In this document: positions 1-64,000 of the stretch, one piece after another | Layout of the letters: each line of letters begins with the position of its first letter | Numbering within the stretch: position 1 is the stretch's first letter | Origin: Crossaster papposus | Taxonomy: Eukaryota > Echinodermata > Asteroidea > Velatida > Solasteridae | DNA: 64,000 nt | Reading direction: 5' to 3' | Assembly (NCBI GenBank): GCA_037893245.1 | Contig: JBAIAA010000022.1 | Coordinates: 868,001-932,000, forward strand | Notes under the pieces: model-generated | What the model saw: only the letters and a program-made list of their open reading frames with translations | Databases searched by the model: none | What the model was told of the DNA's origin: nothing | Position numbers and translations under genes: made by a program

Positions 1-78
1 TAAAGCAAACTGAGATACCAGGCCGCTCTGAGCAATATTTGGCGGCTGCACTGCCCCACAAACCTGCCCCGACGACAC
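1..78 (+). repeat. Fragment of duplication-internal sequence
   Basis: These 78 bases are identical to 4,355–4,432 and differ by one base from the matching stretch in copy 2 (about 33,721–33,798). At base 77–78 the sequence switches to the start of segmental copy 1. The window therefore begins inside another, truncated unit. The junction shows only a 2-base (AC) overlap between the two parents. Confidence 0.85.
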
Positions 79-234
79 CATCGTGTGTAGTCAGCCACAA
101 CACCCCAACGTCCCTGTAAAAATGTATCCCTACAGAGAAAATGATAGGTAACCAACTATTTAAGGTGTCATGTGATTAATGGCTGTTGACCGGTTCCCAG
201 CCATTTTCCACTCGATAATAATAGCAAGTACTTA

Positions 235-505
235 GTGAAATATTCCAAATACCATCTCAGCTCCCTGGGGAGTATACAGCTTGATGCTGCCATTTCGGCG
301 CAAAGAAGCTATTCCAATGACCATCTCTGCCCTCACAGGTACCCATTTACGCCTGGGTGGGGAGAAGCAGAGGCACACGCACAACCCCAGGTTGGACTCG
401 AACCCACAACCTGCAGAATTACCAGCAGACCACAAATTAAATGCTCCCGGCCACGATGCCACTCCACAGCCCTAAATAAGTGGTCTTCTACAATTGAAAA
501 CTTCG
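235..505 (-). mobile_element. tRNA-derived SINE, copy 1
   Basis: Read on the minus strand, the right part carries a perfect pol III B box (GGTTCGAGTCC) within a degenerate tRNA-like head at about 395–475. A body follows with the palindromic segment around 'acccatttacgcctgggt', then a tail at 235–300. The tail also occurs alone at 26,462–26,556, which shows the sequence is dispersed. Open reading frames across it are incidental. Exact ends are uncertain, and no target duplication was found. Confidence 0.6.
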
Positions 506-520
506 ATATAAGAGTTTTTC

Positions 521-1754
521 TACGGAGCTCTGGAAGTGCCATCCGACTTGTTTACATCCTGACATATTTTATCTAAGGATGACGACATAATAGAGACAAA
601 ATGACGACATCCTTTAACCCTAACCCCCTAGGCCTTACTTTGGGCTAAAGAACTGCGTACTACAGAATACTACTTAGTATTTTGTAGCATTGGGTCCCTC
701 CGTGACTGATGATTGGGTGTGTACTGACAGAGTGCAGATACTGCCAACTACAAAATACTAATAGTAGCAATACAGGTCAGTAATACTTACCTGGCAAAAA
801 ATGCAGTAGTCCAACCTTGACCCATTGTGTCCCAAGTTACAATTTTTGCCTTCTTATTCCTCCATGAGCCTACACAGCATACATGGGCAATGCACACTCA
901 GCAAGCAGAGGGACCCAATGCTAAAAAGTACTACGAGTGCAATAAGGGGTGAAGTACCCAATACTAAAAATTACTACAGGCATTGCACAAAAGTCAGTGA
1001 GAGAACTGCATACTACTTTTTACTACTAGTAGTAAAAAGTAGCATTAGGTAGGGTTAGGGTTAATATTTGTTCGCGTAATGGCGACATCCTGAGATAATA
1101 TATCGCGTGATGACGACATGCTGAAAGTAGGATGACGACATGCTAAAAGTAGGATGACGACATCCTGAGATAATATATCCCGGGATGACAACATGCTGCT
1201 GAAACTATGTAGGATCCTGATTAGATCAGCAATACGGAAGCTTAAAGTGTCGTCATCCCGCGATATATTATCCTAGGATGTCGTCATCCTACTTTTAGCA
1301 TGTCGTCATCCCGGGATATATTATCCCAGGATGTCGTCATCCTACTTTCAACATGTCGTCATCCTGCGATATATTATCTCAGGATATCGTCATGCTATTT
1401 TCAACATGTCGTCATCCTATTTTCAACATGTCGTCATCCTATTTTCAACATGTCGTCATCCTATTTTCAACATGTCGTCATCCCGCGATATATTATCTCA
1501 GGATGTCGTCATCCTACTTTCAACATGTCGTCATCCTGCAATAATTATCTCAGGATGTCGTGATCCTACTTTCAACATGTCGTCATCCCGCGATATATTA
1601 TCTCAGGATGTCGTCATCCTACTTTCAACATGTCGTCATCCCGCGATATATTATCCCAGGATGTCGCCATTACGCGAACAAATATCAGAGGATATCAGGA
1701 TGTCGTCCTGAGATAAAATATGTCAGGAAGTAAACAAGTCGGATGGCACTTCCA
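521..1754. mobile_element. Fold-back element FB-1 (copy 1) with nested MITE
   Basis: Long inverted-repeat element. The left end begins TACGGAGCTCTGG, and the right arm runs to the reverse complement of the same end but lacks the last ~10 bases. Both arms consist of 53-bp monomers with repeated ATGTCGTCATCC cores. The centre (about 1,205–1,245) keeps only a short remnant of the loop seen in copy 2. The left arm is split by a TTAA-flanked MITE at 618–1,060. Long ORFs are open in all frames only because 53 is not a multiple of three. Confidence 0.75.
618..1060. mobile_element. TTAA-flanked MITE with telomere-like ends
   Basis: The insert is bounded by TTAA at 614–617 and 1,061–1,064, and copy 2 has a single TTAA in the same context at 28,503–28,506 (empty site). 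Its ends are CCCTAACCC and GGGTTAGGG, an inverted repeat of about 9–10 bases resembling CCCTAA telomere repeats. A TTAA target and CCC-starting termini are hallmarks of piggyBac-type transposons; that assignment is inferred. It has no coding capacity. Confidence 0.85.
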
Positions 1755-1918
1755 TATTTTTCCGTATTTTTCAGATGAATAACATTTTTGACTGACAAAT
1801 AGTCACTTTTTTCACTTCCAGAAACTTGTTTTAACTTCAAATTGATTCTGGACTTTTCAATGTTTCCTCTTTATTAAAAAAAAAAGAAGATAATCCTATC
1901 CCCATTTTTCCTCAAAAT

Positions 1919-2798
1919 TACGGAGCTCTGGAAGTGCCATCCGACTTGTTTACATCCTGACATATTTTATCTCAGGATGACGACATAATAGAGGCAAAAT
2001 GACGACATCCTTTGATATTTGTTCGCGTAATGGCGACATCCTGAGATAATATATCGCGGGATGACGACATCCTGAAAGTACGATGACGACATCCTGAGAT
2101 AATATATCGCGTGATGACGACATGTTGAAAGTACATTAGGATGACGACATCCTGAGATAATATATCTCGGGATGACGACATGTTGAAAGTAGGATGACGA
2201 CATCCTGAGATAATATATCTCGGGATGACGACATGTTGAAAGTATGATGACGACATCTTGAGATAATATATCGCTGGATGACGACATGCTGAAAGTGGGA
2301 TGACGACATCCTGAGATAATATCTCAGGATGTCGTCATTACGCGAACAAATATCAAAGGATGTCGTCATTTTGCCCTTATTATGTCGTCATCCCGCGATA
2401 TCTTATCTCAGGATGTCGTCATCCTACTTTCAACATGTCGTCATCACGCGATATATTATCTCAGGATGTCGTCATCATACTTTTAGCATGTCGTCATCCC
2501 GCGACATCTTATCTCAGGATGTCGTCATCCCACTTTCAGCATGTCGTCATCCCGCGATATATTATATCGGGATGTCGTCATCGTACTTTCAACATGTCGT
2601 CATCCCGCGATATCTTATATCAAGATGTTGTCATCGTACTTTCAGGATGTCGTCATCACGCGATATATTATCTCAGGATGTCGCCATTACGCGAACAAAT
2701 ATCAAAGGATGTCGTCATTTTGCCTCTATTATGTCGTCATCCTGAGATAAAATATGTCAGGATGTAAACAAGTCGGATGGCACTTCCAGAGCTCCGTA
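1919..2798. mobile_element. Fold-back element FB-2 (copy 1)
   Basis: Complete 880-bp palindrome with matching ends, TACGGAGCTCTGG on the left and its reverse complement at 2,786–2,798. Each arm is a set of ~53-bp monomers. The symmetry centre lies near 2,319, where GAGATAATATCTC joins the arms without a loop. The structure resembles Drosophila FB and sea-urchin TU fold-back elements, which also have arms of short tandem repeats. A TA target duplication is possible but cannot be separated from the palindrome itself. Confidence 0.8.
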
Positions 2799-3366
2799 CA
2801 AAAGCTCTTGCAGAAAGGGCAAAACAGACTTTCGGCATACGCAAGTCTACAATCCGTAACCTCTTCCCGCATCTTGTAGACGTCAATGGTTCACAGGTTC
2901 ACAGTACGCGTGAAATATTCGCACATGCATTCACACGTGCGTGCATTTCTCTCTCACCTGTCAATCGTTCAATATCACTGAACCTTTGAGCTGCTCGTCT
3001 GCCAAGTTCTCCAGATTCAAAACTTCTGCTGATTCCACTAAATGCTCGTCCCTCATCAAATACAGACCGGCTTTCATAAATCTTAAAAAAATAACCAGAA
3101 GATATAATTGCAATTATTCATCCAGTGTTGGAGTACTAGAACTCGCACCAAATTATGTAAACATAATAATGACCCTATAAACTCTCTGGCATGCTGTCAT
3201 TTTGAAGAATTTTGAAGTAGTCTAATGATGTGTCCCAGAGATGCATTTTTTTTTTATTTCTATTAAGCAGTTGGTTCAATATCAAATCTAAAAATATTAT
3301 TGGTTCAAATCTAAAAATATTATTTTCTTGGTATATATAGCATCCACAGAATTAAACCGTCGTCAG

Positions 3367-3659
3367 TTTAGTTTTCAAGCACCTTTCTTTTAATTAGATT
3401 TTTGAGAACTTTTGCGGCTTTCAAACAATAAAAATGTACAACTGACAATAAGTAAAACATTTTTGAGGTCTTGGATATATTTGGACAATGTGCCCCTCTC
3501 AAAAATTTTAAAGGTAAACACCTTTGGTAATTGCTTGAATTATCATGAATGGGTACATTTTTGGGGGTTGTATTTTTTAGTAAACATTGTTCAACTGACT
3601 TGTCTGGAGTTTTACAATCATGGATGCTGAGAAAAGCAAGAAAAACGACATTTGTTTTC
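3367..3659. mobile_element. Dispersed 293-bp element with 12-bp flanking repeats, copy 1
   Basis: Flanked by the direct repeat AACCGTCGTCAG at 3,355–3,366 and 3,660–3,671, the length expected of a retrotransposed target duplication. A diverged partial copy in the opposite orientation lies at 24,880–25,041. The ~97-codon minus ORF inside it is also present in copy 2 (33,166–33,459) but resembles no protein I know. I treat it as a short retroposon of unknown class. Confidence 0.55.
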
Positions 3660-3868
3660 AACCGTCGTCAGGCAGTAGTTCTTATATTGTTCCTGTTTTT
3701 TGTTATTATATAAAATTCAATTTTTCAAAACAATTAGAGGATATCTAGCGCAATCCTTTTGCTAGATGCCTACAATCATTATTTACCTAAAAATAAGTCA
3801 GATATTTCCTAATATAATTCGGTAGTAAAATGTTGCGATTTCGCAAATGGTGTACATCCTACCTTTAA

Positions 3869-4295
3869 CCCTAACTCCCTACCCATTTTTACTTACACAT
3901 AACCTGAATCCTGCAAAATCCTCCAATTCCTAAATTGTTAAAACTCCAAGTAACCTGAATCCTGCAAAATCCTCCAATATTGGTCACTGGTGACCATACA
4001 GCCTGTATCCTGCAAAATCCTGCAGTCTTGCCCGGCTGCAGTCAGTAAAAACCCAAGTAACCTCAATCCTGCAAAATCCTGCGATGCATCAAACTCCAAG
4101 TGACCTCAATCCTGCAAAATCCTTGTGTGTCACATTCAGCCTGATAACCTGAATCCTCCATATTCCTGCAGGGGTAAAACCCCAAGTAACCTCAATCCTG
4201 CAAAATCCTGCAATGCATCAAACTCCAAGTGACCTCAATCCTGCAAAATCCTGCATTTTGCAATGAGGAATTTGGAGGATTTGGGAGGGTTAGGG
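3869..4295. mobile_element. TTAA-flanked MITE with tandem 'CTCAATCCTGCAAAATCC' repeats
   Basis: Bounded by TTAA at 3,865–3,868 and 4,296–4,299. Copy 2 reads straight through this point with one TTAA (about 33,660, 'ctacctttaaatcacgag'), so this insertion is exclusive to copy 1. The ends are CCCTAACTCCCTAC and GGGAGGGTTAGGG. The interior is an irregular tandem array of AACCTCAATCCTGCAAAATCC-like words. It shares end and internal motifs with the element at 4,990–5,741. Confidence 0.85.
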
Positions 4296-4989
4296 TTAAA
4301 TCACGAGTGGGAAACAAAAATCATACCTCTTCGTGACTGGTTCGCTGGGTCCGTTAAAGCAAACTGAGATACCAGGCCGCTCTGAGCAATATTTGGCGGC
4401 TGCACTGCCCCACAAACCTGCCCCGACGACACAAATACGTCAAATACCTCGGTTGCAGTTGCAGACATGACTGACAAACGATGGGGTTATCACGTACAGC
4501 TAGTAGTATGACACTAAATTACATGAAAGGAAAACACAAACAGAAAACTGAAAAGGTCAGGTAAACACAAAATGTCAACGGAAAAGTCGTAGATCGTCCT
4601 GATAAGGAAAGTATTCAGTTGATACGTACGGGGTGTTCTGTACATAGGGTCATTTTTGACAATTTGTCTTGTTTCTGTATACAATTTATTTAACCATCAT
4701 ACTGTATATGACCTGTCACCACGAAACCCGGACAAAGTTGCAACCATGTATTCCATATAAACAGCGTGTGAAGTCATTTTTGCATGGGATCATCGATTTT
4801 TAAGTTTCCATGTTTTTGTTATCTTAAAATATTCACGGAGCATATCCCCCCCAAAAAAATACAGTCTGATCACAATAAAGACGTATTTTAACCCTTTTTC
4901 CGAACGGTGGTTGTATATAATTACAAAAGCACTTCCTGCACAAAAACCTTGTTTTCTCTGTTTGGCTTATGATTGATCCTGGGTCTTAA

Positions 4990-5741
4990 CCCTAACCCTC
5001 CCAAATCCTTCTAAATCCTCTTGTACAAAATGAAGGATTTAGAAGGATTGAGGTTATTAGGACATTGCAGTGGAGGAGGATCCAGAAGGATTGAGGGCAG
5101 ATGGGGTTTTGCTATGGGAGGGATTGAGAAGGATTGAGAAGGATTGAGGTTATCGGGCTGTTTTTGACACAAGAGGAAAGAGAAGGATTGAGGTTGTATG
5201 CAGCTTGCCCAAAATAGGATCCAGAAGGATCTAGGTTATGTGGGAGGGGGCTTGCATTTGTGTACATTGTAATGGCATGGGGAATGCATGCTTCTGACTT
5301 GGTTATTTGTAGGGCTTGCATTTTTGTGCATGGCAAATGTGTGTACTGGAAGGTACATGTAAGTGTATACTGCAAGGTCAGTGGGTCAGTGCTGAAAGGG
5401 TCCCTGGACAATGTATGTTTATGTATCATCAATAGGAAACACATGTGCATACAATGGAATTTCTGTGGCCCTTGTCCTGGTATGAAAAGGTCATTGTACT
5501 GGGCACTTCCATTTGTTTGAGGGTAATTTGTTGGATAAGTAATCAGTTTACACAGACCCCCCAAAACATCCCCCAGCTGAGCAGGCAGGAGGATCTAGAA
5601 GGATTCAGGGCAATAGCCATACTAGCAGAATTGAGAAGGATTTAGAAGGATCCAGGTTCCTTGAGCTTTTAACTCTTTACTACAGAAGGATATAGGAGGA
5701 TTGAGGTTATGTCTTAGCCAAACGAGCCGGGAGGGTTAGGG
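4990..5741. mobile_element. Nested TTAA-flanked MITE
   Basis: Bounded by TTAA at 4,986–4,989 and 5,742–5,745. The termini CCCTAACCCTCCCAAATCCT and GGGAGGGTTAGGG form an inverted repeat. It is rich in 'gaaggattgaggttat' words, the reverse complement of the words in the 3,869–4,295 element, so both belong to one family in opposite orientation. It sits inside another copy-1-specific transposon, so it arrived last. The 150-codon minus ORF in it has no recognisable domain. Confidence 0.8.
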
Positions 5742-5912
5742 TTAATCTACTCGCAGGAGATTACAGGGAAGGGCTACCCACATAAGTTATATATCATTCA
5801 TTATAACACCTCACTCTCACTCACAGATTCTGTGTCTTGATTGGCCGAGAGCGCGTCACGTGTCACTTGCTATTTTTACTATTTTTTACTTGCGCTATCC
5901 AAAAAGACTATA

Positions 5913-5969
5913 CCATGGAGCATTCTATTTTCCCTCGGCTTCGCCTTGGGAAAATAGAATGCTCCATGG
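5913..5969. repeat. Perfect 22-bp-arm hairpin
   Basis: The arms at 5,913–5,934 and 5,948–5,969 are exact reverse complements (CCATGGAGCATTC…) with a 13-base loop (TCGGCTTCGCCTT). It lies in the TIR element at 4,709–6,110. This could be a MITE core or a short-hairpin transcript. No promoter is visible. Confidence 0.7.
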
Positions 5970-6259
5970 ATCACCTCGGGAGGCTAGTTTTACTATACCA
6001 CTCAAAGCAGTCAATATTTGTATAAAAGCTAATGAACAGGAGAAATTGAAAATATCATAAACCCAAAATTTATTTTGTCAACCTTGTCCGGGTTTCGTGG
6101 TGACAGGTCACATATATGAAAATGCATGAGTATACCCACAGACTCTGTGTCTTGATTGGCCAAGAGCTAGTCACATGGTATTTTCTATTTTTACTATCTT
6201 TCTGTGCACGACCAAAAGTACTATAGTCGTAGCAACCATGGTACTAGAATCACCAAAAT

Positions 6260-6510
6260 GTGACCATCCACGACAAAAGGGCTGTAAAGTCGCCAGAGCT
6301 TATTTTAAGAAAAAGACCATTAAAATATGTGAAGAACAATAACAAACAATGAATGTTTATATTCGGCGTTACTTGTTGTAGCTTACCATAAATACCAACT
6401 ATGTCTTGTAATAAATCATTTTAAAGCTTATTTCTTGTAGATTTCATTTCTCTAAATATCTCAAAACGTCAAGATGCCTACTTTATGGCCCTTTTGTCGT
6501 GGACGGTCAC
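6260..6510. mobile_element. 251-bp TIR MITE absent from copy 2
   Basis: The ends GTGACCATCCACGACAAAAG and the matching complement (one mismatch over ~22 bases) enclose a non-coding interior. Copy 2 has the uninterrupted sequence 'ccaaaataaac' (35,582), giving an AAAT target duplication. The TIR resembles the TIR of the 4,709–6,110 element in spacing of TGACC and CACGA, so they may share a transposase source. Confidence 0.75.
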
Positions 6511-6810
6511 AAATAAACTTAAAAAAAAAAATATTATTAATAATATACTCAAATATAGGAATAAATATATTACGCGGCAGGGATTAACGATTTATGCAAA
6601 TTAGTCATATTTCCACCACTTGGATTTTTTGATATTTTTAGTATGTTATTCTAGAGAGCTTATAGAAGTGCACTGTTGTGAAAAATATTCTATTGCAATT
6701 TGTGTGGGGTCAACAAAAGAAAATTAAGTATTTTCCCTGGACTATAATCCTTCTCCTACTCCTAGCGTCTTGACCTAGATGAAATTGCTTAGATGAAATA
6801 AACTTGTTTA

Positions 6811-7296
6811 AAGCCCTGTCCGCACTGGACTTAATTTGGGCAAACTAACCGAGCCAATGGGTAACTTGCCCATTTCAAGTCCAGTGCGGACAGCCTGGGT
6901 AACTTTCCTCACAGGTAACTTACCCACGCCGCGTGGGAAGTTTAACCGAGCCAAAGGTGCCCAGGAAGATTGACCAGGAAGATTTAACCGAGCCAGAAAA
7001 TCCAATGCGGACGCGACGTCTCGGTTAAATCTTCCATCACCCATTATGTAAGAAAATAATGTTGAGAGCTAGCGTCGGGAACAGACGATCCGGTCATCAA
7101 GTCGCGGTCATAGGTCACGCAGGGCGCCCTCTTTATTGTTTTGGAGCCAGTTTGGTTATAGTTTACCCATCGTCCTGGCAATTCTACCCGCGTCAATTAA
7201 ATCCAAGTGCGGACAGTGGGAAGATTAACCCATCGGAATGTTACCCGGCGTCATGGTCAAATTACCCAAAATGTTTATCCAGTGCGAACACGGCTT
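6811..7296. mobile_element. MITE with CCGCACTGG ends, copy 1
   Basis: Nineteen-base inverted ends (AAGCCCTGTCCGCACTGGA / TCCAGTGCGAACACGGCTT, two mismatches) enclose 486 bp of non-coding sequence. The interior repeats 'taaccgagcc' and 'taacttacccac' words and 'ccagtgcggac' is repeated inside. It is present at the same position in copy 2, so it predates the duplication. ORFs in it on both strands are incidental. Confidence 0.75.
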
Positions 7297-7846
7297 AGGT
7301 CATTTCATTTAACAATAACTCTGCTATTATTTTATCATAGGCCCTATTGTTAATACGTGGCCAACTGTATTGACATGAATTTTGTCCATAGAAATACGAA
7401 ATGTAACTTGATACTTATTTCTTATCTTCCATAAGGCCTATCAATTACGTTTGGTAGAACGATTGTGTAAAATGACCTGTGACATCGCATAGCACCCCCA
7501 AGGCATTATAGTGGTACGGTCGGCATGCACTATTTTTCAAAATCAAAGTGTCTGATGCAGCTTGCGGAATACACCTTGAAATTTCACTTGTCATTCAAAT
7601 CGTATGTAAATCTTAGTACCACAATCTTATTCGTCGATGTGTACTTGCATCTCAGATGGCTTATAGAGGACTTCTGTGGCCGTTTTGAGGGTGAAATCGG
7701 ATGTTTTGGGCAAACATTAGTCCGAGTATAAACTTGGACCCAAAAATCACCTTTTTCAACACGTGGACATGTCGGGGGATATCCAAGCAAGAGCTCTTTG
7801 TTTGGATCGCTGTACGGAATGTCTGCACATCGATCCCCCATGACCT

Positions 7847-8094
7847 TATAACGGTTGCTACCGTCACTTCAGGTTCGGATGGTCAATGTTGGAAGGAAGA
7901 TACATCGCAGACAGTCTTGAAATACCATTAGCAAACAATCGCCTTTTAATCACACATCTCAACTCTGAAGATCCATCTTGTCAAGCCCCAAGCACATGGC
8001 TTGGTTTTCCCATAATGCACTAGCAACATCCTAGTATGGAGCGCCTAATAGTACAAACCTTAAAACACACTATATTAAGTATTATCCCGTTACA
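7847..8094 (-). repeat. 3' LTR of the TRIM element
   Basis: On the minus strand it begins TGTAACGGGATAATAC and ends CCGTTATA, so the LTR carries short inverted ends (TGTAACGG / CCGTTATA). It matches 9,503–9,750. Confidence 0.92.
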
Positions 8095-8105
8095 CTCCCT
8101 CCCCC
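8095..8105 (-). promoter_or_regulatory. Polypurine tract
   Basis: The minus strand reads GGGGGAGGGAG directly against the start of the 3' LTR. This is the expected position and composition of a plus-strand priming site for an LTR retrotransposon in this orientation. Confidence 0.85.
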
Positions 8106-9483
8106 TAGATACGACTTCTCTAACAGAAGGAGTGTCTCACAATTTAAACTAAGTAATTTAGCACAAGCAAACATGTCTAATAATCTTAGCTATCTGTTAG
8201 TATAACAGTTAAAGATATTTGGTCCTCATTCTCTGTTTCACTATTTCCTAAACACAATGATATTGATAGGCAATCCTAGTATTCTTTTAAGTTCAAAAAG
8301 GTTCATTGATATCCTCAGTTATCTTGCAATAAATCATATTTAACATGTTAAGGTCCATTAAAGCTACATAATGTAATGTTCAATCAGGTATGATCAATTG
8401 TCTCATAATCTAATGTTCAGATAAATCATGTTCATGATTGGGGTGACAAGTCGAGTCGTAAAGGCAGACACGATCGTTCAAGGGCTTGAACACTTCTCTC
8501 GAACACAGCAAACAGTCAGGACTTGACAACGACACAGGTACTCGGGTAGTACAGGACACAGGTACTCGGGTACTAGTACAGGACACAGGTACTCGGGTAG
8601 TACAGGATACAGAGAACACCAGCAGATCAAGCAGGGAACTTGGTCGTACTCTTCAGTCGTACACGGGGGTACGGCAACAATCAGCAGCCACAGCTTCAGA
8701 CAGATCCAATGCAGCGCAAACAGCAAGAGTGCATAGCGTGCTAGAGACTTCTTACAGCATGTGATGCAGCAACAGTTAGATAGATGTGATCGGAAAGAGG
8801 CTCGAACTAGGTCGGCATCCTCGCAACCACAGGCTATTTGACAAACAATGATCAGTCAATGGGGAGTCAGAGGACTCGCTTATGTTGAGCGGGGTCAACA
8901 CGACAGCAGATGTCGACTTCATCACCATGACGATATGACGAACAGCAATACAGTCAAACATTTGTAGAAATACAATGATGAAAACTGGAAGGTGGACTCG
9001 ATGGGTAACCATGGTAACAGTTAACGTTAGGGAGGACAATAAACGGTGAATGATCACTACGAAACTCGCTTATGATGACACATGGCTTTCGCGGGGTCAT
9101 CATGACAGCAGAGCTGGTTGCTCACAGTCACAGTCACAGCAGACTAGACGAAAAACAAGATACAGCCGAAGCTCGCTTATGTTGCACCACATGGCAGGGC
9201 CAACAAGACGGCAGAGCTGGTCGCTCAGTTCACAGCAGACGATGACATTTTTGATACTGATAGTCAAATGGTCATGATGACATAATGTAGGTTTAAACAG
9301 ACGAACGTCGACATACGAGGAACTCAGGAACAGTCGAAGGTACAGCACAGACTTGCTTATGTTGGCGCATGGCCGTGGCGGCGGGGCCAACAAGACGGCA
9401 GAAGTCCGGCATTGCGTAGGTGCACGCAACGTACAAAAACGAGACAAAAAACTATCCACAAAAATCACTTTTCTCAACACGCC

Positions 9484-9501
9484 ATCCTGCCGACTACGCC
9501 A
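9484..9501 (-). promoter_or_regulatory. Primer-binding site for tRNA-Ser
   Basis: The plus strand ATCCTGCCGACTACGCCA matches the last 18 bases of a eukaryotic tRNA-Ser (acceptor strand CGACTAC, discriminator G, then CCA). The minus strand, TGGCGTAGTCGGCAGGAT, is thus a full 18-base primer-binding site, one base from the LTR. The tRNA identity rests on remembered tRNA-Ser sequence. Confidence 0.85.
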
Positions 9502-9502
9502 G

Positions 9503-9750
9503 TATAACGGTTGCTACCGTCACTTCAGGTTCGGATGGTCAATGTTGGAAGGAAGATACATCGCAGACAGTCTTGAAATACCATTAGCAAACAATCGCCT
9601 TTTAATCACACATCTCAACTCTGAAGATCCATCTTGTCAAGCCCCAAGCACATGGCTTGGTTTTCCCATAATGCACTAGCAACATCCTAGTATGGAGCGC
9701 CTAATAGTACAAACCTTAAAACACACTATATTAAGTATTATCCCGTTACA
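9503..9750 (-). repeat. 5' LTR of the TRIM element
   Basis: Same 248 bases as 7,847–8,094. It is designated 5' because the primer-binding site adjoins it on the minus strand. Confidence 0.92.
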
Positions 9751-11560
9751 ACCTCCCACACTTATCCCCCAAAATGTCACGGAAAACGGCCACTTACAAA
9801 AATGCTGCTTGTCCCCAGTAGGCACTAAGGATCAAGGAAGACACTAACAGTATCAGTGTGTTCTTACCTTTCCAAAAAGTGAGAAAATCAGGCCTCAAAA
9901 TGTGGAGCAATGTTCGCCGATTCAAATGCACATAATTTATAGCCATTGTTGAGCAAAGTCAACGGCTGTTACCTGTTTCGTGCACTGTGCTGTAGTGGGT
10001 GGCTAAAAATACTAGTTGAGTACACTACACACCGTCCAAAACATGTTTCTTTGACCTATACATACGTCAAAGATACACGTCTTTTATAAAAACGAACTTT
10101 CTCCATACTGAACAGGCACCTTGTTTACCTTTGACGTTGCCTTTTCAACTCCAAATCAAATATTGAAAGGAAAAGTTCCTAACCGCAGTTTCTATCTATC
10201 TATACTATAAAAGATGTTAAATTCGCCATCTTGTCCCTGGGCGCCGCCATCTTGGAACGCAGGGCCGCGCCATCTTGGCGCGTGGTTGGCGCCATCTTGG
10301 CTTTTGGTCGGGCGACTCGTCGCCGCGCGTGTGTGCCGCCGGCGTCGGTGCGGCGGGGTGCCGGATCGTTCGCGACGGGGAATCCCCCGGGGAATAAGAT
10401 TTAAAAGTGAGATTTAAAAGAAACGGACCTTACCGATAAACGCGTAATCGCTTTTCGATTGCCTGTCGATGTCTGCGGGCCTTTTTGCGTGAACTATTGC
10501 GTTATTTTTGCATTGTCCTTGCCCGGAGTTTGGGCCGAAGCCTTCCCGAAATCGTACTACCGTAACTCGGTTGCGTAATTGTTGGCTGTTTGCGATTAAG
10601 CGGCGGCTACATGCGTTACGCGAAGCCTTCGCAAATTGATTGTATCCGCCTTGCTTGCGCGGTGGCCGAGTTGGTGCCGAGTTTGTTTTTTCGCGATTGG
10701 GCGGCCCCGTCACGTGTTATTTGAGCTGGTGCCCCGATTTATACTTCCTTGGTTATTGCGGAGTAAACATAATACCAGTTGAGCTCCGGCTTCGAATTCG
10801 TGCGCGTCTACCACGTTTCAGTCACAGCTTGGGAACGTTAAAAAATGATTTATTCCTTTCGTGTTGCGTTTTGGGCAAATTTCTTTACTTCACATTGTCG
10901 ATACTTAAATATTACAACATTATGTGTCTAAAAACACTCCGAAACATATCGCTATTGCCTCAATTTCAACTTTGATCCCGCAAAAATGTCGCGAAATTGT
11001 AGGGCGATGGTGGATATGAATATGCAAATTAGAAACGTGACTGCATTACGTCAGTTGAGGGCGCACTGTCAGATGGCCGGCCTGTTGGTTTTTTTAATCA
11101 GGATTTTCACGATGATGTAAACTCAGAAATCCCGAAGTGGTTCGTATTGTTTCCCGTACGATTCCTGTTAAAAAATAACGAGACACAGGCAGCATGCAAG
11201 CGAAGATGGACTGCCTATTGAGTATTATTAGTTCGAAAGTCGGGAAGTATTTTTACAAAGATTGTTTGTTATTCAGACTCGATGGTATTCTACGGAGCCC
11301 CTAAAGGGACATATGACGAATAAAAATCACCGTTACGAAATAATTTGAGTATTTTATTTCGTGCACTCAAAATAACTTATTTCGTGAGCTCGAAATGTTG
11401 TCGTGGCCACGAAATGACTTCTTGCGCTCCAAGAATATCTGTTCGTGAGCTCGAAATAATTTCGTGCATGCGCTCGAAATACTTTCTAGCTGGTACTCTA
11501 CTCGCTAAGTTTCGCGATTTGTTTGTCATACAATCCATTATGTTTTTAAGACGTCAACAA

Positions 11561-12000
11561 GGGGTGCGTTCCACTTACGCGAACTGTTTGCGCGAACGTT
11601 CGCCAACGTTTTGAGTTGGCGTTAGGGGGAGTGGAACGATATTTTAAAAACTACGTTTTCAAAATGGCGGCGCCCGGTGAAAGTGACATCGTTTGGTTCG
11701 CTGCTTTTTGTCCAACTCATTATTTTTCTTTAAAAGATCCCTGTGACTGCTCAAAACAATCCACCGTTTATAACGAAAAGTATAAAACGTAAATAAAAAC
11801 CGTGAAAAGAACCCTGCCGTCTGCTAACCGCTTCGCCATCATTAAAATACGTCACTGGCCAACAGCGAACAGCTCGGAATGTCGTTCGCCGTTTTTGCTA
11901 ACGTTGGCCAACATAATTGGCGCACAATTGCGTTCCACTCACGCGAACAACGCTAACGTTGGCCAACGTTGGCAACGTTCGCTGGAGTGGAACGCACCCC
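11561..12000. mobile_element. 440-bp MITE, first of a tandem pair
   Basis: The ends GGGGTGCGTTCCACTTACGC and GTGGAACGCACCCC are inverted. It contains 'caaaatggcggcgccc' and a region with polyA-like 'aaataaaaac'. The next 440 bp (12,001–12,440) are a near-identical copy in the same orientation, joined head to tail. ORFs of 97–143 codons in it have no recognisable domain. Confidence 0.75.
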
Positions 12001-12440
12001 GGGGGTGCGTTCCACTTACGCGAACTGTTTGCGCGAACGTTCGCCAACGTTTTGAGTTGGCGTTAGTTGAAGTGGAACGATATTTTAAAAACTACGTTTT
12101 CAAAATGGCGGCGCCCAGTGAAAGTGACATCGTTTGGTTCGCTGCTTTTTGTCCAACTCATTTTTTTTCTTTAAAAGATCCCTGTGACTGCTCAAAACAA
12201 TCCACCGTTTATAACGAAAAGTATAAAACGTAAATAAAAACCGTGAAAAGAACCCTGCCGTCTGCTAACCGCTTCGCCATCATTAAAATACGTCACTGGC
12301 CAACAGCGAACAGCTCGGAATGTCGTTCGCCGTTTTCGCTAACGTTCGCCAACATAATTGGCGCACATTGCGTTCCACTCAAGCGAACAACGCAAACGTT
12401 GGCCAACGTTGGCAACGTTCGCGTAAGCGGAACGCACCCC
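12001..12440. mobile_element. 440-bp MITE, second of a tandem pair
   Basis: Head-to-tail copy of 11,561–12,000 with scattered substitutions. It was either generated by local duplication or by insertion next to the first copy. The whole pair lies inside the Helitron. Confidence 0.75.
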
Positions 12441-12507
12441 AGGTGTATCTATAAGTTACGATTTCACCCAGCTAGCAGGTGCCGCGCGAAGCGCGGCATC
12501 CTGCTAG

Positions 12508-13553
12508 TCATAATCATATACACAGGCCAAACTTAAGGGCGCCGCCATTACTAAAACTATTCGCGCCTCGACTTTTGAGGGCGCTACACATTATTTTGGT
12601 CAAAACATTCGCTTCAGACGCATCGCGTCCAAAAGCGAAAAATCTATTATTATATTTTGTTTTCATTTTTTTTTTAAGACCCATTTTTACTGTGTTTGTT
12701 TTTGTACCAACTTGTCTCTCACCAAAATTTCGCGAGGATTTTCTCTCCACTGATGTTCACTCCGAACCGTTGAGGGTGTCTGACCCTAGTGCTCGGGATA
12801 GCCGGGCTAGGTAGCCCTTTCGCTGGACTCTGTTGTTCTCTAACACAATGACTGCTAGATGGACCTTGCTGTAGGCCCAACTCGGATTCGCAGTTTGCTT
12901 ACTATTGACGAATATGTTTCAATCAGCAGGTAGACCCAGCCTTGTATTTTACACCCCAAGCGACGAGGTGTGGTGGTCGACTTCAGATTACTCTTTAGTC
13001 GATGGGACCCTTCCACACAAATTGAAAGGGCCCAGTGATTCAGGTACACCCCCTGCTACACCTGGCTGGGGTAGTAGAGGGAGCCCCTCACTGGTGCTAG
13101 GAATAACACTCCCCTCACCCAAAAAGTATACATCCTCCAGATTATAAGCTAGAAGAGTTAAGTACTCAAATGGTGTTTAAAGCACACAGGAACATTTACA
13201 TTCATTTCAAAAATAACCTAGCGAATGATTAGACCAGATAAAAAACAAAACTAGTTTCTAGTCCAGATGATTTTTGGTTATAGGGTCGTATCATATAATA
13301 ATAATTAGACTACACTAATAAAAAAAATAAGAATTAGGATTGGCAGAAAAGTGCCGATGTGAATATGACTCAGATTTTTGTCACTTTTAATTTATTTAAA
13401 AATTTTTGTTGTAGCAAAAAATTGATCCACACGAGGATAAGAAAAAATATATTCATGATTTGGCCTTATAAAAAGCTTACATGGATTAAAGATTGTACTG
13501 GACCCCCCTTGTTTATTTCATCTGGTTTGTCGTCTAGAAGAAAACAGAAAAAC
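12508..13553. other. Shared duplication sequence without a recognised gene
   Basis: The stretch 12,651–13,553 matches 52,977–53,885 in copy 2 with few differences. ORFs such as 12,905–13,147 (+) and 12,855–13,049 (−) have no recognisable motif and are not convincingly conserved as protein. I see no gene here. Confidence 0.5.
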
Positions 13554-13554
13554 C

Positions 13555-13611
13555 AATGTAGGTAATTTTAACGATCATTCAAATGACTGATCGTTGAAAA
13601 TTACTTACATT
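13555..13611. repeat. Hairpin, copy 1
   Basis: Arms of ~24 bases (AATGTAGGTAATTTTAACGA… and its near complement) around an ~8-base loop. It is kept in copy 2 at 53,886–53,942. Confidence 0.65.
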
Positions 13612-13800
13612 GTTCTTTTTTCTTATTATGTACGGTTATGATATTGGGTTTTCCTATTATCACGGCTTTAGCAACTGCTGCGTTTTTTGAGAGACACCTT
13701 GTAGTTAGAGAAGTTATCAGTAAAGAAACCAAACATTTTTGTTTTTTAAGAGCCAAATATTGCAAACTGCATGAAGTCCTGGCTGCAAGACGTCCTAATG

Positions 13801-14139
13801 GCGGTATGCAGCGCTCCGTAGGCCGCCGATGCAGGCGCCCTCTAACGCCTAACGTGACCATGCCCTTGGCTTCGAATAGAACGTCTTGGCTAACTAACTT
13901 AATCGCTCGCAAAAATCGCATGTGTGTGTGACGTTGTGTGTACAATCGCGTGACGTAACATGGTCAAGTTTCTGTTACGTCACGTAATTATGCACGCAAC
14001 GTCACACGCGCATGCAATTGCGACACAATTATGCTTAATAATTTTCCGAGCGATTGTTGGTTAGCCAAGACGTCCTATTCGAAGGTCATGGCGTGGTCTA
14101 CGTTTAGAGGATGCCCTCATAGGCAGCCTACGATACCGC
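13801..14139. mobile_element. Fold-back MITE, copy 1
   Basis: Imperfect palindrome about 340 bp long. It begins GCGGTATGCAGCG and ends with CTACGATACCGC, and inner arms share 'acgtcttggctaac' and 'gttagccaagacgt' plus 'cgtgacgtaac'/'gttacgtcacg'. A related, more diverged palindrome lies at about 15,275–15,570. The 97-codon plus ORF and 114-codon minus ORF across the left arm are also open in copy 2 but differ mostly by amino-acid-changing substitutions, so I regard them as non-coding. Confidence 0.65.
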
Positions 14140-14519
14140 GATTAGAATGCAAAGAATGTGTAATTGTTTTATTTTTTTTTAAATTTTTTTTTACATATAA
14201 TTGTATGTTATACCTTTATATAACATTGTACTATGGATAAGCATTCAGCCATTGAGCTGATTTTTGAATTTTTTTGTGATTGTAAATTAGTGTATACACA
14301 AGAAATGAGACAATTAGAGAACCTTTAATGAAACTGAATTATTGTGTGTATCTTTTTATTATTAGGTGTGGTTGAGGTCTGCAGTTAAAACTCCGTTTTT
14401 ACAAACCTAATACTACCGGTTGGCACAAGTCCGGTATATTGGAAATAGAGGCAATGTTAACATTATAAGGGTGTAGTGTTGCATTTTTGTTTTTAATTGG
14501 CTAATATTTGACTTTTTGG

Positions 14520-15215
14520 AAAACATTTAGCTAGCCTTGCATTTTTATTAAAATGCGCAAAAATGCGATTTTTTTTTAAATTAATTGAATTAATTGAATT
14601 AATGTAAGGTGTTAGCCTTGTATTTTTATTAAAATTAACAAAATAATTACTTTTGGGAAAACATTTAAATTGCAAGGGGTTAGTTAATAGCCTTGTATTT
14701 TTATTAAAATTACACAAAGAAACCACAAGAGAAACTGACTATGTGAATATGCACATTTACAAATAATGCAAACTCAGTTTTACTTGTGGTTTATTTGAGT
14801 ATTATAAAATAAAACGTCGTATCCTTATTAGGTGATCCCCACAATGTCGCTTCCCAGGTTGTATCGTAAAATTGGGTGTGATCCCTGGCTAAACGGCATT
14901 CTGGTGTTTATGACTTCTGACTAATATGCCCTCGAACAAAGATTCTGACAATTTGGAAGACCATCAACATAGGGCAAATTAGCTCAGTTGGTAGATCGCC
15001 CGACCAGAATTCTAGAGATCGCAGGTTCAACGCCTTGCCAATTTCTTTGTTCACTTTTAATTTTATTAAAATTGACCACAAATGTACTTGTCTTTAAGAA
15101 AAAAAATGTAAGGGGTTATAGCCTTGCATTTTTATAAAATTGGCCTATTTGTTTTATTTTTTAGATAAATTAAACATTGAAAGGGGTTAGCCTTGCATTT
15201 TTATTAAATTGTTTC
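14520..15215. repeat. Scattered 'TAGCCTTGTATTTTTATTAAAATT' words, copy 1
   Basis: A ~27-base word (AGGGGTTAGCCTTGCATTTT…) recurs at least five times at irregular 60–430-bp spacing, in one orientation. The counterpart in copy 2 (about 54,780–55,450) has fewer, shuffled copies. No coding sequence. Confidence 0.6.
14972..15040 (+). repeat. tRNA-like sequence, copy 1
   Basis: Sixty-nine bases with an A-box-like TAGCTCAGTTGG and a pairing acceptor stem (GGCAA…TTGCC). The T arm is shortened (GGTTCAACGCC), so a normal cloverleaf cannot form. It is either a tRNA pseudogene or a SINE head. The copy-2 version at 55,202–55,270 is slightly closer to a tRNA in the anticodon region. Confidence 0.55.
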
Positions 15216-15274
15216 CAAATTAACAATATAGAACATTTTTAAATTGTGAGTGGTCAGCCTTGACCTTCGCCATG

Positions 15275-15570
15275 ACCTTTGAATATGTCGTCTTTGCTAA
15301 CTCGCATAATCGCTCGGGAAATTACGAGCGGAATTTGCATGCGCGTGTGATGTTGCGTGCATAATCGAATGATGCTACATGCATAATCGCTAACTCATTG
15401 GTCAAGTTTCTGTTGCATCACATAATTATGCAACGTCACATGCACATGCAAATCGACACGATTGTGCTCAGAATTTTTCGAGAGATTATAAGGCCGATGT
15501 GAGTAAGGGTGGTCATAGCGCGTGGTCCACGGTGTGCATCAGAGGGCGCCCGCATTGGCGGCCTACGCGC
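15275..15570. repeat. Diverged fold-back related to 13,801–14,139
   Basis: It shares the central 'ggtcaagtttctgt' loop and flanking inverted words (gttgcgtgcataatcg / ataattatgcaacgtc) with the element at 13,801. Also present in copy 2 at about 55,500–55,800. Borders are approximate. Confidence 0.5.
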
Positions 15571-15589
15571 GCAGCATACAGCGCTGTTT

Positions 15590-17230
15590 TCTCAGTTGTT
15601 TATTTTGAACTCCAAGGAAGTAATCAATATGCAAACATGTCATATCTCCAGAACCGAAGGGGCCATGGAGCTCTATTATATACTAATTGAAAGCTGACGT
15701 TGTGAGCTTTGCATTCATGTATATAACAATTATACTTTTTGGCGACATAATATTAATTTTTATAACAATTGACTATATTAATTTTGACTTTTTGAATTTT
15801 TATTAACAAAAACTTTTATTTTTGTTACCAAATAAATGGTCATAAATTACAAATAAAACAATTGACTGCATGTGATATCTAAAATCAATGAGAAATTTAT
15901 TATTATCAGAAAAACACAAGATGAAACAAAATAAGGTCATTTTCTCCCAGAGTTTATACCTAAAACGTTCCATTTCTTTTTTATATAAGTAATTTGAACG
16001 GTTAAACAAAACATTGCTGGTAAAATTGCATTTTAGAGCAATGTTCACGTTGTGGCGTCAGTGATGAAAGCTAAAGTAATTTCAACTGTTTCCTATAATG
16101 TACAAATAAAGTCAAGCCTGAAGTCTGGTGTCGAGACAACAGTGTGTGATACCGACTGCTCTCTTCTGGCACCAGACTACTTCATATTGAAAATTTGCAA
16201 AAATAGACTTCTACAAAAATTTGTTATTCACCTTTTTGTAAATTTGAATGCTTCAGATTTAACCGATGCCTCTTTCTCTTTCGTATGATGAGCAGCTTAA
16301 CATGTTACTGCATACATCGGCTGTTACCACAAAAAACGCACCTCCTATTTTTTTTTACCCAGTTTCCCATCTTAAAAAGCAATAAAAACATATCAAAATG
16401 AATTTTCACAATGATAAAAGAAAAAACAATTAATGAAATTGTTAGTTAAATCGCATGTTAATAAAAGGTACTTAATACTGTGACAAATCTACTGATAGAT
16501 GCGAGGGTGCATATCGGTACTCATGATGTTATGATCAATCATGACAACATCATGATAACCAATTCCCTGCAGAAGTATCTACCCCACCCTCACCCCCAGT
16601 CCATAGCAGCTGGGATGCCATTATACCACACATTTGTTATGGGCTCATTAGTGAGGGGTTCTGGCAAAATGAGACAGAACTGGGCAGAGGTTGAAATGAG
16701 GGTGTTTGGGTATCAGAAAAGAGAATAAAATTATCCTTATAATACCTCATGTTGTGCTTCAATCGGACATTCTGTGAAGAAGTTATGGAGGTTTAAAGTT
16801 CACATTTATTAATATGTCGCAAAAGTAAAATGTTGAGAAAAAGAACTTAATCAAATATAGTTATTAGGCATAGCAAAGATTACAAATATCAATCAATCTG
16901 AAGACAAATAAACCACCCATTATTTATTATTTTGCAGTTTTCTCCACTATGTGCCCACTGTGCCCACTTCCGCCTCGCACATTGAAGCACATTGAGTTGC
17001 AAGTTTGGTTGTTTTTGTTTTCCCTTAGGGGGAACAAAAAAATCATCCAAACCACAAATTACAACAAGAAAAAGTTGCAATGATTTAACAAGTTCGGGCA
17101 GGGATTATTGTAACATTCACCGAGCCGAGGCGTGGGGTTATTTTTTAATAACGAAACTCGACCCGACGCAGGTTCAGGCCGAATGTATCGGGAAGCACAC
17201 CCATGACATTTTCGCCCATGCTCGCTGCTG
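15590..17230. other. AT-rich shared sequence, no gene seen
   Basis: The stretch to about 17,090 matches copy 2 (55,820–57,395) with moderate divergence. Small ORFs (16,052–16,288 and 16,480–16,728, +) keep similar translations in copy 2 but differ by frameshifts or scattered replacements and lack known motifs. Beyond 17,090 the two copies are unrelated. Confidence 0.45.
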
Positions 17231-17266
17231 ACTATGGAATTCTATATATGCCACTCTAAACGTCGT

Positions 17267-17421
17267 GCGTCGCCCTTTTTGCGTCGCCCTTTTTGCGTCG
17301 CCCTTTTTGCGTCGCCCTTTATGCGTCGCCCTTTATGCGTCGCCCTTTTTGCGTCGCCCTTTTTGCGTCGCCCTTTTTGCGTCGCCCTTTTTGCGTTGCC
17401 CTTTTTTCGTCGCCCTTTTTT
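17267..17421 (+). repeat. 14-bp minisatellite GCGTCGCCCTTTTT
   Basis: About 11 head-to-tail units (GCGTCGCCCTTTTT with few changes), bracketed by the 10-base direct repeat TATGGAATTC at 17,233–17,242 and 17,422–17,431. The three open frames through it are a repeat artefact. Absent from copy 2. Confidence 0.9.
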
Positions 17422-17453
17422 TATGGAATTCCAAAGACGACAAAACTGCGTCG

Positions 17454-17495
17454 CGTCGTGCCGTCGCCCCGACGCCACGGGGCGACGGCACGACG
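17454..17495. repeat. GC-rich hairpin, 17-bp perfect arms
   Basis: Left arm CGTCGTGCCGTCGCCCC (17,454–17,470) and its exact complement (17,479–17,495) with an 8-base loop. The same 'cgtcgtgccgtcgc' word recurs downstream to about 17,585. Confidence 0.85.
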
Positions 17496-17712
17496 TCACC
17501 GTCGCGCGCCAGACCGTCGTGCCTTTAAGCCGTCGCGTCGTGCCGTCGCGTAGTGCCGTCGCCCCGTCGCGTCGTGTCGTCGCCTCAGACTAGTGTAAAT
17601 AGGGGGCGCCCTTACAGACGTAATTACAAAGATAATTAAAAAGGATACTGTCCAGATGACAAGGCAAAAGTGGATCTAGCAAACTGTAAATTCCCAACAT
17701 GTTCAATTTATG

Positions 17713-18040
17713 CTGCGTTCCAATCGCGTCGTGTTTATCGTGTTTACGAGTTCACGAGTCGTATAATGGCGTTCTAATCGCCTGGTAACTCGTGTTCACG
17801 AGTGGTGAACTCGAGGTGGAATTTTTTTCTCCATGTTCACGACTTCATAACGATTGAAATACTCGCGCATACGTGTTGGTTCACGTACGAGTTCTTGTGC
17901 GATAAAGAATATCCTTACACACGACTAACTCGACTGTGCGCGTGCGTCGATCTTGGCGGGTAGCGTTTGGAATGCAACCCACTCGTGAACATGGAGAAAT
18001 TCACGGTGAACACGATAAAAACGACGCGATTGGAACGCAG
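17713..18040. mobile_element. MITE with CTGCGTTCCAATCGCG ends
   Basis: About 30-base inverted ends (CTGCGTTCCAATCGCGTCGT / ACGACGCGATTGGAACGCAG) enclose 328 bp. Internal 'cgtgttcacgagt' palindromes are present and it is non-coding. It lies in a copy-1-only stretch. Confidence 0.75.
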
Positions 18041-18046
18041 TATAAC

Positions 18047-18309
18047 CACTGACCTCAACACCTGGACAGATCATTGTCCATATTCTGCTGTGCTAACACT
18101 TGAAGTCGGCGCGAACTGGAAGTGCAACATGGCGTCACTGCTGTGAGCCAATGAAATGTCCAGTTGTAGAGGTCAGTGGATTTACCAACCAACTGAACTC
18201 TACACCTGGACATTTCATTGGCTCACAGCAGTGACGCCATGTTGCACTTCTCTGCATGCCGACTTCAAAATGAAACAATGGATGATCTGTCCATGTATAG
18301 AGGTCAGTG
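18047..18309. mobile_element. Fold-back MITE with 8-bp target duplication
   Basis: Begins CACTGACCTC and ends GAGGTCAGTG, with long inner inverted arms ('aatgaaatgtccag', 'aacatggcgtcactgctgtgagcc'). It is flanked by AGTATAAC at 18,039–18,046 and 18,310–18,317. An 8-bp duplication suggests a hAT-type transposase. The left target overlaps the last two bases of the preceding MITE. Confidence 0.8.
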
Positions 18310-18319
18310 AGTATAACGT

Positions 18320-19430
18320 TAGGCCGGCAGCTGTTGTAAAATGCGCCCTCTATTGGACCTGATCACAAGCCAAAATAAACTTTTCAATTTGATTTGTATT
18401 TTTAAATATACCCAAACATGGGAAAAAAAATATGTTACACGGGAAGTATTTACGATTTATGCAAAATAGGCATATTGTTTTAAAAACTTCGTAGGGCTCG
18501 ACATTATTTACTATGCCTTAAGGGATCTTCATGCCAAATATGGTGCTTTTATCCACCAAGTAACGGTAATCTCTAAATATAATATTAAGCTACCTGATTA
18601 AAATATCCTGATAATCCTTACATTCAACTATGTGAACTTTTCAACCTGCCCACACATTATCATAGGAGAACTGTTAACGACTGTTTTCTGTATATAAACA
18701 CATTCACAATCACATCATTCCAACAGATGTCAAACCAATTACTATTATGCCCCTAATCGGCGTACTATGTCAGCTCCTAAACACAGTTTGCATGTTCCAT
18801 GGGGTCGGGATGAGGCGACTAAACGAGGCTTTATCTCAAGAATTAGTCGTCTGCCTACAACCGACTTCATGAAATTGAAAGATGCGATGCGTTAGGAGCC
18901 CCAACGCTAAATTGTTTTCGTAGTCAATTAAGTATACAAAGCTTTGTCGTGTGATCATCCAGTTTAGGTCTATTGTCGAATTTGAAGCTCATGATACACT
19001 CACTATAGGTTGTTAATTTTATTGTATGTACATAAGTTGTTTCTAATTGTTTTGTTTTACTGTCTTAATGTTTTGTACAATTATTTTAATCTGTAAAGCA
19101 AATATATTTTTAATACCAAATTCTACTTTGTGTTTAATTTTGATTTTAAACTGATGCCTACAAGCTGCAGCTTAATCAAAACAAACATATTTTGTTTGTT
19201 TTTTGGTTCCCGAATTAATAAATAAATAAATAAATAAATAATGAAAATACCAAATAATTCTTCTATGAAACAACCAACCATTGTTTATACACATTTATTT
19301 CCAAGCAAGCATTGTTCCTATGTAACGAAGAGATACGGATTGTAAAAAAAACACCACGGATTCAACGCAGTCCGTACAAAAAATGGGGCTCGATGTTTAG
19401 AAACGATAGAATGGTCAATACGTATAGCCT
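18320..19430. other. Copy-1-only AT-rich sequence
   Basis: No gene, TIR or tandem structure is evident apart from an (AAAT)n run at about 19,216–19,242. The sequence has no counterpart in copy 2. Confidence 0.4.
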
Positions 19431-19433
19431 GGA

Positions 19434-19581
19434 GTCGGGTGGTCTGTTCTTGACTCGCGAAACTCGATTGTGCAAAACCCTGAATAATAGGTGGTATGTG
19501 ATCCTGTTCCGTGTGCAAGGTTCTTGGGTCGCGTTAAGGCGCGAGAACCGAGTTTCGCGTGTCAAGAACAGACCGCCCGAC
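19434..19581. mobile_element. 148-bp MITE with GTCGGGTGGTCTG ends, copy 1
   Basis: Inverted ends of ~33 bases (GTCGGGTGGTCTGTTCTTGA and complement) with a short core. It lies at the left border where homology with copy 2 resumes; the counterpart is at 60,814–60,962. Confidence 0.75.
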
Positions 19582-20397
19582 AAGCCTGTCAGAGCGGTCA
19601 GAGTCACTGGAGTGACCCGGATGTGCAGGGGCCGCATGCGCAGAGTTCATCTAGTTCATGTTGTTTTGTCTGGTACGTGACTTCATTTCCGGTCTGTATT
19701 TCCTCCAAAGCTCTAGGGGCCAATTCCATTGAGCTGTTAAGAACAATAAATTGGCTTAGCACAACAATGCCTTGCTCAGTTAAAAAGGTTACTAGTTTAG
19801 ACTCCATGTGTTTTTTTCCTGGGCGCCTCCCAAATAAACCAGTTAAACATTCTACCTGAGTTTAAACCCTTTATAATTGTATGCATGTCTTGAGCTAAAT
19901 CAATTAAGTAAAATAATAATAATAATGAAGACCACCCCCCCCCCCTTAAACACATGCGTGTATACACGCATTAAACACATTATGATAACTTTAGTGTTCA
20001 AGCGGCTTTGGCATTAAACCCAGTAAATGCGTTAACATCAAAATCAATTTTAACAAAATGTCAAAACATTCGCAGAACAGTATTTTTAAAACTTGATGTA
20101 GAGCGTAGAGATATGGAACTCGACAATTTGTTTTCATGATGTTTTGTATTAATAGGTTCCCTTTAATAATAATCGTGGCTGGAGTTGTTTCATAAAGGGG
20201 GCTCTACATACAACACAAACTGAACACTGAACAAATCACGACCGGTGTACGTACAAGTCAGTGGTTCGAGTGGTCTTTCATTAAGGAAGTCACAATACAA
20301 TATTGTTCAAGGCACTTATCTATCTAACCCGGTTTTTCCTTTAGCCTTGCTCTCTGGTTAAGATATTCCACAAGAAAATTGGTAAACGTTAACAACA

Positions 20398-20465
20398 GCT
20401 GCATTCGAACCAGAGACCTTTCGATTAATATCCCATCTCTCTATACAAACTAGGCTATTGGCTAG
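20398..20465 (-). repeat. tRNA-like remnant with B box, copy 1
   Basis: The minus strand contains a B box (GGTTCGAATGC here; GGTTCGAATCC in copy 2 at about 61,750) after a weak tRNA-like segment. Probably a relic of a tRNA-derived SINE. Confidence 0.4.
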
Positions 20466-20685
20466 TTAGTTAAGGACAGGGGTTCTTTAGAGTTTGTTAA
20501 TAATAGATCAGTTGTCATTGTTCTTTTCATGATTATATGTTTAGCATTACCCAGCTGCCGAGGAAAAAAATTGCGAACCGCTACACGTAAACGTGGTTTA
20601 AGTTCATGTATTGCCTTTTTGCCATGCAAACCTTTGAATCTCATCTGTCTTTCTTTCATTGGTCAGTTGTGAGTGTCAATCACGA

Positions 20686-21558
20686 AGCACGCGTTTGAAC
20701 GTGTCATCGACGTCTATAAAACGTCAACTAATATGTTCATTTCACATTTCAGTGTCGGTGACTGAAAGCCACATAAACGTAACTTCCGTCTCATGAATAT
20801 TAAACGAGTCAGTGGTGCGTGATTGACAGCGCACTAGGAGCCACGCGTTTGAACGTGTCATCGACGTCTATAAAATGTCAACCAATAAGATGTGTTCATT
20901 TCACAGTGTCGGTGACTGAAAGTTGCATTTAACATCATGAATATTAAACGAGTCAGTGGTGCGTGATTGACAGCGCACCAGGGGCCACGCGTTTGAACGT
21001 GTCATCGACGTCTATATTAATGTCAACCAATAAGATGTGTTCATTTCACAGTGTCGGTGACTGAAAGTTGCATTTAACATCATGAATATTAAACGAGTCA
21101 GTGGTGCGTGATTGACAGCGCACCAGGGGCCACGCGTTTGAACGTGTCATCGACGTCTATAAAATGTCAACCAATAAGATGTGTTCATTTCACAGTGTCG
21201 GTGACTGAAAGTTGCATTTAACATCATGAATATTAAACGAGTCAGTGGTGCGTGATTGACAGCGCACCAGGGGCCACGCGTTTGAACGTGTCATCGACGT
21301 CTATAAAATGTCAACCAATAAGATGTGTTCATTTCACAGTGTCGGTGACTGAAAGTTGCATTTAACATCATGAATATTAAACGAGTCAGTGGTGCGTGAT
21401 TGACAGCGCACTAGGGGCCACGCGTTTGAACGTGTCATCGACGTCTATAAAATGTCAACCAATAAGATGTGTTCATTTCACAGTGTCGGTGACTTAAAGT
21501 TGCATTTAACATCATGAATATTAAACGAGTCAGTGGTGCGTGATTGACAGTGCGCTAG
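20686..21558 (+). promoter_or_regulatory. Six tandem 145-bp promoter-like units (C1q locus)
   Basis: Six direct repeats of about 145 bp lie immediately upstream of the first UTR exon. Each contains CACGCGTTTGAACGTGTC, CGACGTC followed at once by TATAAAA (TATATTA in one unit), CCAATAAG, TCATGAATATTAA and TGATTGACAG (a Meis/Pbx-type word). The last TATA-like box is at 21,446–21,452, which would place initiation near 21,475–21,485. Later units are nearly identical and the first two are more diverged. Promoter function is inferred from motifs and position. Confidence 0.6.
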
Positions 21559-21725
21559 GGGCCAATTACAAACCGGGCAACGTTCCTCAGTCACTGCTTA
21601 GGAAATCACTGGCAAGTTTTTTAAGGCAGGAGCGCACACTTTATTTCTCACAACGATCGCAACTCATCTTCGCCTTCGGCAGGACAGCCAGAAAGAGACC
21701 TGAACGCAAGAACGAGATTTACAAG
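21480..21725 (+). other. Probable 5' UTR exon 1 of the C1q-like gene
   Basis: It ends at a consensus donor (ACAAG|GTAAGG, 21,726). The 5' end is inferred from the last TATA box. It contains a nine-codon upstream ORF (21,514–21,543). The same exon and donor occur in copy 2 (ending 62,942). The 77-codon ORF across it starts at GTG and is probably not translated. Confidence 0.5.
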
Positions 21726-22489
21726 GTAAGGTTCTGTGACAGATGGAAACAGGCTTTTCAAGTCTTGAGATGAAATTAATGTTTGTATTCCTTCTTGATT
21801 AGTGGTTCTTACAAAAGTATGTTTTAAACAAAACTCGTGAATAGAGTAAGTTGTGTCAGATTATATTTTGACTCTCTGCTCCGCTGTCCATGTAAATGGT
21901 TGTAAAAGGCCGTTCATGTACTTGGGGTCCCCTATACATGTATACCCTTGATACTGTGCTTGATGTTCATGCTGTTCCACCATCCTTCTGACATGCTTTA
22001 ATGAGCACACACAGCCTACCCCAGCATCCTACCAAGCATCGTTTAGCATCATGTCAGAATCTGCCACGTATCCTGTTCCAGAATCTTCCACCTCATGTCC
22101 ACTGAACTCGGCACCATCCATAACCCATACTGTTGTTAGCGCAAGCATCCCATCCTATTGATTTGTTTCACCACTCCATGCAAACCCTTAGGGCATAAGT
22201 CTTATTTAAAAGGGTTGGAGCAAACGTCAAATGTATTGTATTCCTTCTTTGCATCCACAGACTCCCCTTGCTATCTCCCCATTTTGTCATCATCTTTGTT
22301 ACTTTCTTTTTAGGGACAGCTGCTCGCTTTGATAAAACATAATGATATCACAACATCAACAACAAACAAACAAACAAATTATAGCCTTTACGCTGACAAC
22401 AGCCTCAAAGCGCTGTAAAAATACATTAAAATAAACAAATAAGGAGACTTGTTGTGAGTTAAGGTGTTTGATTTTTGTATTATTTTCAG

Positions 22490-22559
22490 GTGACATTCAA
22501 CTTCAGTCACTAAGATTTCTTCCCGGCGGCTGAGCTCTGATTAAGAACACCACGTCAAG
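22490..22559 (+). other. Probable 5' UTR exon 2 of the C1q-like gene
   Basis: Seventy bases between a good acceptor (TGTATTATTTTCAG|G) and donor (TCAAG|GTAGGC). It is preserved with the same sites in copy 2 at 63,708–63,777. It contains no ATG, which agrees with an untranslated exon. Joining to the next acceptor at 23,478 puts the C1q ATG one base into exon 3. Confidence 0.55.
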
Positions 22560-23478
22560 GTAGGCCTTACTGTATTAAAAACAAATAACGTTATATTTTT
22601 TAACAAAACCATTGACGTATCTTGGGAGGAGCTATAGCTAAACAATCAGCGAGACAAATTCTTAAATATTACCGTATTTACAGAGTTTTTCAGTCAGGAT
22701 ATTATATCTTTCCCAGTTATTTTAACACTAGTATCATACATTCTTATAACGACACTTTACTTTCGTCCCCGAACATTGCCTAGCTCAATTCTCAATTTAA
22801 AAAATAGTTATCAACGAATTCCATTCTAGATCAAGTATTATTGCAATTTGTATACTTTTCTGATTCCTCCTAAAATTGTGAAATTCGTTTCACGGGGCTT
22901 TGGAAATTAAATAAAAAAATAACTAATGTTGGTGTTTTTTTGTCGTTTGTTTTAAGACTCTTGGTCATTTATATACAAAAAATAACCATAACGTTTGATA
23001 GTAAACAGAACAAAATGCAACGACAACAGCGTCTAAATCTATTAAAATAAAAACAAAGCAAAATACCCAAAACCACACATTAATTTACAACGAATCGCAA
23101 TGCTCTAATTAAAATTATACTGCAACTTTAATCAAATCCCTTTGTAATTTTTGAAATTGAGAATCAAGAGTTGAGCTCGACGATGTTTGCGGACGAAATT
23201 AAAGTGCAAATATAATGAATTTCTGGAGAAGAGGAGTGGTGGGGTTTGGCCCTACTTTATAGCTTGATTCAAAACCCGTACGACACTCTTCCTCAAAAAA
23301 GTTGTTCCGTCAAATTTGTTTTGCCGCTTTATACAAACCGACCAAAACGAACATCTGAAGTTATTTTGTATGCGCTCTACCCGAGAACCTTTTAATTCAA
23401 TTTTTGTTTGCTTCTTTTTCTGTTTAATAATTAGTCCCTTTTGTGATTTATATTGTCTACTTTTGGTATTTTATACAG
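22560..23478 (+). other. Intron preceding the C1q-like coding exon
   Basis: AT-rich, non-coding, ending in a pyrimidine-rich stretch and TTTTATACAG. No other element is recognised in it. Confidence 0.5.
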
Positions 23479-23479
23479 A

Positions 23480-24316
23480 ATGAAGATCTTGGTGGCAACC
23501 GTTCTTTCAATCGCCCTCCTTCTGGGTAACTCTGTCAAGCTCCGAGCTTCCGTCACTGGGCCGGTTGCCACGGACGGTGATGTTCCAGCGTCTCGGGCGT
23601 GTCCGATGTGCTGCCAGGGACCTACTGCCGCACATGGTATACCAGGTTTAAATGGGCAGATCGGACCGATGGGACCCTACGGCCAGCCGGGGTCAAAGGG
23701 CGACGCAGGTCAGCCGGGTCAAATTGGCGATATCGGGCCAATCGGTCCAATGGGTGAGCGGGGAGCACTTGGGAACGCTGGGCCTAAAGGTGACGATGGG
23801 ATAGGTCAGCCCGGCAAGATAGGTCCGAAAGGTCTGCAGGGTGTAGTCGGAAGTCCTGGTCAGACTGGTGTCAAAGGTCAGAAGGGTGAGCCAGGGGAGA
23901 CACCAGACGACTCCAACCAGCGGGTAGCATTCACCGCGGTGAGGACGAGCACCTCTGATACCTCTACGAGTAGCGACACCCGTTTGCCCTTCCAGCAGAC
24001 CGAGACGCTTCTGCCGGGTACCAGCTTCGATCTCGGGACCGGCACGTTCACGTGTACTGTGCCGGGCACCTACGTGTTTACGTTTTCTGTGAACAAATAT
24101 TATTCCAGCAGCCTGAACGTTCATCTCCGGAAGAACGACGACTATGTTGTCTCTGGCGTTAGCTATGATTCAAGTTACAATGAGCAGGTGTCTGGGAGCG
24201 CGGTGCTGGTTCTGCAGCGAGGAGACACGGTGGGGCTTACCATGGTCGGTAGGGTGTATAGTGATTCCACCTATCACCGCACCTCATTCAGTGGCTTCCT
24301 CCTTTACCCCGAATAA
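23480..24316 (+). CDS. Secreted collagenous C1q-domain protein
   Basis: Encodes 278 residues in one exon. I start at the ATG at 23,480 rather than 27 bases upstream, because a signal peptide (MKILVATVLSIALLLG) follows and an acceptor AG ends at 23,478. Residues ~1–20 are the signal and 41–45 a CPMCC cluster suited to inter-chain disulfides. Residues 53–141 are about 29 Gly-X-Y triplets with one break (G-I-G at 107–109). Residues 147–278 form the C1q/TNF-like trimer domain, with the family signature FDLGTGTFTCTVPGTYVF (183–200), QRGDTVGL and the C-terminal SFSGFLLYP. Such proteins form collagen-stemmed trimers outside the cell and often act as innate pattern-recognition molecules; the ligand here is unknown. 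The stop overlaps an AATAAA (24,312–24,317). Length and domain order are typical of short-chain C1q proteins. The locus is duplicated. Confidence 0.93.
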   Translation: MKILVATVLSIALLLGNSVKLRASVTGPVATDGDVPASRACPMCCQGPTAAHGIPGLNGQIGPMGPYGQPGSKGDAGQPGQIGDIGPIGPMGERGALGNAGPKGDDGIGQPGKIGPKGLQGVVGSPGQTGVKGQKGEPGETPDDSNQRVAFTAVRTSTSDTSTSSDTRLPFQQTETLLPGTSFDLGTGTFTCTVPGTYVFTFSVNKYYSSSLNVHLRKNDDYVVSGVSYDSSYNEQVSGSAVLVLQRGDTVGLTMVGRVYSDSTYHRTSFSGFLLYPE

Positions 24317-24317
24317 A
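24312..24317 (+). terminator. Polyadenylation signal AATAAA
   Basis: Overlaps the TAA stop codon (24,314–24,316), with a second ATAAATAA just after. If used, the 3' UTR would be only a few tens of bases. Confidence 0.4.
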
Positions 24318-24790
24318 TAATAAATAATTGCTGAAACAGTAGTCGTATTAAAAAGAAATAATATTCAATGTCATAATAATCAATATTTGTTAAGCGTCTT
24401 ATTTAGTCTCCATAAAAAGTTTCAAAACACTTTACAAACCGACATAAAAACTACATGAAAAACAATTTAATCAAAAGTATAGAACTTGTTTTATAGGTTG
24501 CGTATGTTTTTATTCCACACTCGACACTTGTCGCAATAGCTGAAATACATACGGTGTTTTAATTCTAAACCTTGTTTCAATACGATTTAATGCAGTTAAT
24601 TAGTTGTACAATGTACTATCGACGTACTAATAAATATCTTACTTATTTGAAAGAAAACAAATGATTCTAGGCATCCAGCAAAATGAATACGGTAGTTATC
24701 GTGTAATTGTTAAGAATTGTTTAAACAAATTCACAATCGCCCGCTGGCGAATGCGACAAAACATAATAATAACTGCCCGACTTTGGTTAA

Positions 24791-24872
24791 CCCTAACTCC
24801 CTACACAACAAAGAAAGTTGGAGGATTTTGAAGGAATTGTATTGTTCAATAACAATGGTGAGGGAGTTAGGG
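24791..24872. mobile_element. Tiny (82-bp) TTAA-flanked MITE
   Basis: Bounded by TTAA at 24,787–24,790 and 24,873–24,876. Ends CCCTAACTCCCTAC and GTGAGGGAGTTAGGG are inverted. It belongs with the telomere-like TTAA family at 618, 3,869 and 4,990, reduced to little more than its ends. Confidence 0.8.
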
Positions 24873-24879
24873 TTAAAAA

Positions 24880-25041
24880 AAGAATGCCGTTTTTCTTGCT
24901 TTTCTCGGCATCCATGATTGTAAAACTTCGGACAGGTCAATTAAACGATATTTACTATAAAATACAACCGAACCCCCCAAATCCACCCATTCATAATAAT
25001 TTAAGCAATTACCAATGGTGTATCCTAGTCCTTTAAATGTT
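24880..25041. mobile_element. Diverged partial copy of the 3,367–3,659 element
   Basis: Matches the reverse complement of about 3,500–3,655 (e.g. 'cgtttttcttgcttttctcggcatccatgattg'-like sequence) with many substitutions. Shows that element is dispersed. Confidence 0.65.
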
Positions 25042-25164
25042 CATACATGTCCGCCATAATATCGTTACTGAATAAACATATTTACCCATTCTATGTTATT
25101 TCCTTTTTTTTTTTTTTTAATATACAATTTACTGTTTTTAATATTCATTTTTAATAAAATGTTC

Positions 25165-25225
25165 AGATATACTGATACCAGTGCAGCGTAACTGGAGGTC
25201 CAAGGTTCAAACCCAGCTAAAGCCA
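25165..25225 (+). repeat. Possible tRNA-derived fragment
   Basis: Contains a B-box-like AGGTTCAAACCC after a short tRNA-like stem region. It may be a SINE head; evidence is thin. Confidence 0.3.
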
Positions 25226-25490
25226 ATGGATGAATACAAAATAGAATATTTTGCTTCAATTCTCAATTTGTAAGCATTTAATAGCATCTGTATAAACAAA
25301 AAAGTAAGTTAGAATATTATCAGTTGCTCCATTTGGTATAAATTAAATGTTCGCTGTGTGTGGCTATACTGTACGTGCGCATGATAGACTCTATTGTTAT
25401 AAACCATTCGGCTGTGCAATTAACTGCAAGTATAAAGCGTTTGATACTTTGTTAGCAATTCTAGGATTCCTAGGATATTAAGTATGAGCA

Positions 25491-25735
25491 TCATGACCTC
25501 TCAGTTTTCGGTTTCCACTTCACTCTAAACTTCTCTCTCGGCATGTCATAGTCCCACTCTCCCTTCAGTATCATGTTAGCTGCCATGTGGCTGATCTCAT
25601 CCGAGGACTTGGCCCCGACCTCTTTACCGCCAACGAGCACGCCAAGCCCAGGGCCGACCATGTCGCAGTAGAGTAGCCGCGTAGGTGTGGTGGTTGTCAC
25701 GCAAGTATCGGTGTGAATGGAAAGTGGCTTCAGAT
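25491..25735 (-). pseudogene. Oxidoreductase remnant, terminal exon
   Basis: Acceptor TATTACCGTTGCAG|AT. Eighty codons from LKPLSIHTDTC to KWKPKTERS, then TGA. The C-terminal GVLVGGKEVGAKSSDEISHM motif resembles the flavin-contacting GGxxGxAxKSSDE-type end of DAO enzymes. No PTS1 tripeptide is present (it ends ERS). Confidence 0.7.
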
Positions 25736-26461
25736 CTGCAACGGTAATAAAAAGTGTTGCATCTTTTTCGGTTTAATATCCAGAGACAATCACGGCAACT
25801 TGATGAAAAGGCGACAAAAACATAGGACGAACATTTGTGACGCGGTATGTCAAAATCAGGCATTTTGGGGCAAGAAGTCAATTTTGAGTTTCTGCAATAT
25901 TAGTAAAATGCACCCCTTGCTCTTTTAAATGCCACCTTGCGTTTTTTGTATTGAATATTCCAAAGTAAAGATATACAGTTTTGAAATCACATTGTCTGAA
26001 ATGTAAAAAATGAGAAAGAGACCTTTCAAGTTGGAGTTTTGTATTACACAAAATGCTTTGTCAATGAAGTTTTAATTGAAACTTTTACATAACAGTTGAA
26101 ACATATTAATAGCACCACAAAACAATGTAAATTTCCCAAATCACTGAAAATCACCCCACATTATTTTGTAGCTGTTTCTCCTTTCGTAGAACAGCCCAAT
26201 TCCGCCTGGTTTTGACATACCATGTCACATTTTTGAATGGATGCTTCGTTCTATTTCAATATGCTGCACTTCACTGGATATACTTGTAACAAATTTGTGA
26301 ATGACTTTTGTTTTATCCCACCATTTTGTAAAACCTGCTGATAGTAATTATTGACTAGTTTTGTGGTGACGGCGCTCAATATAACGGGGCACTACGATTC
26401 CTCGCATTAAATTACACCTACGACGCGCCAATGTGTTTTGTGAAACAGATCACAGGACGTG

Positions 26462-26556
26462 TCGCAGCTGCCTTGCGGCGAAATGGCTGCATCAAGCTGT
26501 ATACTGCCCACGGAGCAGAGATGGTATTTGGAATGTTTCGTGTGCACAATGAGCAG
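26462..26556 (+). mobile_element. SINE tail fragment
   Basis: Matches, in the opposite orientation, the tail of the SINE at 235–505 (GAAATGGCTGCATCAAGCTG … GATGGTATTTGGAAT). It sits in the last intron of the oxidoreductase remnant. Confidence 0.7.
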
Positions 26557-26679
26557 GGGTAATAATATTGTAGTGAAACGCGCCAGTATTGTTGGATACG
26601 TGCGCTTTACAAATATTTGTATTGTTATCTATAGTTTTTAAACAGTAATAAGATCGATGGAGTCCCGCGGATCACCTAC

Positions 26680-26823
26680 CAGGAATTATGCCTTGTAGGC
26701 ACTGCAGGAGTCTATCTGACATTGGTTGATCACCATGACCAAAGTACCAGGCCTTCATTTGCTCCTTAGTTGTCATATCTTTCTCACCCACTTTACCGTG
26801 ACCTATTTTCAGGTACCACTTAC
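26680..26823 (-). pseudogene. Oxidoreductase remnant, exon B
   Basis: Acceptor TTTTGTAG|GT and donor CCTG|GTAGGT. It encodes KWYLKIGHGKVGEKD… to …QCLQGIIP. The frame is open and codons look normal. Too short and split to be seen as a long ORF. Confidence 0.7.
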
Positions 26824-26989
26824 CTACAAAACATTTGGGGAAAGAAAACAAAATTTAGCTACATGTATTCAATAGGAATAGTATGGTGGTTTCATTGGGA
26901 CTAAACAAATGATCAGCGCAGACGCCAAGCACAAGTTCTCCTCTCGCTTGGTTGCAGCAAGTGAGTTGGGGGAGACTTGGGTTTGAGTC

Positions 26990-27085
26990 ACCAAACATTG
27001 AGTCTGAGTCAGAGTCCCAGTCACCACTGTCGAGTCTTGAGTGCGAGTCCTGAATCAAACAGGTAGAGTCCGAGTCTGAGTCATA
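26990..27085. repeat. GAGTC-rich minisatellite in intron
   Basis: Imperfect tandem GAGTC/GAGTCTGAGTC words. The Asp-Ser-rich minus ORF across it is a repeat artefact. Confidence 0.7.
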
Positions 27086-27550
27086 AGTCAAATGGTTGGG
27101 TTTGAGCAATATTTATTGGTACTTGTATTTGCCAGAGATTCAGTAAGAATTCAAAATCCAAATTCAGTAAGAATCAAAGCTCTTTATTACTAAATTGGAA
27201 ATTCATAGCTATTTTCCCATTCATAGCTATTTTATAGCTATTCCCATTTTGAAATCTATAGGTTGGTTGCGCACAAACATTACCGTTGTGACTTTGAATT
27301 TACAAGGCGGGATTCAGACCTATACACGTCATGCATATCATTTGCATATCTCAGGAGGGAATCTCAGGAGGTACGCAAGATTCGCTGCTCGTTGTAATAC
27401 TGGACACCATTTGAAGTCTAGGAACCAGACTAGGCTAGACATGGGAGGATTGTGTTTACTCATAAAGATGTCAAAATCCAGCTAGATTATCTAATGGCCT
27501 GTTCTCTTAATGATTACATTCATTAGTCACATATACATGGTAATATTTAC

Positions 27551-27802
27551 CGTTTGGGTACGGAATCGGTGGCAAAATGTAGCAGTCTTGTCCCAAGTCC
27601 GTTTCTCCCTCATGGACGTCTAAGGAAGGCATGCCCTGGAGCCTGTCCCTGTCATCTTCTATCAACTACAGAAGCACCACGACTTGAGACTTGGCCGTTA
27701 TATCAAGTTGCAACCCAGCGGGTAGTATGTCTCCCACAGCAGTTGAGGCCCCAGTGCGGAGCAAGACTTTCTTAGCATTGATGGTCCTGTCGGCTTCGGT
27801 GG
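27551..27802 (-). pseudogene. Oxidoreductase remnant, exon A (with TAG)
   Basis: Acceptor ACACTAG|CC at 27,803 and donor AACG|GTAAAT at 27,550. It starts with the last two bases of a codon and ends with the first base of the Gly codon completed in exon B. The frame is open on both sides of the TAG at 27,666–27,668; 38 codons follow it. The 27,803–27,965 stretch upstream is not recognisably part of this protein. Confidence 0.65.
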
Positions 27803-28123
27803 CTAGTGTAAATACGATGTGATAGATCGTCAACGAGGTCGTCCAATATTCTGCATCCTTGGCGCTGAGCCAAGGTCTGCTGGGCAAAAAGGAGCTTCCG
27901 CGGGCTCAGATGATGACACTGATCCTTGTCTTGTTGGCACCATCGAGTAGCTTACGGCCGAGGGAACCATCGTGTGCAGTCAGCCACAACACCCCAACGT
28001 CCCTGTAAAAATGTATCCCTACAGAGAAAATGATAGGTAACCAACTATTTAAGGTGTCATGTGATTAATGGCTGTTGACCGGTTCCCAGCCATTTTCCAC
28101 TCGATAATAATAGCAAGTACTTA

Positions 28124-28395
28124 GTGAAATATTCCAAATACCATCTCAGCTCCCGGGGGAGCATACAGCTCGATGCTGCCATTTCGGCGCAAAGAAGCTA
28201 TTCCAATGACCATCTCTGCCCTCACAGGTACCCATTTACGCCTGGGTGGGGAGAAGCAGAGGCACACGCACAACCCCAGGTTGGACTCGAACCCACAACC
28301 TGCAGAATTACCAGCAGACCACAAATGAAATGCTCCCGGACACGATGCCACTCCACAGCCCTAAATAAGTGGTCTTCTACAATTGAAAACTTTGA
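28124..28395 (-). mobile_element. tRNA-derived SINE, copy 2
   Basis: Counterpart of 235–505 with a few substitutions and the same B box. It predates the segmental duplication. Confidence 0.6.
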
Positions 28396-28409
28396 TATGA
28401 GAGTTTTTT

Positions 28410-30022
28410 TACGGAGCTCTGGAAGTGCCATCCGACTTGTTTACATCCTGACATATTTTATCTCAGGATGACGACATAATAGAGGCAAAATGACGACATC
28501 CTTTAATATTTGTTCGCGTAATAGCGACATCCTGAGATAATATATCGCGAGATGACGACATGCTGAAAGTAGGATGACGACATCCCGAGATAACATATCG
28601 CGGGATGACGACATGCTAAAAGTAGGATGACGACATCCCGAGATAATATATCGCGGGATGACGACATCCTGAGATAATATATCGCGGGATGACGACATGT
28701 TGAAAATAGGATGACGACATCCTGAGATAATATATCGCGGTATGACGACATGTTGAAAGTAGGATGACGACATCCTGAGATAATATATCGCGGGATGACG
28801 ACATCCTGAGAGTAGGATGACGACATCCTGAGATAATATATCGCGGGATGACGACATGCTGAGAGTAGGATGACGACATCCTGAGATAATATATCCCGGG
28901 ATGACAACATGCTGCTGAAACCATGTAGGATCCTGATTAGATCAGCAATACGAAAGCTTAAAGGGACCATCTGCGTTTCTGCGTTTCAGAATGAAAAACC
29001 ATGTAAAGACGGACACTTGGTGCAATGCTCGCAGTCAGCATACGATAGGCCGGGTAGCAGCGCGGCGAGTCTCTGCCTCGATTTTTGTCATACCCCTTGC
29101 GAGGTTTTATGTTAATGAGGCTTCCCTTTGAGGGGCGGAGTGGTTTGACAACAAATTTCAAAAATTATTTTGTCCCATTTATCACAGAAAATAAACACAA
29201 CCACACACATAATGTTGTTGTAAACATTATACTTTATTGATTTAAGCAAACAAAATCCGTATTACATGTTTCCTTTAATCAATCCGTATGGTAGGCTTTG
29301 TCTATTTTCAAGACGCTTTTGCTTTGGCCTTGACGCTTTGACTTTGGTCGTGACAGTTGTGGACCACCGTAGTATTTCGTTAAAAGACGTCTTCTTGAGA
29401 GATATGATTTAATATCCTGGAAAGACGTCTTTCCAAGATACGATTATCATGGAAAGGCGTCTTTCTGAGATACGATATTAGGAAAGATATATTTTTATAT
29501 CAGTATTCCGTCTTTTTGAGATAAATTATCTCAGAAACGCGGAAACGCGGATGGTCACTTTAAGCTTCCGTATTGCTGATCTAATCAGGATCCTACATAG
29601 TTTCAGCAGCATGTCGTCATCCCAGGATATATTATCCCAGGATGTCGTCATCCTACTTTCAACATGTCGTCATCCCGCGATATATTATCCCAGGATGTTG
29701 TCATCCTACTTTTAGCATGTCGTCATCCCGGGATATATTATCCCAGAATGTCGTCATCCTACTTTCAACATGTCGTCATCCTGCGATATATTATCTCAGG
29801 ATGTCGTCATGCTATTTTCAACATGTCGTCATCCTATTTTCAACATGTCGTCATCCCGCGATATATTATCTCAGGATGTCGTCATCCTACTTTCAGCATG
29901 TCGTCATCATGCGATATATTATCTCAGGATGTCGCCATTACGCGAACAAATATCAAAGGATATCAGGATGTCGTCCTGAGATAAAATATGTCAAGATGTA
30001 AACAAGTCGGATGGCACTTCCA
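28410..30022. mobile_element. Fold-back element with full loop (copy 2)
   Basis: Left arm 28,410–28,920 and right arm 29,590–30,022 of 53-bp monomers flank a ~670-bp loop that FB-1 of copy 1 has largely lost. The loop edges extend the inverted repeat ('aggatcctgattagatcagc' and complement, then 'cgcggatggtcac'). Loop ORFs (28,909–29,115 +; 28,958–29,161 −) lack recognisable domains. The right end lacks the last ~10 bases of the terminal repeat. Confidence 0.75.
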
Positions 30023-30442
30023 TATTTTTCCGTATTTTTCAGATGAATAACATTTTTGACTAACAAATAGTCACTTTTCTCACTTCCAGAAACTTGTTTT
30101 AACCTCAAATTGATTCTGGACTTTTCAATGTTTCCTCTTTATTAAAAAAAAAAGAAGATAATCCTATCCCCATTTTTCCTCAAAAGTACGGAGCTCTGGA
30201 AGTGCCGTCCGACTTGTTTACATCCTGACATATTTTATCTCAGGATGACGACATAATAAAGGTAAAATGACGACATCCTTTGATATTTGTTCGCGTAATG
30301 GCGACATCCTAAGATAATATATCGCGGGATGACGACATCCTGAAAGTACGATGACGACATCCTGAGATAATATATCGCGTGATGACGACATGTTGAAAGT
30401 AGGATGACGACATCCTGATATAAGATATCGCGGGATGACGAC
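28750..30442 (+). repeat. 1,693-bp tandem duplication, first unit
   Basis: Virtually identical to the next 1,693 bp (30,443–32,135), including all three ORFs of 106–119 codons in the fold-back arm. Unit borders fall inside 53-bp monomers, as expected of unequal exchange between repeats. Not present in copy 1. Confidence 0.85.
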
Positions 30443-31715
30443 ATGTTGAAAGTAGGATGACGACATCCTGAGATAATATATCGCGGGATGACGACATCCT
30501 GAGAGTAGGATGACGACATCCTGAGATAATATATCGCGGGATGACGACATGCTGAGAGTAGGATGACGACATCCTGAGATAATATATCCCGGGATGACAA
30601 CATGCTGCTGAAACCATGTAGGATCCTGATTAGATCAGCAATACGAAAGCTTAAAGGGACCATCTGCGTTTCTGCGTTTCAGAATGAAAAACCATGTAAA
30701 GACGGACACTTGGTGCAATGCTCGCAGTCAGCATACGATAGGCCGGGTAGCAGCGCGGCGAGTCTCTGCCTCGATTTTTGTCATACCCCTTGCGAGGTTT
30801 TATGTTAATGAGGCTTCCCTTTGAGGGGCGGAGTGGTTTGACAACAAATTTCAAAAATTATTTTGTCCCATTTATCACAGAAAATAAACACAACCACACA
30901 CATAATGTTGTTGTAAACATTATACTTTATTGATTTAAGCAAACAAAATCCGTATTACATGTTTCCTTTAATCAATCCGTATGGTAGGCTTTGTCTATTT
31001 TCAAGACGCTTTTGCTTTGGCCTTGACGCTTTGACTTTGGTCGTGACAGTTGTGGACCACCGTAGTATTTCGTTAAAAGACGTCTTCTTGAGAGATATGA
31101 TTTAATATCCTGGAAAGACGTCTTTCCAAGATACGATTATCATGGAAAGGCGTCTTTCTGAGATACGATATTAGGAAAGATATATTTTTATATCAGTATT
31201 CCGTCTTTTTGAGATAAATTATCTCAGAAACGCGGAAACGCGGATGGTCACTTTAAGCTTCCGTATTGCTGATCTAATCAGGATCCTACATAGTTTCAGC
31301 AGCATGTCGTCATCCCAGGATATATTATCCCAGGATGTCGTCATCCTACTTTCAACATGTCGTCATCCCGCGATATATTATCCCAGGATGTTGTCATCCT
31401 ACTTTTAGCATGTCGTCATCCCGGGATATATTATCCCAGAATGTCGTCATCCTACTTTCAACATGTCGTCATCCTGCGATATATTATCTCAGGATGTCGT
31501 CATGCTATTTTCAACATGTCGTCATCCTATTTTCAACATGTCGTCATCCCGCGATATATTATCTCAGGATGTCGTCATCCTACTTTCAGCATGTCGTCAT
31601 CATGCGATATATTATCTCAGGATGTCGCCATTACGCGAACAAATATCAAAGGATATCAGGATGTCGTCCTGAGATAAAATATGTCAAGATGTAAACAAGT
31701 CGGATGGCACTTCCA
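30187..31715. mobile_element. Fold-back element created by the 1,693-bp duplication
   Basis: Same organisation as 28,410–30,022: monomer arms around the long loop. Its left arm comes from the downstream element and the rest repeats the upstream one, consistent with recombination between arms. Confidence 0.7.
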
Positions 31716-32135
31716 TATTTTTCCGTATTTTTCAGATGAATAACATTTTTGACTAACAAATAGTCACTTTTCTCACTTCCAGAAACTTGTTTTAACCTCA
31801 AATTGATTCTGGACTTTTCAATGTTTCCTCTTTATTAAAAAAAAAAGAAGATAATCCTATCCCCATTTTTCCTCAAAAGTACGGAGCTCTGGAAGTGCCG
31901 TCCGACTTGTTTACATCCTGACATATTTTATCTTAGGATGACGACATAATAAAGGTAAAATGACGACATCCTTTGATATTTGTTCGCGTAATGGCGACAT
32001 CCTAAGATAATATATCGCGGGATGACGACATCCTGAAAGTACGATGACGACATCCTGAGATAATATATCGCGTGATGACGACATGTTGAAAGTAGGATGA
32101 CGACATCCTGATATAAGATATCGCGGGATGACGAC
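30443..32135 (+). repeat. 1,693-bp tandem duplication, second unit
   Basis: Second unit of the pair, so copy 2 has three fold-back elements where copy 1 has two. Near-identity indicates a recent event. Confidence 0.85.
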
Positions 32136-32595
32136 ATGTTGAAAGTAGGATGGCGACATCCTGAGATAGTATATCTTGGGATGACGATATGTTGAAAGTA
32201 TGATGACGACATCTTGAGATAATATATCGCTGGATGACGACATGCTGAAAGTGGGATGACGACATCCTGAGATAATATCTCAGGATGTCGTCATTACGCG
32301 AACAAATATCAAAGGATGTCGTCATTTTGCCCTTATTATGTCGTCATCCCGCGATATCTTATATCAAGATGTTGTCATCCTACTTTCAAGATGTCGTCAT
32401 CACGCGATATATTTTCTCAGGATGTCGTCATCGTACTTTCAGGATGTCGTCATCCCGCGATATATTATCTCAGGATGTCGCCATTACGCGAACAAATATC
32501 CAAGGATGTCGTCATTTTGCCTCTATTATGTCGTCATCCTGAGATAAAATATGTCAGGATGTAAACAAGTCGGATGGCACTTCCAGAGCTCCGTA
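31880..32595. mobile_element. Fold-back element FB-2, copy 2
   Basis: Complete 716-bp palindrome, TACGGAGCTCTGG to its complement, with centre near 32,275. It is 164 bp shorter than its copy-1 counterpart, i.e. about three monomers fewer in the right arm. Confidence 0.8.
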
Positions 32596-33164
32596 CAAAA
32601 GCTCTTGCAGAAAGGGCAAAACAGACTTTCGGCATGCGCAAGTCTACAATCCGTAACCTCTTCCCGCATCTTGTAGACGTCAATGGTTCACAGGTTCACA
32701 GTACGCGTGAAATATTCGCACATGCATTCACACGTGCGTGCATTTCTCTCTCACCTGTCAATCGTTCGATATCACTGAACCTTTGAGCTGCTCGTCTGCC
32801 AAGTTCTCCTGATTCAAAACTTCTGCTGATTCCACTAAATACTCGTCCCTCATCAAATACAGACCGGCTTTCATAAATCTTAAAAAAATAACCAGAAGAT
32901 ATAATTGCAATTATTCATCCAGTGTTGTAGTACTAGAACTCGCACCAAATTATGTAAACATAATAATGACCCTATAAACTCTCTGGCATGCTGTAATTTT
33001 GAAGAATTTTGAAGTAGTCTAATGATGTGTCCCAGAGATGCATTTTTTTTAAAATTTCTATTAAGCAGTTGGTTCAATATCAAATCTAAAAATATTATTG
33101 GTTCAAATCTAAAAATATTATTTTCTTGGTATATATAGCATCCACAGAATTAAACCGTCGTCAG

Positions 33165-33457
33165 TTTAGTTTTCAAGCACCTTTCTTTTAATTAGATTTT
33201 TGAGAACTTTTGCGGCTTTCAAACAATAAAAATGTACAACTGACAATAAGTAAAACATTTTTGAGGTCTTGGATATATTTGGACAATGTGCCCCTCCCAA
33301 AGATTTTAAAGGTAAACACCATTGGTAATTGCTTGAATTATCATGAATGGGTACATTTTTGGGGGTTGTATTTTTTAGTAAACATTGTTCAACTGACTTG
33401 TCTGGAGTTTTACAATCATGGATGCTGAGAAAAGCAAGAAAAACGACATTTGTTTTC
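33165..33457. mobile_element. 293-bp dispersed element, copy 2
   Basis: Counterpart of 3,367–3,659 with the same AACCGTCGTCAG flanking repeats. Confidence 0.55.
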
Positions 33458-34702
33458 AACCGTCGTCAGGCAGTAGTTCTTATATTGTTCCTGTTTATTT
33501 TTATTATATAAAATTCAATTTTTCAGAACAATTAGAGGATATCTAGCGCAATCTATTTGCTAGATGCCTACAATCATTATTTACCTAAAAATAAGTAAGA
33601 TATTTCCTAATATAATTCGGTAGTAAAATGTTGCGATTTCGCAAATGGTGTATCCTACCTTTAAATCACGAGTGGGAAACAAAAATCATACCTCTTCGTG
33701 ACTGGTTCGCTGGGTCCGTTAAAGCAAACTGAGATACCAGGCCGCTCTGAGCAATATTTGGCGGCTGCACTGCCCCATAAACCTGCCCCGACGACACAAA
33801 TACGTCAAATACCTCGGTTGGAGTTGCAGACATGACTGACAAACGATGGGGTTATCACGTACAGCTAGTAGTATGACACTAAATTACATGAAAGGAAAAC
33901 ACAAACAGAAAACTGAAAAGGTCAGGTAAACACAAAATGTCAACGGAAAAGTCGTAGATCGTCCTGATAAGGAAAGTATTCAGTTGATACGTACGGGGTG
34001 TTCTGTACATACATGTAGGGTCATTTTTGACAATTTGTCTTGTTTCTGTATACAATTTATTTAACCATCATATATATGAAAATGCATGAGTATACCCACA
34101 GACTCTGTGTCTTGATTGACCGAGAGCTAGTCACATGGTATTTTCTATTTTTACTATCTTTCTGTGCACGACCAAAAGTACTATAGTCGTAGCAACCATG
34201 GTACTATACCATTAGCAACCAAAGTAGTACCCATGGCGCGGTATTTGTGTGTAAATGTATGCTGATGTGCGTGTTGAGCATAACGCGTATTGTTCCAAAG
34301 AGCCAGCACTACAGAGTTGGATTAAAATAAAAGTTCATTTTAACTGTATTTAGATTATAATTATAAAATATTAAAACCAAGCTGTATCTGTGAGTGAGGC
34401 ATGAAGGTAGGAAACCTCAATTGACATGGGCGAGGTGTTAAAAACTGTCATAAGGTGTTATAAACGTGAAAATACTGGTACGACTACGAGTATTAAATGA
34501 CTAAAGAGACTGGAGAGATCGTGCTGTGGCTTCAAAGAATAATAACAGTTTTCTTATCTGTTCGATGCTTCCAATACTACAAGCACACACTATGCCTAAT
34601 GCGCATAAACCGAATGTATATGTGTGTAACAATGAGACGGAGCATATAAGTGACTGACTTCTTATTGTGGGGATTTCCTTGAACTTGTTCAAGTCTCCCA
34701 TG

Positions 34703-35005
34703 TTATACCCCAGTCACAATTGGCTTGCGATGGGTTTGCGATTAGTTTACGGCGGATTTCTAGGCATTTTCGGCCGGGGCCCCACGGGACTCCTTGCGGC
34801 TGCCAGGTCATTTTTTGGCATCGGGCGGGCATCGAGTTACTTTTAACTCGGACTTAAAACCTGGTGCGGCGTTTCGCATCGCAAACTGATCGCCAATAAA
34901 TCGGTCAATGCCTAGCCGATGTCCGGCACACGTTGGGCGGGCGCAAAGCCAAATAACCCTAACCCACGCCGCCCGGGCTCCGCTTTAATTGTGACTGGGG
35001 TATAA
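34703..35005. mobile_element. MITE with TACCCCAGTCACAATT ends
   Basis: The ends TTATACCCCAGTCACAATT and AATTGTGACTGGGGTATAA are inverted. The GC-rich interior includes 'gcaaactgatcgccaataaatcgg'-type inverted words. Non-coding; a TA or TAT target is possible. Confidence 0.75.
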
Positions 35006-35126
35006 GGCAACCCTTTAACTACATTTTCGCACAATTTATGGACACACCATTTTCCCCCAGTTTTTGTTTGCTGGGCTAAATATCACAATGTTATCATTGT
35101 TCATATGATTTTCCATAAGGTTTTAA

Positions 35127-35360
35127 CCAGTTCGCGCCGGATGACGTATATAAACGCAAAAATTTCCCCAAATTCAAAACGGATGACGCATAAACACGCC
35201 AAGTTCAAGTTCGGAAATGTATGTCAGCAGCGCGCAAGGCCGGAAATGCGTGGGTGTGCTACCCAGCACTATCGGCCTGAACACGCTTCGGATCGAGTTT
35301 CGTTAAAAATAATCCCGCCCGTCGGCTCGGCGATAGTAAAATAATCCTGGCGCGAACTGG
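35127..35360. mobile_element. TTAA-flanked MITE, second family
   Basis: TTAA at 35,123–35,126 and 35,361–35,364 border inverted ends CCAGTTCGCGCC / GGCGCGAACTGG. Internally 'cggatgacg' and 'aaacgc' words repeat. The TTAA target suggests piggyBac-type mobilisation with different TIRs from the telomere-like family. Confidence 0.75.
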
Positions 35361-35880
35361 TTAATATAATAACCGTGCCAGTAAGCAACTTGGTGAATTT
35401 GAAGCTCACCGATACTGACTACTTGATAATATCTGGAGACAGTGTAAATGTGCGCATGTTTATGGGTTCATGAAGTTGTCATTTTGGATAATTACTATGA
35501 TCACATAATTATTCAGTCACTTACAGTGTATACATTGTATGCTTTAGAAAATGTTATTGAAGTAAGGATATGTAGAATCACCAAAATAAACTTTCCAAAA
35601 AAATGTTAATAATAATATACCCAAATATAGGAATAAATATATTACGCGGCAGGGATTAACGATTTATGCAAATTAGTCATATTTCCACCACTTGGATTTT
35701 TTGATATTTTTAGTATGTTATTCTAGAGAGCTTATAGAAGTGCACTGTGGTGAAAAATATTCTATTGCAATTTGTGTGGGGTCAACAAAAGAAAATTAAG
35801 TATTTTCCCTGGACTATAATCCTACTCCTAGCGTCTTGACCTAGATGAAATTGCTTAGGTGAAATAAACTTGTTTATTAA

Positions 35881-36366
35881 AAGCCCTGTCCGCACTGGAC
35901 TTAATTTGGGCAAACTAACCGAGCCAATGGGTAACTTACCCATTTCAAGTCCAGTGCGAACAGCCTGGGTAACTTTCCTCACAGGTAACTTACCCACGCC
36001 GCGTGGGAAGTTTAACCGAGCCAAAGGTGCCCAGGAAGATTGACCAGGAAGATTTAACCGAGCCAGAAAATCCAGTGCGGACGCGACGTCTCGGTTAAAT
36101 CTTCCATCACCCATTATGTAAGAAAATAATGTTGAGAGCTAGCGTCGGGAACAGACGATCCGGTCGTCAAGTCGCGGTCATAGGTCACGCAGGGCGCCCT
36201 CTTTATTGTTTTGGAGCCAGTTTGGTTATAGTTTACCCATCGTCCCGGCAATTCTACCCGCGTCAATTAAATCCAAGTGCGGACAGTGGGAAGATTAACC
36301 CATCGGAATGTTACCCGGCGTCATGGTCAAATTACCCAAAATGTTTATGCAGTGCGAACACGGCTT
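35881..36366. mobile_element. MITE with CCGCACTGG ends, copy 2
   Basis: Counterpart of 6,811–7,296. Confidence 0.75.
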
Positions 36367-37044
36367 AGGTCATTTCATTTAACAATAACTCTGCTATTAT
36401 TTTATCATAGGCCCTATTGTTAATACGTGGCCAACTGTATTGACATGAATTTTGTCCATAGAAATACGAAATGTAACTTGATACTTATTTCTTATCTTCC
36501 ATAAGGCCTATCAATTACGTTTGGTAGAACGATTGTGTAAAATGACCTGTGACATCGCATAGCACCCCCAAGGCATTATAGTGGTACGGTCGGCATGCAC
36601 TATTTTTCAAAATCAAAGTGTCTGATGCAGCTTGCGGAATACACCTTGAAATTTCACTTTTCATTCAAATCGTATGTAAATCTTAGTACCACAATCTTAT
36701 TCGTCGATGTGTACTTGCATCTCAGATGGCTTATAGAGGACTTCTGTGGCCGTTTTGAGGGTGAAATCGGATGTTTTGGGCAAACATTAGTCCGAGTAAC
36801 TTGGACCCAAAAATCACCTTTTTCAACACGTGGACATGTCGGGGGATATCCAAGCAAGAGCCCTTTGTTTGGATCGCTGTACGGAATGTCTGCACATCGA
36901 TCCCCCATGACCTCCCACACTTATCCCCCAAAATGTCACGGAAAACGGCCACTTACAAAAATGCTGCTTGTCCCCAGTACTCAGTAGGCACTAAGGATCA
37001 AAGAAGACACTAACACTAACAGTATCAGTGTGTTAAAAAGGCGA

Positions 37045-38366
37045 TCCCAACAGTGTCAATAATTATAGACCTATATCATTACTTTCATGTTTTTCTAAGA
37101 TTTTAGAAAAATGTGTATATATATGCACGTATTATTAAATTTTTTGATAAATTTAATATTTTGTCTAAATCCCAATATGGATTCCGTAGTAAACATTCAA
37201 CTTCTCATGCCCTTTTAGATTTTATTGATAAGGTTTCTGAAGCAATTGATGACTCTAAGCACACACTGGGGATATTTCTTGACCTCTCAAAGGCGTTCGA
37301 TACAATTGACCACGATATTTTATTGTATAAGCTTTCGTATTATGGTATCCGAGGAATTTCTCTTCAGTGGTTTAGGAGTTACCTCTCTAACAGATCCCAG
37401 TATGTATCTATTAATGGTATTAATTCAAACTCTAGAAACCTTTCACATGGTGTACCTCAAGGATCCATATTGGGACCCTTGCTTTTTTTAATATACATTA
37501 ATGATTTTATCAAATCCTCTGAGGAACTCTCTTTTATATTGTTTGCCGATGACTCAAGCATATTCTGTTCTCATAGTAACCTTACTTATCTTATCAATAA
37601 GGTCAATATTTAACTCAAATCTGTTGCTAATTGGTTTAATGTCAATAAGCTATCTCTAAATATTACAAAAACCAACTTCATGTTGTTCAGCAATTCTGCC
37701 ACTGAAATTCCTTGTGAAGTAAAAATTCACAACTTTGTTATCCAAAAAACAGATTGCTGTAAATTTTTGGGTTTGCTTATCGACTCTGGATTAAAATGGA
37801 ATAATCATATTGACCATTTATGCAAAATAATATCTAGAAATATTGGTGTGATTAATAAGATAAAAAACTTTGTTCCTACTAGTGTTCTAGATTCTCTTTA
37901 TAATTCATTAATTTTATCATATCTTAACTATGGAATACTTGCTTGGGGAAACAGTTCAACTACTAAATTGAACAGGCTGTTACTTCTACAAAAGCGGGCA
38001 TTACGCACTATTAATTTTGCTGACTTTAATTCACATACAAATCCCTTCTTTTGTAAACATAAAACACTTAAAGTTAAAGATATGTATTACTATCAGCTTG
38101 GGTCTCTCATGTATCAATCTAACCATAATACTTTACCATCTTCAATCACAAATATATTTACCCACAACCGTGACATTCATTCTCATTTTACTCGCCAAGC
38201 CGCCAATTTTCACGTTTCATATGCTCGTACTTCTCTTACGCACAAAACAGTCAAATATGAGGGACCCAAGCTTTGGAATTCGTTAAATGAACAACTTAAA
38301 ACTTCGAAAAATCTTCCCGTTTTTAAACATGTACATAAGTCTACTTTGTTGAAATCCTACTATTAA
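37045..38366 (+). pseudogene. Reverse transcriptase fragment of LINE
   Basis: Frame starts NNYRPISLLSCFSKILEKC (RT motif 0/1). A TA-repeat expansion near 37,113–37,122 shifts the frame. The next frame carries QYGFRSKHST, FLDLSKAFDTIDHD (catalytic Asp), GVPQGSILGPLLFLIYINDF and FADDSS (catalytic FADD). A TAA at 37,611–37,613 interrupts the frame, which then continues in phase through the thumb/C-terminal region to a stop at 38,366. One frameshift, one stop and the missing endonuclease domain make it inactive. Confidence 0.92.
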
Positions 38367-38763
38367 TTTGATGATTTATTTAATTTATCATGCACATTGT
38401 ACCTCCATTGCTGACCTGTCGTAGTATACTGTTTATGTCCGTTGTTATTTGTCACTTTTTGTGTTAATATGTCCATTGTTAGCAGCATGTACATTGAACC
38501 CATATTCTGGGGATCAATTACGAGTATGCGATTTCTTGTACACTTGTTTCCTAGTCAACAAACCCACATCTACTCGGCTCAATGTACATGCATGCTTTCA
38601 GGAGCCCATTCCTTACAAGCTTTGCTTCTTTATGGGCTCCTCCGCAGTATCATCCATCTTTTTAACAATGTACTTATGTTTTGCCTTATCTATACCTTTA
38701 ATCTAAATGTTTTTCTATGTTATTGGTACTGTGGAAAATAAACTGAACTGAACTGAACTGAAC
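38367..38763 (+). other. LINE 3' UTR and pentamer tail
   Basis: Non-coding end of the LINE, finishing in AATAAACTGAACTGAACTG repeats. Confidence 0.75.
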
Positions 38764-39249
38764 TGTGTTCTTACCTTTCCAAAAAGTGAGAAAATCAGGC
38801 CTCAAAATGTGGAGCAATGTTCGCCGATTCAAATGCACATAATTTATAGCCATTGTTGAGCAAAGTCAACGGCTGTTACCTGTTTCGTGCACTGTGCTGT
38901 ACTGTAGTGGGTGGCTAAAAATACTAGTTGAGTACACACTACGTCACACCGTCCAAAACATGTTTCTTTGACCTATACATACGTCAAAGATACACGTCTT
39001 TTATAAAAACGAACTTTCTCCATACTGAACAGGCACCTTTTTTACCTTTGACGTTGCCTTTTCAACTCCAAATAAAATATTGAAAGGAAAAGTTCCTAAC
39101 CGCAGTTTCATAATCATATACACAGGCCAAACTTAAGGGCGCCGCCATTACTAAAACTATTCGCGCCTCGACTTTTGAGGGCGCTACACATTATTTTGGT
39201 CAAAACATTCGCTTCAGACGCATCGCGTCCAAAAGCGAAAAATCTATTA

Positions 39250-39401
39250 TTAGCTGTTTCGGCCTTTCAGCCGAAACAGCTTTTGTTTTCGTTAAAGTTT
39301 TTTTAGCTGTTTCGGTTTTTCACCGAAACAGCTTTTGTTTTCGTTAAAGTTTTTTTTTAGCTGTTTCGGTTTTTCACCGAAACAGCTTTTGTTTTCGTTC
39401 T

Positions 39402-39434
<33 letters not shown>

Positions 39435-39606
39435 CTGTTTCGGTTTTTCACCGAAACAGCTTTTGTTTTCGTTCTGGTTTTTTTTTTTTTTTTTTTAGCT
39501 GTTTCGGTTTTTCACCGAAACAGCTTTTGTTTTCGTTAAAGTTTTTTTTTTTCTTTTTTTAGCTGTTTCGGCATTTCAGCCGAAACAGCTTTTGTTTTCG
39601 TTAAAG
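39250..39606 (+). repeat. Tandem 5'-end modules (AGCTGTTTCGG hairpins)
   Basis: Six head-to-tail copies, each a hairpin AGCTGTTTCGG…CCGAAACAGCT followed by TTTTGTTTTCGTTAAAG and a T run. Isolated copies recur at about 45,237, 45,289 and 46,470, in front of monomer blocks. They look like amplified left ends lacking bodies. Confidence 0.8.
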
Positions 39607-41082
39607 TTTTTTTGGCTTTTTCGCAAATTTTGCGAAAAAGCCTTTGTTTTTGTTCTGATTTTTTTTTTCTTCTTCTTCTTCTTCTTCTTCTTCTTCTTCT
39701 TTTTTTCTTTTAGTAACCTAAACCCCATAGACTTTGTACACGTTTTTTCTGCCAGTCACTTTTAATAGAAAACAAAGTCGTATTTCCATAAAACTTAACC
39801 CAGGTGAAGACCCTATAGTGAACTCGTGTCTCGCCGAAAAACGTAATGGTGACGTCATCAGGGGTCACGTGACGTCATCTTAAAGGTGTAATTGATTTAA
39901 TCTTTGAAAATCAATAACAAATCAATCGCAAAAGACCGAAACTTAATTTTTGTGGCAATAGATAGAATAATCCAGGATCTTAATTTTATCTCGTGTGCGT
40001 GAAATCACATGACCCTTCCTTCCGGTCTAAACCGGAAGTGCCTTATAATTTAAAACTGAAAAATGATATGAACTTACTTTCAACGATGTTAGTGTCTGGC
40101 TAGTATAAACTTTTTAAAATAATTACCGGCGACGTCATAACACGTTATAGCGCCCTCTAGCGGCAGGTTGAAAAATTGTTAAAATGAATAATCTGTTGAT
40201 GTGTGTGGCGAAGTTTGCTGAAATCACTTTATAACCGGTGTATATAATCAGCTTCGTGCTAAGAACATATTGAGAAAGATATTTATTGATGACGTCACCA
40301 AACCGGAAGTTACAATGAAAAGACCTTAAAACCTTAAAACGTCGCTTAAAAATCAACCGCGATAGATATAATCCAGATTTTTGCTTGAAATAGCAAAGTT
40401 AAGACAGCTCTCGAGTTTCTGTTAATTACGTCACAATGACGTCATCAAGTGTCAGATTACAAGCAACCAAATATTTATAAATTTAATCTTTGAAAATCAA
40501 TATAAAATCAACAGTAAGAGATCTGATTTAGATTTTTAAGGAAATTGATAGATTAATCCATGGTCTTCATAATTTGTATTACATGCAAAAAGACCTGACA
40601 CTTCCTTCCGGTCCAAACCGGAAGTGCCTTATAATTTAAAAGTGGAAAACGATGCTAACTTACTTTCAACGATGTTAGGCGCTGGCTAGGTTGTAAGTAA
40701 CAAAAAAGTTAACAGTGACTTCATAAAATGTTAAAGCGCCCTCTAGCGTCATGTTGACAAATGTTACGTCATATTACGATTATATTTGAATTATTACGTT
40801 TTTAGACGTTGAAGGCATATCTCAGCAACGGATCGTGTTAACATAACACCTCATTTTGTGTTGTTCGGTGATAGATAGTTGCACAAAAAGTTCACAAACG
40901 TGTGACGTCATCGTTTTAATCAGTTTTAATTCATTTTACTCTGTTTAAATTAACTTAAATTAGTTTTCAATGATTTTAAATTGTTTTGATGGTTTAAAAG
41001 TTCAATTTTGAAAATATTTAATAAACAAAAATGTTAAATGCGAAAAAGCCCTATGTTCTGTTCCTTGAACAGACGTAGTTCT

Positions 41083-41084
<2 letters not shown>
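39607..41084 (+). mobile_element. Second rolling-circle-like family, plus-strand copy
   Basis: The left end is a hairpin GGCTTTTTCGCAAATTTTGCG…AAAGCC, and the right end reads GCGAAAAAGCC, hairpin TCTGTTC-CTT-GAACAGA, then CTAG (41,081–41,084). The body has AT-rich sequence with repeated 'cttccggt…accggaag' and 'gtgacgtcat' palindromes and no ORF. A (TTC)n run lies at 39,668–39,705. A minus-strand relative is at 57,976–58,945. Confidence 0.75.
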
Positions 41085-41123
<39 letters not shown>

Positions 41124-44100
41124 TCACTTCTTCCCATAGGATTTGTACACGTTTTTTCTGCCAATACACTTTGACACTTTGGTAAATCCGATCGACCTGA
41201 AACTTGGCATACATTTAGACAACCACCCAAGGACGGTCCTAGAAGAAATTCGTCGCGATTCCGTCATTCAAGGTCACGTGACGTCATGTTAAAGGTAACA
41301 TTTTCCCCATAGGTTTTGTACACGTTTTTCTTCAAACTGTTGACTTTGACACTTTAATTAATTCGATCGACTTGAGACTTAGCATACACCTAGAACACCA
41401 CTCACAGATAGTCCTGGACGAAATTCGGCACGATTGCGTCATTCATGGTCACGTGACGTGACGTTAAATGTGTAATTTATTTCCCCTTAGGGTTTGTACA
41501 CGTTTGTCTTCAGACTATTGACTTTGACACTTTCGTACATTTGATCGACTTGAGACTTAGCACACACCTCAACCACCATCCCCAGGAGGGCCAAGGAAAA
41601 AATTGTCATGATGACATCATCGTGGGTCATGTGACGTCACATTAAAGGTGTAGTTTTCGGACCCTCTATCTCTGGAAGTACAAGTCCAATTAGGGTCAAA
41701 CTTTGTATTCGGGTATTCCGGGATGTGTTATAGACGAAAATTAAGATGACATTGTGATGATATCATCGGGTGTCATGTGACGTCACATTAAAGGTTCAAT
41801 TTTCTCCATAGGTTTTGTACACGTTTTTCTTCAAACTGTTGACTTTGACACTTTAATGAATTCGATCGACTTGAGACTTTTTCCCCATAGGATTTGTACA
41901 CGTTTTTTCTGGCATGGCACTTTGACACTTTGGTAAATCCGATCGACTTGAAACTTGGCATATATTTAGACAACCACCCAAGGACGGTCCTAGAAGAAAT
42001 TCGTAGCGATTAAGTCATTCAAGGTCACGTTACTTCACGTTAAAGGTGAAATTTTCCCCATAGGTTTTGTACACGGTTTTTTTCAGACTATTGACTTTGA
42101 CACTTTGGTAAATCCGATCGACTTGAGACTTGGCATACACTTAGAACACCACCCACAAATGATATTGGAAGAAATTCGGCACGATTGCGTCTTTCAAGGT
42201 CACGTGACGTCACGTTAAATGTGCAAATTATTCCCCCATAGGTTTTGTACACGTTTTTCTTTAGACTATTAACTTTAACACTTTCGTAAATTTGATCGAC
42301 TTGAGACTTAGCACACACCTCAACAACCATCCCCAGGAGGGCCAAGGGAAAAATTGTCATGATGACATCATCGTGGGTCATGTGACGTCACATTAAAGGT
42401 GTAGTTTTCGGACCCTCTATCTCTGAAAGTACAAGTCCAATTAGGGTCAAACTTTGTATTCGGGTATTTCGGGATGTGTTATAGACGAAAATTAGGATGA
42501 CATTGTGATGATATCATCGGGTGTCATGTGACGTCACATTAAAGGTTTAATTTTCCCCATAGGATTTGTACACGTTTTTTTCAACCAATTTGTCTATGGC
42601 ACTAAATTCGATCGACATTAGACTTGGCACACACTTAGACAACCACACAAATATTGAAAGGCATTTTAGACAGTATGCGAAACAGCTCTGTGTTTGTCCA
42701 CAAACACATTTCTAGTTTTTTTTTTGTTTTGTTTTTCAGACTTTTCTTCATAGGATTTGCACACGTTTGTTCAGACAGGTCACTTTGACACTTTGGTAAA
42801 TCCGATCGACTTGAGACTTGGCATACATTTAGACAACCACCCAAGGACGGTCCTAAAAGAAATTTGTCACGATTACGTAGTTCAAGGTCACGTGACCTCA
42901 CGTTAAAGGTGAAAATTGTCCCATAGGTTTTGTACACGTTTTTCTTCAGACTATTGACTTTGGCACTTCCGTAAATCCGACCGACTTGAAACTTGGCATA
43001 CACTTAGAAGACCACCCCTAGATGTTTCTGAGAGAAATTCGGCACGATTGCGTCATTCAAGGTCACGTGACGTCACATTAAAGGTGCACATTTTTCTCCC
43101 ATTGGTTTTGTACACGTTTTGTTTAGACTGTTGACTTTGACACTTCAGTACATCCGATCGACTTGAGACTTGGCACACACTTAGACCACCATCCACAGAC
43201 GGCCCTAAAAGAAATTTGGCACGATTACGTCATTCAAGGTCACGGGGCGTCACGTTAAAGTTTCATTTTTCCCCCATAGGTTTTGTACACGTTTTTCTTT
43301 AGACTATTGACTTTGACACTAGTAAATCTGATCGACTTGAGACTTGGCACACACAAAAGACCATCACACACATATTGAAAGACACTCGAAACAGCTCTGT
43401 GTTTGTCCACAAACACATGTCTAGTTTTTTTGTTGTTTTTTTTGCCTTTTGTTCTCCATAGGATTTGTACACGTTTGTTCAGACAATACACTTTGACACT
43501 TTGGTAAATCCGATGGACTTGAGACTTGGCATACACTTAGACAACCACCCAAGGACGGTCCTAGAAGAAATTCGTCGCGATTACGTCATTCAAGGTCACG
43601 TGACTTCGCGTTAAAGGTGAAATTTTCCCCATAGGTTTTGTACACGTTTTTCTTCAGACTATTGAATTTGACACTTTGGTCAATCCGACCGACTTGAAAC
43701 TTGCCATACACTCAGAACACCACCACCAGATGTATCTGAAAGAAATTCAACACGATTGCGTCATTCAAGGTCACGTGACGTCAAGTTAAAGGTTTAATTT
43801 GTCTCCCATAGGTTTTGTACACGTTTTTCTTCAGACTCTTGACTTTGACACTTAGTAAATCCGATCGACTTGAGACTTGGCACACACATAGACCACCATC
43901 CACAGACGGTCGTAGGAGAAATTTGGCACGATTACGTCATTCAAGGTCACGTGACTTCGCGTTAAAGGTTCAATTTTCCCCATAGGTTTTGTACACGTTT
44001 TCCTTCAGACCCTTGACTTTGACACTTTGGTAAATCCGACCGACTTGAAACTTGGCATACACTTAGAACACCACCCCTAGATGTTTCTGAAAGAAATTCG

Positions 44101-47100
44101 GCACGATTGCGTCTTTGAAGTTCACGTGACGTCACATTAAAGGTGCACATTTTTCTCCCATTGGTTTTGTACACTTTTTGTTTAGACTGTTGACTTTGAC
44201 ACTTTAGTAAATTCGATCGACTTGAGACTTGGCACACACTTAGACCACCATCCACAGACGGCCCTAAAAGAAATTTGGCACGATTACGTCATTCAAGGTC
44301 ACGGGGCGTCACGTTAAAGTTTCATTTTTCCCCATAGATTTTGTACACGTTTTTCTTTAGACTATTGCCGTTGACACTTTAGTAAATCTGATCGACTTGA
44401 GACTTGGCACACACAAAAGACCACCACACACATATTAATAGTAATTTTAGACACTCGAAACAGCTCTGTGTTTGTCCACAAACACATGTCTAGTTTTTTT
44501 TCTTTTTTCTTTGCCTTTTGTTCTTCATAGGATTTGTACACGTTTGTTCAGACAATACACTTTGACACTTTGGGAAATCCGATCGACTTGAGACATGGCA
44601 TACACTTAGACAACCACCCAAGGACGGTCCTAGAAGAAATTCGTCGCGATTACGTCATTCAAGGTCACGTGACTTCGCGTTAAAGGTGAAATTTTCCCCA
44701 TAGGTTTTGTACACGTTTTTCTTCAGACTATTGAATTTGAAACTTCGGTAAATCCGACCAACTTGAAACTTGGCATGCCCTTAGAACACCACCCCCAGAT
44801 GTTCCTGAAAGAAATTTGGCACGATTGCGTCATTGAACGTCACGTGACGTCACGTTAAAAGTGCACATTTTTATCCCATTGGTTTTGTACACGTTTTTCT
44901 TTAGACTATTGACTTTGACACTTTAGTACATCCGATCGACTTAAGACTTAGCACACACTTAGACCACCATCCACAGACGGTCCTAGAAACAAATCGGCAC
45001 GATTACGTCATTCAAGGTCACGGAGCGTCACGTTAAAGGTTCAATTTTCCCCCATAGGTTTTGTACACGTTTTTCTTTAGACTGTTGACTTTGACACTTT
45101 CGTAAATTTGATCGACTTGAGACTTGGCACACACATAGACCACCACACACACATATTGAAAGTAATGTAAGACACTCGAAACAGCTCTGTGTTTGTCCAC
45201 AAACACATGTCTAGTTTTTTTTTTTGTTTTTTTTTTAGCTGTTTCGGCATTTCAGCCGAAACAGCTTCTGTTTTCGTTAAAGTTTTTTTAGCTGTTTCGG
45301 TTTTTCACCGAAACAGCTTTTGTAATCGTTAAAGTTTTTTTTTTTCTTTTTTTTTTTTTTCTTTTTCAGAATTTTCTCCATAGGATTTGTACACGTTTGT
45401 TCAGACAGGTCACTTAGGTACTTTGGTAAATCCGATCGACTTGAGACTTGGCATACATTTAGACAACCACACAAGGACGGTCCTAGAAGAAATTCGCCGC
45501 GATTACGTCACTCAAGGTCACGTGACTTCGCGTTAAAGGTGAAATTTTTCCCATAGGTTTTGTACACGTTTTTCTTCAGACTATTGACTTTGACACTTTC
45601 GTAAATCTGATCGACTTGAGACTTGGCACACACAAAAGAACACCACACACATATTGAAAGTGATTTTAGACACTCGAAACAGCTCTGTGTTTGTCCACAA
45701 ACACATGTCTAGTTTTCTTTTTTCTTTTTTTCCTTTTTTTTTTTTTTTCCACTTTCAGTGTTTTTACCCATAGGATTTACACACGTTTGTTCTGCCAATA
45801 CACTTTGGCACTTTGGTAAATCCAATCGACTTGAGACTTGGTATACACTTAGACCTCCACCCACAGATGGTCCTAGAAGAAATTTGGCTCGATTGCGTCA
45901 TTCAAGGTCACGTGACGTCACGTTAAAGGTTTAATTTTCCCCATAGGTTTTGTACACGTTTTTCTTCAGACTATTGACTTTGGCACTTCGGTAAATCCGA
46001 CCGACTCGAAACTTGGTATACACTTAGAACACCACCCCCAGATGTTTCTGAAAGACATTCGGCACGATTGCGTCATTCAAGGTCACGTGACGTCACATTA
46101 AAGGTTCACATTTTTCTCCCATTGGTTTTGTACACGTTTTTATTCAGACTATTGACTTTGGCACTTCGGTCAATCCGACCGACTTGAGACTTGGCATACA
46201 CTTAGAACACCACCCACAAATGATATTGGAAGAAATTCGGCACGATTGCGTCATTCAAGGTCACGTGACGTCACCTTAAAGATTCAATTTTCCCCCCATA
46301 GGTTTTGTACACGTTTTTATTCAGACTATTGACTTTGACACTTTCGTAAATTTGATCGACTTGAGACTTGGCACACACATAGACCACCACACACACATAT
46401 TGAAAATAATGTAAGACACTCGAAACAGCTCTGTGTTTGTCCACAAACACATGTCTAGTTTTTTCTTTTTTTAGCTGTTTCGGCATTTCAGCCGAAACAG
46501 CTTTTGTTTTCGTTAAAGTTTTTTTTTTTCTTTTTCGTTTTTTTTTTCTTTTTTTTTTTTTTTTTATTTGTCATTTTTCCCCATAGGATTTGTACACGTT
46601 TTTTCTGCCAATACACTTTGACACTTTTGTAAATCCAATCGACTTGAAACTTGGCATACACTTAGACAACCACCCAAGGACGGTCCTAGAAGAAATTCGT
46701 CGCGATTCCGTAATTCAAGGTCACGTGACGTCATGTTAAAGGTACAATTTTCCCCATAGGTTTTGTACACGTTTTTCTTCAAACTATTGACTTTGACACT
46801 TTAATGAATCCGTTCGACTTAAGACTTAGCATACACCTAGAACACCACCCACAGATGGTCCTGGACGAAATTCAGCACGATTTGCGTTATTCAAGGTCAC
46901 ATGACGTGACGTTAAAGGTGTACATTTTTTTCCCATAGGGTTTGTACACGTTTGTCTTCAGACTATTGACTTTGACACTTTCGTACATTTGATCGACTCG
47001 AGACTTAGCACACATCTCGACCACCATCCCCAGGAGGGCCAAGGGGAAAATCGTCATAATGACATCATCGTGGGTCATGTGACGTCATATTAAAGGTGTA

Positions 47101-50100
47101 GTTTTAAGGACCCTCTATCTTTGGAAATACAGGCCCGATTGGGGTCAAGCTTGGTATGCAAGTATTCCAGGATGTGTTACAGACGAAAATTAAGATGACA
47201 TCATGATGACATCATCGGGTGTCATGTGACTTCACATTAAAGGTGCAATTTTCCCCATAGTATTTGTACACGTTTTTTCCAACTAATATATCTTTGGCAA
47301 TTGTGTAAATCCATCGACGTCAGACTTGGCACACACATAGACCATCATCAGATACACATATAGAAAGTAATGTTAGACACCCGAAACAGCTCTGTGTTTG
47401 TCCACAAACACATGTCTAGTTTTTTTTTCTTTTTCTTTTCCTCTTTCAGACTTTTCCCCATAGGATTTGTACACGTTTTTTCTGGAATAGCACTTTGACA
47501 CTTTGGTAAATCCGATCGACTTGAGACTTGGCATACATTTAGACAACCACCCAAGGACGGTCCTAGAAGAAATTCGACGCGATTACGTAATTCAAGGTCA
47601 CGTGACGTCATGTTAAACGTACAATTTTCCCCATAGGTTTTGTACACGTTTTTCTTCAGACTATTGACTTTGACACTTTGGTAAATCCGACCGACTTGAA
47701 ACTTGACATACACTTAGAACCCCACTCCCAGATGTCCCTGAAAGAAATTCGGCACGATTGCGTCTTTCAAGGTCACGTGACGTGACGTTAAAGGTGCACA
47801 TTTTTTCCCCATAAGGTTTGTACACGTTTTTCTTCAGACTATTGATTTTGACACTTTCGTAAATTTGATTGACTTGAGACTTAGCACACACCTCGACCAC
47901 CATCTCCAGGAGGGCCAAGGGGAAAATCGTCATGATGATGTCATCGTGGGTCATGTGACGTCACATTAAAGGTTCAGTTTTTAAGACCCTCTATCTTTAG
48001 AAGTACATGTCCGATTGGGGTCAAACTTGGTATGCAAGTATTCCAGGATGTGTTACAGACGAAATTTAAGATGACATCATGATGACATCATCGGGTGTCA
48101 TGTGACGTCACATTAAAGGTTTAATATTCCCCATAAGATTTGTACACGTTTTTTTAACTAATATATCTTTGGCAATTGTGTAAATCCATCGACTTCAGAC
48201 TTGGCACACACATAGACCATCATCAGATACACATATAGAAAGTAATGTTAGACACCCGAAACAGCTATGTGTTTGTCCACAAACACATGTCTAGTTTTTC
48301 TTTGTTTTTTGTTCTCCATAGGATTTGTACACGTTTGTTCAGACAATACACTTTGACACTTTGGGAAATCCGATCGACTTGAAACTTGGCGTACACTTAG
48401 ACAACCACCCAAGGACGGTCCTAGAAGAAATTCGTCGCGATTACGTCATTCAAGGTCACGTGACTTCGCGTTAAAGGTTAAATTTTCCCCATAGGTTTTG
48501 TACACGTTTTCCTTCAGAACCTTGACTTTGACACTTTGGTAAATCCGACCGACTTGAAACTTGGCATACACTTAGAACACCACCCCTAGATGTTTCTGAA
48601 AGAAATTCGGCACGATTGCGTCATTCAAGGTCACGTGACGTCACATTAAAGGTGCACATTTTTCTCCTATTGGTTTTGTACACGTTTTTGTTTAGACTGT
48701 TGACTTTGACACTTTAGTAATTCCGATTGACTTGAGACTTGGTACACACTTAGAACACCATCCACAGACGGCCCTAAAAGAAATTTGGCACGATTACGTC
48801 ATTCAAGGTCACGGGGCGTCACGTTAAAGTTTCATTTTTCCCCATAGATTTTGTACCCGTTTTTCTTTAGACTATTGCCGTTGACACTTTAGTAAATTTG
48901 ATCGACTTGAGACTTGGCACACACAAAAGACCACCACACACATATTAAAAGTAATTTTAGACACTCGAAACAGCTCTGTGTTTGTCCACAAACACATGTC
49001 TAGTTTTTTTTTTTTTTTTTTTCCACTTTCAGTGTTTTTACCCATAGGATTTACACACGTTTGTTCTGCCAATACACTTTGGCACTTTGGTGATTCCAAT
49101 CGACTTGAGACTTGGTGTACACTTAGACCTCCACCCACAGATGGTCCTAGAAGAAATTTGGCTCGATTGCGTCATTCAAGGTCACGTGACGTCACGTTAA
49201 AGGTGAAATTTTTCCCATAGGTTTTGTACACGTTTTTCTTCAGACTATTGACTTTGGCACTTCGGTAAATCCGACCTACTTGAAACTTGGCATACACTTA
49301 GAACACCATCCCCAGATGTTTCTGAAAGAAATTCGGCACGATTCCGTCATTCAAGGTCACGTGACGTCACATTAAAGGTTCACATTTTTCTCCCATTGGT
49401 TTTGTACACGTTTTTCTTTAGACTATTGACTTTGACACTTTAGTAAATCCGATCGACTTGAGACTTGGCACACACTTAGACCACCATCCACAGACGGCCC
49501 TGGTAGAAATTCGGCACGATTACGTCATTCAAGGTCACGGGGCGTCACGTTAAAGTTTCTATTTTTTTTCCCATAGGTTTTGTACACGTTTTTCTTTAGA
49601 CTATTGCCTTTGACACTTTGATAAATCCGACCGACTTGAAACTTTGCATACACTTAGAACACCACCCACATATGGCCCTTGAAGAAATTCGGCACGATTG
49701 CGTCATTCAAGGTCACGTGACGTCACATTAAAGGTTCACATTTTTCTCCCATTGGTTTTGTACACGTTTTTCTTTAGACTATTGACTTTGACACTTTAGT
49801 AAATCCGATCGACTTGAGACTTGGCACACACTTAGACCACCATCCACAGACGGCCCTAGTAGAAATTCGGCACGATTACGTCATTCAAGGTCACGGGGCG
49901 TCACGTTAAAGTTTCTATTTTTTTTTCCATAGGTTTTGTACACGTTTTTCTTTAGACTATTGCCTTTGACACTTTGATAAATCCGACCGACTTGAAACTT
50001 GGCATACACTTAGAACACCACCCACATATGGCCCTTGAAGAAATTCGGCACGATTGCGTCATTCAAGGTCACGTGACGTGACGTTAAATGTTCAATTTTT

Positions 50101-52974
50101 TCCCAATAGGGTTTGTACACGTTTTTCTTCAGACTATTGACTTTGACACTTTCGTAAATCTGATCGACTTGAGACTTGGCACACACAAAAGAACACCACA
50201 CACATATTGAAAGTGATTTTAGACACTCGAAACAGCTCTGTGTTTGTCCACAAACACATGTCTAGTTTTCTTTTTTCTTTTTTTCCTTTTTTTTTTTTTT
50301 TCCACTTTCAGTGTTTTTACCCATAGGATTTACACACGTTTGTTCTGCCAATACACTTTGGCACTTTGGTAAATCCAATCGACTTGAGACTTGGTATACA
50401 CTTAGACCTCCACCCACAGATGGTCCTAGAAGAAATTTGGCTCGATTGCGTCATTCAAGGTCACGTGACGTCACGTTAAAGGTTTAATTTTCCCCATAGG
50501 TTTTGTACACGTTTTTCTTCAGACTATTGACTTTGGCACTTCGGTAAATCCGACCGACTCGAAACTTGGTATACACTTAGAACACCACCCCCAGATGTTT
50601 CTGAAAGACATTCGGCACGATTGCGTCATTCAAGGTCACGTGACGTCACATTAAAGGTTCACATTTTTCTCCCATTGGTTTTGTACACGTTTTTATTCAG
50701 ACTATTGACTTTGGCACTTCGGTCAATCCGACCGACTTGAGACTTGGCATACACTTAGAACACCACCCACAAATGATATTGGAAGAAATTCGGCACGATT
50801 GCGTCTTTCAAGGTCACGTGACGTCACGTTAAATGTGAAAATTATTCCCCCATAGGTTTTGTACACGTTTTTCTTCAGAATATTAACTTTGAAATTTTCG
50901 TAAATTGTATCGACTTCAGACTTAGCACACACCTCAACCACCATCCCCAGGAGGGCCAAGGGAAAAATCGTCACGATGACGTCATCGTGGGTCATGTGAC
51001 GTCACATTAAAGGTGCAGTTGTTAGGCCCCTCTATCTCTGGAAGTACAGGCCCGATTGGGGTCAAACTTGGTATGCAAGTATTCCAGGATGTGTTATAGA
51101 CGAAAATCAGGGTGACGTCATGATGACATCATTGTGGGTCATGTGACGTCACATTAAAGGTGTAGTTTTTAAGACCCTCTATCTCTGGAAGTACAAGTCC
51201 AATTAGGGTCAAACTTGGTATTCGGGTATTCCGGGATGTGTTATAGACGAAAATTAAGATGACATTGTGATGATATCATCGGGTGTCATGTGACGTCACA
51301 TTAAAGGTTCACATTTTTCTCCCATAGGTTTTGTACACGTTTTTCTTTAGACTCTTGACTTTGACACTTAGTAAATCCGATCGACTTGAGACTTGGCACA
51401 CACATAGACCACCATCCACAGACGGTCGTAGGAGAAATTTGGCACGATTACGTCATTCAAGGTCACGGGGTGTCACGTTAAAGGTTAAATTTTCCCACAT
51501 AGGTTTTGTACACGTTTTTCTTTAGACTATTGACTTTGACACTTTAGTAAATCTGATCGACTTGAGACTTTAGTAAATCTGATCGACACACAAAAGACCA
51601 TCACACACATATTGAAAGACACTCGAAACAGCTCTGTGTTTGTCCACAAACACATGTCTAGTTTTTTTTTTTTTTTTGGTCACATTTTCCCATAGGATTT
51701 GTACACGTTTTTTCTGCCAATACACTTTGACACTTTGGTAAATCCGATCGACTTGAGACTTGGCATACATTTAGACAACCACCCAAGGACGGTCCTAGAA
51801 CAAATTCGTCGCGATTACATAATTCTTGGTCACGTGACGTCACGTTAAAGGTGTAATTTTCCCCCATAGGTTTTGTACACGTTTTTCTTCAGACTATTTA
51901 ATTTGACAGTTTGGTGAATCTGATTGACTTGAAACTTAGCACACACCTCGACCACCATCCCCAGGAGGTCCAGGAGAAAAATCGTCATGATGACGTCATC
52001 GTGGGTCATGTGACGTTACACAAAAGGTGCAGTTTTTAAGACCCTCTATCTCTGGAAGTACACGTCCGATTGGGGTCAAATTTGGTTTGCAAGTATTCGA
52101 GGATGTGTTATAGACGAAAATTACGATGACGTAATTATGACATCATCGGGTGTCATGTGACGTCACATTAAAGGTTCAATTTTCTCCATAGGTTTTGTAC
52201 ACGTTTTTCTTCAAAATATTGAATTTGACACTTCTGTCAATTCGATCGACTTGAGACTTAGCACAGACCTCGACCACCATCCTTAGGAGGGTCAAGAACA
52301 AAATAATCAAGATGACGTCATCGGGGGTCATGTGACGTCACATTAAAGGTGTAGTTTTTAAGACCGTCTAACTCTGAAAGTACAAGTCCGGTTGGGGTCA
52401 AACTTGGTTTGCAAGTATTCGAGGATGTGTTATAGACAAAAAATAGGATGACGTAATTATGACATCATCGGGTGTCATGTGACGTCACATTAAAGGTTCA
52501 ATTTTCTCCATAGGTTTTGTACACGTTTTTCTTCAGACTATTGAATTTGACAATTTGGTAAATCCGATCGACTTCGGACTTGGCACACACCTCGACCAAC
52601 ATACCCAGGAGGGCCAAGGGGGAAATCGTCAGGATGACGTCATCGTGGGTCATATGACGTCACATTAAAGGGGCAGATTTTAGGACCCTCTATCTCTGGA
52701 AGTACATGTCTGATTGGGGCCAAACTTGGTATGCAAGTATTCCAGAATGTGTAATAGACGAAAATTAAGATGACATCATGATGACATCATCGGGTGTCAT
52801 GTGACGTCACTTTAAAGGTGCAGTTTTTCCCATAGGATTTGTACACGTATTTTTCAACTTATATATCTTGGGAAAATTGACAAATCCAATCGATTTCAGA
52901 CTTGGCACACACATAATGAAAGTTATCTTAGACATCCGAAACAGCTCTGTGTTTGTCCACAAACACATGTCTAG
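41085..52974 (+). repeat. ~175–180-bp satellite monomers in higher-order blocks
   Basis: Several dozen monomers, each running CCCATAGGTTTTGTACACG … TGACTTTGACACTTTGGTAA … CGACTTGAGACTTGGCA … and ending near TCAAGGTCACGTGACGTCA-CGTTAAAGG. The first monomer after each end usually reads CATAGGATTTGTACACG and the last carries CACACACATATTGAAAG. Blocks are 498–1,396 bp long with varying numbers of middle monomers. The segments 45,600–46,330 and 50,155–50,815 are almost identical, showing recent turnover. Confidence 0.8.
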
Positions 52975-53885
52975 TTATATTTTGTTTTCATTTTTTTTTT
53001 CAAGACCCATTTTTACTGTGTTTGTTTTTGTACCAACTTGTCTCTCACCAAAATTTCGCGAGGATTTTCTCTCCACTGATGTTCACTCCGAACCGTTGAG
53101 GGTGTCTGACCCTAGTGCTCGGGATAGCCGGGCTAGGTAGCCCTTTCGCTGGACTCTGTTGTTCTCTAACACAATGACTGCTAGATGGACCTTGCTGTAG
53201 GCCCAACTCGGATTCGCAGTTTGCTTACTATTGACGAATATGTTTCAATAAGCAGGTAGACCCAGCCTTGTATTTTACACCCCAAGCGACGAGGTGTGGT
53301 GGTCGACTTCAGATTACTCTTTAGTCGATGGGACCCTTCCACACAAATTGAAGGGGCCCAGTGATTCAGGTACACCCCCCTGCTACACCTGGCTGGGGCA
53401 GTAGAGGGAGCTTAACCCCTCACTGGTGCTAGGAATAACACTCCCCTCACCCAAAAAGTATACATCCTCCAGATTATAAGCTAGAAGAGTTAAGTACTCA
53501 AATGGTGTTTAAAGCACACAGGAACATTTACATTCATTTCAAAAATAACCTAGCGAATGATTAGGCCAGATAAAAAACAAAACTAGTTTCTAGTCCAGAT
53601 GGTTTTTGGTTATAGGGTCGTATCATATAATAATAATTAGACTCCACTAATAAAAAAAATAAGAATTAGGATTGGTAGAAAAGTGCCGATGTGAATATGA
53701 CTCAGATTTTTGTCACTTTTAATTTATTTAAAAACTTTTGTTGTAGCAAAAAATTGATCCACACGAGGATAAAAACAATATATTCATGATTTGGCCTTAT
53801 AAAAAGCTTACATGGATTAAAAATTGTACTGGTCCCCCCTTGTTTATTTCATCTGGTTTGTCGTCTAGAAGAAAACAGAAAAACC

Positions 53886-53942
53886 AATGTAGGTAATTTT
53901 AACGATCATTCAAATGACTGATCGTTGAAAATTACTTACATT
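53886..53942. repeat. Hairpin, copy 2
   Basis: Counterpart of 13,555–13,611. Confidence 0.65.
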
Positions 53943-54131
53943 GTTGTTTTTTCTTATTATGTACGGTTATGATATTGGGTTTTCCTATAATCACGGCTTT
54001 AGAAACTGCTGCGTTTTTTGAGAGATACCTTGTAGTTAGAGAAGTTATCAGTAAAGATACCAAACATTTTTGTTTTTTAAGAGCTAAAGATTGCAAACTG
54101 CATAAAGTCCTGGTTGCAAGACGTCCTAATC

Positions 54132-54470
54132 GCGGTATGCAGCGCTCCGTAGGCCGCCGATGCAGGCGCCCTCTAACGCCTAACGTGACCACGCCCTTAG
54201 CTTCGAATAGAACGTCTTGGCTAACTAACTTAATCGCTCGAAAAATTCGCATGTGTGTGTGACGTTGTGTGTACAATCTCGTGACGTAACATGGTCAAGT
54301 TTCTGTTACGTCACGTAATTATGCACGCAACGTCACACGCGCATGCAAATGCGACACAATTATGCTTAATAATTTTCCGAGCGATTGTTGGTTAGCCAAG
54401 ACGTCCTATTCGAAGGTCATGGCGTGGTCTACGTTTAGAGGATGCCCTCATAGGCAGCCTACGATACCGC
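54132..54470. mobile_element. Fold-back MITE, copy 2
   Basis: Counterpart of 13,801–14,139, same arms with scattered substitutions. Confidence 0.65.
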
Positions 54471-55201
54471 GATTAAAATGCCAAAAATGTGTAATTTGTT
54501 TACATATAATTGTATTTTATACCTTTATATAACATTGTACTATAGATAGGCATTCAGCCATTGAGCTGATTTTTCAATTTTTTTGTGATTGTAAATTAGT
54601 GTATACACAAGAAATTTAGACAATTAAAGAACCTTTAATGAAACTGAATTATTGTTTGTATCTTTTTATTATTAAGTGTGATTGATTATTAAAACTCCGT
54701 TTTTACAAACCTAATACTAGTGGTTGGCACAAGTCCGGTATATTGGAAATAGAGGTAACATTGTAAGGGTGTAGTGTTGCATTTTTGTTTTTAATTGGCT
54801 AATATGTGACTTTTTGGAAAACATTTAAATTGTAAGGGGGCTAGCCTTGTATTTTTTATTAAAATTAACACAATAATTACTTTTGGGAAAACATTTAAAT
54901 TGCAAGGGGTTAGTTAATAGCCTTGGATTTTTATTAAAATTACACAAATAAACCACAAGAGAAACTGACTATGTGAATATGCACATTTACAAATAATGCA
55001 AACTCAGTTTTACTTGTGGTTTATTTGAGTATTATAAAATAAAACGTCGTATCCTTATTGAGTGATCCCCACAATGTCGCTTCCCAGGTTGTATCGTACA
55101 ATTGGGTGTGATCCCTGGCTAAACGGCATTCTGGTGTTTATGACTTCTGACTAATATGCCCTCGAACAAAGATACTGACCATTTGGAAGACCACCAACAT
55201 A

Positions 55202-55270
55202 GGGCAAGATAGCTGAGTTGGTAGATCGCCCGACCGGAATTCTAGAGGTCGCAGGTTCAACGCCTTGCCA
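55202..55270 (+). repeat. tRNA-like sequence, copy 2
   Basis: Counterpart of 14,972–15,040. Acceptor pairs GGCAAG/CTTGCC are kept; the T arm is again shortened. Confidence 0.55.
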
Positions 55271-57395
55271 ATTTCTTTGTTCACTTTTATTTTATTTAAA
55301 TTGACCAAAAATGTACTTTTCTTTAAGAAAAAAAATGTAAGGGGTTATAGCCTTGCATTTTTATAAAATTGGCCTTGTTTTTTAATTTTTTAGATAAATT
55401 AAACATTGAAAGGGGTTAGCCTTGCATTTTTATTATTTTTTTTTCCAAATTAACAATATAGAACATTTTTAAATTGTAAGGGGTTAGCCTTGACCTTCGC
55501 CATGACCTTCGAATATGTCGTCTTGGCTAACTCGCATAATCGCTCGGGAAATTACGAGCGGAATTGTGTACATTTGCATGCGCGTGTGATGTTGCGTGCA
55601 TAATCGAATGATGCTACATGCATAATCGCTAACTCATTGGTCAAGTTTCTGTTACATCACATAATTATGCAACGTCACACGCGCATGCAAATCGATACGA
55701 TTGTGCTTAGAATTTTCCGAGAGATTATAAGGCCGATGTGAGTAAGGGTGGTCATAGCGTGGTCTACGGCGTACATCAGAGGGCGCCCGCATTGGCGGCC
55801 TACGCGCACAGCATACAGCGCTGTTTTCTCAGTTGTTTATTTTGAACTCCAAGGAAGTAATCAATATGCAAACATGTCATATCTCCAGAACCGAAGGGGC
55901 CATGGAGCTCTATTATATACTAATTGAAAGCTGACGCTGTGAGCTTTGCATTCATGTATATAACTATTTTTTGCCGACATAATATTCATTTTTATAAAAA
56001 TTGACTATATTAATTTTGACTTTTTGAATTTTTATTAAAAAAATTGTTTTATTTATTTTACCAAATAAATGGTCATAAATTACAAATAAAACAATTGACT
56101 GCATGTGATATCTAAAATCAATGAGAAATGTATTATTATAAGAAAAATACAAGATGAAACCAAATAAGGTCATTTTCTCCCAGAGTTTATACCAAAAACG
56201 CCCCATTTGTTTCTAGAAGTAATTTGAAAGGTTAAACAAACAATTGCTGGAAAAATTGCATTTTAGAGCAATGTTCACATGTGGCGTCAGTGATGACAGC
56301 TAAAGTAATTTCAACTGTTTCCTATAATGTACAAATAACGTCCAACATGAAGTCTGGTGTCGAGACAACAGTGGGTAATACCGACTGCTCTCTCCTGGCA
56401 CCAGACTACTTCATATTGAAAATTTGCAAAAATAGACTTCTACAAAAAATTGTTATTCACCTTTTTGTAAATTTGAATGCTTCAGATTTAACCGATGCCT
56501 CTTCTTCTTTCGTATGATGAGCAGCTTAACGTGTTACTGCATACATCGGTTGTTACCACAAAAAACGCACCTCCTATTTTTTTACCCAGTTTCCCATCTT
56601 AAAAAGCAATAAAAACATATCAAAATGAATGTTCACATTGATAAAATAAAAAGCAACTAATGAAATTGTTAGTTAAATTGCATGTTAATAAAAGGTACTT
56701 AATACTGTGACAAATCTACTGATAGATGCGAGGGTGCATATCGATACTCATGATGTTATGATCAATCATGACAACATCATGATAACCAATTCCCTGCAGA
56801 AGTATCTACCCCACCCTCACCCCCAGTTCATAGCAGCTGGGATGCCATTATACCACACATTTGTTATGGGCTCATTAGTGAGGGGTTCTGTCAAAATGAG
56901 ACAGAAATGGGCAGAGGTTGAAAATAGGGTTTTCGTTAAGAAAAGAGAATACAATTCTCCTTACAATGCTGTATGTTGTGCTTCAATCGGACATTCCGTG
57001 AACAAGTTATGGATGTTTAAAGTTCACATTTATCAATATGTCGCTAAGGTACAATGTTAGGAAAAAAAACTTTGAAATGTTGAGTTTTGTACATGATATA
57101 TGGGAAAATGTTAATTGTTTTCCCTATAAAAACTCTTTCATTCCACTTTTTCCATACTATTTCTTAATCAAATATAGTTATTAGACATAGCAAGGATTAC
57201 AAATATCAATAAATCTGAAGAAAAATAAAACACCCATTATTTATTATTTTGCAATTTTCTCCACTATGCCCTGTGCCCAGTTCCGCCTCGCACAATAAAG
57301 CACATTGAGTTGCAAGTCTGGTTGTTTTTGTTTTCCTTGGGGGAACAAAAAAATCCTCCAAACCACAAATTAATAAAAGAAAAAGTTGCCAATGA

Positions 57396-57975
57396 CTTAA
57401 AAACTTTATTTTAAGAGAGACAAAGAAAGAAAAATATAATACTTTTTGTTAACAAAAAAATAAAAAAATCCCGAACTACGATGATTGTTGTAAAATCACT
57501 CCCCGGACGTAAAACTCTCCAAAATTAGCCCTATTATTAAGATTTCCAAGGCGCTAAACAAGATTGGGGGATGATACATTCTCATTGGCACTGGTAGAAA
57601 AGGGAATTATTATCTCATCGGAAGTGTGAGATCGCACGGTTATTGGAAATGGTGCGTGTCTTATGCAAATCAGGAATTAGTGTGCAGTGGTCCACGAAGG
57701 GTGCTGAGGAATGTCCTTTAAGGTGCGTGTATGTTATTTAAATACTATTAAACCATTGCGTCAAAAGAAGTATTGTCATTAACTACCCAGTTGCGTGGAG
57801 ATGAAAAGGCATGCATGTATCGTGGCCATAGACGTAATTTACATAAGGCCAACTAAAAAAAAAAAAGTTTAGCGTCACCACCCACTTCTTTTTTTAGAGG
57901 CCGCCTCCTTTTCTTTTTTTTCACAAAAATAATACATTTTATTATCTTAAAAAATAATAATAATAATAATAATAA
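57396..57975. other. Copy-2-only sequence, no gene seen
   Basis: Homology with copy 1 stops at about 57,395. AT-rich with an A-run/T-run and an (AAT)n microsatellite at about 57,955–57,975 that served as target for the following element. Confidence 0.4.
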
Positions 57976-58945
57976 CTAGAACTACGTCTGTTCGAGGAAC
58001 AGAACATAGGGCCTTTTCGCATTTTTTCCCCCGTAAAAACCATTCAAAAGGAATTTTAAACACATTAAAAGTAATCAAAACGAATTTAGGTTATTTAAAC
58101 AGATTAAAGGTAATTTAAAGTGATTAAAACGATAACGTCACACATTTGTAAACTTTTGGTGAACTACCTAACCAACCCAATACACAATTATTTTTATTTT
58201 AGCATGATCCGTTGCTGAGATATGGCTTCAAGGTCTTACAACGTAATAAATCACATTATTGAATGATGGCTTCAAGTCTTTTCATTCTAACTTCCGGTCT
58301 GGTGACGTCATATTCTTTTTTCTCCCGGTCAAATTGTTTCTAACATGAAGCTATTATATACATCAATTATAAAGTGATTTCAGCAAACTTTGCCACACAC
58401 ATCAACTGAATATTAATTTTGAACCTGCCGCCAGAGGGTGCTATAACATGTTATGACGTCGCCGGTATTTTTTTTGAAAAGTACATCTAGCCAAATACTA
58501 ACATCGTTTAAAGTAAGTTCATATCATTTTTCACTTTCAAATTATAAGGCACTTTCGGTTTGGACCGAAAGGAAGGGTCACGTGATTTCTCACACACGAG
58601 ATAAAATGAAGATCCTGGATTATCCTATCAATTGCCACAAACCTAAAGTCCCGGTCTTTTGCGCGCGATTTGTTATTGATTTTCAAAGATTAAATAAATT
58701 TAATATGACGTCACGTTACCCCCTGATGACGTCACCATGATGTCTGTCTGCTAGACACGAGCTCACTATAGATTCTTCACTTGGGTAAAGTTTTGTTTGG
58801 ATACGACTTGTTATGAAAAGTGCTTGTACGAAAGAACGTGTACAAAGTCTATTGCATTTTGGTCCCAAAAAGAAAAAGAAAAAATAAGTAAAACAAAAAT
58901 CAGAACAAAAACAAAGGCTTTTTCGCAAAATTGTGAAAAAGCCAA
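57976..58945 (-). mobile_element. Second rolling-circle-like family, minus-strand copy
   Basis: On the minus strand it ends GCGAAAAGGCC, hairpin TCTGTTCC-TCGAACAGA, CTAG (57,976–57,979), followed by T of the (AAT)n tract. It begins near 58,945 with the GGCTTTTTCACAATTTTGCG…AAAGCC hairpin. The body matches 39,607–41,084. The 95-codon plus ORF (58,453–58,740) is not convincing. Confidence 0.72.
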
Positions 58946-59289
58946 TTAAACAAGATAATACAATTTTAAGATCGTAATTTGGACATGCATCACTGTGTAC
59001 ATGCTGTGAAAATACATTTGTTTCTAATGGGAAGGCTAGGGTGTGACGTGTATGGTGCATACATGATCGACCCACATGAATTTTGATTTTTATTCGTGGG
59101 CGAGACATGTTTTAATTTCAAATAGAAAGATAGGGGGTGACAGGTTCACTACATGACCCATATTAAAATGTGTCGAGCGGCTATTAAAAAAAAAAGAAAA
59201 AAAAAGGCCTCCTCCTTTCTTCTAAAAAAAAGACAAACATGTTGTTTTTATTATTTGGCCTAAAGGGAGGTTCTCGAGGCTCTTACGTA

Positions 59290-59590
59290 ATCAGGGTTGG
59301 ATTAGGGTTGAGGAATTGAATAACCGTGGATTCGTAATTGTTACAAATGTAGGCAAGATAAAAACCGTTCCGAATCCACACTTTACTAAAGATTCGTAGA
59401 TACGAATCCACTGTTATTGTCCAAAGCGTTGATTCTTAGATACGAATCCACACTTTTAACAATAGCGTGACGTCATAGCAATGGTTTAAGTCGGAGAATA
59501 CACTCGCAACTGTGGATTCGTATTTAAGAATCCACTCGGCGCTTCGCGCCTCGTGAATTCGTAATTACGAATCCACACTTTCTCGTGTAT
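59290..59590. repeat. Cluster of GATTCGTA/TACGAATC palindromes
   Basis: At least eight GGATTCGTA or TACGAATCC words in both orientations, plus a CGGCGCTTCGCGCC hairpin, probably a degraded fold-back MITE. No gene. Confidence 0.5.
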
Positions 59591-60789
59591 TCTCCTATAC
59601 AGAATTGGAAGTCCTTAGTTTGGATTTATTATTTGATCTTCGAGCTTGTTCGCTTTTTCAAGCGCTCGATCGCCTTCGGGTGTCAGACGGGAAATTTTTT
59701 AGAGCATCTTTTTTCTGAACCCAAATAAATCCCAGGTTTTGATTTCCGTTTTTCGCAATTAAATATTGAGAAAATCCTAATTGTTTCCAATCCTACAACA
59801 TTTTCATGAAATTTATTCAGGGATAGCAGCAAACGCTGTAAAAGTAAAGATATTTGTTGGGATGATTGCCAATACCGCATCCATTAACGATTCGAAGTGT
59901 TCATTGTAAAGATAGTCAATACGGCTTACCCATGTTTATGTTAAATGTCCCGGTTTAGGAGTTAAAGAAAGAAATTTTCGAGTTTCTTTTACAGTTTATT
60001 TATATGTTCACAGTGATAGAGAAAAAATGCTCATAGACTGGTTATATTTCTGGGAAATGTGGATTCTTGAAGCATTTTTGGGGAAAAGCAGGCAAACCAC
60101 TTTTTCTGGGGTAGTTTTTCACGCTGAACACGAATCTGTTGTTTGCCATGAGCCCAAAAATGACTAATAAGGTCACTAATTGGGGGTCAAAGGTCAATGA
60201 GTGCAAAATTCAAAAGTTTTCAAAAAGTGTTTTAATTGACATTCTCTATCCAGATATGTAACGTATTTTACAATATTTTGTATCGTAGGGTTCATACAGG
60301 GTTTCAAAATGTGAGAAAAAAAGGTAAATGTGAAGGAAAAATAATGCTGTTTTGTGAATTTCACAGAAATGTAAGGTTATAGTATCTTATTATGATGGTT
60401 TGTGGTGAATACGCTTCCAATCAAATCGGAAGTAAAAGTTTATATATTGAAGTGTACATCCCCACGTTATGCAGATTGTAATGTACAAATAACTGAATCG
60501 TTGCTAGTCAAAGAAAATATTTAAGTTTGTAAAAGCGAATTGAGTTGAATAAAATGTCAAAACATATGATAATATTCAAACATTGTGTAGGTCATAAACA
60601 TATAGACAAGCTGAAAGTATAATAATTGTATTGTATATAGCTATTTTTCAAGTGGTGAATCCCAGCGTGTGTGACCGTAAACCAGCAAGAATAAAACATG
60701 TAAAAATGTAATATGTAAACATATTTTGGTTGTTGCAAGTCTGTTGCAAGTACATGTACATGTATGGTTGGTTATCGTGGCTGAGATGA
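59591..60789. other. Copy-2-only AT-rich sequence, no gene seen
   Basis: No tandem, inverted or coding structure that I can support. The 65-codon minus ORF at 59,683–59,880 has no recognisable motif. Confidence 0.4.
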
Positions 60790-60813
60790 GATTGGTCAAT
60801 AGGTATAGGCTGG

Positions 60814-60962
60814 GTTCGGGCGGTCTGTTCTTGACTCGCGAAACTCGATTGTGTAAAACCCCGAATAATAGGTGGTGTGTGATCCTGTTCCGAGTGCAAG
60901 ATTCTTGGGTCGCATTTGAGCGCGACAACCGAGTTTTGCGTGTCAAGAACAGACCGCCCGAC
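60814..60962. mobile_element. MITE with GTCGGG-type ends, copy 2
   Basis: Counterpart of 19,434–19,581. Confidence 0.75.
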
Positions 60963-61741
60963 GCGACGAACCAGTCTGAGTCACCTTTGGAGTAAATCGG
61001 ATGTGCAGGGGCCGCGTGTGCAGGGTTCACCAAGTTCATGTTGTTTTGTCAGGTACGTGACTTCATTTCCGGTCTGTATTTCCTCCAAAGCTCTAGGAGC
61101 CATTTCCATTGAGCTGCTAAGAACAATAAATTGGCTTAGCACAACAATGCCCTGCTCAGTTAAAAAGTTTAGACTCCATTGTTTTTTTTCCGGGGCGCCT
61201 CCCAAATAAACCAGTTAAACATTCTACCTGAGTTTAAACCCTTTATAATTGTATGCATGTCTTGAACTAAATCAATTAAGTAAAATAATAATAATAATGA
61301 AGACCTCCCCCCCCCCCCCCAATTAAACACATTAAACACATTATGATAACTTTAGTGTTCAAGCGGCTTAGCTTTGGCATTAAACCCAGTAAATGCGTTA
61401 ACATCAAAATCAATTTCAAAACATTCGCAGAACAGTATTTTTAAAACTTGATGTAGAGCGTAGAGATATGGAACTCGACAATTTGTTTTCATGATGTTTT
61501 GTATTAATAGGTTCCCTTTAATAATAATCGTGGCTAGAGTTGTTTCATAAAGGGAGCTCTACATACAACACAAACTGAACACTGAACAAATCACGACCGG
61601 TATACGTACAAGTCAGTGGTTCGAGTGGTCTTTCATTAAGGAAGTCACAATAAAATATTGTTCAAGGCACTTATCTATCTAACCCGGTTTTTCCTTTAGC
61701 CTTGCTCTCTGGTTAAGATATTCCACAAGGAAATTGGTAAA

Positions 61742-61812
61742 CGTTAACAACAGCTGGATTCGAACCAGAGACCTTTCGATTAATAGCCCATCTCTCTATA
61801 CAAACTAGGCTA
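61742..61812 (-). repeat. tRNA-like remnant with perfect B box, copy 2
   Basis: Minus strand carries GGTTCGAATCC. Counterpart of 20,398–20,465, slightly closer to a tRNA. Confidence 0.4.
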
Positions 61813-62035
61813 TTGGCGAGTTAGTTAAGGACAGGGGTTCTTCAGAGTTTGTTAATAATAGATCAGTTGTCATTGTTCTTTTCATGATTATATGTTTAGC
61901 ATTACCCAGCTGCCGAGGAAAAAAATTGCGAACCGCTACACGTAAACGTGGTTTAAGTTCATGTATTGCCTTTTTGCCATGCAAACCTTTGAATCTCATC
62001 TGTCTTTCTTTCATTGTTCAGTTGTGAGTGTCAAT

Positions 62036-62776
62036 CACGAAGCACGCGTTTGAACGTGTCATCGACGTCTATAAAACGTCAACTAATAAGATATGTTCAT
62101 TTCACATTTCAGTGTCGGTGACTGAAAGCGACATAAACGTAACTTCCGTCTCATGAATATTAAACGAGTCAGTGGTGCGTGATTGACAGCGCACTAGGGG
62201 CCACGCGTTTGAACGTGTCATCGACGTCTATAAAAAATGTCAACCAATAAGATGTGTTCATTTCACAGTGTCGGTGACTGAAAGTTGCATTTAACATCAT
62301 GAATATTAAACGAGTCAGTGGTGCGTGATTGACAGCGCACCAGGGGCCACGCGTTTGAACGTGTCATCGACGTCTATAAAATGTCAACCAATAAGATGTG
62401 TTCATTTCACAGTGTCGGTGACTGAAAGTTGCATTTAACATCATGAATATTAAACGAGTCAGTGGTGCGTGATTGACAGCGCACCAGGGGCCACGCGTTT
62501 GAACGTGTCATCGACGTCTATAAAATGTCAACCAATAAGATGTGTTCATTTCACAGTGTCGGTGACTGAAAGTTGCATTTAACATCATGAATATTAAACG
62601 AGTCAGTGGTGCGTGATTGACAGCGCACTAGGGGCCAAGCGTTTGAACGTGTCATCGACGTCTATAAAATGTCAACCAATAAGATGTGTTCATTTCACAG
62701 TGTCGGTGACTGAAAGTTGCATTTAACATCATGAATATTAAACGAGTCAGTGGTGTGTGATTGACAGTGCGCTAGG
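62036..62776 (+). promoter_or_regulatory. Five tandem 145-bp promoter-like units, copy 2
   Basis: Same units as 20,686–21,558 but one fewer. The last TATAAAA is at 62,663–62,669. One unit has two extra A bases after TATAAAA. It supports a second C1q-type transcription unit in copy 2. Confidence 0.6.
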
Positions 62777-62942
62777 GGCCAATTACAAACCGGGCAACGT
62801 TCCTCAGTCACTGCTTAGGAAATCACTGGCAAGTTTTTTAAGGCAGGAGCGCACGCTTTATTTCTCACAACGATCGCAACTCATCTTCGCCTTGGGCAGG
62901 ACAGCCAGAGAGAGACCTGAACGCAAGAACGAGATTTACAAG
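62697..62942 (+). other. Probable 5' UTR exon 1, second C1q-like locus
   Basis: Ends at the same donor, ACAAG|GTAAGG (62,943). Sequence nearly identical to 21,480–21,725. Confidence 0.5.
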
Positions 62943-63707
62943 GTAAGGTTCTGTGACAGATGGAAACAGGCTTTTCAAGTCTTGAGATGAAATTAATGTT
63001 TGTATTCCTTCTTGATTAGTGGTTCTTACAAAAGTATGTTTTAAACAAAACTCGTGAATAGAGTAAGTTGTGTCAGATTATATTTTGACTCTCTGCTCCG
63101 CTGTCCATGTAAATGGTTGTAAAAGGCCGTTCATGTACTTGGGGTCCCCTATACATGTATACCCTTGGTACTGTGCTTGATGTTCAGGCTGTTCCACCAT
63201 CCTTCTGACATGCTTTAATGAGCACACACAGCCTACCCCAGCATCCTACCAAGCATCGTTTAGCATCATGTCAGAATCTGCCGCGTATCCTGTTCCAGAA
63301 TCTTCCACCTCATGTCCACTGAACTCGGCACCATCCATAACCCATACTGTTGTTAGCGCAAGCATCCCATCCTATTGATTTGTTTCACCACTCCATGCAA
63401 ACCCTTAGGGCATAAGTCTTATTTAAAAGGGTTGGAGCAAACGTCAAATGTATTGTATTCCTTCTTTGCATCCACAGACTCCCCTTGCTATCTCCCCATT
63501 TTGTCATCATCTTTGTTACTTTCTTTTTAGGGACAGCTGCTCGCTTTGATAAAACATAATGATATCACAACATCAACAACAAACAAACAAACAAATTATA
63601 GCCTTTACGCTGACAACAGCCTCAAAGCGCTGTAAAATTACATTAAAATAAACAAATAAAGAGACTTGTTGTGAGTTAAGGTGTTTGTTTTTTTGTATTA
63701 TTTTCAG

Positions 63708-63777
63708 GTGACATTCAACTTCAGTCACTAAGATTTCTTCCCGGCGGCTGAGCTCTGATTAAGAACACCACGTCAAG
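63708..63777 (+). other. Probable 5' UTR exon 2, second C1q-like locus
   Basis: Seventy bases, same acceptor and donor as 22,490–22,559. Its coding exon would start at about 64,697, outside the window. Confidence 0.55.
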
Positions 63778-64000
63778 GTAGGCCTTACTGTATTAAAAAC
63801 AAATAACGTTATATTTTTTAACAAAACCATTGACGTATCTTGGGAGGAGCTATAGCTAAACAATCAGCGAGACAAATTCTTAAATATTACCGTATTTACA
63901 GAGTTTTTCAGTCAGGATATTATATCTTTCCCAGTTATTTTAACACTAGTATCATACATTCTTATAACGACACTTTACTTTCGTCCCCGAACATTGCCTA

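Follow-up and report, generated by a model that had tools for sequence, protein, structure and literature searches.

The question of how satellite arrays arise is still open, and the repeats carried by Helentrons are a well-documented link between transposons and satellite DNA. The Cg_HINE elements of the Pacific oyster were reported as dispersed single copies (Vojvoda Zeljko et al. 2020, PMC7492417). As presented there, they have in common with the Crossaster papposus elements analysed here a 5′ subterminal inverted repeat (subTIR) with an inverted repeat, a short simple-sequence tract, central satellite-like repeats (~140-180 bp), a 3′ subTIR, a palindrome and a T-rich TT target without target duplication. 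Where the Crossaster elements have a T-tract, with nesting, Cg_HINE has a microsatellite, and the words "nested" and "concatemer" are absent from the main text of that paper. The same end structure, TT target, T-rich surroundings and central repeats are reported for DINE-1/HINE elements and Helentrons (PMC4067079; Yang and Barbash 2008, PMC2374699), for which the passages cited describe no stacked arrays; endonuclease-guided targeting of poly-T was proposed by Thomas et al. 2014 (PMC4067079).

Self-insertion, as considered here, was proposed as the origin of the multiple 5′ termini of FoHeli in Fusarium oxysporum (PMC5148889). Unlike our locus, those composites were interpreted as having several 5′ ends and a single 3′ end, and the sections concerned describe no T-tract pad, satellite bodies or test of bracket order; the same source mentions one tandem triple in Metarhizium acridum, possibly an insertion into a 5′ end. 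Truncated Helitrons in plant centromeres are also tandem, through loss of the 3′ terminator and rolling-circle copying (Xiong et al. 2016, via PMC12628747 and PMC8268682), but the 3′ ends lost there are kept here. In the double transposon insertion described as a satellite seed (McGurk and Barbash 2018, as described in PMC12628747), insertion-site preference likewise yields adjacent copies; that route needs a target duplication, whereas our locus has none and the target lies inside the element. Routes to satellite arrays named in the same 2025 review include rolling-circle multimers, unequal exchange and shared target duplications (PMC12628747). One-sided arrays make up 24-28% of Cg170/HindIII arrays in six oysters and are attributed, in the part of that work cited, to recombination or faulty rolling-circle copying (PMC11136912).

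The window, that is, the whole stretch of 64,000 nucleotides of C. papposus DNA that we analysed, holds a 13.7-kb insert (39250-52974) at a T|T site, as seen by sequence comparison of copy 1 with copy 2. Copy 1 reads CTATTA|TTATATTTTG without interruption at 12649/12650 and represents the empty site; the filled copy 2 reads CTATTA[TTAGCTG...GTCTAG]TTATATTTTG, and target duplication is absent at the whole insert, apart from the ambiguity of the Ts. This comparison confirms the empty site without target duplication reported in the initial annotation, and the array of ~175-180-bp monomers that it described is real. Its twelve hairpin-plus-CTAG ends are likewise all present: the main-family 3′ end is the palindrome TGTTTGTCCACAAACA followed by CTAG, and the palindrome is exact at all twelve (42715, 43424, 44493, 45214, 45712, 46458, 47419, 48294, 49003, 50265, 51661 and 52974), with no extra palindromes on either strand of the window when one error was allowed. 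The informative feature is the palindrome plus CTAG and not CTAGT by itself; bare CTAGT shows no enrichment in the window, with 78 occurrences against 73.8 expected. One scan of a viral collection with the 3′ end gave no match. A second family contributes the thirteenth 3′ end, at 41084, and has its 5′ end at 39614. The initial annotation had overlooked nine main-family 5′ ends (AGCTGTTTCGG...CCGAAACAGCT; 39252, 39305, 39359, 39433, 39497, 39561, 45237, 45290 and 46473), six of which crowd into the first 350 bp of the insert. The parts of the insert and its empty site are as follows.

12649..12650, no strand: paralogous empty site in copy 1, CTATTA|TTATATTTTG, from direct comparison
39250..52974, +: whole insert, very probably nested, about 13,725 bp, flanked by T and T
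39252..39590, +: six stacked main-family 5′ ends; after each of them GTTAAAG or GTTCTGG, then a T-tract
39252-39281, 39305-39333, 39359-39387, 39433-39461, 39497-39525, 39561-39590, +: hairpins of the stack
39614..41084, +: second-family element; lies within the T-tract that follows the sixth 5′ end and forms the first nest's innermost bracket
41085..42715, +: right half of a T-tract, body and 3′ end, type A; probable partner of the sixth 5′ end
42716..43424, +: block, type B; probable partner of the fifth 5′ end
43425..44493, +: block, type B′, GTTCTGG; probable partner of the fourth 5′ end
44494..45214, +: block, type B′, GTTCTGG; probable partner of the third 5′ end
45237..46458, +: probable secondary nest, 5′ end 45237 on one side of the element 45288-45712, body and 3′ end on the other
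45288..45712, +: intact uninterrupted element, about 425 bp, type B
45560..46265, +: tract of about 700 bp covering the 3′ end 45712 and the following body, near-identical to 50113-50820
46471..47419, +: intact uninterrupted element, about 950 bp, type A
47420..51661, +: four blocks with 3′ ends 48294, 49003, 50265 and 51661
50113..50820, +: second copy of the ~700-bp tract, covering the 3′ end 50265
51662..52974, +: last block, type A, with the outermost 3′ end; expected partner the first 5′ end

The elements of the window have the anatomy of HINEs, i.e. non-autonomous Helentrons. Their subterminal inverted repeats are about 11 bp long: AGCTGTTTCGG occurs in all nine main-family 5′ ends, and CCGAAACAGCT is exact in 3 of the 12 3′ ends and differs by one base, as read by eye, in the other nine. 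The 5′ inverted repeat and subTIR form a hairpin in 9/9 cases, the palindrome near the 3′ end precedes a CTAG terminus in 12/12, and a simple-sequence tract (the T-tract) accompanies central tandem repeats of ~175-bp monomers. Insertion at T|T without target duplication is seen at the paralogous empty site, for the whole insert; inner ends sit in T-tracts, where the exact T of insertion is indistinguishable. The ends, the T|T site and the empty site fit the published HINE plan and support the earlier proposal that the satellite monomers are carried by a Helentron/DINE-1-like non-autonomous element. Canonical Helitrons begin with TC, end in CTRR and insert between A and T; the 5′ TTAGCTG and the T|T target disagree with this class, with which the CTAG end alone agrees. 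Nor is the array classical satellite DNA, as the monomers are not uninterrupted head-to-tail: in the window a 3′ end and T-tract break them up every 0.5-1.6 kb.

Helitron-type Rep domains are present in this genome. Of 273 candidates for Helitron_like_N, 150 were scored, all those listed being above the cut-off, and open frames reached 3,470 amino acids among the matches listed. A listed Rep match lies within 36 kb of 7 of 40 array places (0.4-0.8 expected), which we do not build upon, because the radius was picked after the distances had been seen, the places include duplicates, and arrays and Rep genes alike may concentrate in repeat-rich DNA.

The second-family element has the 5′ end GGCTTTTTCGC...GCGAAAAAGCC and, at its 3′ end, a TGTTC..GAACA palindrome plus CTAG; its first 719 bp match at 80% the one solitary unit of this family in the window (58951-58276, minus strand). 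The stacked 5′ ends read, in order, G, T, CTGG, CTGG, T, G and family 2, the first blocks family 2, A, B, B′ and B′, and the array blocks comprise several subfamilies. We conclude, with high though not complete confidence, that the array is a recursive nest of main-family HINEs plus one second-family element. Not every part is accounted for: main-family 3′ ends outnumber 5′ ends (12 versus 9), the secondary nest at 45237..46458 shows a mismatch between 5′-end type and body type, and, if the last block owns the first 5′ end, the blocks of 47420..51661 share only the second. The two ~700-bp tracts are near-identical with a flanking identity of only about 80%; this duplicate is a conversion or exchange within the array and could explain one 3′ end lacking a 5′ end.

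Such a nest may form as follows. In every main-family element a T-tract follows closely on the 5′ hairpin, and the same machinery, presumably an autonomous Helentron with the same ends, would insert new copies at T|T sites within long T-runs. A newcomer would thus enter the T-tract of an older element and split it, and because it brings a T-tract of its own, the landing pad would be renewed at each insertion. As insertion would occur just inside the earlier 5′ end, several rounds would leave the 5′ ends stacked on the left, 50-94 bp apart, like opening brackets, and the satellite bodies, with palindrome and CTAG, lined up on the right in reverse order. The orientation common to all members would be set by the T strand, and the right side would for this reason resemble a satellite array. 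Later exchange of monomers and loss of near-identical 5′ units, probably through contraction, would blur the bracket order.

Arrays bearing main-family ends recur throughout the genome: the pattern of two 5′ units separated by a gap of at most 30 has 3,230 exact matches (reversed control, 0). We compared 28 loci, namely the window and 27 others picked with one query containing a junction of a 3′ end and B′, and therefore not a random sample. Thirty of the 40 query places were read as loci; L031 and L024 were left out as duplicates of L041 and L032, and L001-L021 as covered by the window and L031-L050. All loci except the window are truncated at 3, 10 or 16 kb of sequence; end and pair counts come from the final end-finder and the strand check from the preceding version. 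The 3′ ends of each locus lie on a single strand (28/28), and main-family 3′ ends total 196 versus 148 5′ ends. With both families counted, steps between neighbouring ends were 94 5′-5′, 129 3′-3′, 54 5′-3′ and 53 3′-5′, and 141 of 150 inner 5′ ends stand directly behind another end (93 behind a 5′ end, 48 behind a 3′ end). Spacing of 5′ ends within runs is 50-94 bp, plus one of 130. Five Ts immediately precede the inner 5′ end in 135 of 144 examined; the T-tract accounts for 25% of TT dinucleotides and 6% of the length (medians of 50 intact elements). The left and right T-tract remnants of interrupted elements sum to about the length of an intact tract, which with its lead-in is 31-79 bp (medians, remnant sum versus intact: B 51 vs 45, B2 57 vs 52.5, A 58 vs 61, D 49 vs 48, Cc 60 vs 61, B′ 56 vs 66, E 47 vs 56; A, D, Cc and E have only 2-3 interrupted cases each, and the sums are without a shuffled control).

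Many nests might instead be copies of a few composites, if bypass of an end moved multi-ended units whole, an idea put forward for those FoHeli copies that have multiple 5′ ends (PMC5148889). This would account for the surplus 3′ ends, and at 38 of the 39 other scored places the match runs from the query start, across the 3′ end and through the next body, stopping within 28 bases past the 3′ end of that body. A 124-base junction is matched at 99-100% in 26 of 40 places, window included. However, the query took the 40 best matches, and junction sharing was thereby selected for; the 124-base sharing is at least partly an effect of taking the best ungapped matches. Furthermore, the exact lead-in after the 3′ end in the window is found at only 4 places (pattern spans 34, 48, 48 and 32 bp). 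Among 102 junctions not chosen by the first query, pairs with the same inserted end (≥95% over 255 bp) had following bodies below 90% identity in 44 cases, 90-95% in 67 and at least 95% in 37, and none of the 37 pairs alike on both sides had a T-tract string in common. These differing bodies and T-tract strings suggest that the nests arose independently, and we consider it unlikely that many of them are copies of a few composites.

Age and sister copies were also compared. Age does not measurably increase from inner to outer elements (24 vs 16 with 32 ties; 25 vs 27). No direct empty T-tract was found; the left outer junction is present at 4 places, the right at 3, and the two duplicate pairs compared, both alike, gave no allele without one single inner element. 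In a macrosatellite copy, C22:148503-156678, both outer junctions recur at a distance of 8.2 kb, versus 13.7 kb in the window; only an internal stretch (153007-154510) matches the last block of the window, which does not demonstrate that the outer element is shared by descent, and the comparison shows a size difference, not nesting. At the sister C877:237845 the left stack is apparently about 110 bp shorter, judged from coordinates only.

Recursive nesting predicts that 5′ ends mirror the bodies. In uninterrupted elements, GTTCTG 5′ ends accompany 9 of 10 type B′ bodies and 0 of 39 others. When interrupted elements were paired last-in-first-out, 5′-end type fitted body type in 49 of 63 pairs (14 discordant; three unclassified bodies of 66 left out of this binary test), against a mean of 33.2 (sd 3.7) after shuffling within loci, where none of 20,000 shuffles reached 49. 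Over all types, predicted and assigned 5′ ends differed at 2.47 positions versus 3.49 when shuffled (sd 0.26; 66 pairs, 20 loci), and last-in-first-out pairing fitted 42/53 versus 24/53 for first-in-first-out. The clearest locus is L040: its first 10 kb hold 9 left and 6 right ends, and a further 6 kb adds 3 left and 6 right, closing the array at 12/12, never in deficit, with nine of the 12 elements open simultaneously. Each of its nine interrupted bodies is paired with the 5′ end of the nearest uninterrupted body at other loci, exactly or within two bases (624 of 362,880 exact permutations). Elsewhere, in L042 six 3′ ends stand without any 5′ end, L032 pairs poorly, and L048 is uninformative, its apparent 7/7 balance being followed by a further body without a 5′ end. 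The window by itself gives a weak signal (432 of 5,040 permutations); an earlier scoring of 9 of its 12 blocks, which dropped three without a 5′ end and paired the outermost two by hand, gave 3,816 of 362,880, or 84 of 5,040 with two contiguous pairs fixed.

Slippage of 5′ units together with unequal crossing-over of 3′ blocks, two processes without nesting, would fit the short, near-identical direct repeats that 5′ units are, the 700-bp exchange in the window, and the slightly greater similarity of adjacent than distant 5′ units (3.8 versus 4.4 differences). These processes do not, however, predict the mirror pairing, the alternation g C a C a C a C C in L040, its exact 12/12 closure or the sum rule for T-tract halves. 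They are very unlikely to have built the arrays on their own, and both probably act as secondary modifiers of the nest. An assembly artefact might be suspected in a repeat-rich genome where the window lies in a block found at 40 scored places (524 candidates), but this is still less probable, as the structure recurs on many contigs with differing contents, two contigs carry the same 9.9-kb array at 99.9% and the outer junctions are exact T|T. Least probable, and rejected here, are the concatemers suggested in the initial annotation, a circular intermediate copied repeatedly and integrated as a multimer: they would explain the one orientation of the 3′ ends of a locus, and rolling-circle multimers are an accepted route in reviews (PMC12628747), but head-to-tail units should alternate 5′-3′-5′-3′ with a 5′ end at every unit or none, whereas we see runs of 5′ ends and runs of 3′ ends, neighbouring 5′ ends that often differ in type and mirror the bodies, and blocks of several subfamilies in the window.

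Helentron-borne satellites and small-scale self-insertion of Helitrons are already known; our literature search found no description of deep, self-renewing nesting of this kind. If the reading is correct, each insertion destroys one pad and provides another, and nesting into an internal T-tract would add a further, testable route to satellite arrays, one that leaves a decodable record because the stacked left ends mirror the right-hand blocks. More tentatively, and with rather less than even confidence, we propose that with a self-renewing pad nested transposition alone could grow unidirectional arrays in which insertion order can be read from the succession of left ends, and that this may be a general but neglected source of Helentron-associated satellites in animals, among them many oyster arrays with a Helitron end on only one side. 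Nesting predicts that these one-sided arrays are often bodies separated from their left end by a nested insertion.

The window (C22:868001-932000), drawn from a 1.02-Gb assembly, contains a C1q/collagen frame and a reverse transcriptase, both in keeping with an animal, and two copies of a tandem block, of which only copy 2 carries the satellite array. The initial annotation proposed that copy 1 keeps the array's site empty, without target duplication, and comparison of the two copies confirmed this by revealing a T|T insertion. The twelve hairpin-plus-CTAG ends it described were also borne out, an identical palindrome plus CTAG being present at 12 3′ ends of the array. A second family of HINEs (non-autonomous Helentrons) supplies a thirteenth 3′ end, at 41084. 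The main family has nine 5′ ends in the array, six of them inside 39252-39590.

Principal features of the array (window positions)
39250-52974: satellite array, probably nested; a T|T insertion by comparison with copy 1
12649/12650: empty site in copy 1 of the tandem block, by comparison of the copies
45237, 45290, 46473: further single main-family 5′ ends
39614: second-family 5′ end

The full plan of a HINE is visible in two uninterrupted elements of the array, 45288-45712 and 46471-47419. The 5′ hairpin, AGCTGTTTCGG and its inverted repeat, is followed by a short link (ending in GTTAAAG or GTTCTGG) and a T-tract; then come a first monomer, whose lead-in is characteristic, more ~175-bp monomers and, at the right end, a reverse subTIR, the palindrome and CTAG. 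As far as the available portions of the published descriptions go, this is the plan of HINEs of oyster (PMC7492417) and of mites and flies (PMC4067079). We sorted the first monomers into subfamilies, labelled here A, B, B2, B′, Cc, D and E. A solitary second-family HINE (~57976-58946, minus strand) lies in non-array DNA of the window, with ends of the same kind as those of the nested element 39614-41084.

Further loci were found with a 124-base query running from a 3′ end into a B′ body (40 places scored among 1,425 candidates); 30 places were read at 3.1 kb and 20 of those at 10 kb. After removal of two duplicates, the tests cover the window plus 27 other loci, 28 in all, which are arrays by selection and B′-rich, a non-random sample. 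They contain 148 main-family 5′ ends versus 196 3′ ends, and in all 28 the 3′ ends found lie on a single strand. Adjacent ends of both families are mostly of like kind (5′-5′, 94 steps; 3′-3′, 129; 5′-3′, 54; 3′-5′, 53). Main-family 5′ ends follow one another at 50-94 bp, with one exception of 130, a spacing that is no more than a 5′ unit plus T-tract. Directly behind another 5′ or 3′ end stand 141 of 150 inner 5′ ends; inspection by eye put three of the remaining nine after a decayed 3′ end and one after a 5′ end that had been missed, and two more are preceded by a T5 run within a monomer. Genome-wide, the pattern of a GTTAAAG-type 5′ unit, a gap of 0-30 bases and another 5′ unit gave 3,230 exact matches (reversed control, 0), and the 5′ hairpin 11,727, some counted twice as the hairpin is nearly palindromic.

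Such an order would arise if new elements inserted into the T-tracts of those already present. If every element inserted in this way, the body following a 3′ end should belong to the latest 5′ end still open. The pairing key was taken independently from uninterrupted elements, in which 9/10 B′ bodies and 0/39 other bodies have GTTCTG-type 5′ ends. Last-in-first-out pairing of interrupted elements was concordant for 49 of 63 pairs; within-locus shuffling gave a mean of 33.2 (sd 3.7), and none of 20,000 shuffles reached 49. In runs of at least two, last-in-first-out accounted for 42/53 pairs, versus 24/53 for first-in-first-out. When 5′-end sequences were predicted from uninterrupted bodies elsewhere, taking the three most similar in other loci, the assigned ends differed from them at a mean of 2.47 positions, versus 3.49 with shuffling (sd 0.26; 66 pairs, 20 loci). 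The two parts of a T-tract split by insertion should, moreover, sum to the intact length; the median sums of left and right parts were 1 to 10 bp off the intact medians in the seven subfamilies, an uncontrolled comparison for which four of the seven supply just two or three interrupted cases each.

One locus, L040, allowed a prediction. In its 10 kb, 5′ ends outnumber 3′ ends nine to six; the 3.7 kb left of its first end are free of ends, and loose monomer-motif matches there number three at most. Under the nest model, the elements remaining open would have to close. The next 6 kb held, in order, one 3′, two 5′, three 3′, one 5′ and two 3′ ends, and with the final 3′ end, one base short of where the read stretch stops, the locus closes 12/12; the prediction thus held. 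At most nine elements are open simultaneously. For 9/9 interrupted bodies, the outermost pair included, the 5′ end is that of the nearest uninterrupted body or at most two bases off (exact permutation, 624 of 362,880).

In the window the stacked 5′ ends read, outside in, G-loop, T, T-CTGG, T-CTGG, T, G-loop and then family 2, and the blocks read, inside out, family 2, A, B, B′, B′, so that these five closures mirror the 5′ stack. Beyond them, where two nests (45237-46458 and 46471-47419) lie next to each other, the order breaks down. T-loops mark the 5′ ends of three uninterrupted Cc elements, yet that of the Cc block at 45769 is a G-loop, and for three of the last blocks no 5′ end is left over. 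Around the 3′ end 45712 lies a tract of 700 bp that is near-exactly repeated around 50265, with flanks at ~80%. This is an exchange inside the array, in one direction or the other, to which one surplus 3′ end can be due. The other surplus 3′ ends we ascribe to probable contraction of the near-identical 5′ stack. Pairing within the window is weak by itself (432 of 5,040 permutations); an alternative pairing, which took 9/12 blocks with a hand-picked outermost pair, gave 3,816 of 362,880 (84 of 5,040 once two pairs were fixed).

Against nesting stand the 14/63 discordant pairs, the surplus 3′ ends and locus L032. Locus L042 has six 3′ ends and zero 5′ ends, and L048 has 7/7 ends, yet behind them stands one more body that lacks a 5′ end. 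Age showed no gradient with nesting depth (24 versus 16; 25 versus 27), and at the sister site, C22:148503-156678, the last block is unlike that of the window. The left junction is common to four macrosatellite copies (C22:148503, C22:907237, C59:926719 and C877:237845). The main rival explanation, a companion to nesting more than a replacement, is that composite units, once nested, move together. Consistent with this, in a query across another junction 38 of the 39 other scored places carry the match over a 3′ end and on into the A body behind it, although the ranking may simply put such places at its top. Among 102 unselected junctions, in contrast, 0/37 pairs alike on both sides share the T-tract, and the window's exact lead-in after a 3′ end recurs at four places, with pattern spans of 32 to 48 bp; both favour independent nests. 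A ~3-kb block, 96-97% identical, is common to arrays L034, L044 and L049, and is followed by different B′ variants in L034 and L049.

The window itself lies within a repeated block: a 152-base piece was found at 40 scored places (97-100% identity, among 524 candidates), two of them in the window, 26.6 kb apart, and the block occurs on contigs C22, C31, C59, C306, C769, C877 and others. Copy 1 alone carries a 2.3-kb insert (10196-12507), some 140 bp upstream of its empty site, whereas copy 2 runs through the corresponding position without a break. The insert starts with TCTATCTATCTATACTATAAAAG, ends in a GC-rich hairpin plus CTAG and has a direct repeat of 446 bp inside it (11561-12446); it resembles a canonical Helitron. 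Copy 1 also has 11 copies of a 14-bp unit, TGCGTCGCCCTTTT, at 17266-17420, and nothing in the copy-2 counterpart matches its segment 17095-19407. Dense 53-bp repeats (ATGTCGTCATCC...) occur in both orientations at 1248-2719 and 28525-32595.

Helitron-type Rep domains (Helitron_like_N) are present in the genome (273 candidates, 150 scored, all matches listed being above the cut-off; C17:878247 and C890:1154973 are examples). Open frames at these matches reach 3,470 aa, many among those listed exceeding 3,000 aa, and long Helitron-type frames seem abundant. A Rep frame lies within 36 kb, a radius picked afterwards, of 7/40 array places.

Helentron-borne satellites and general remarks on nested transposons are already found in the accessible parts of the literature. 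A close precedent, in the available text, is that of Fusarium FoHelis, whose multiple 5′ termini were ascribed to self-insertion (PMC5148889). Deep 5′-end stacks mirrored by satellite bodies were not found described in the open literature. The available sections of a 2025 review (PMC12628747) mention shuffled oyster loci with Helitron pieces inside other elements and set out, in the legend of Fig. 2a-g, seven ways in which tandem repeats may form. From all seven, as presented in those sections, the nesting proposed here differs in being insertion into an internal target that would be renewed by every copy.
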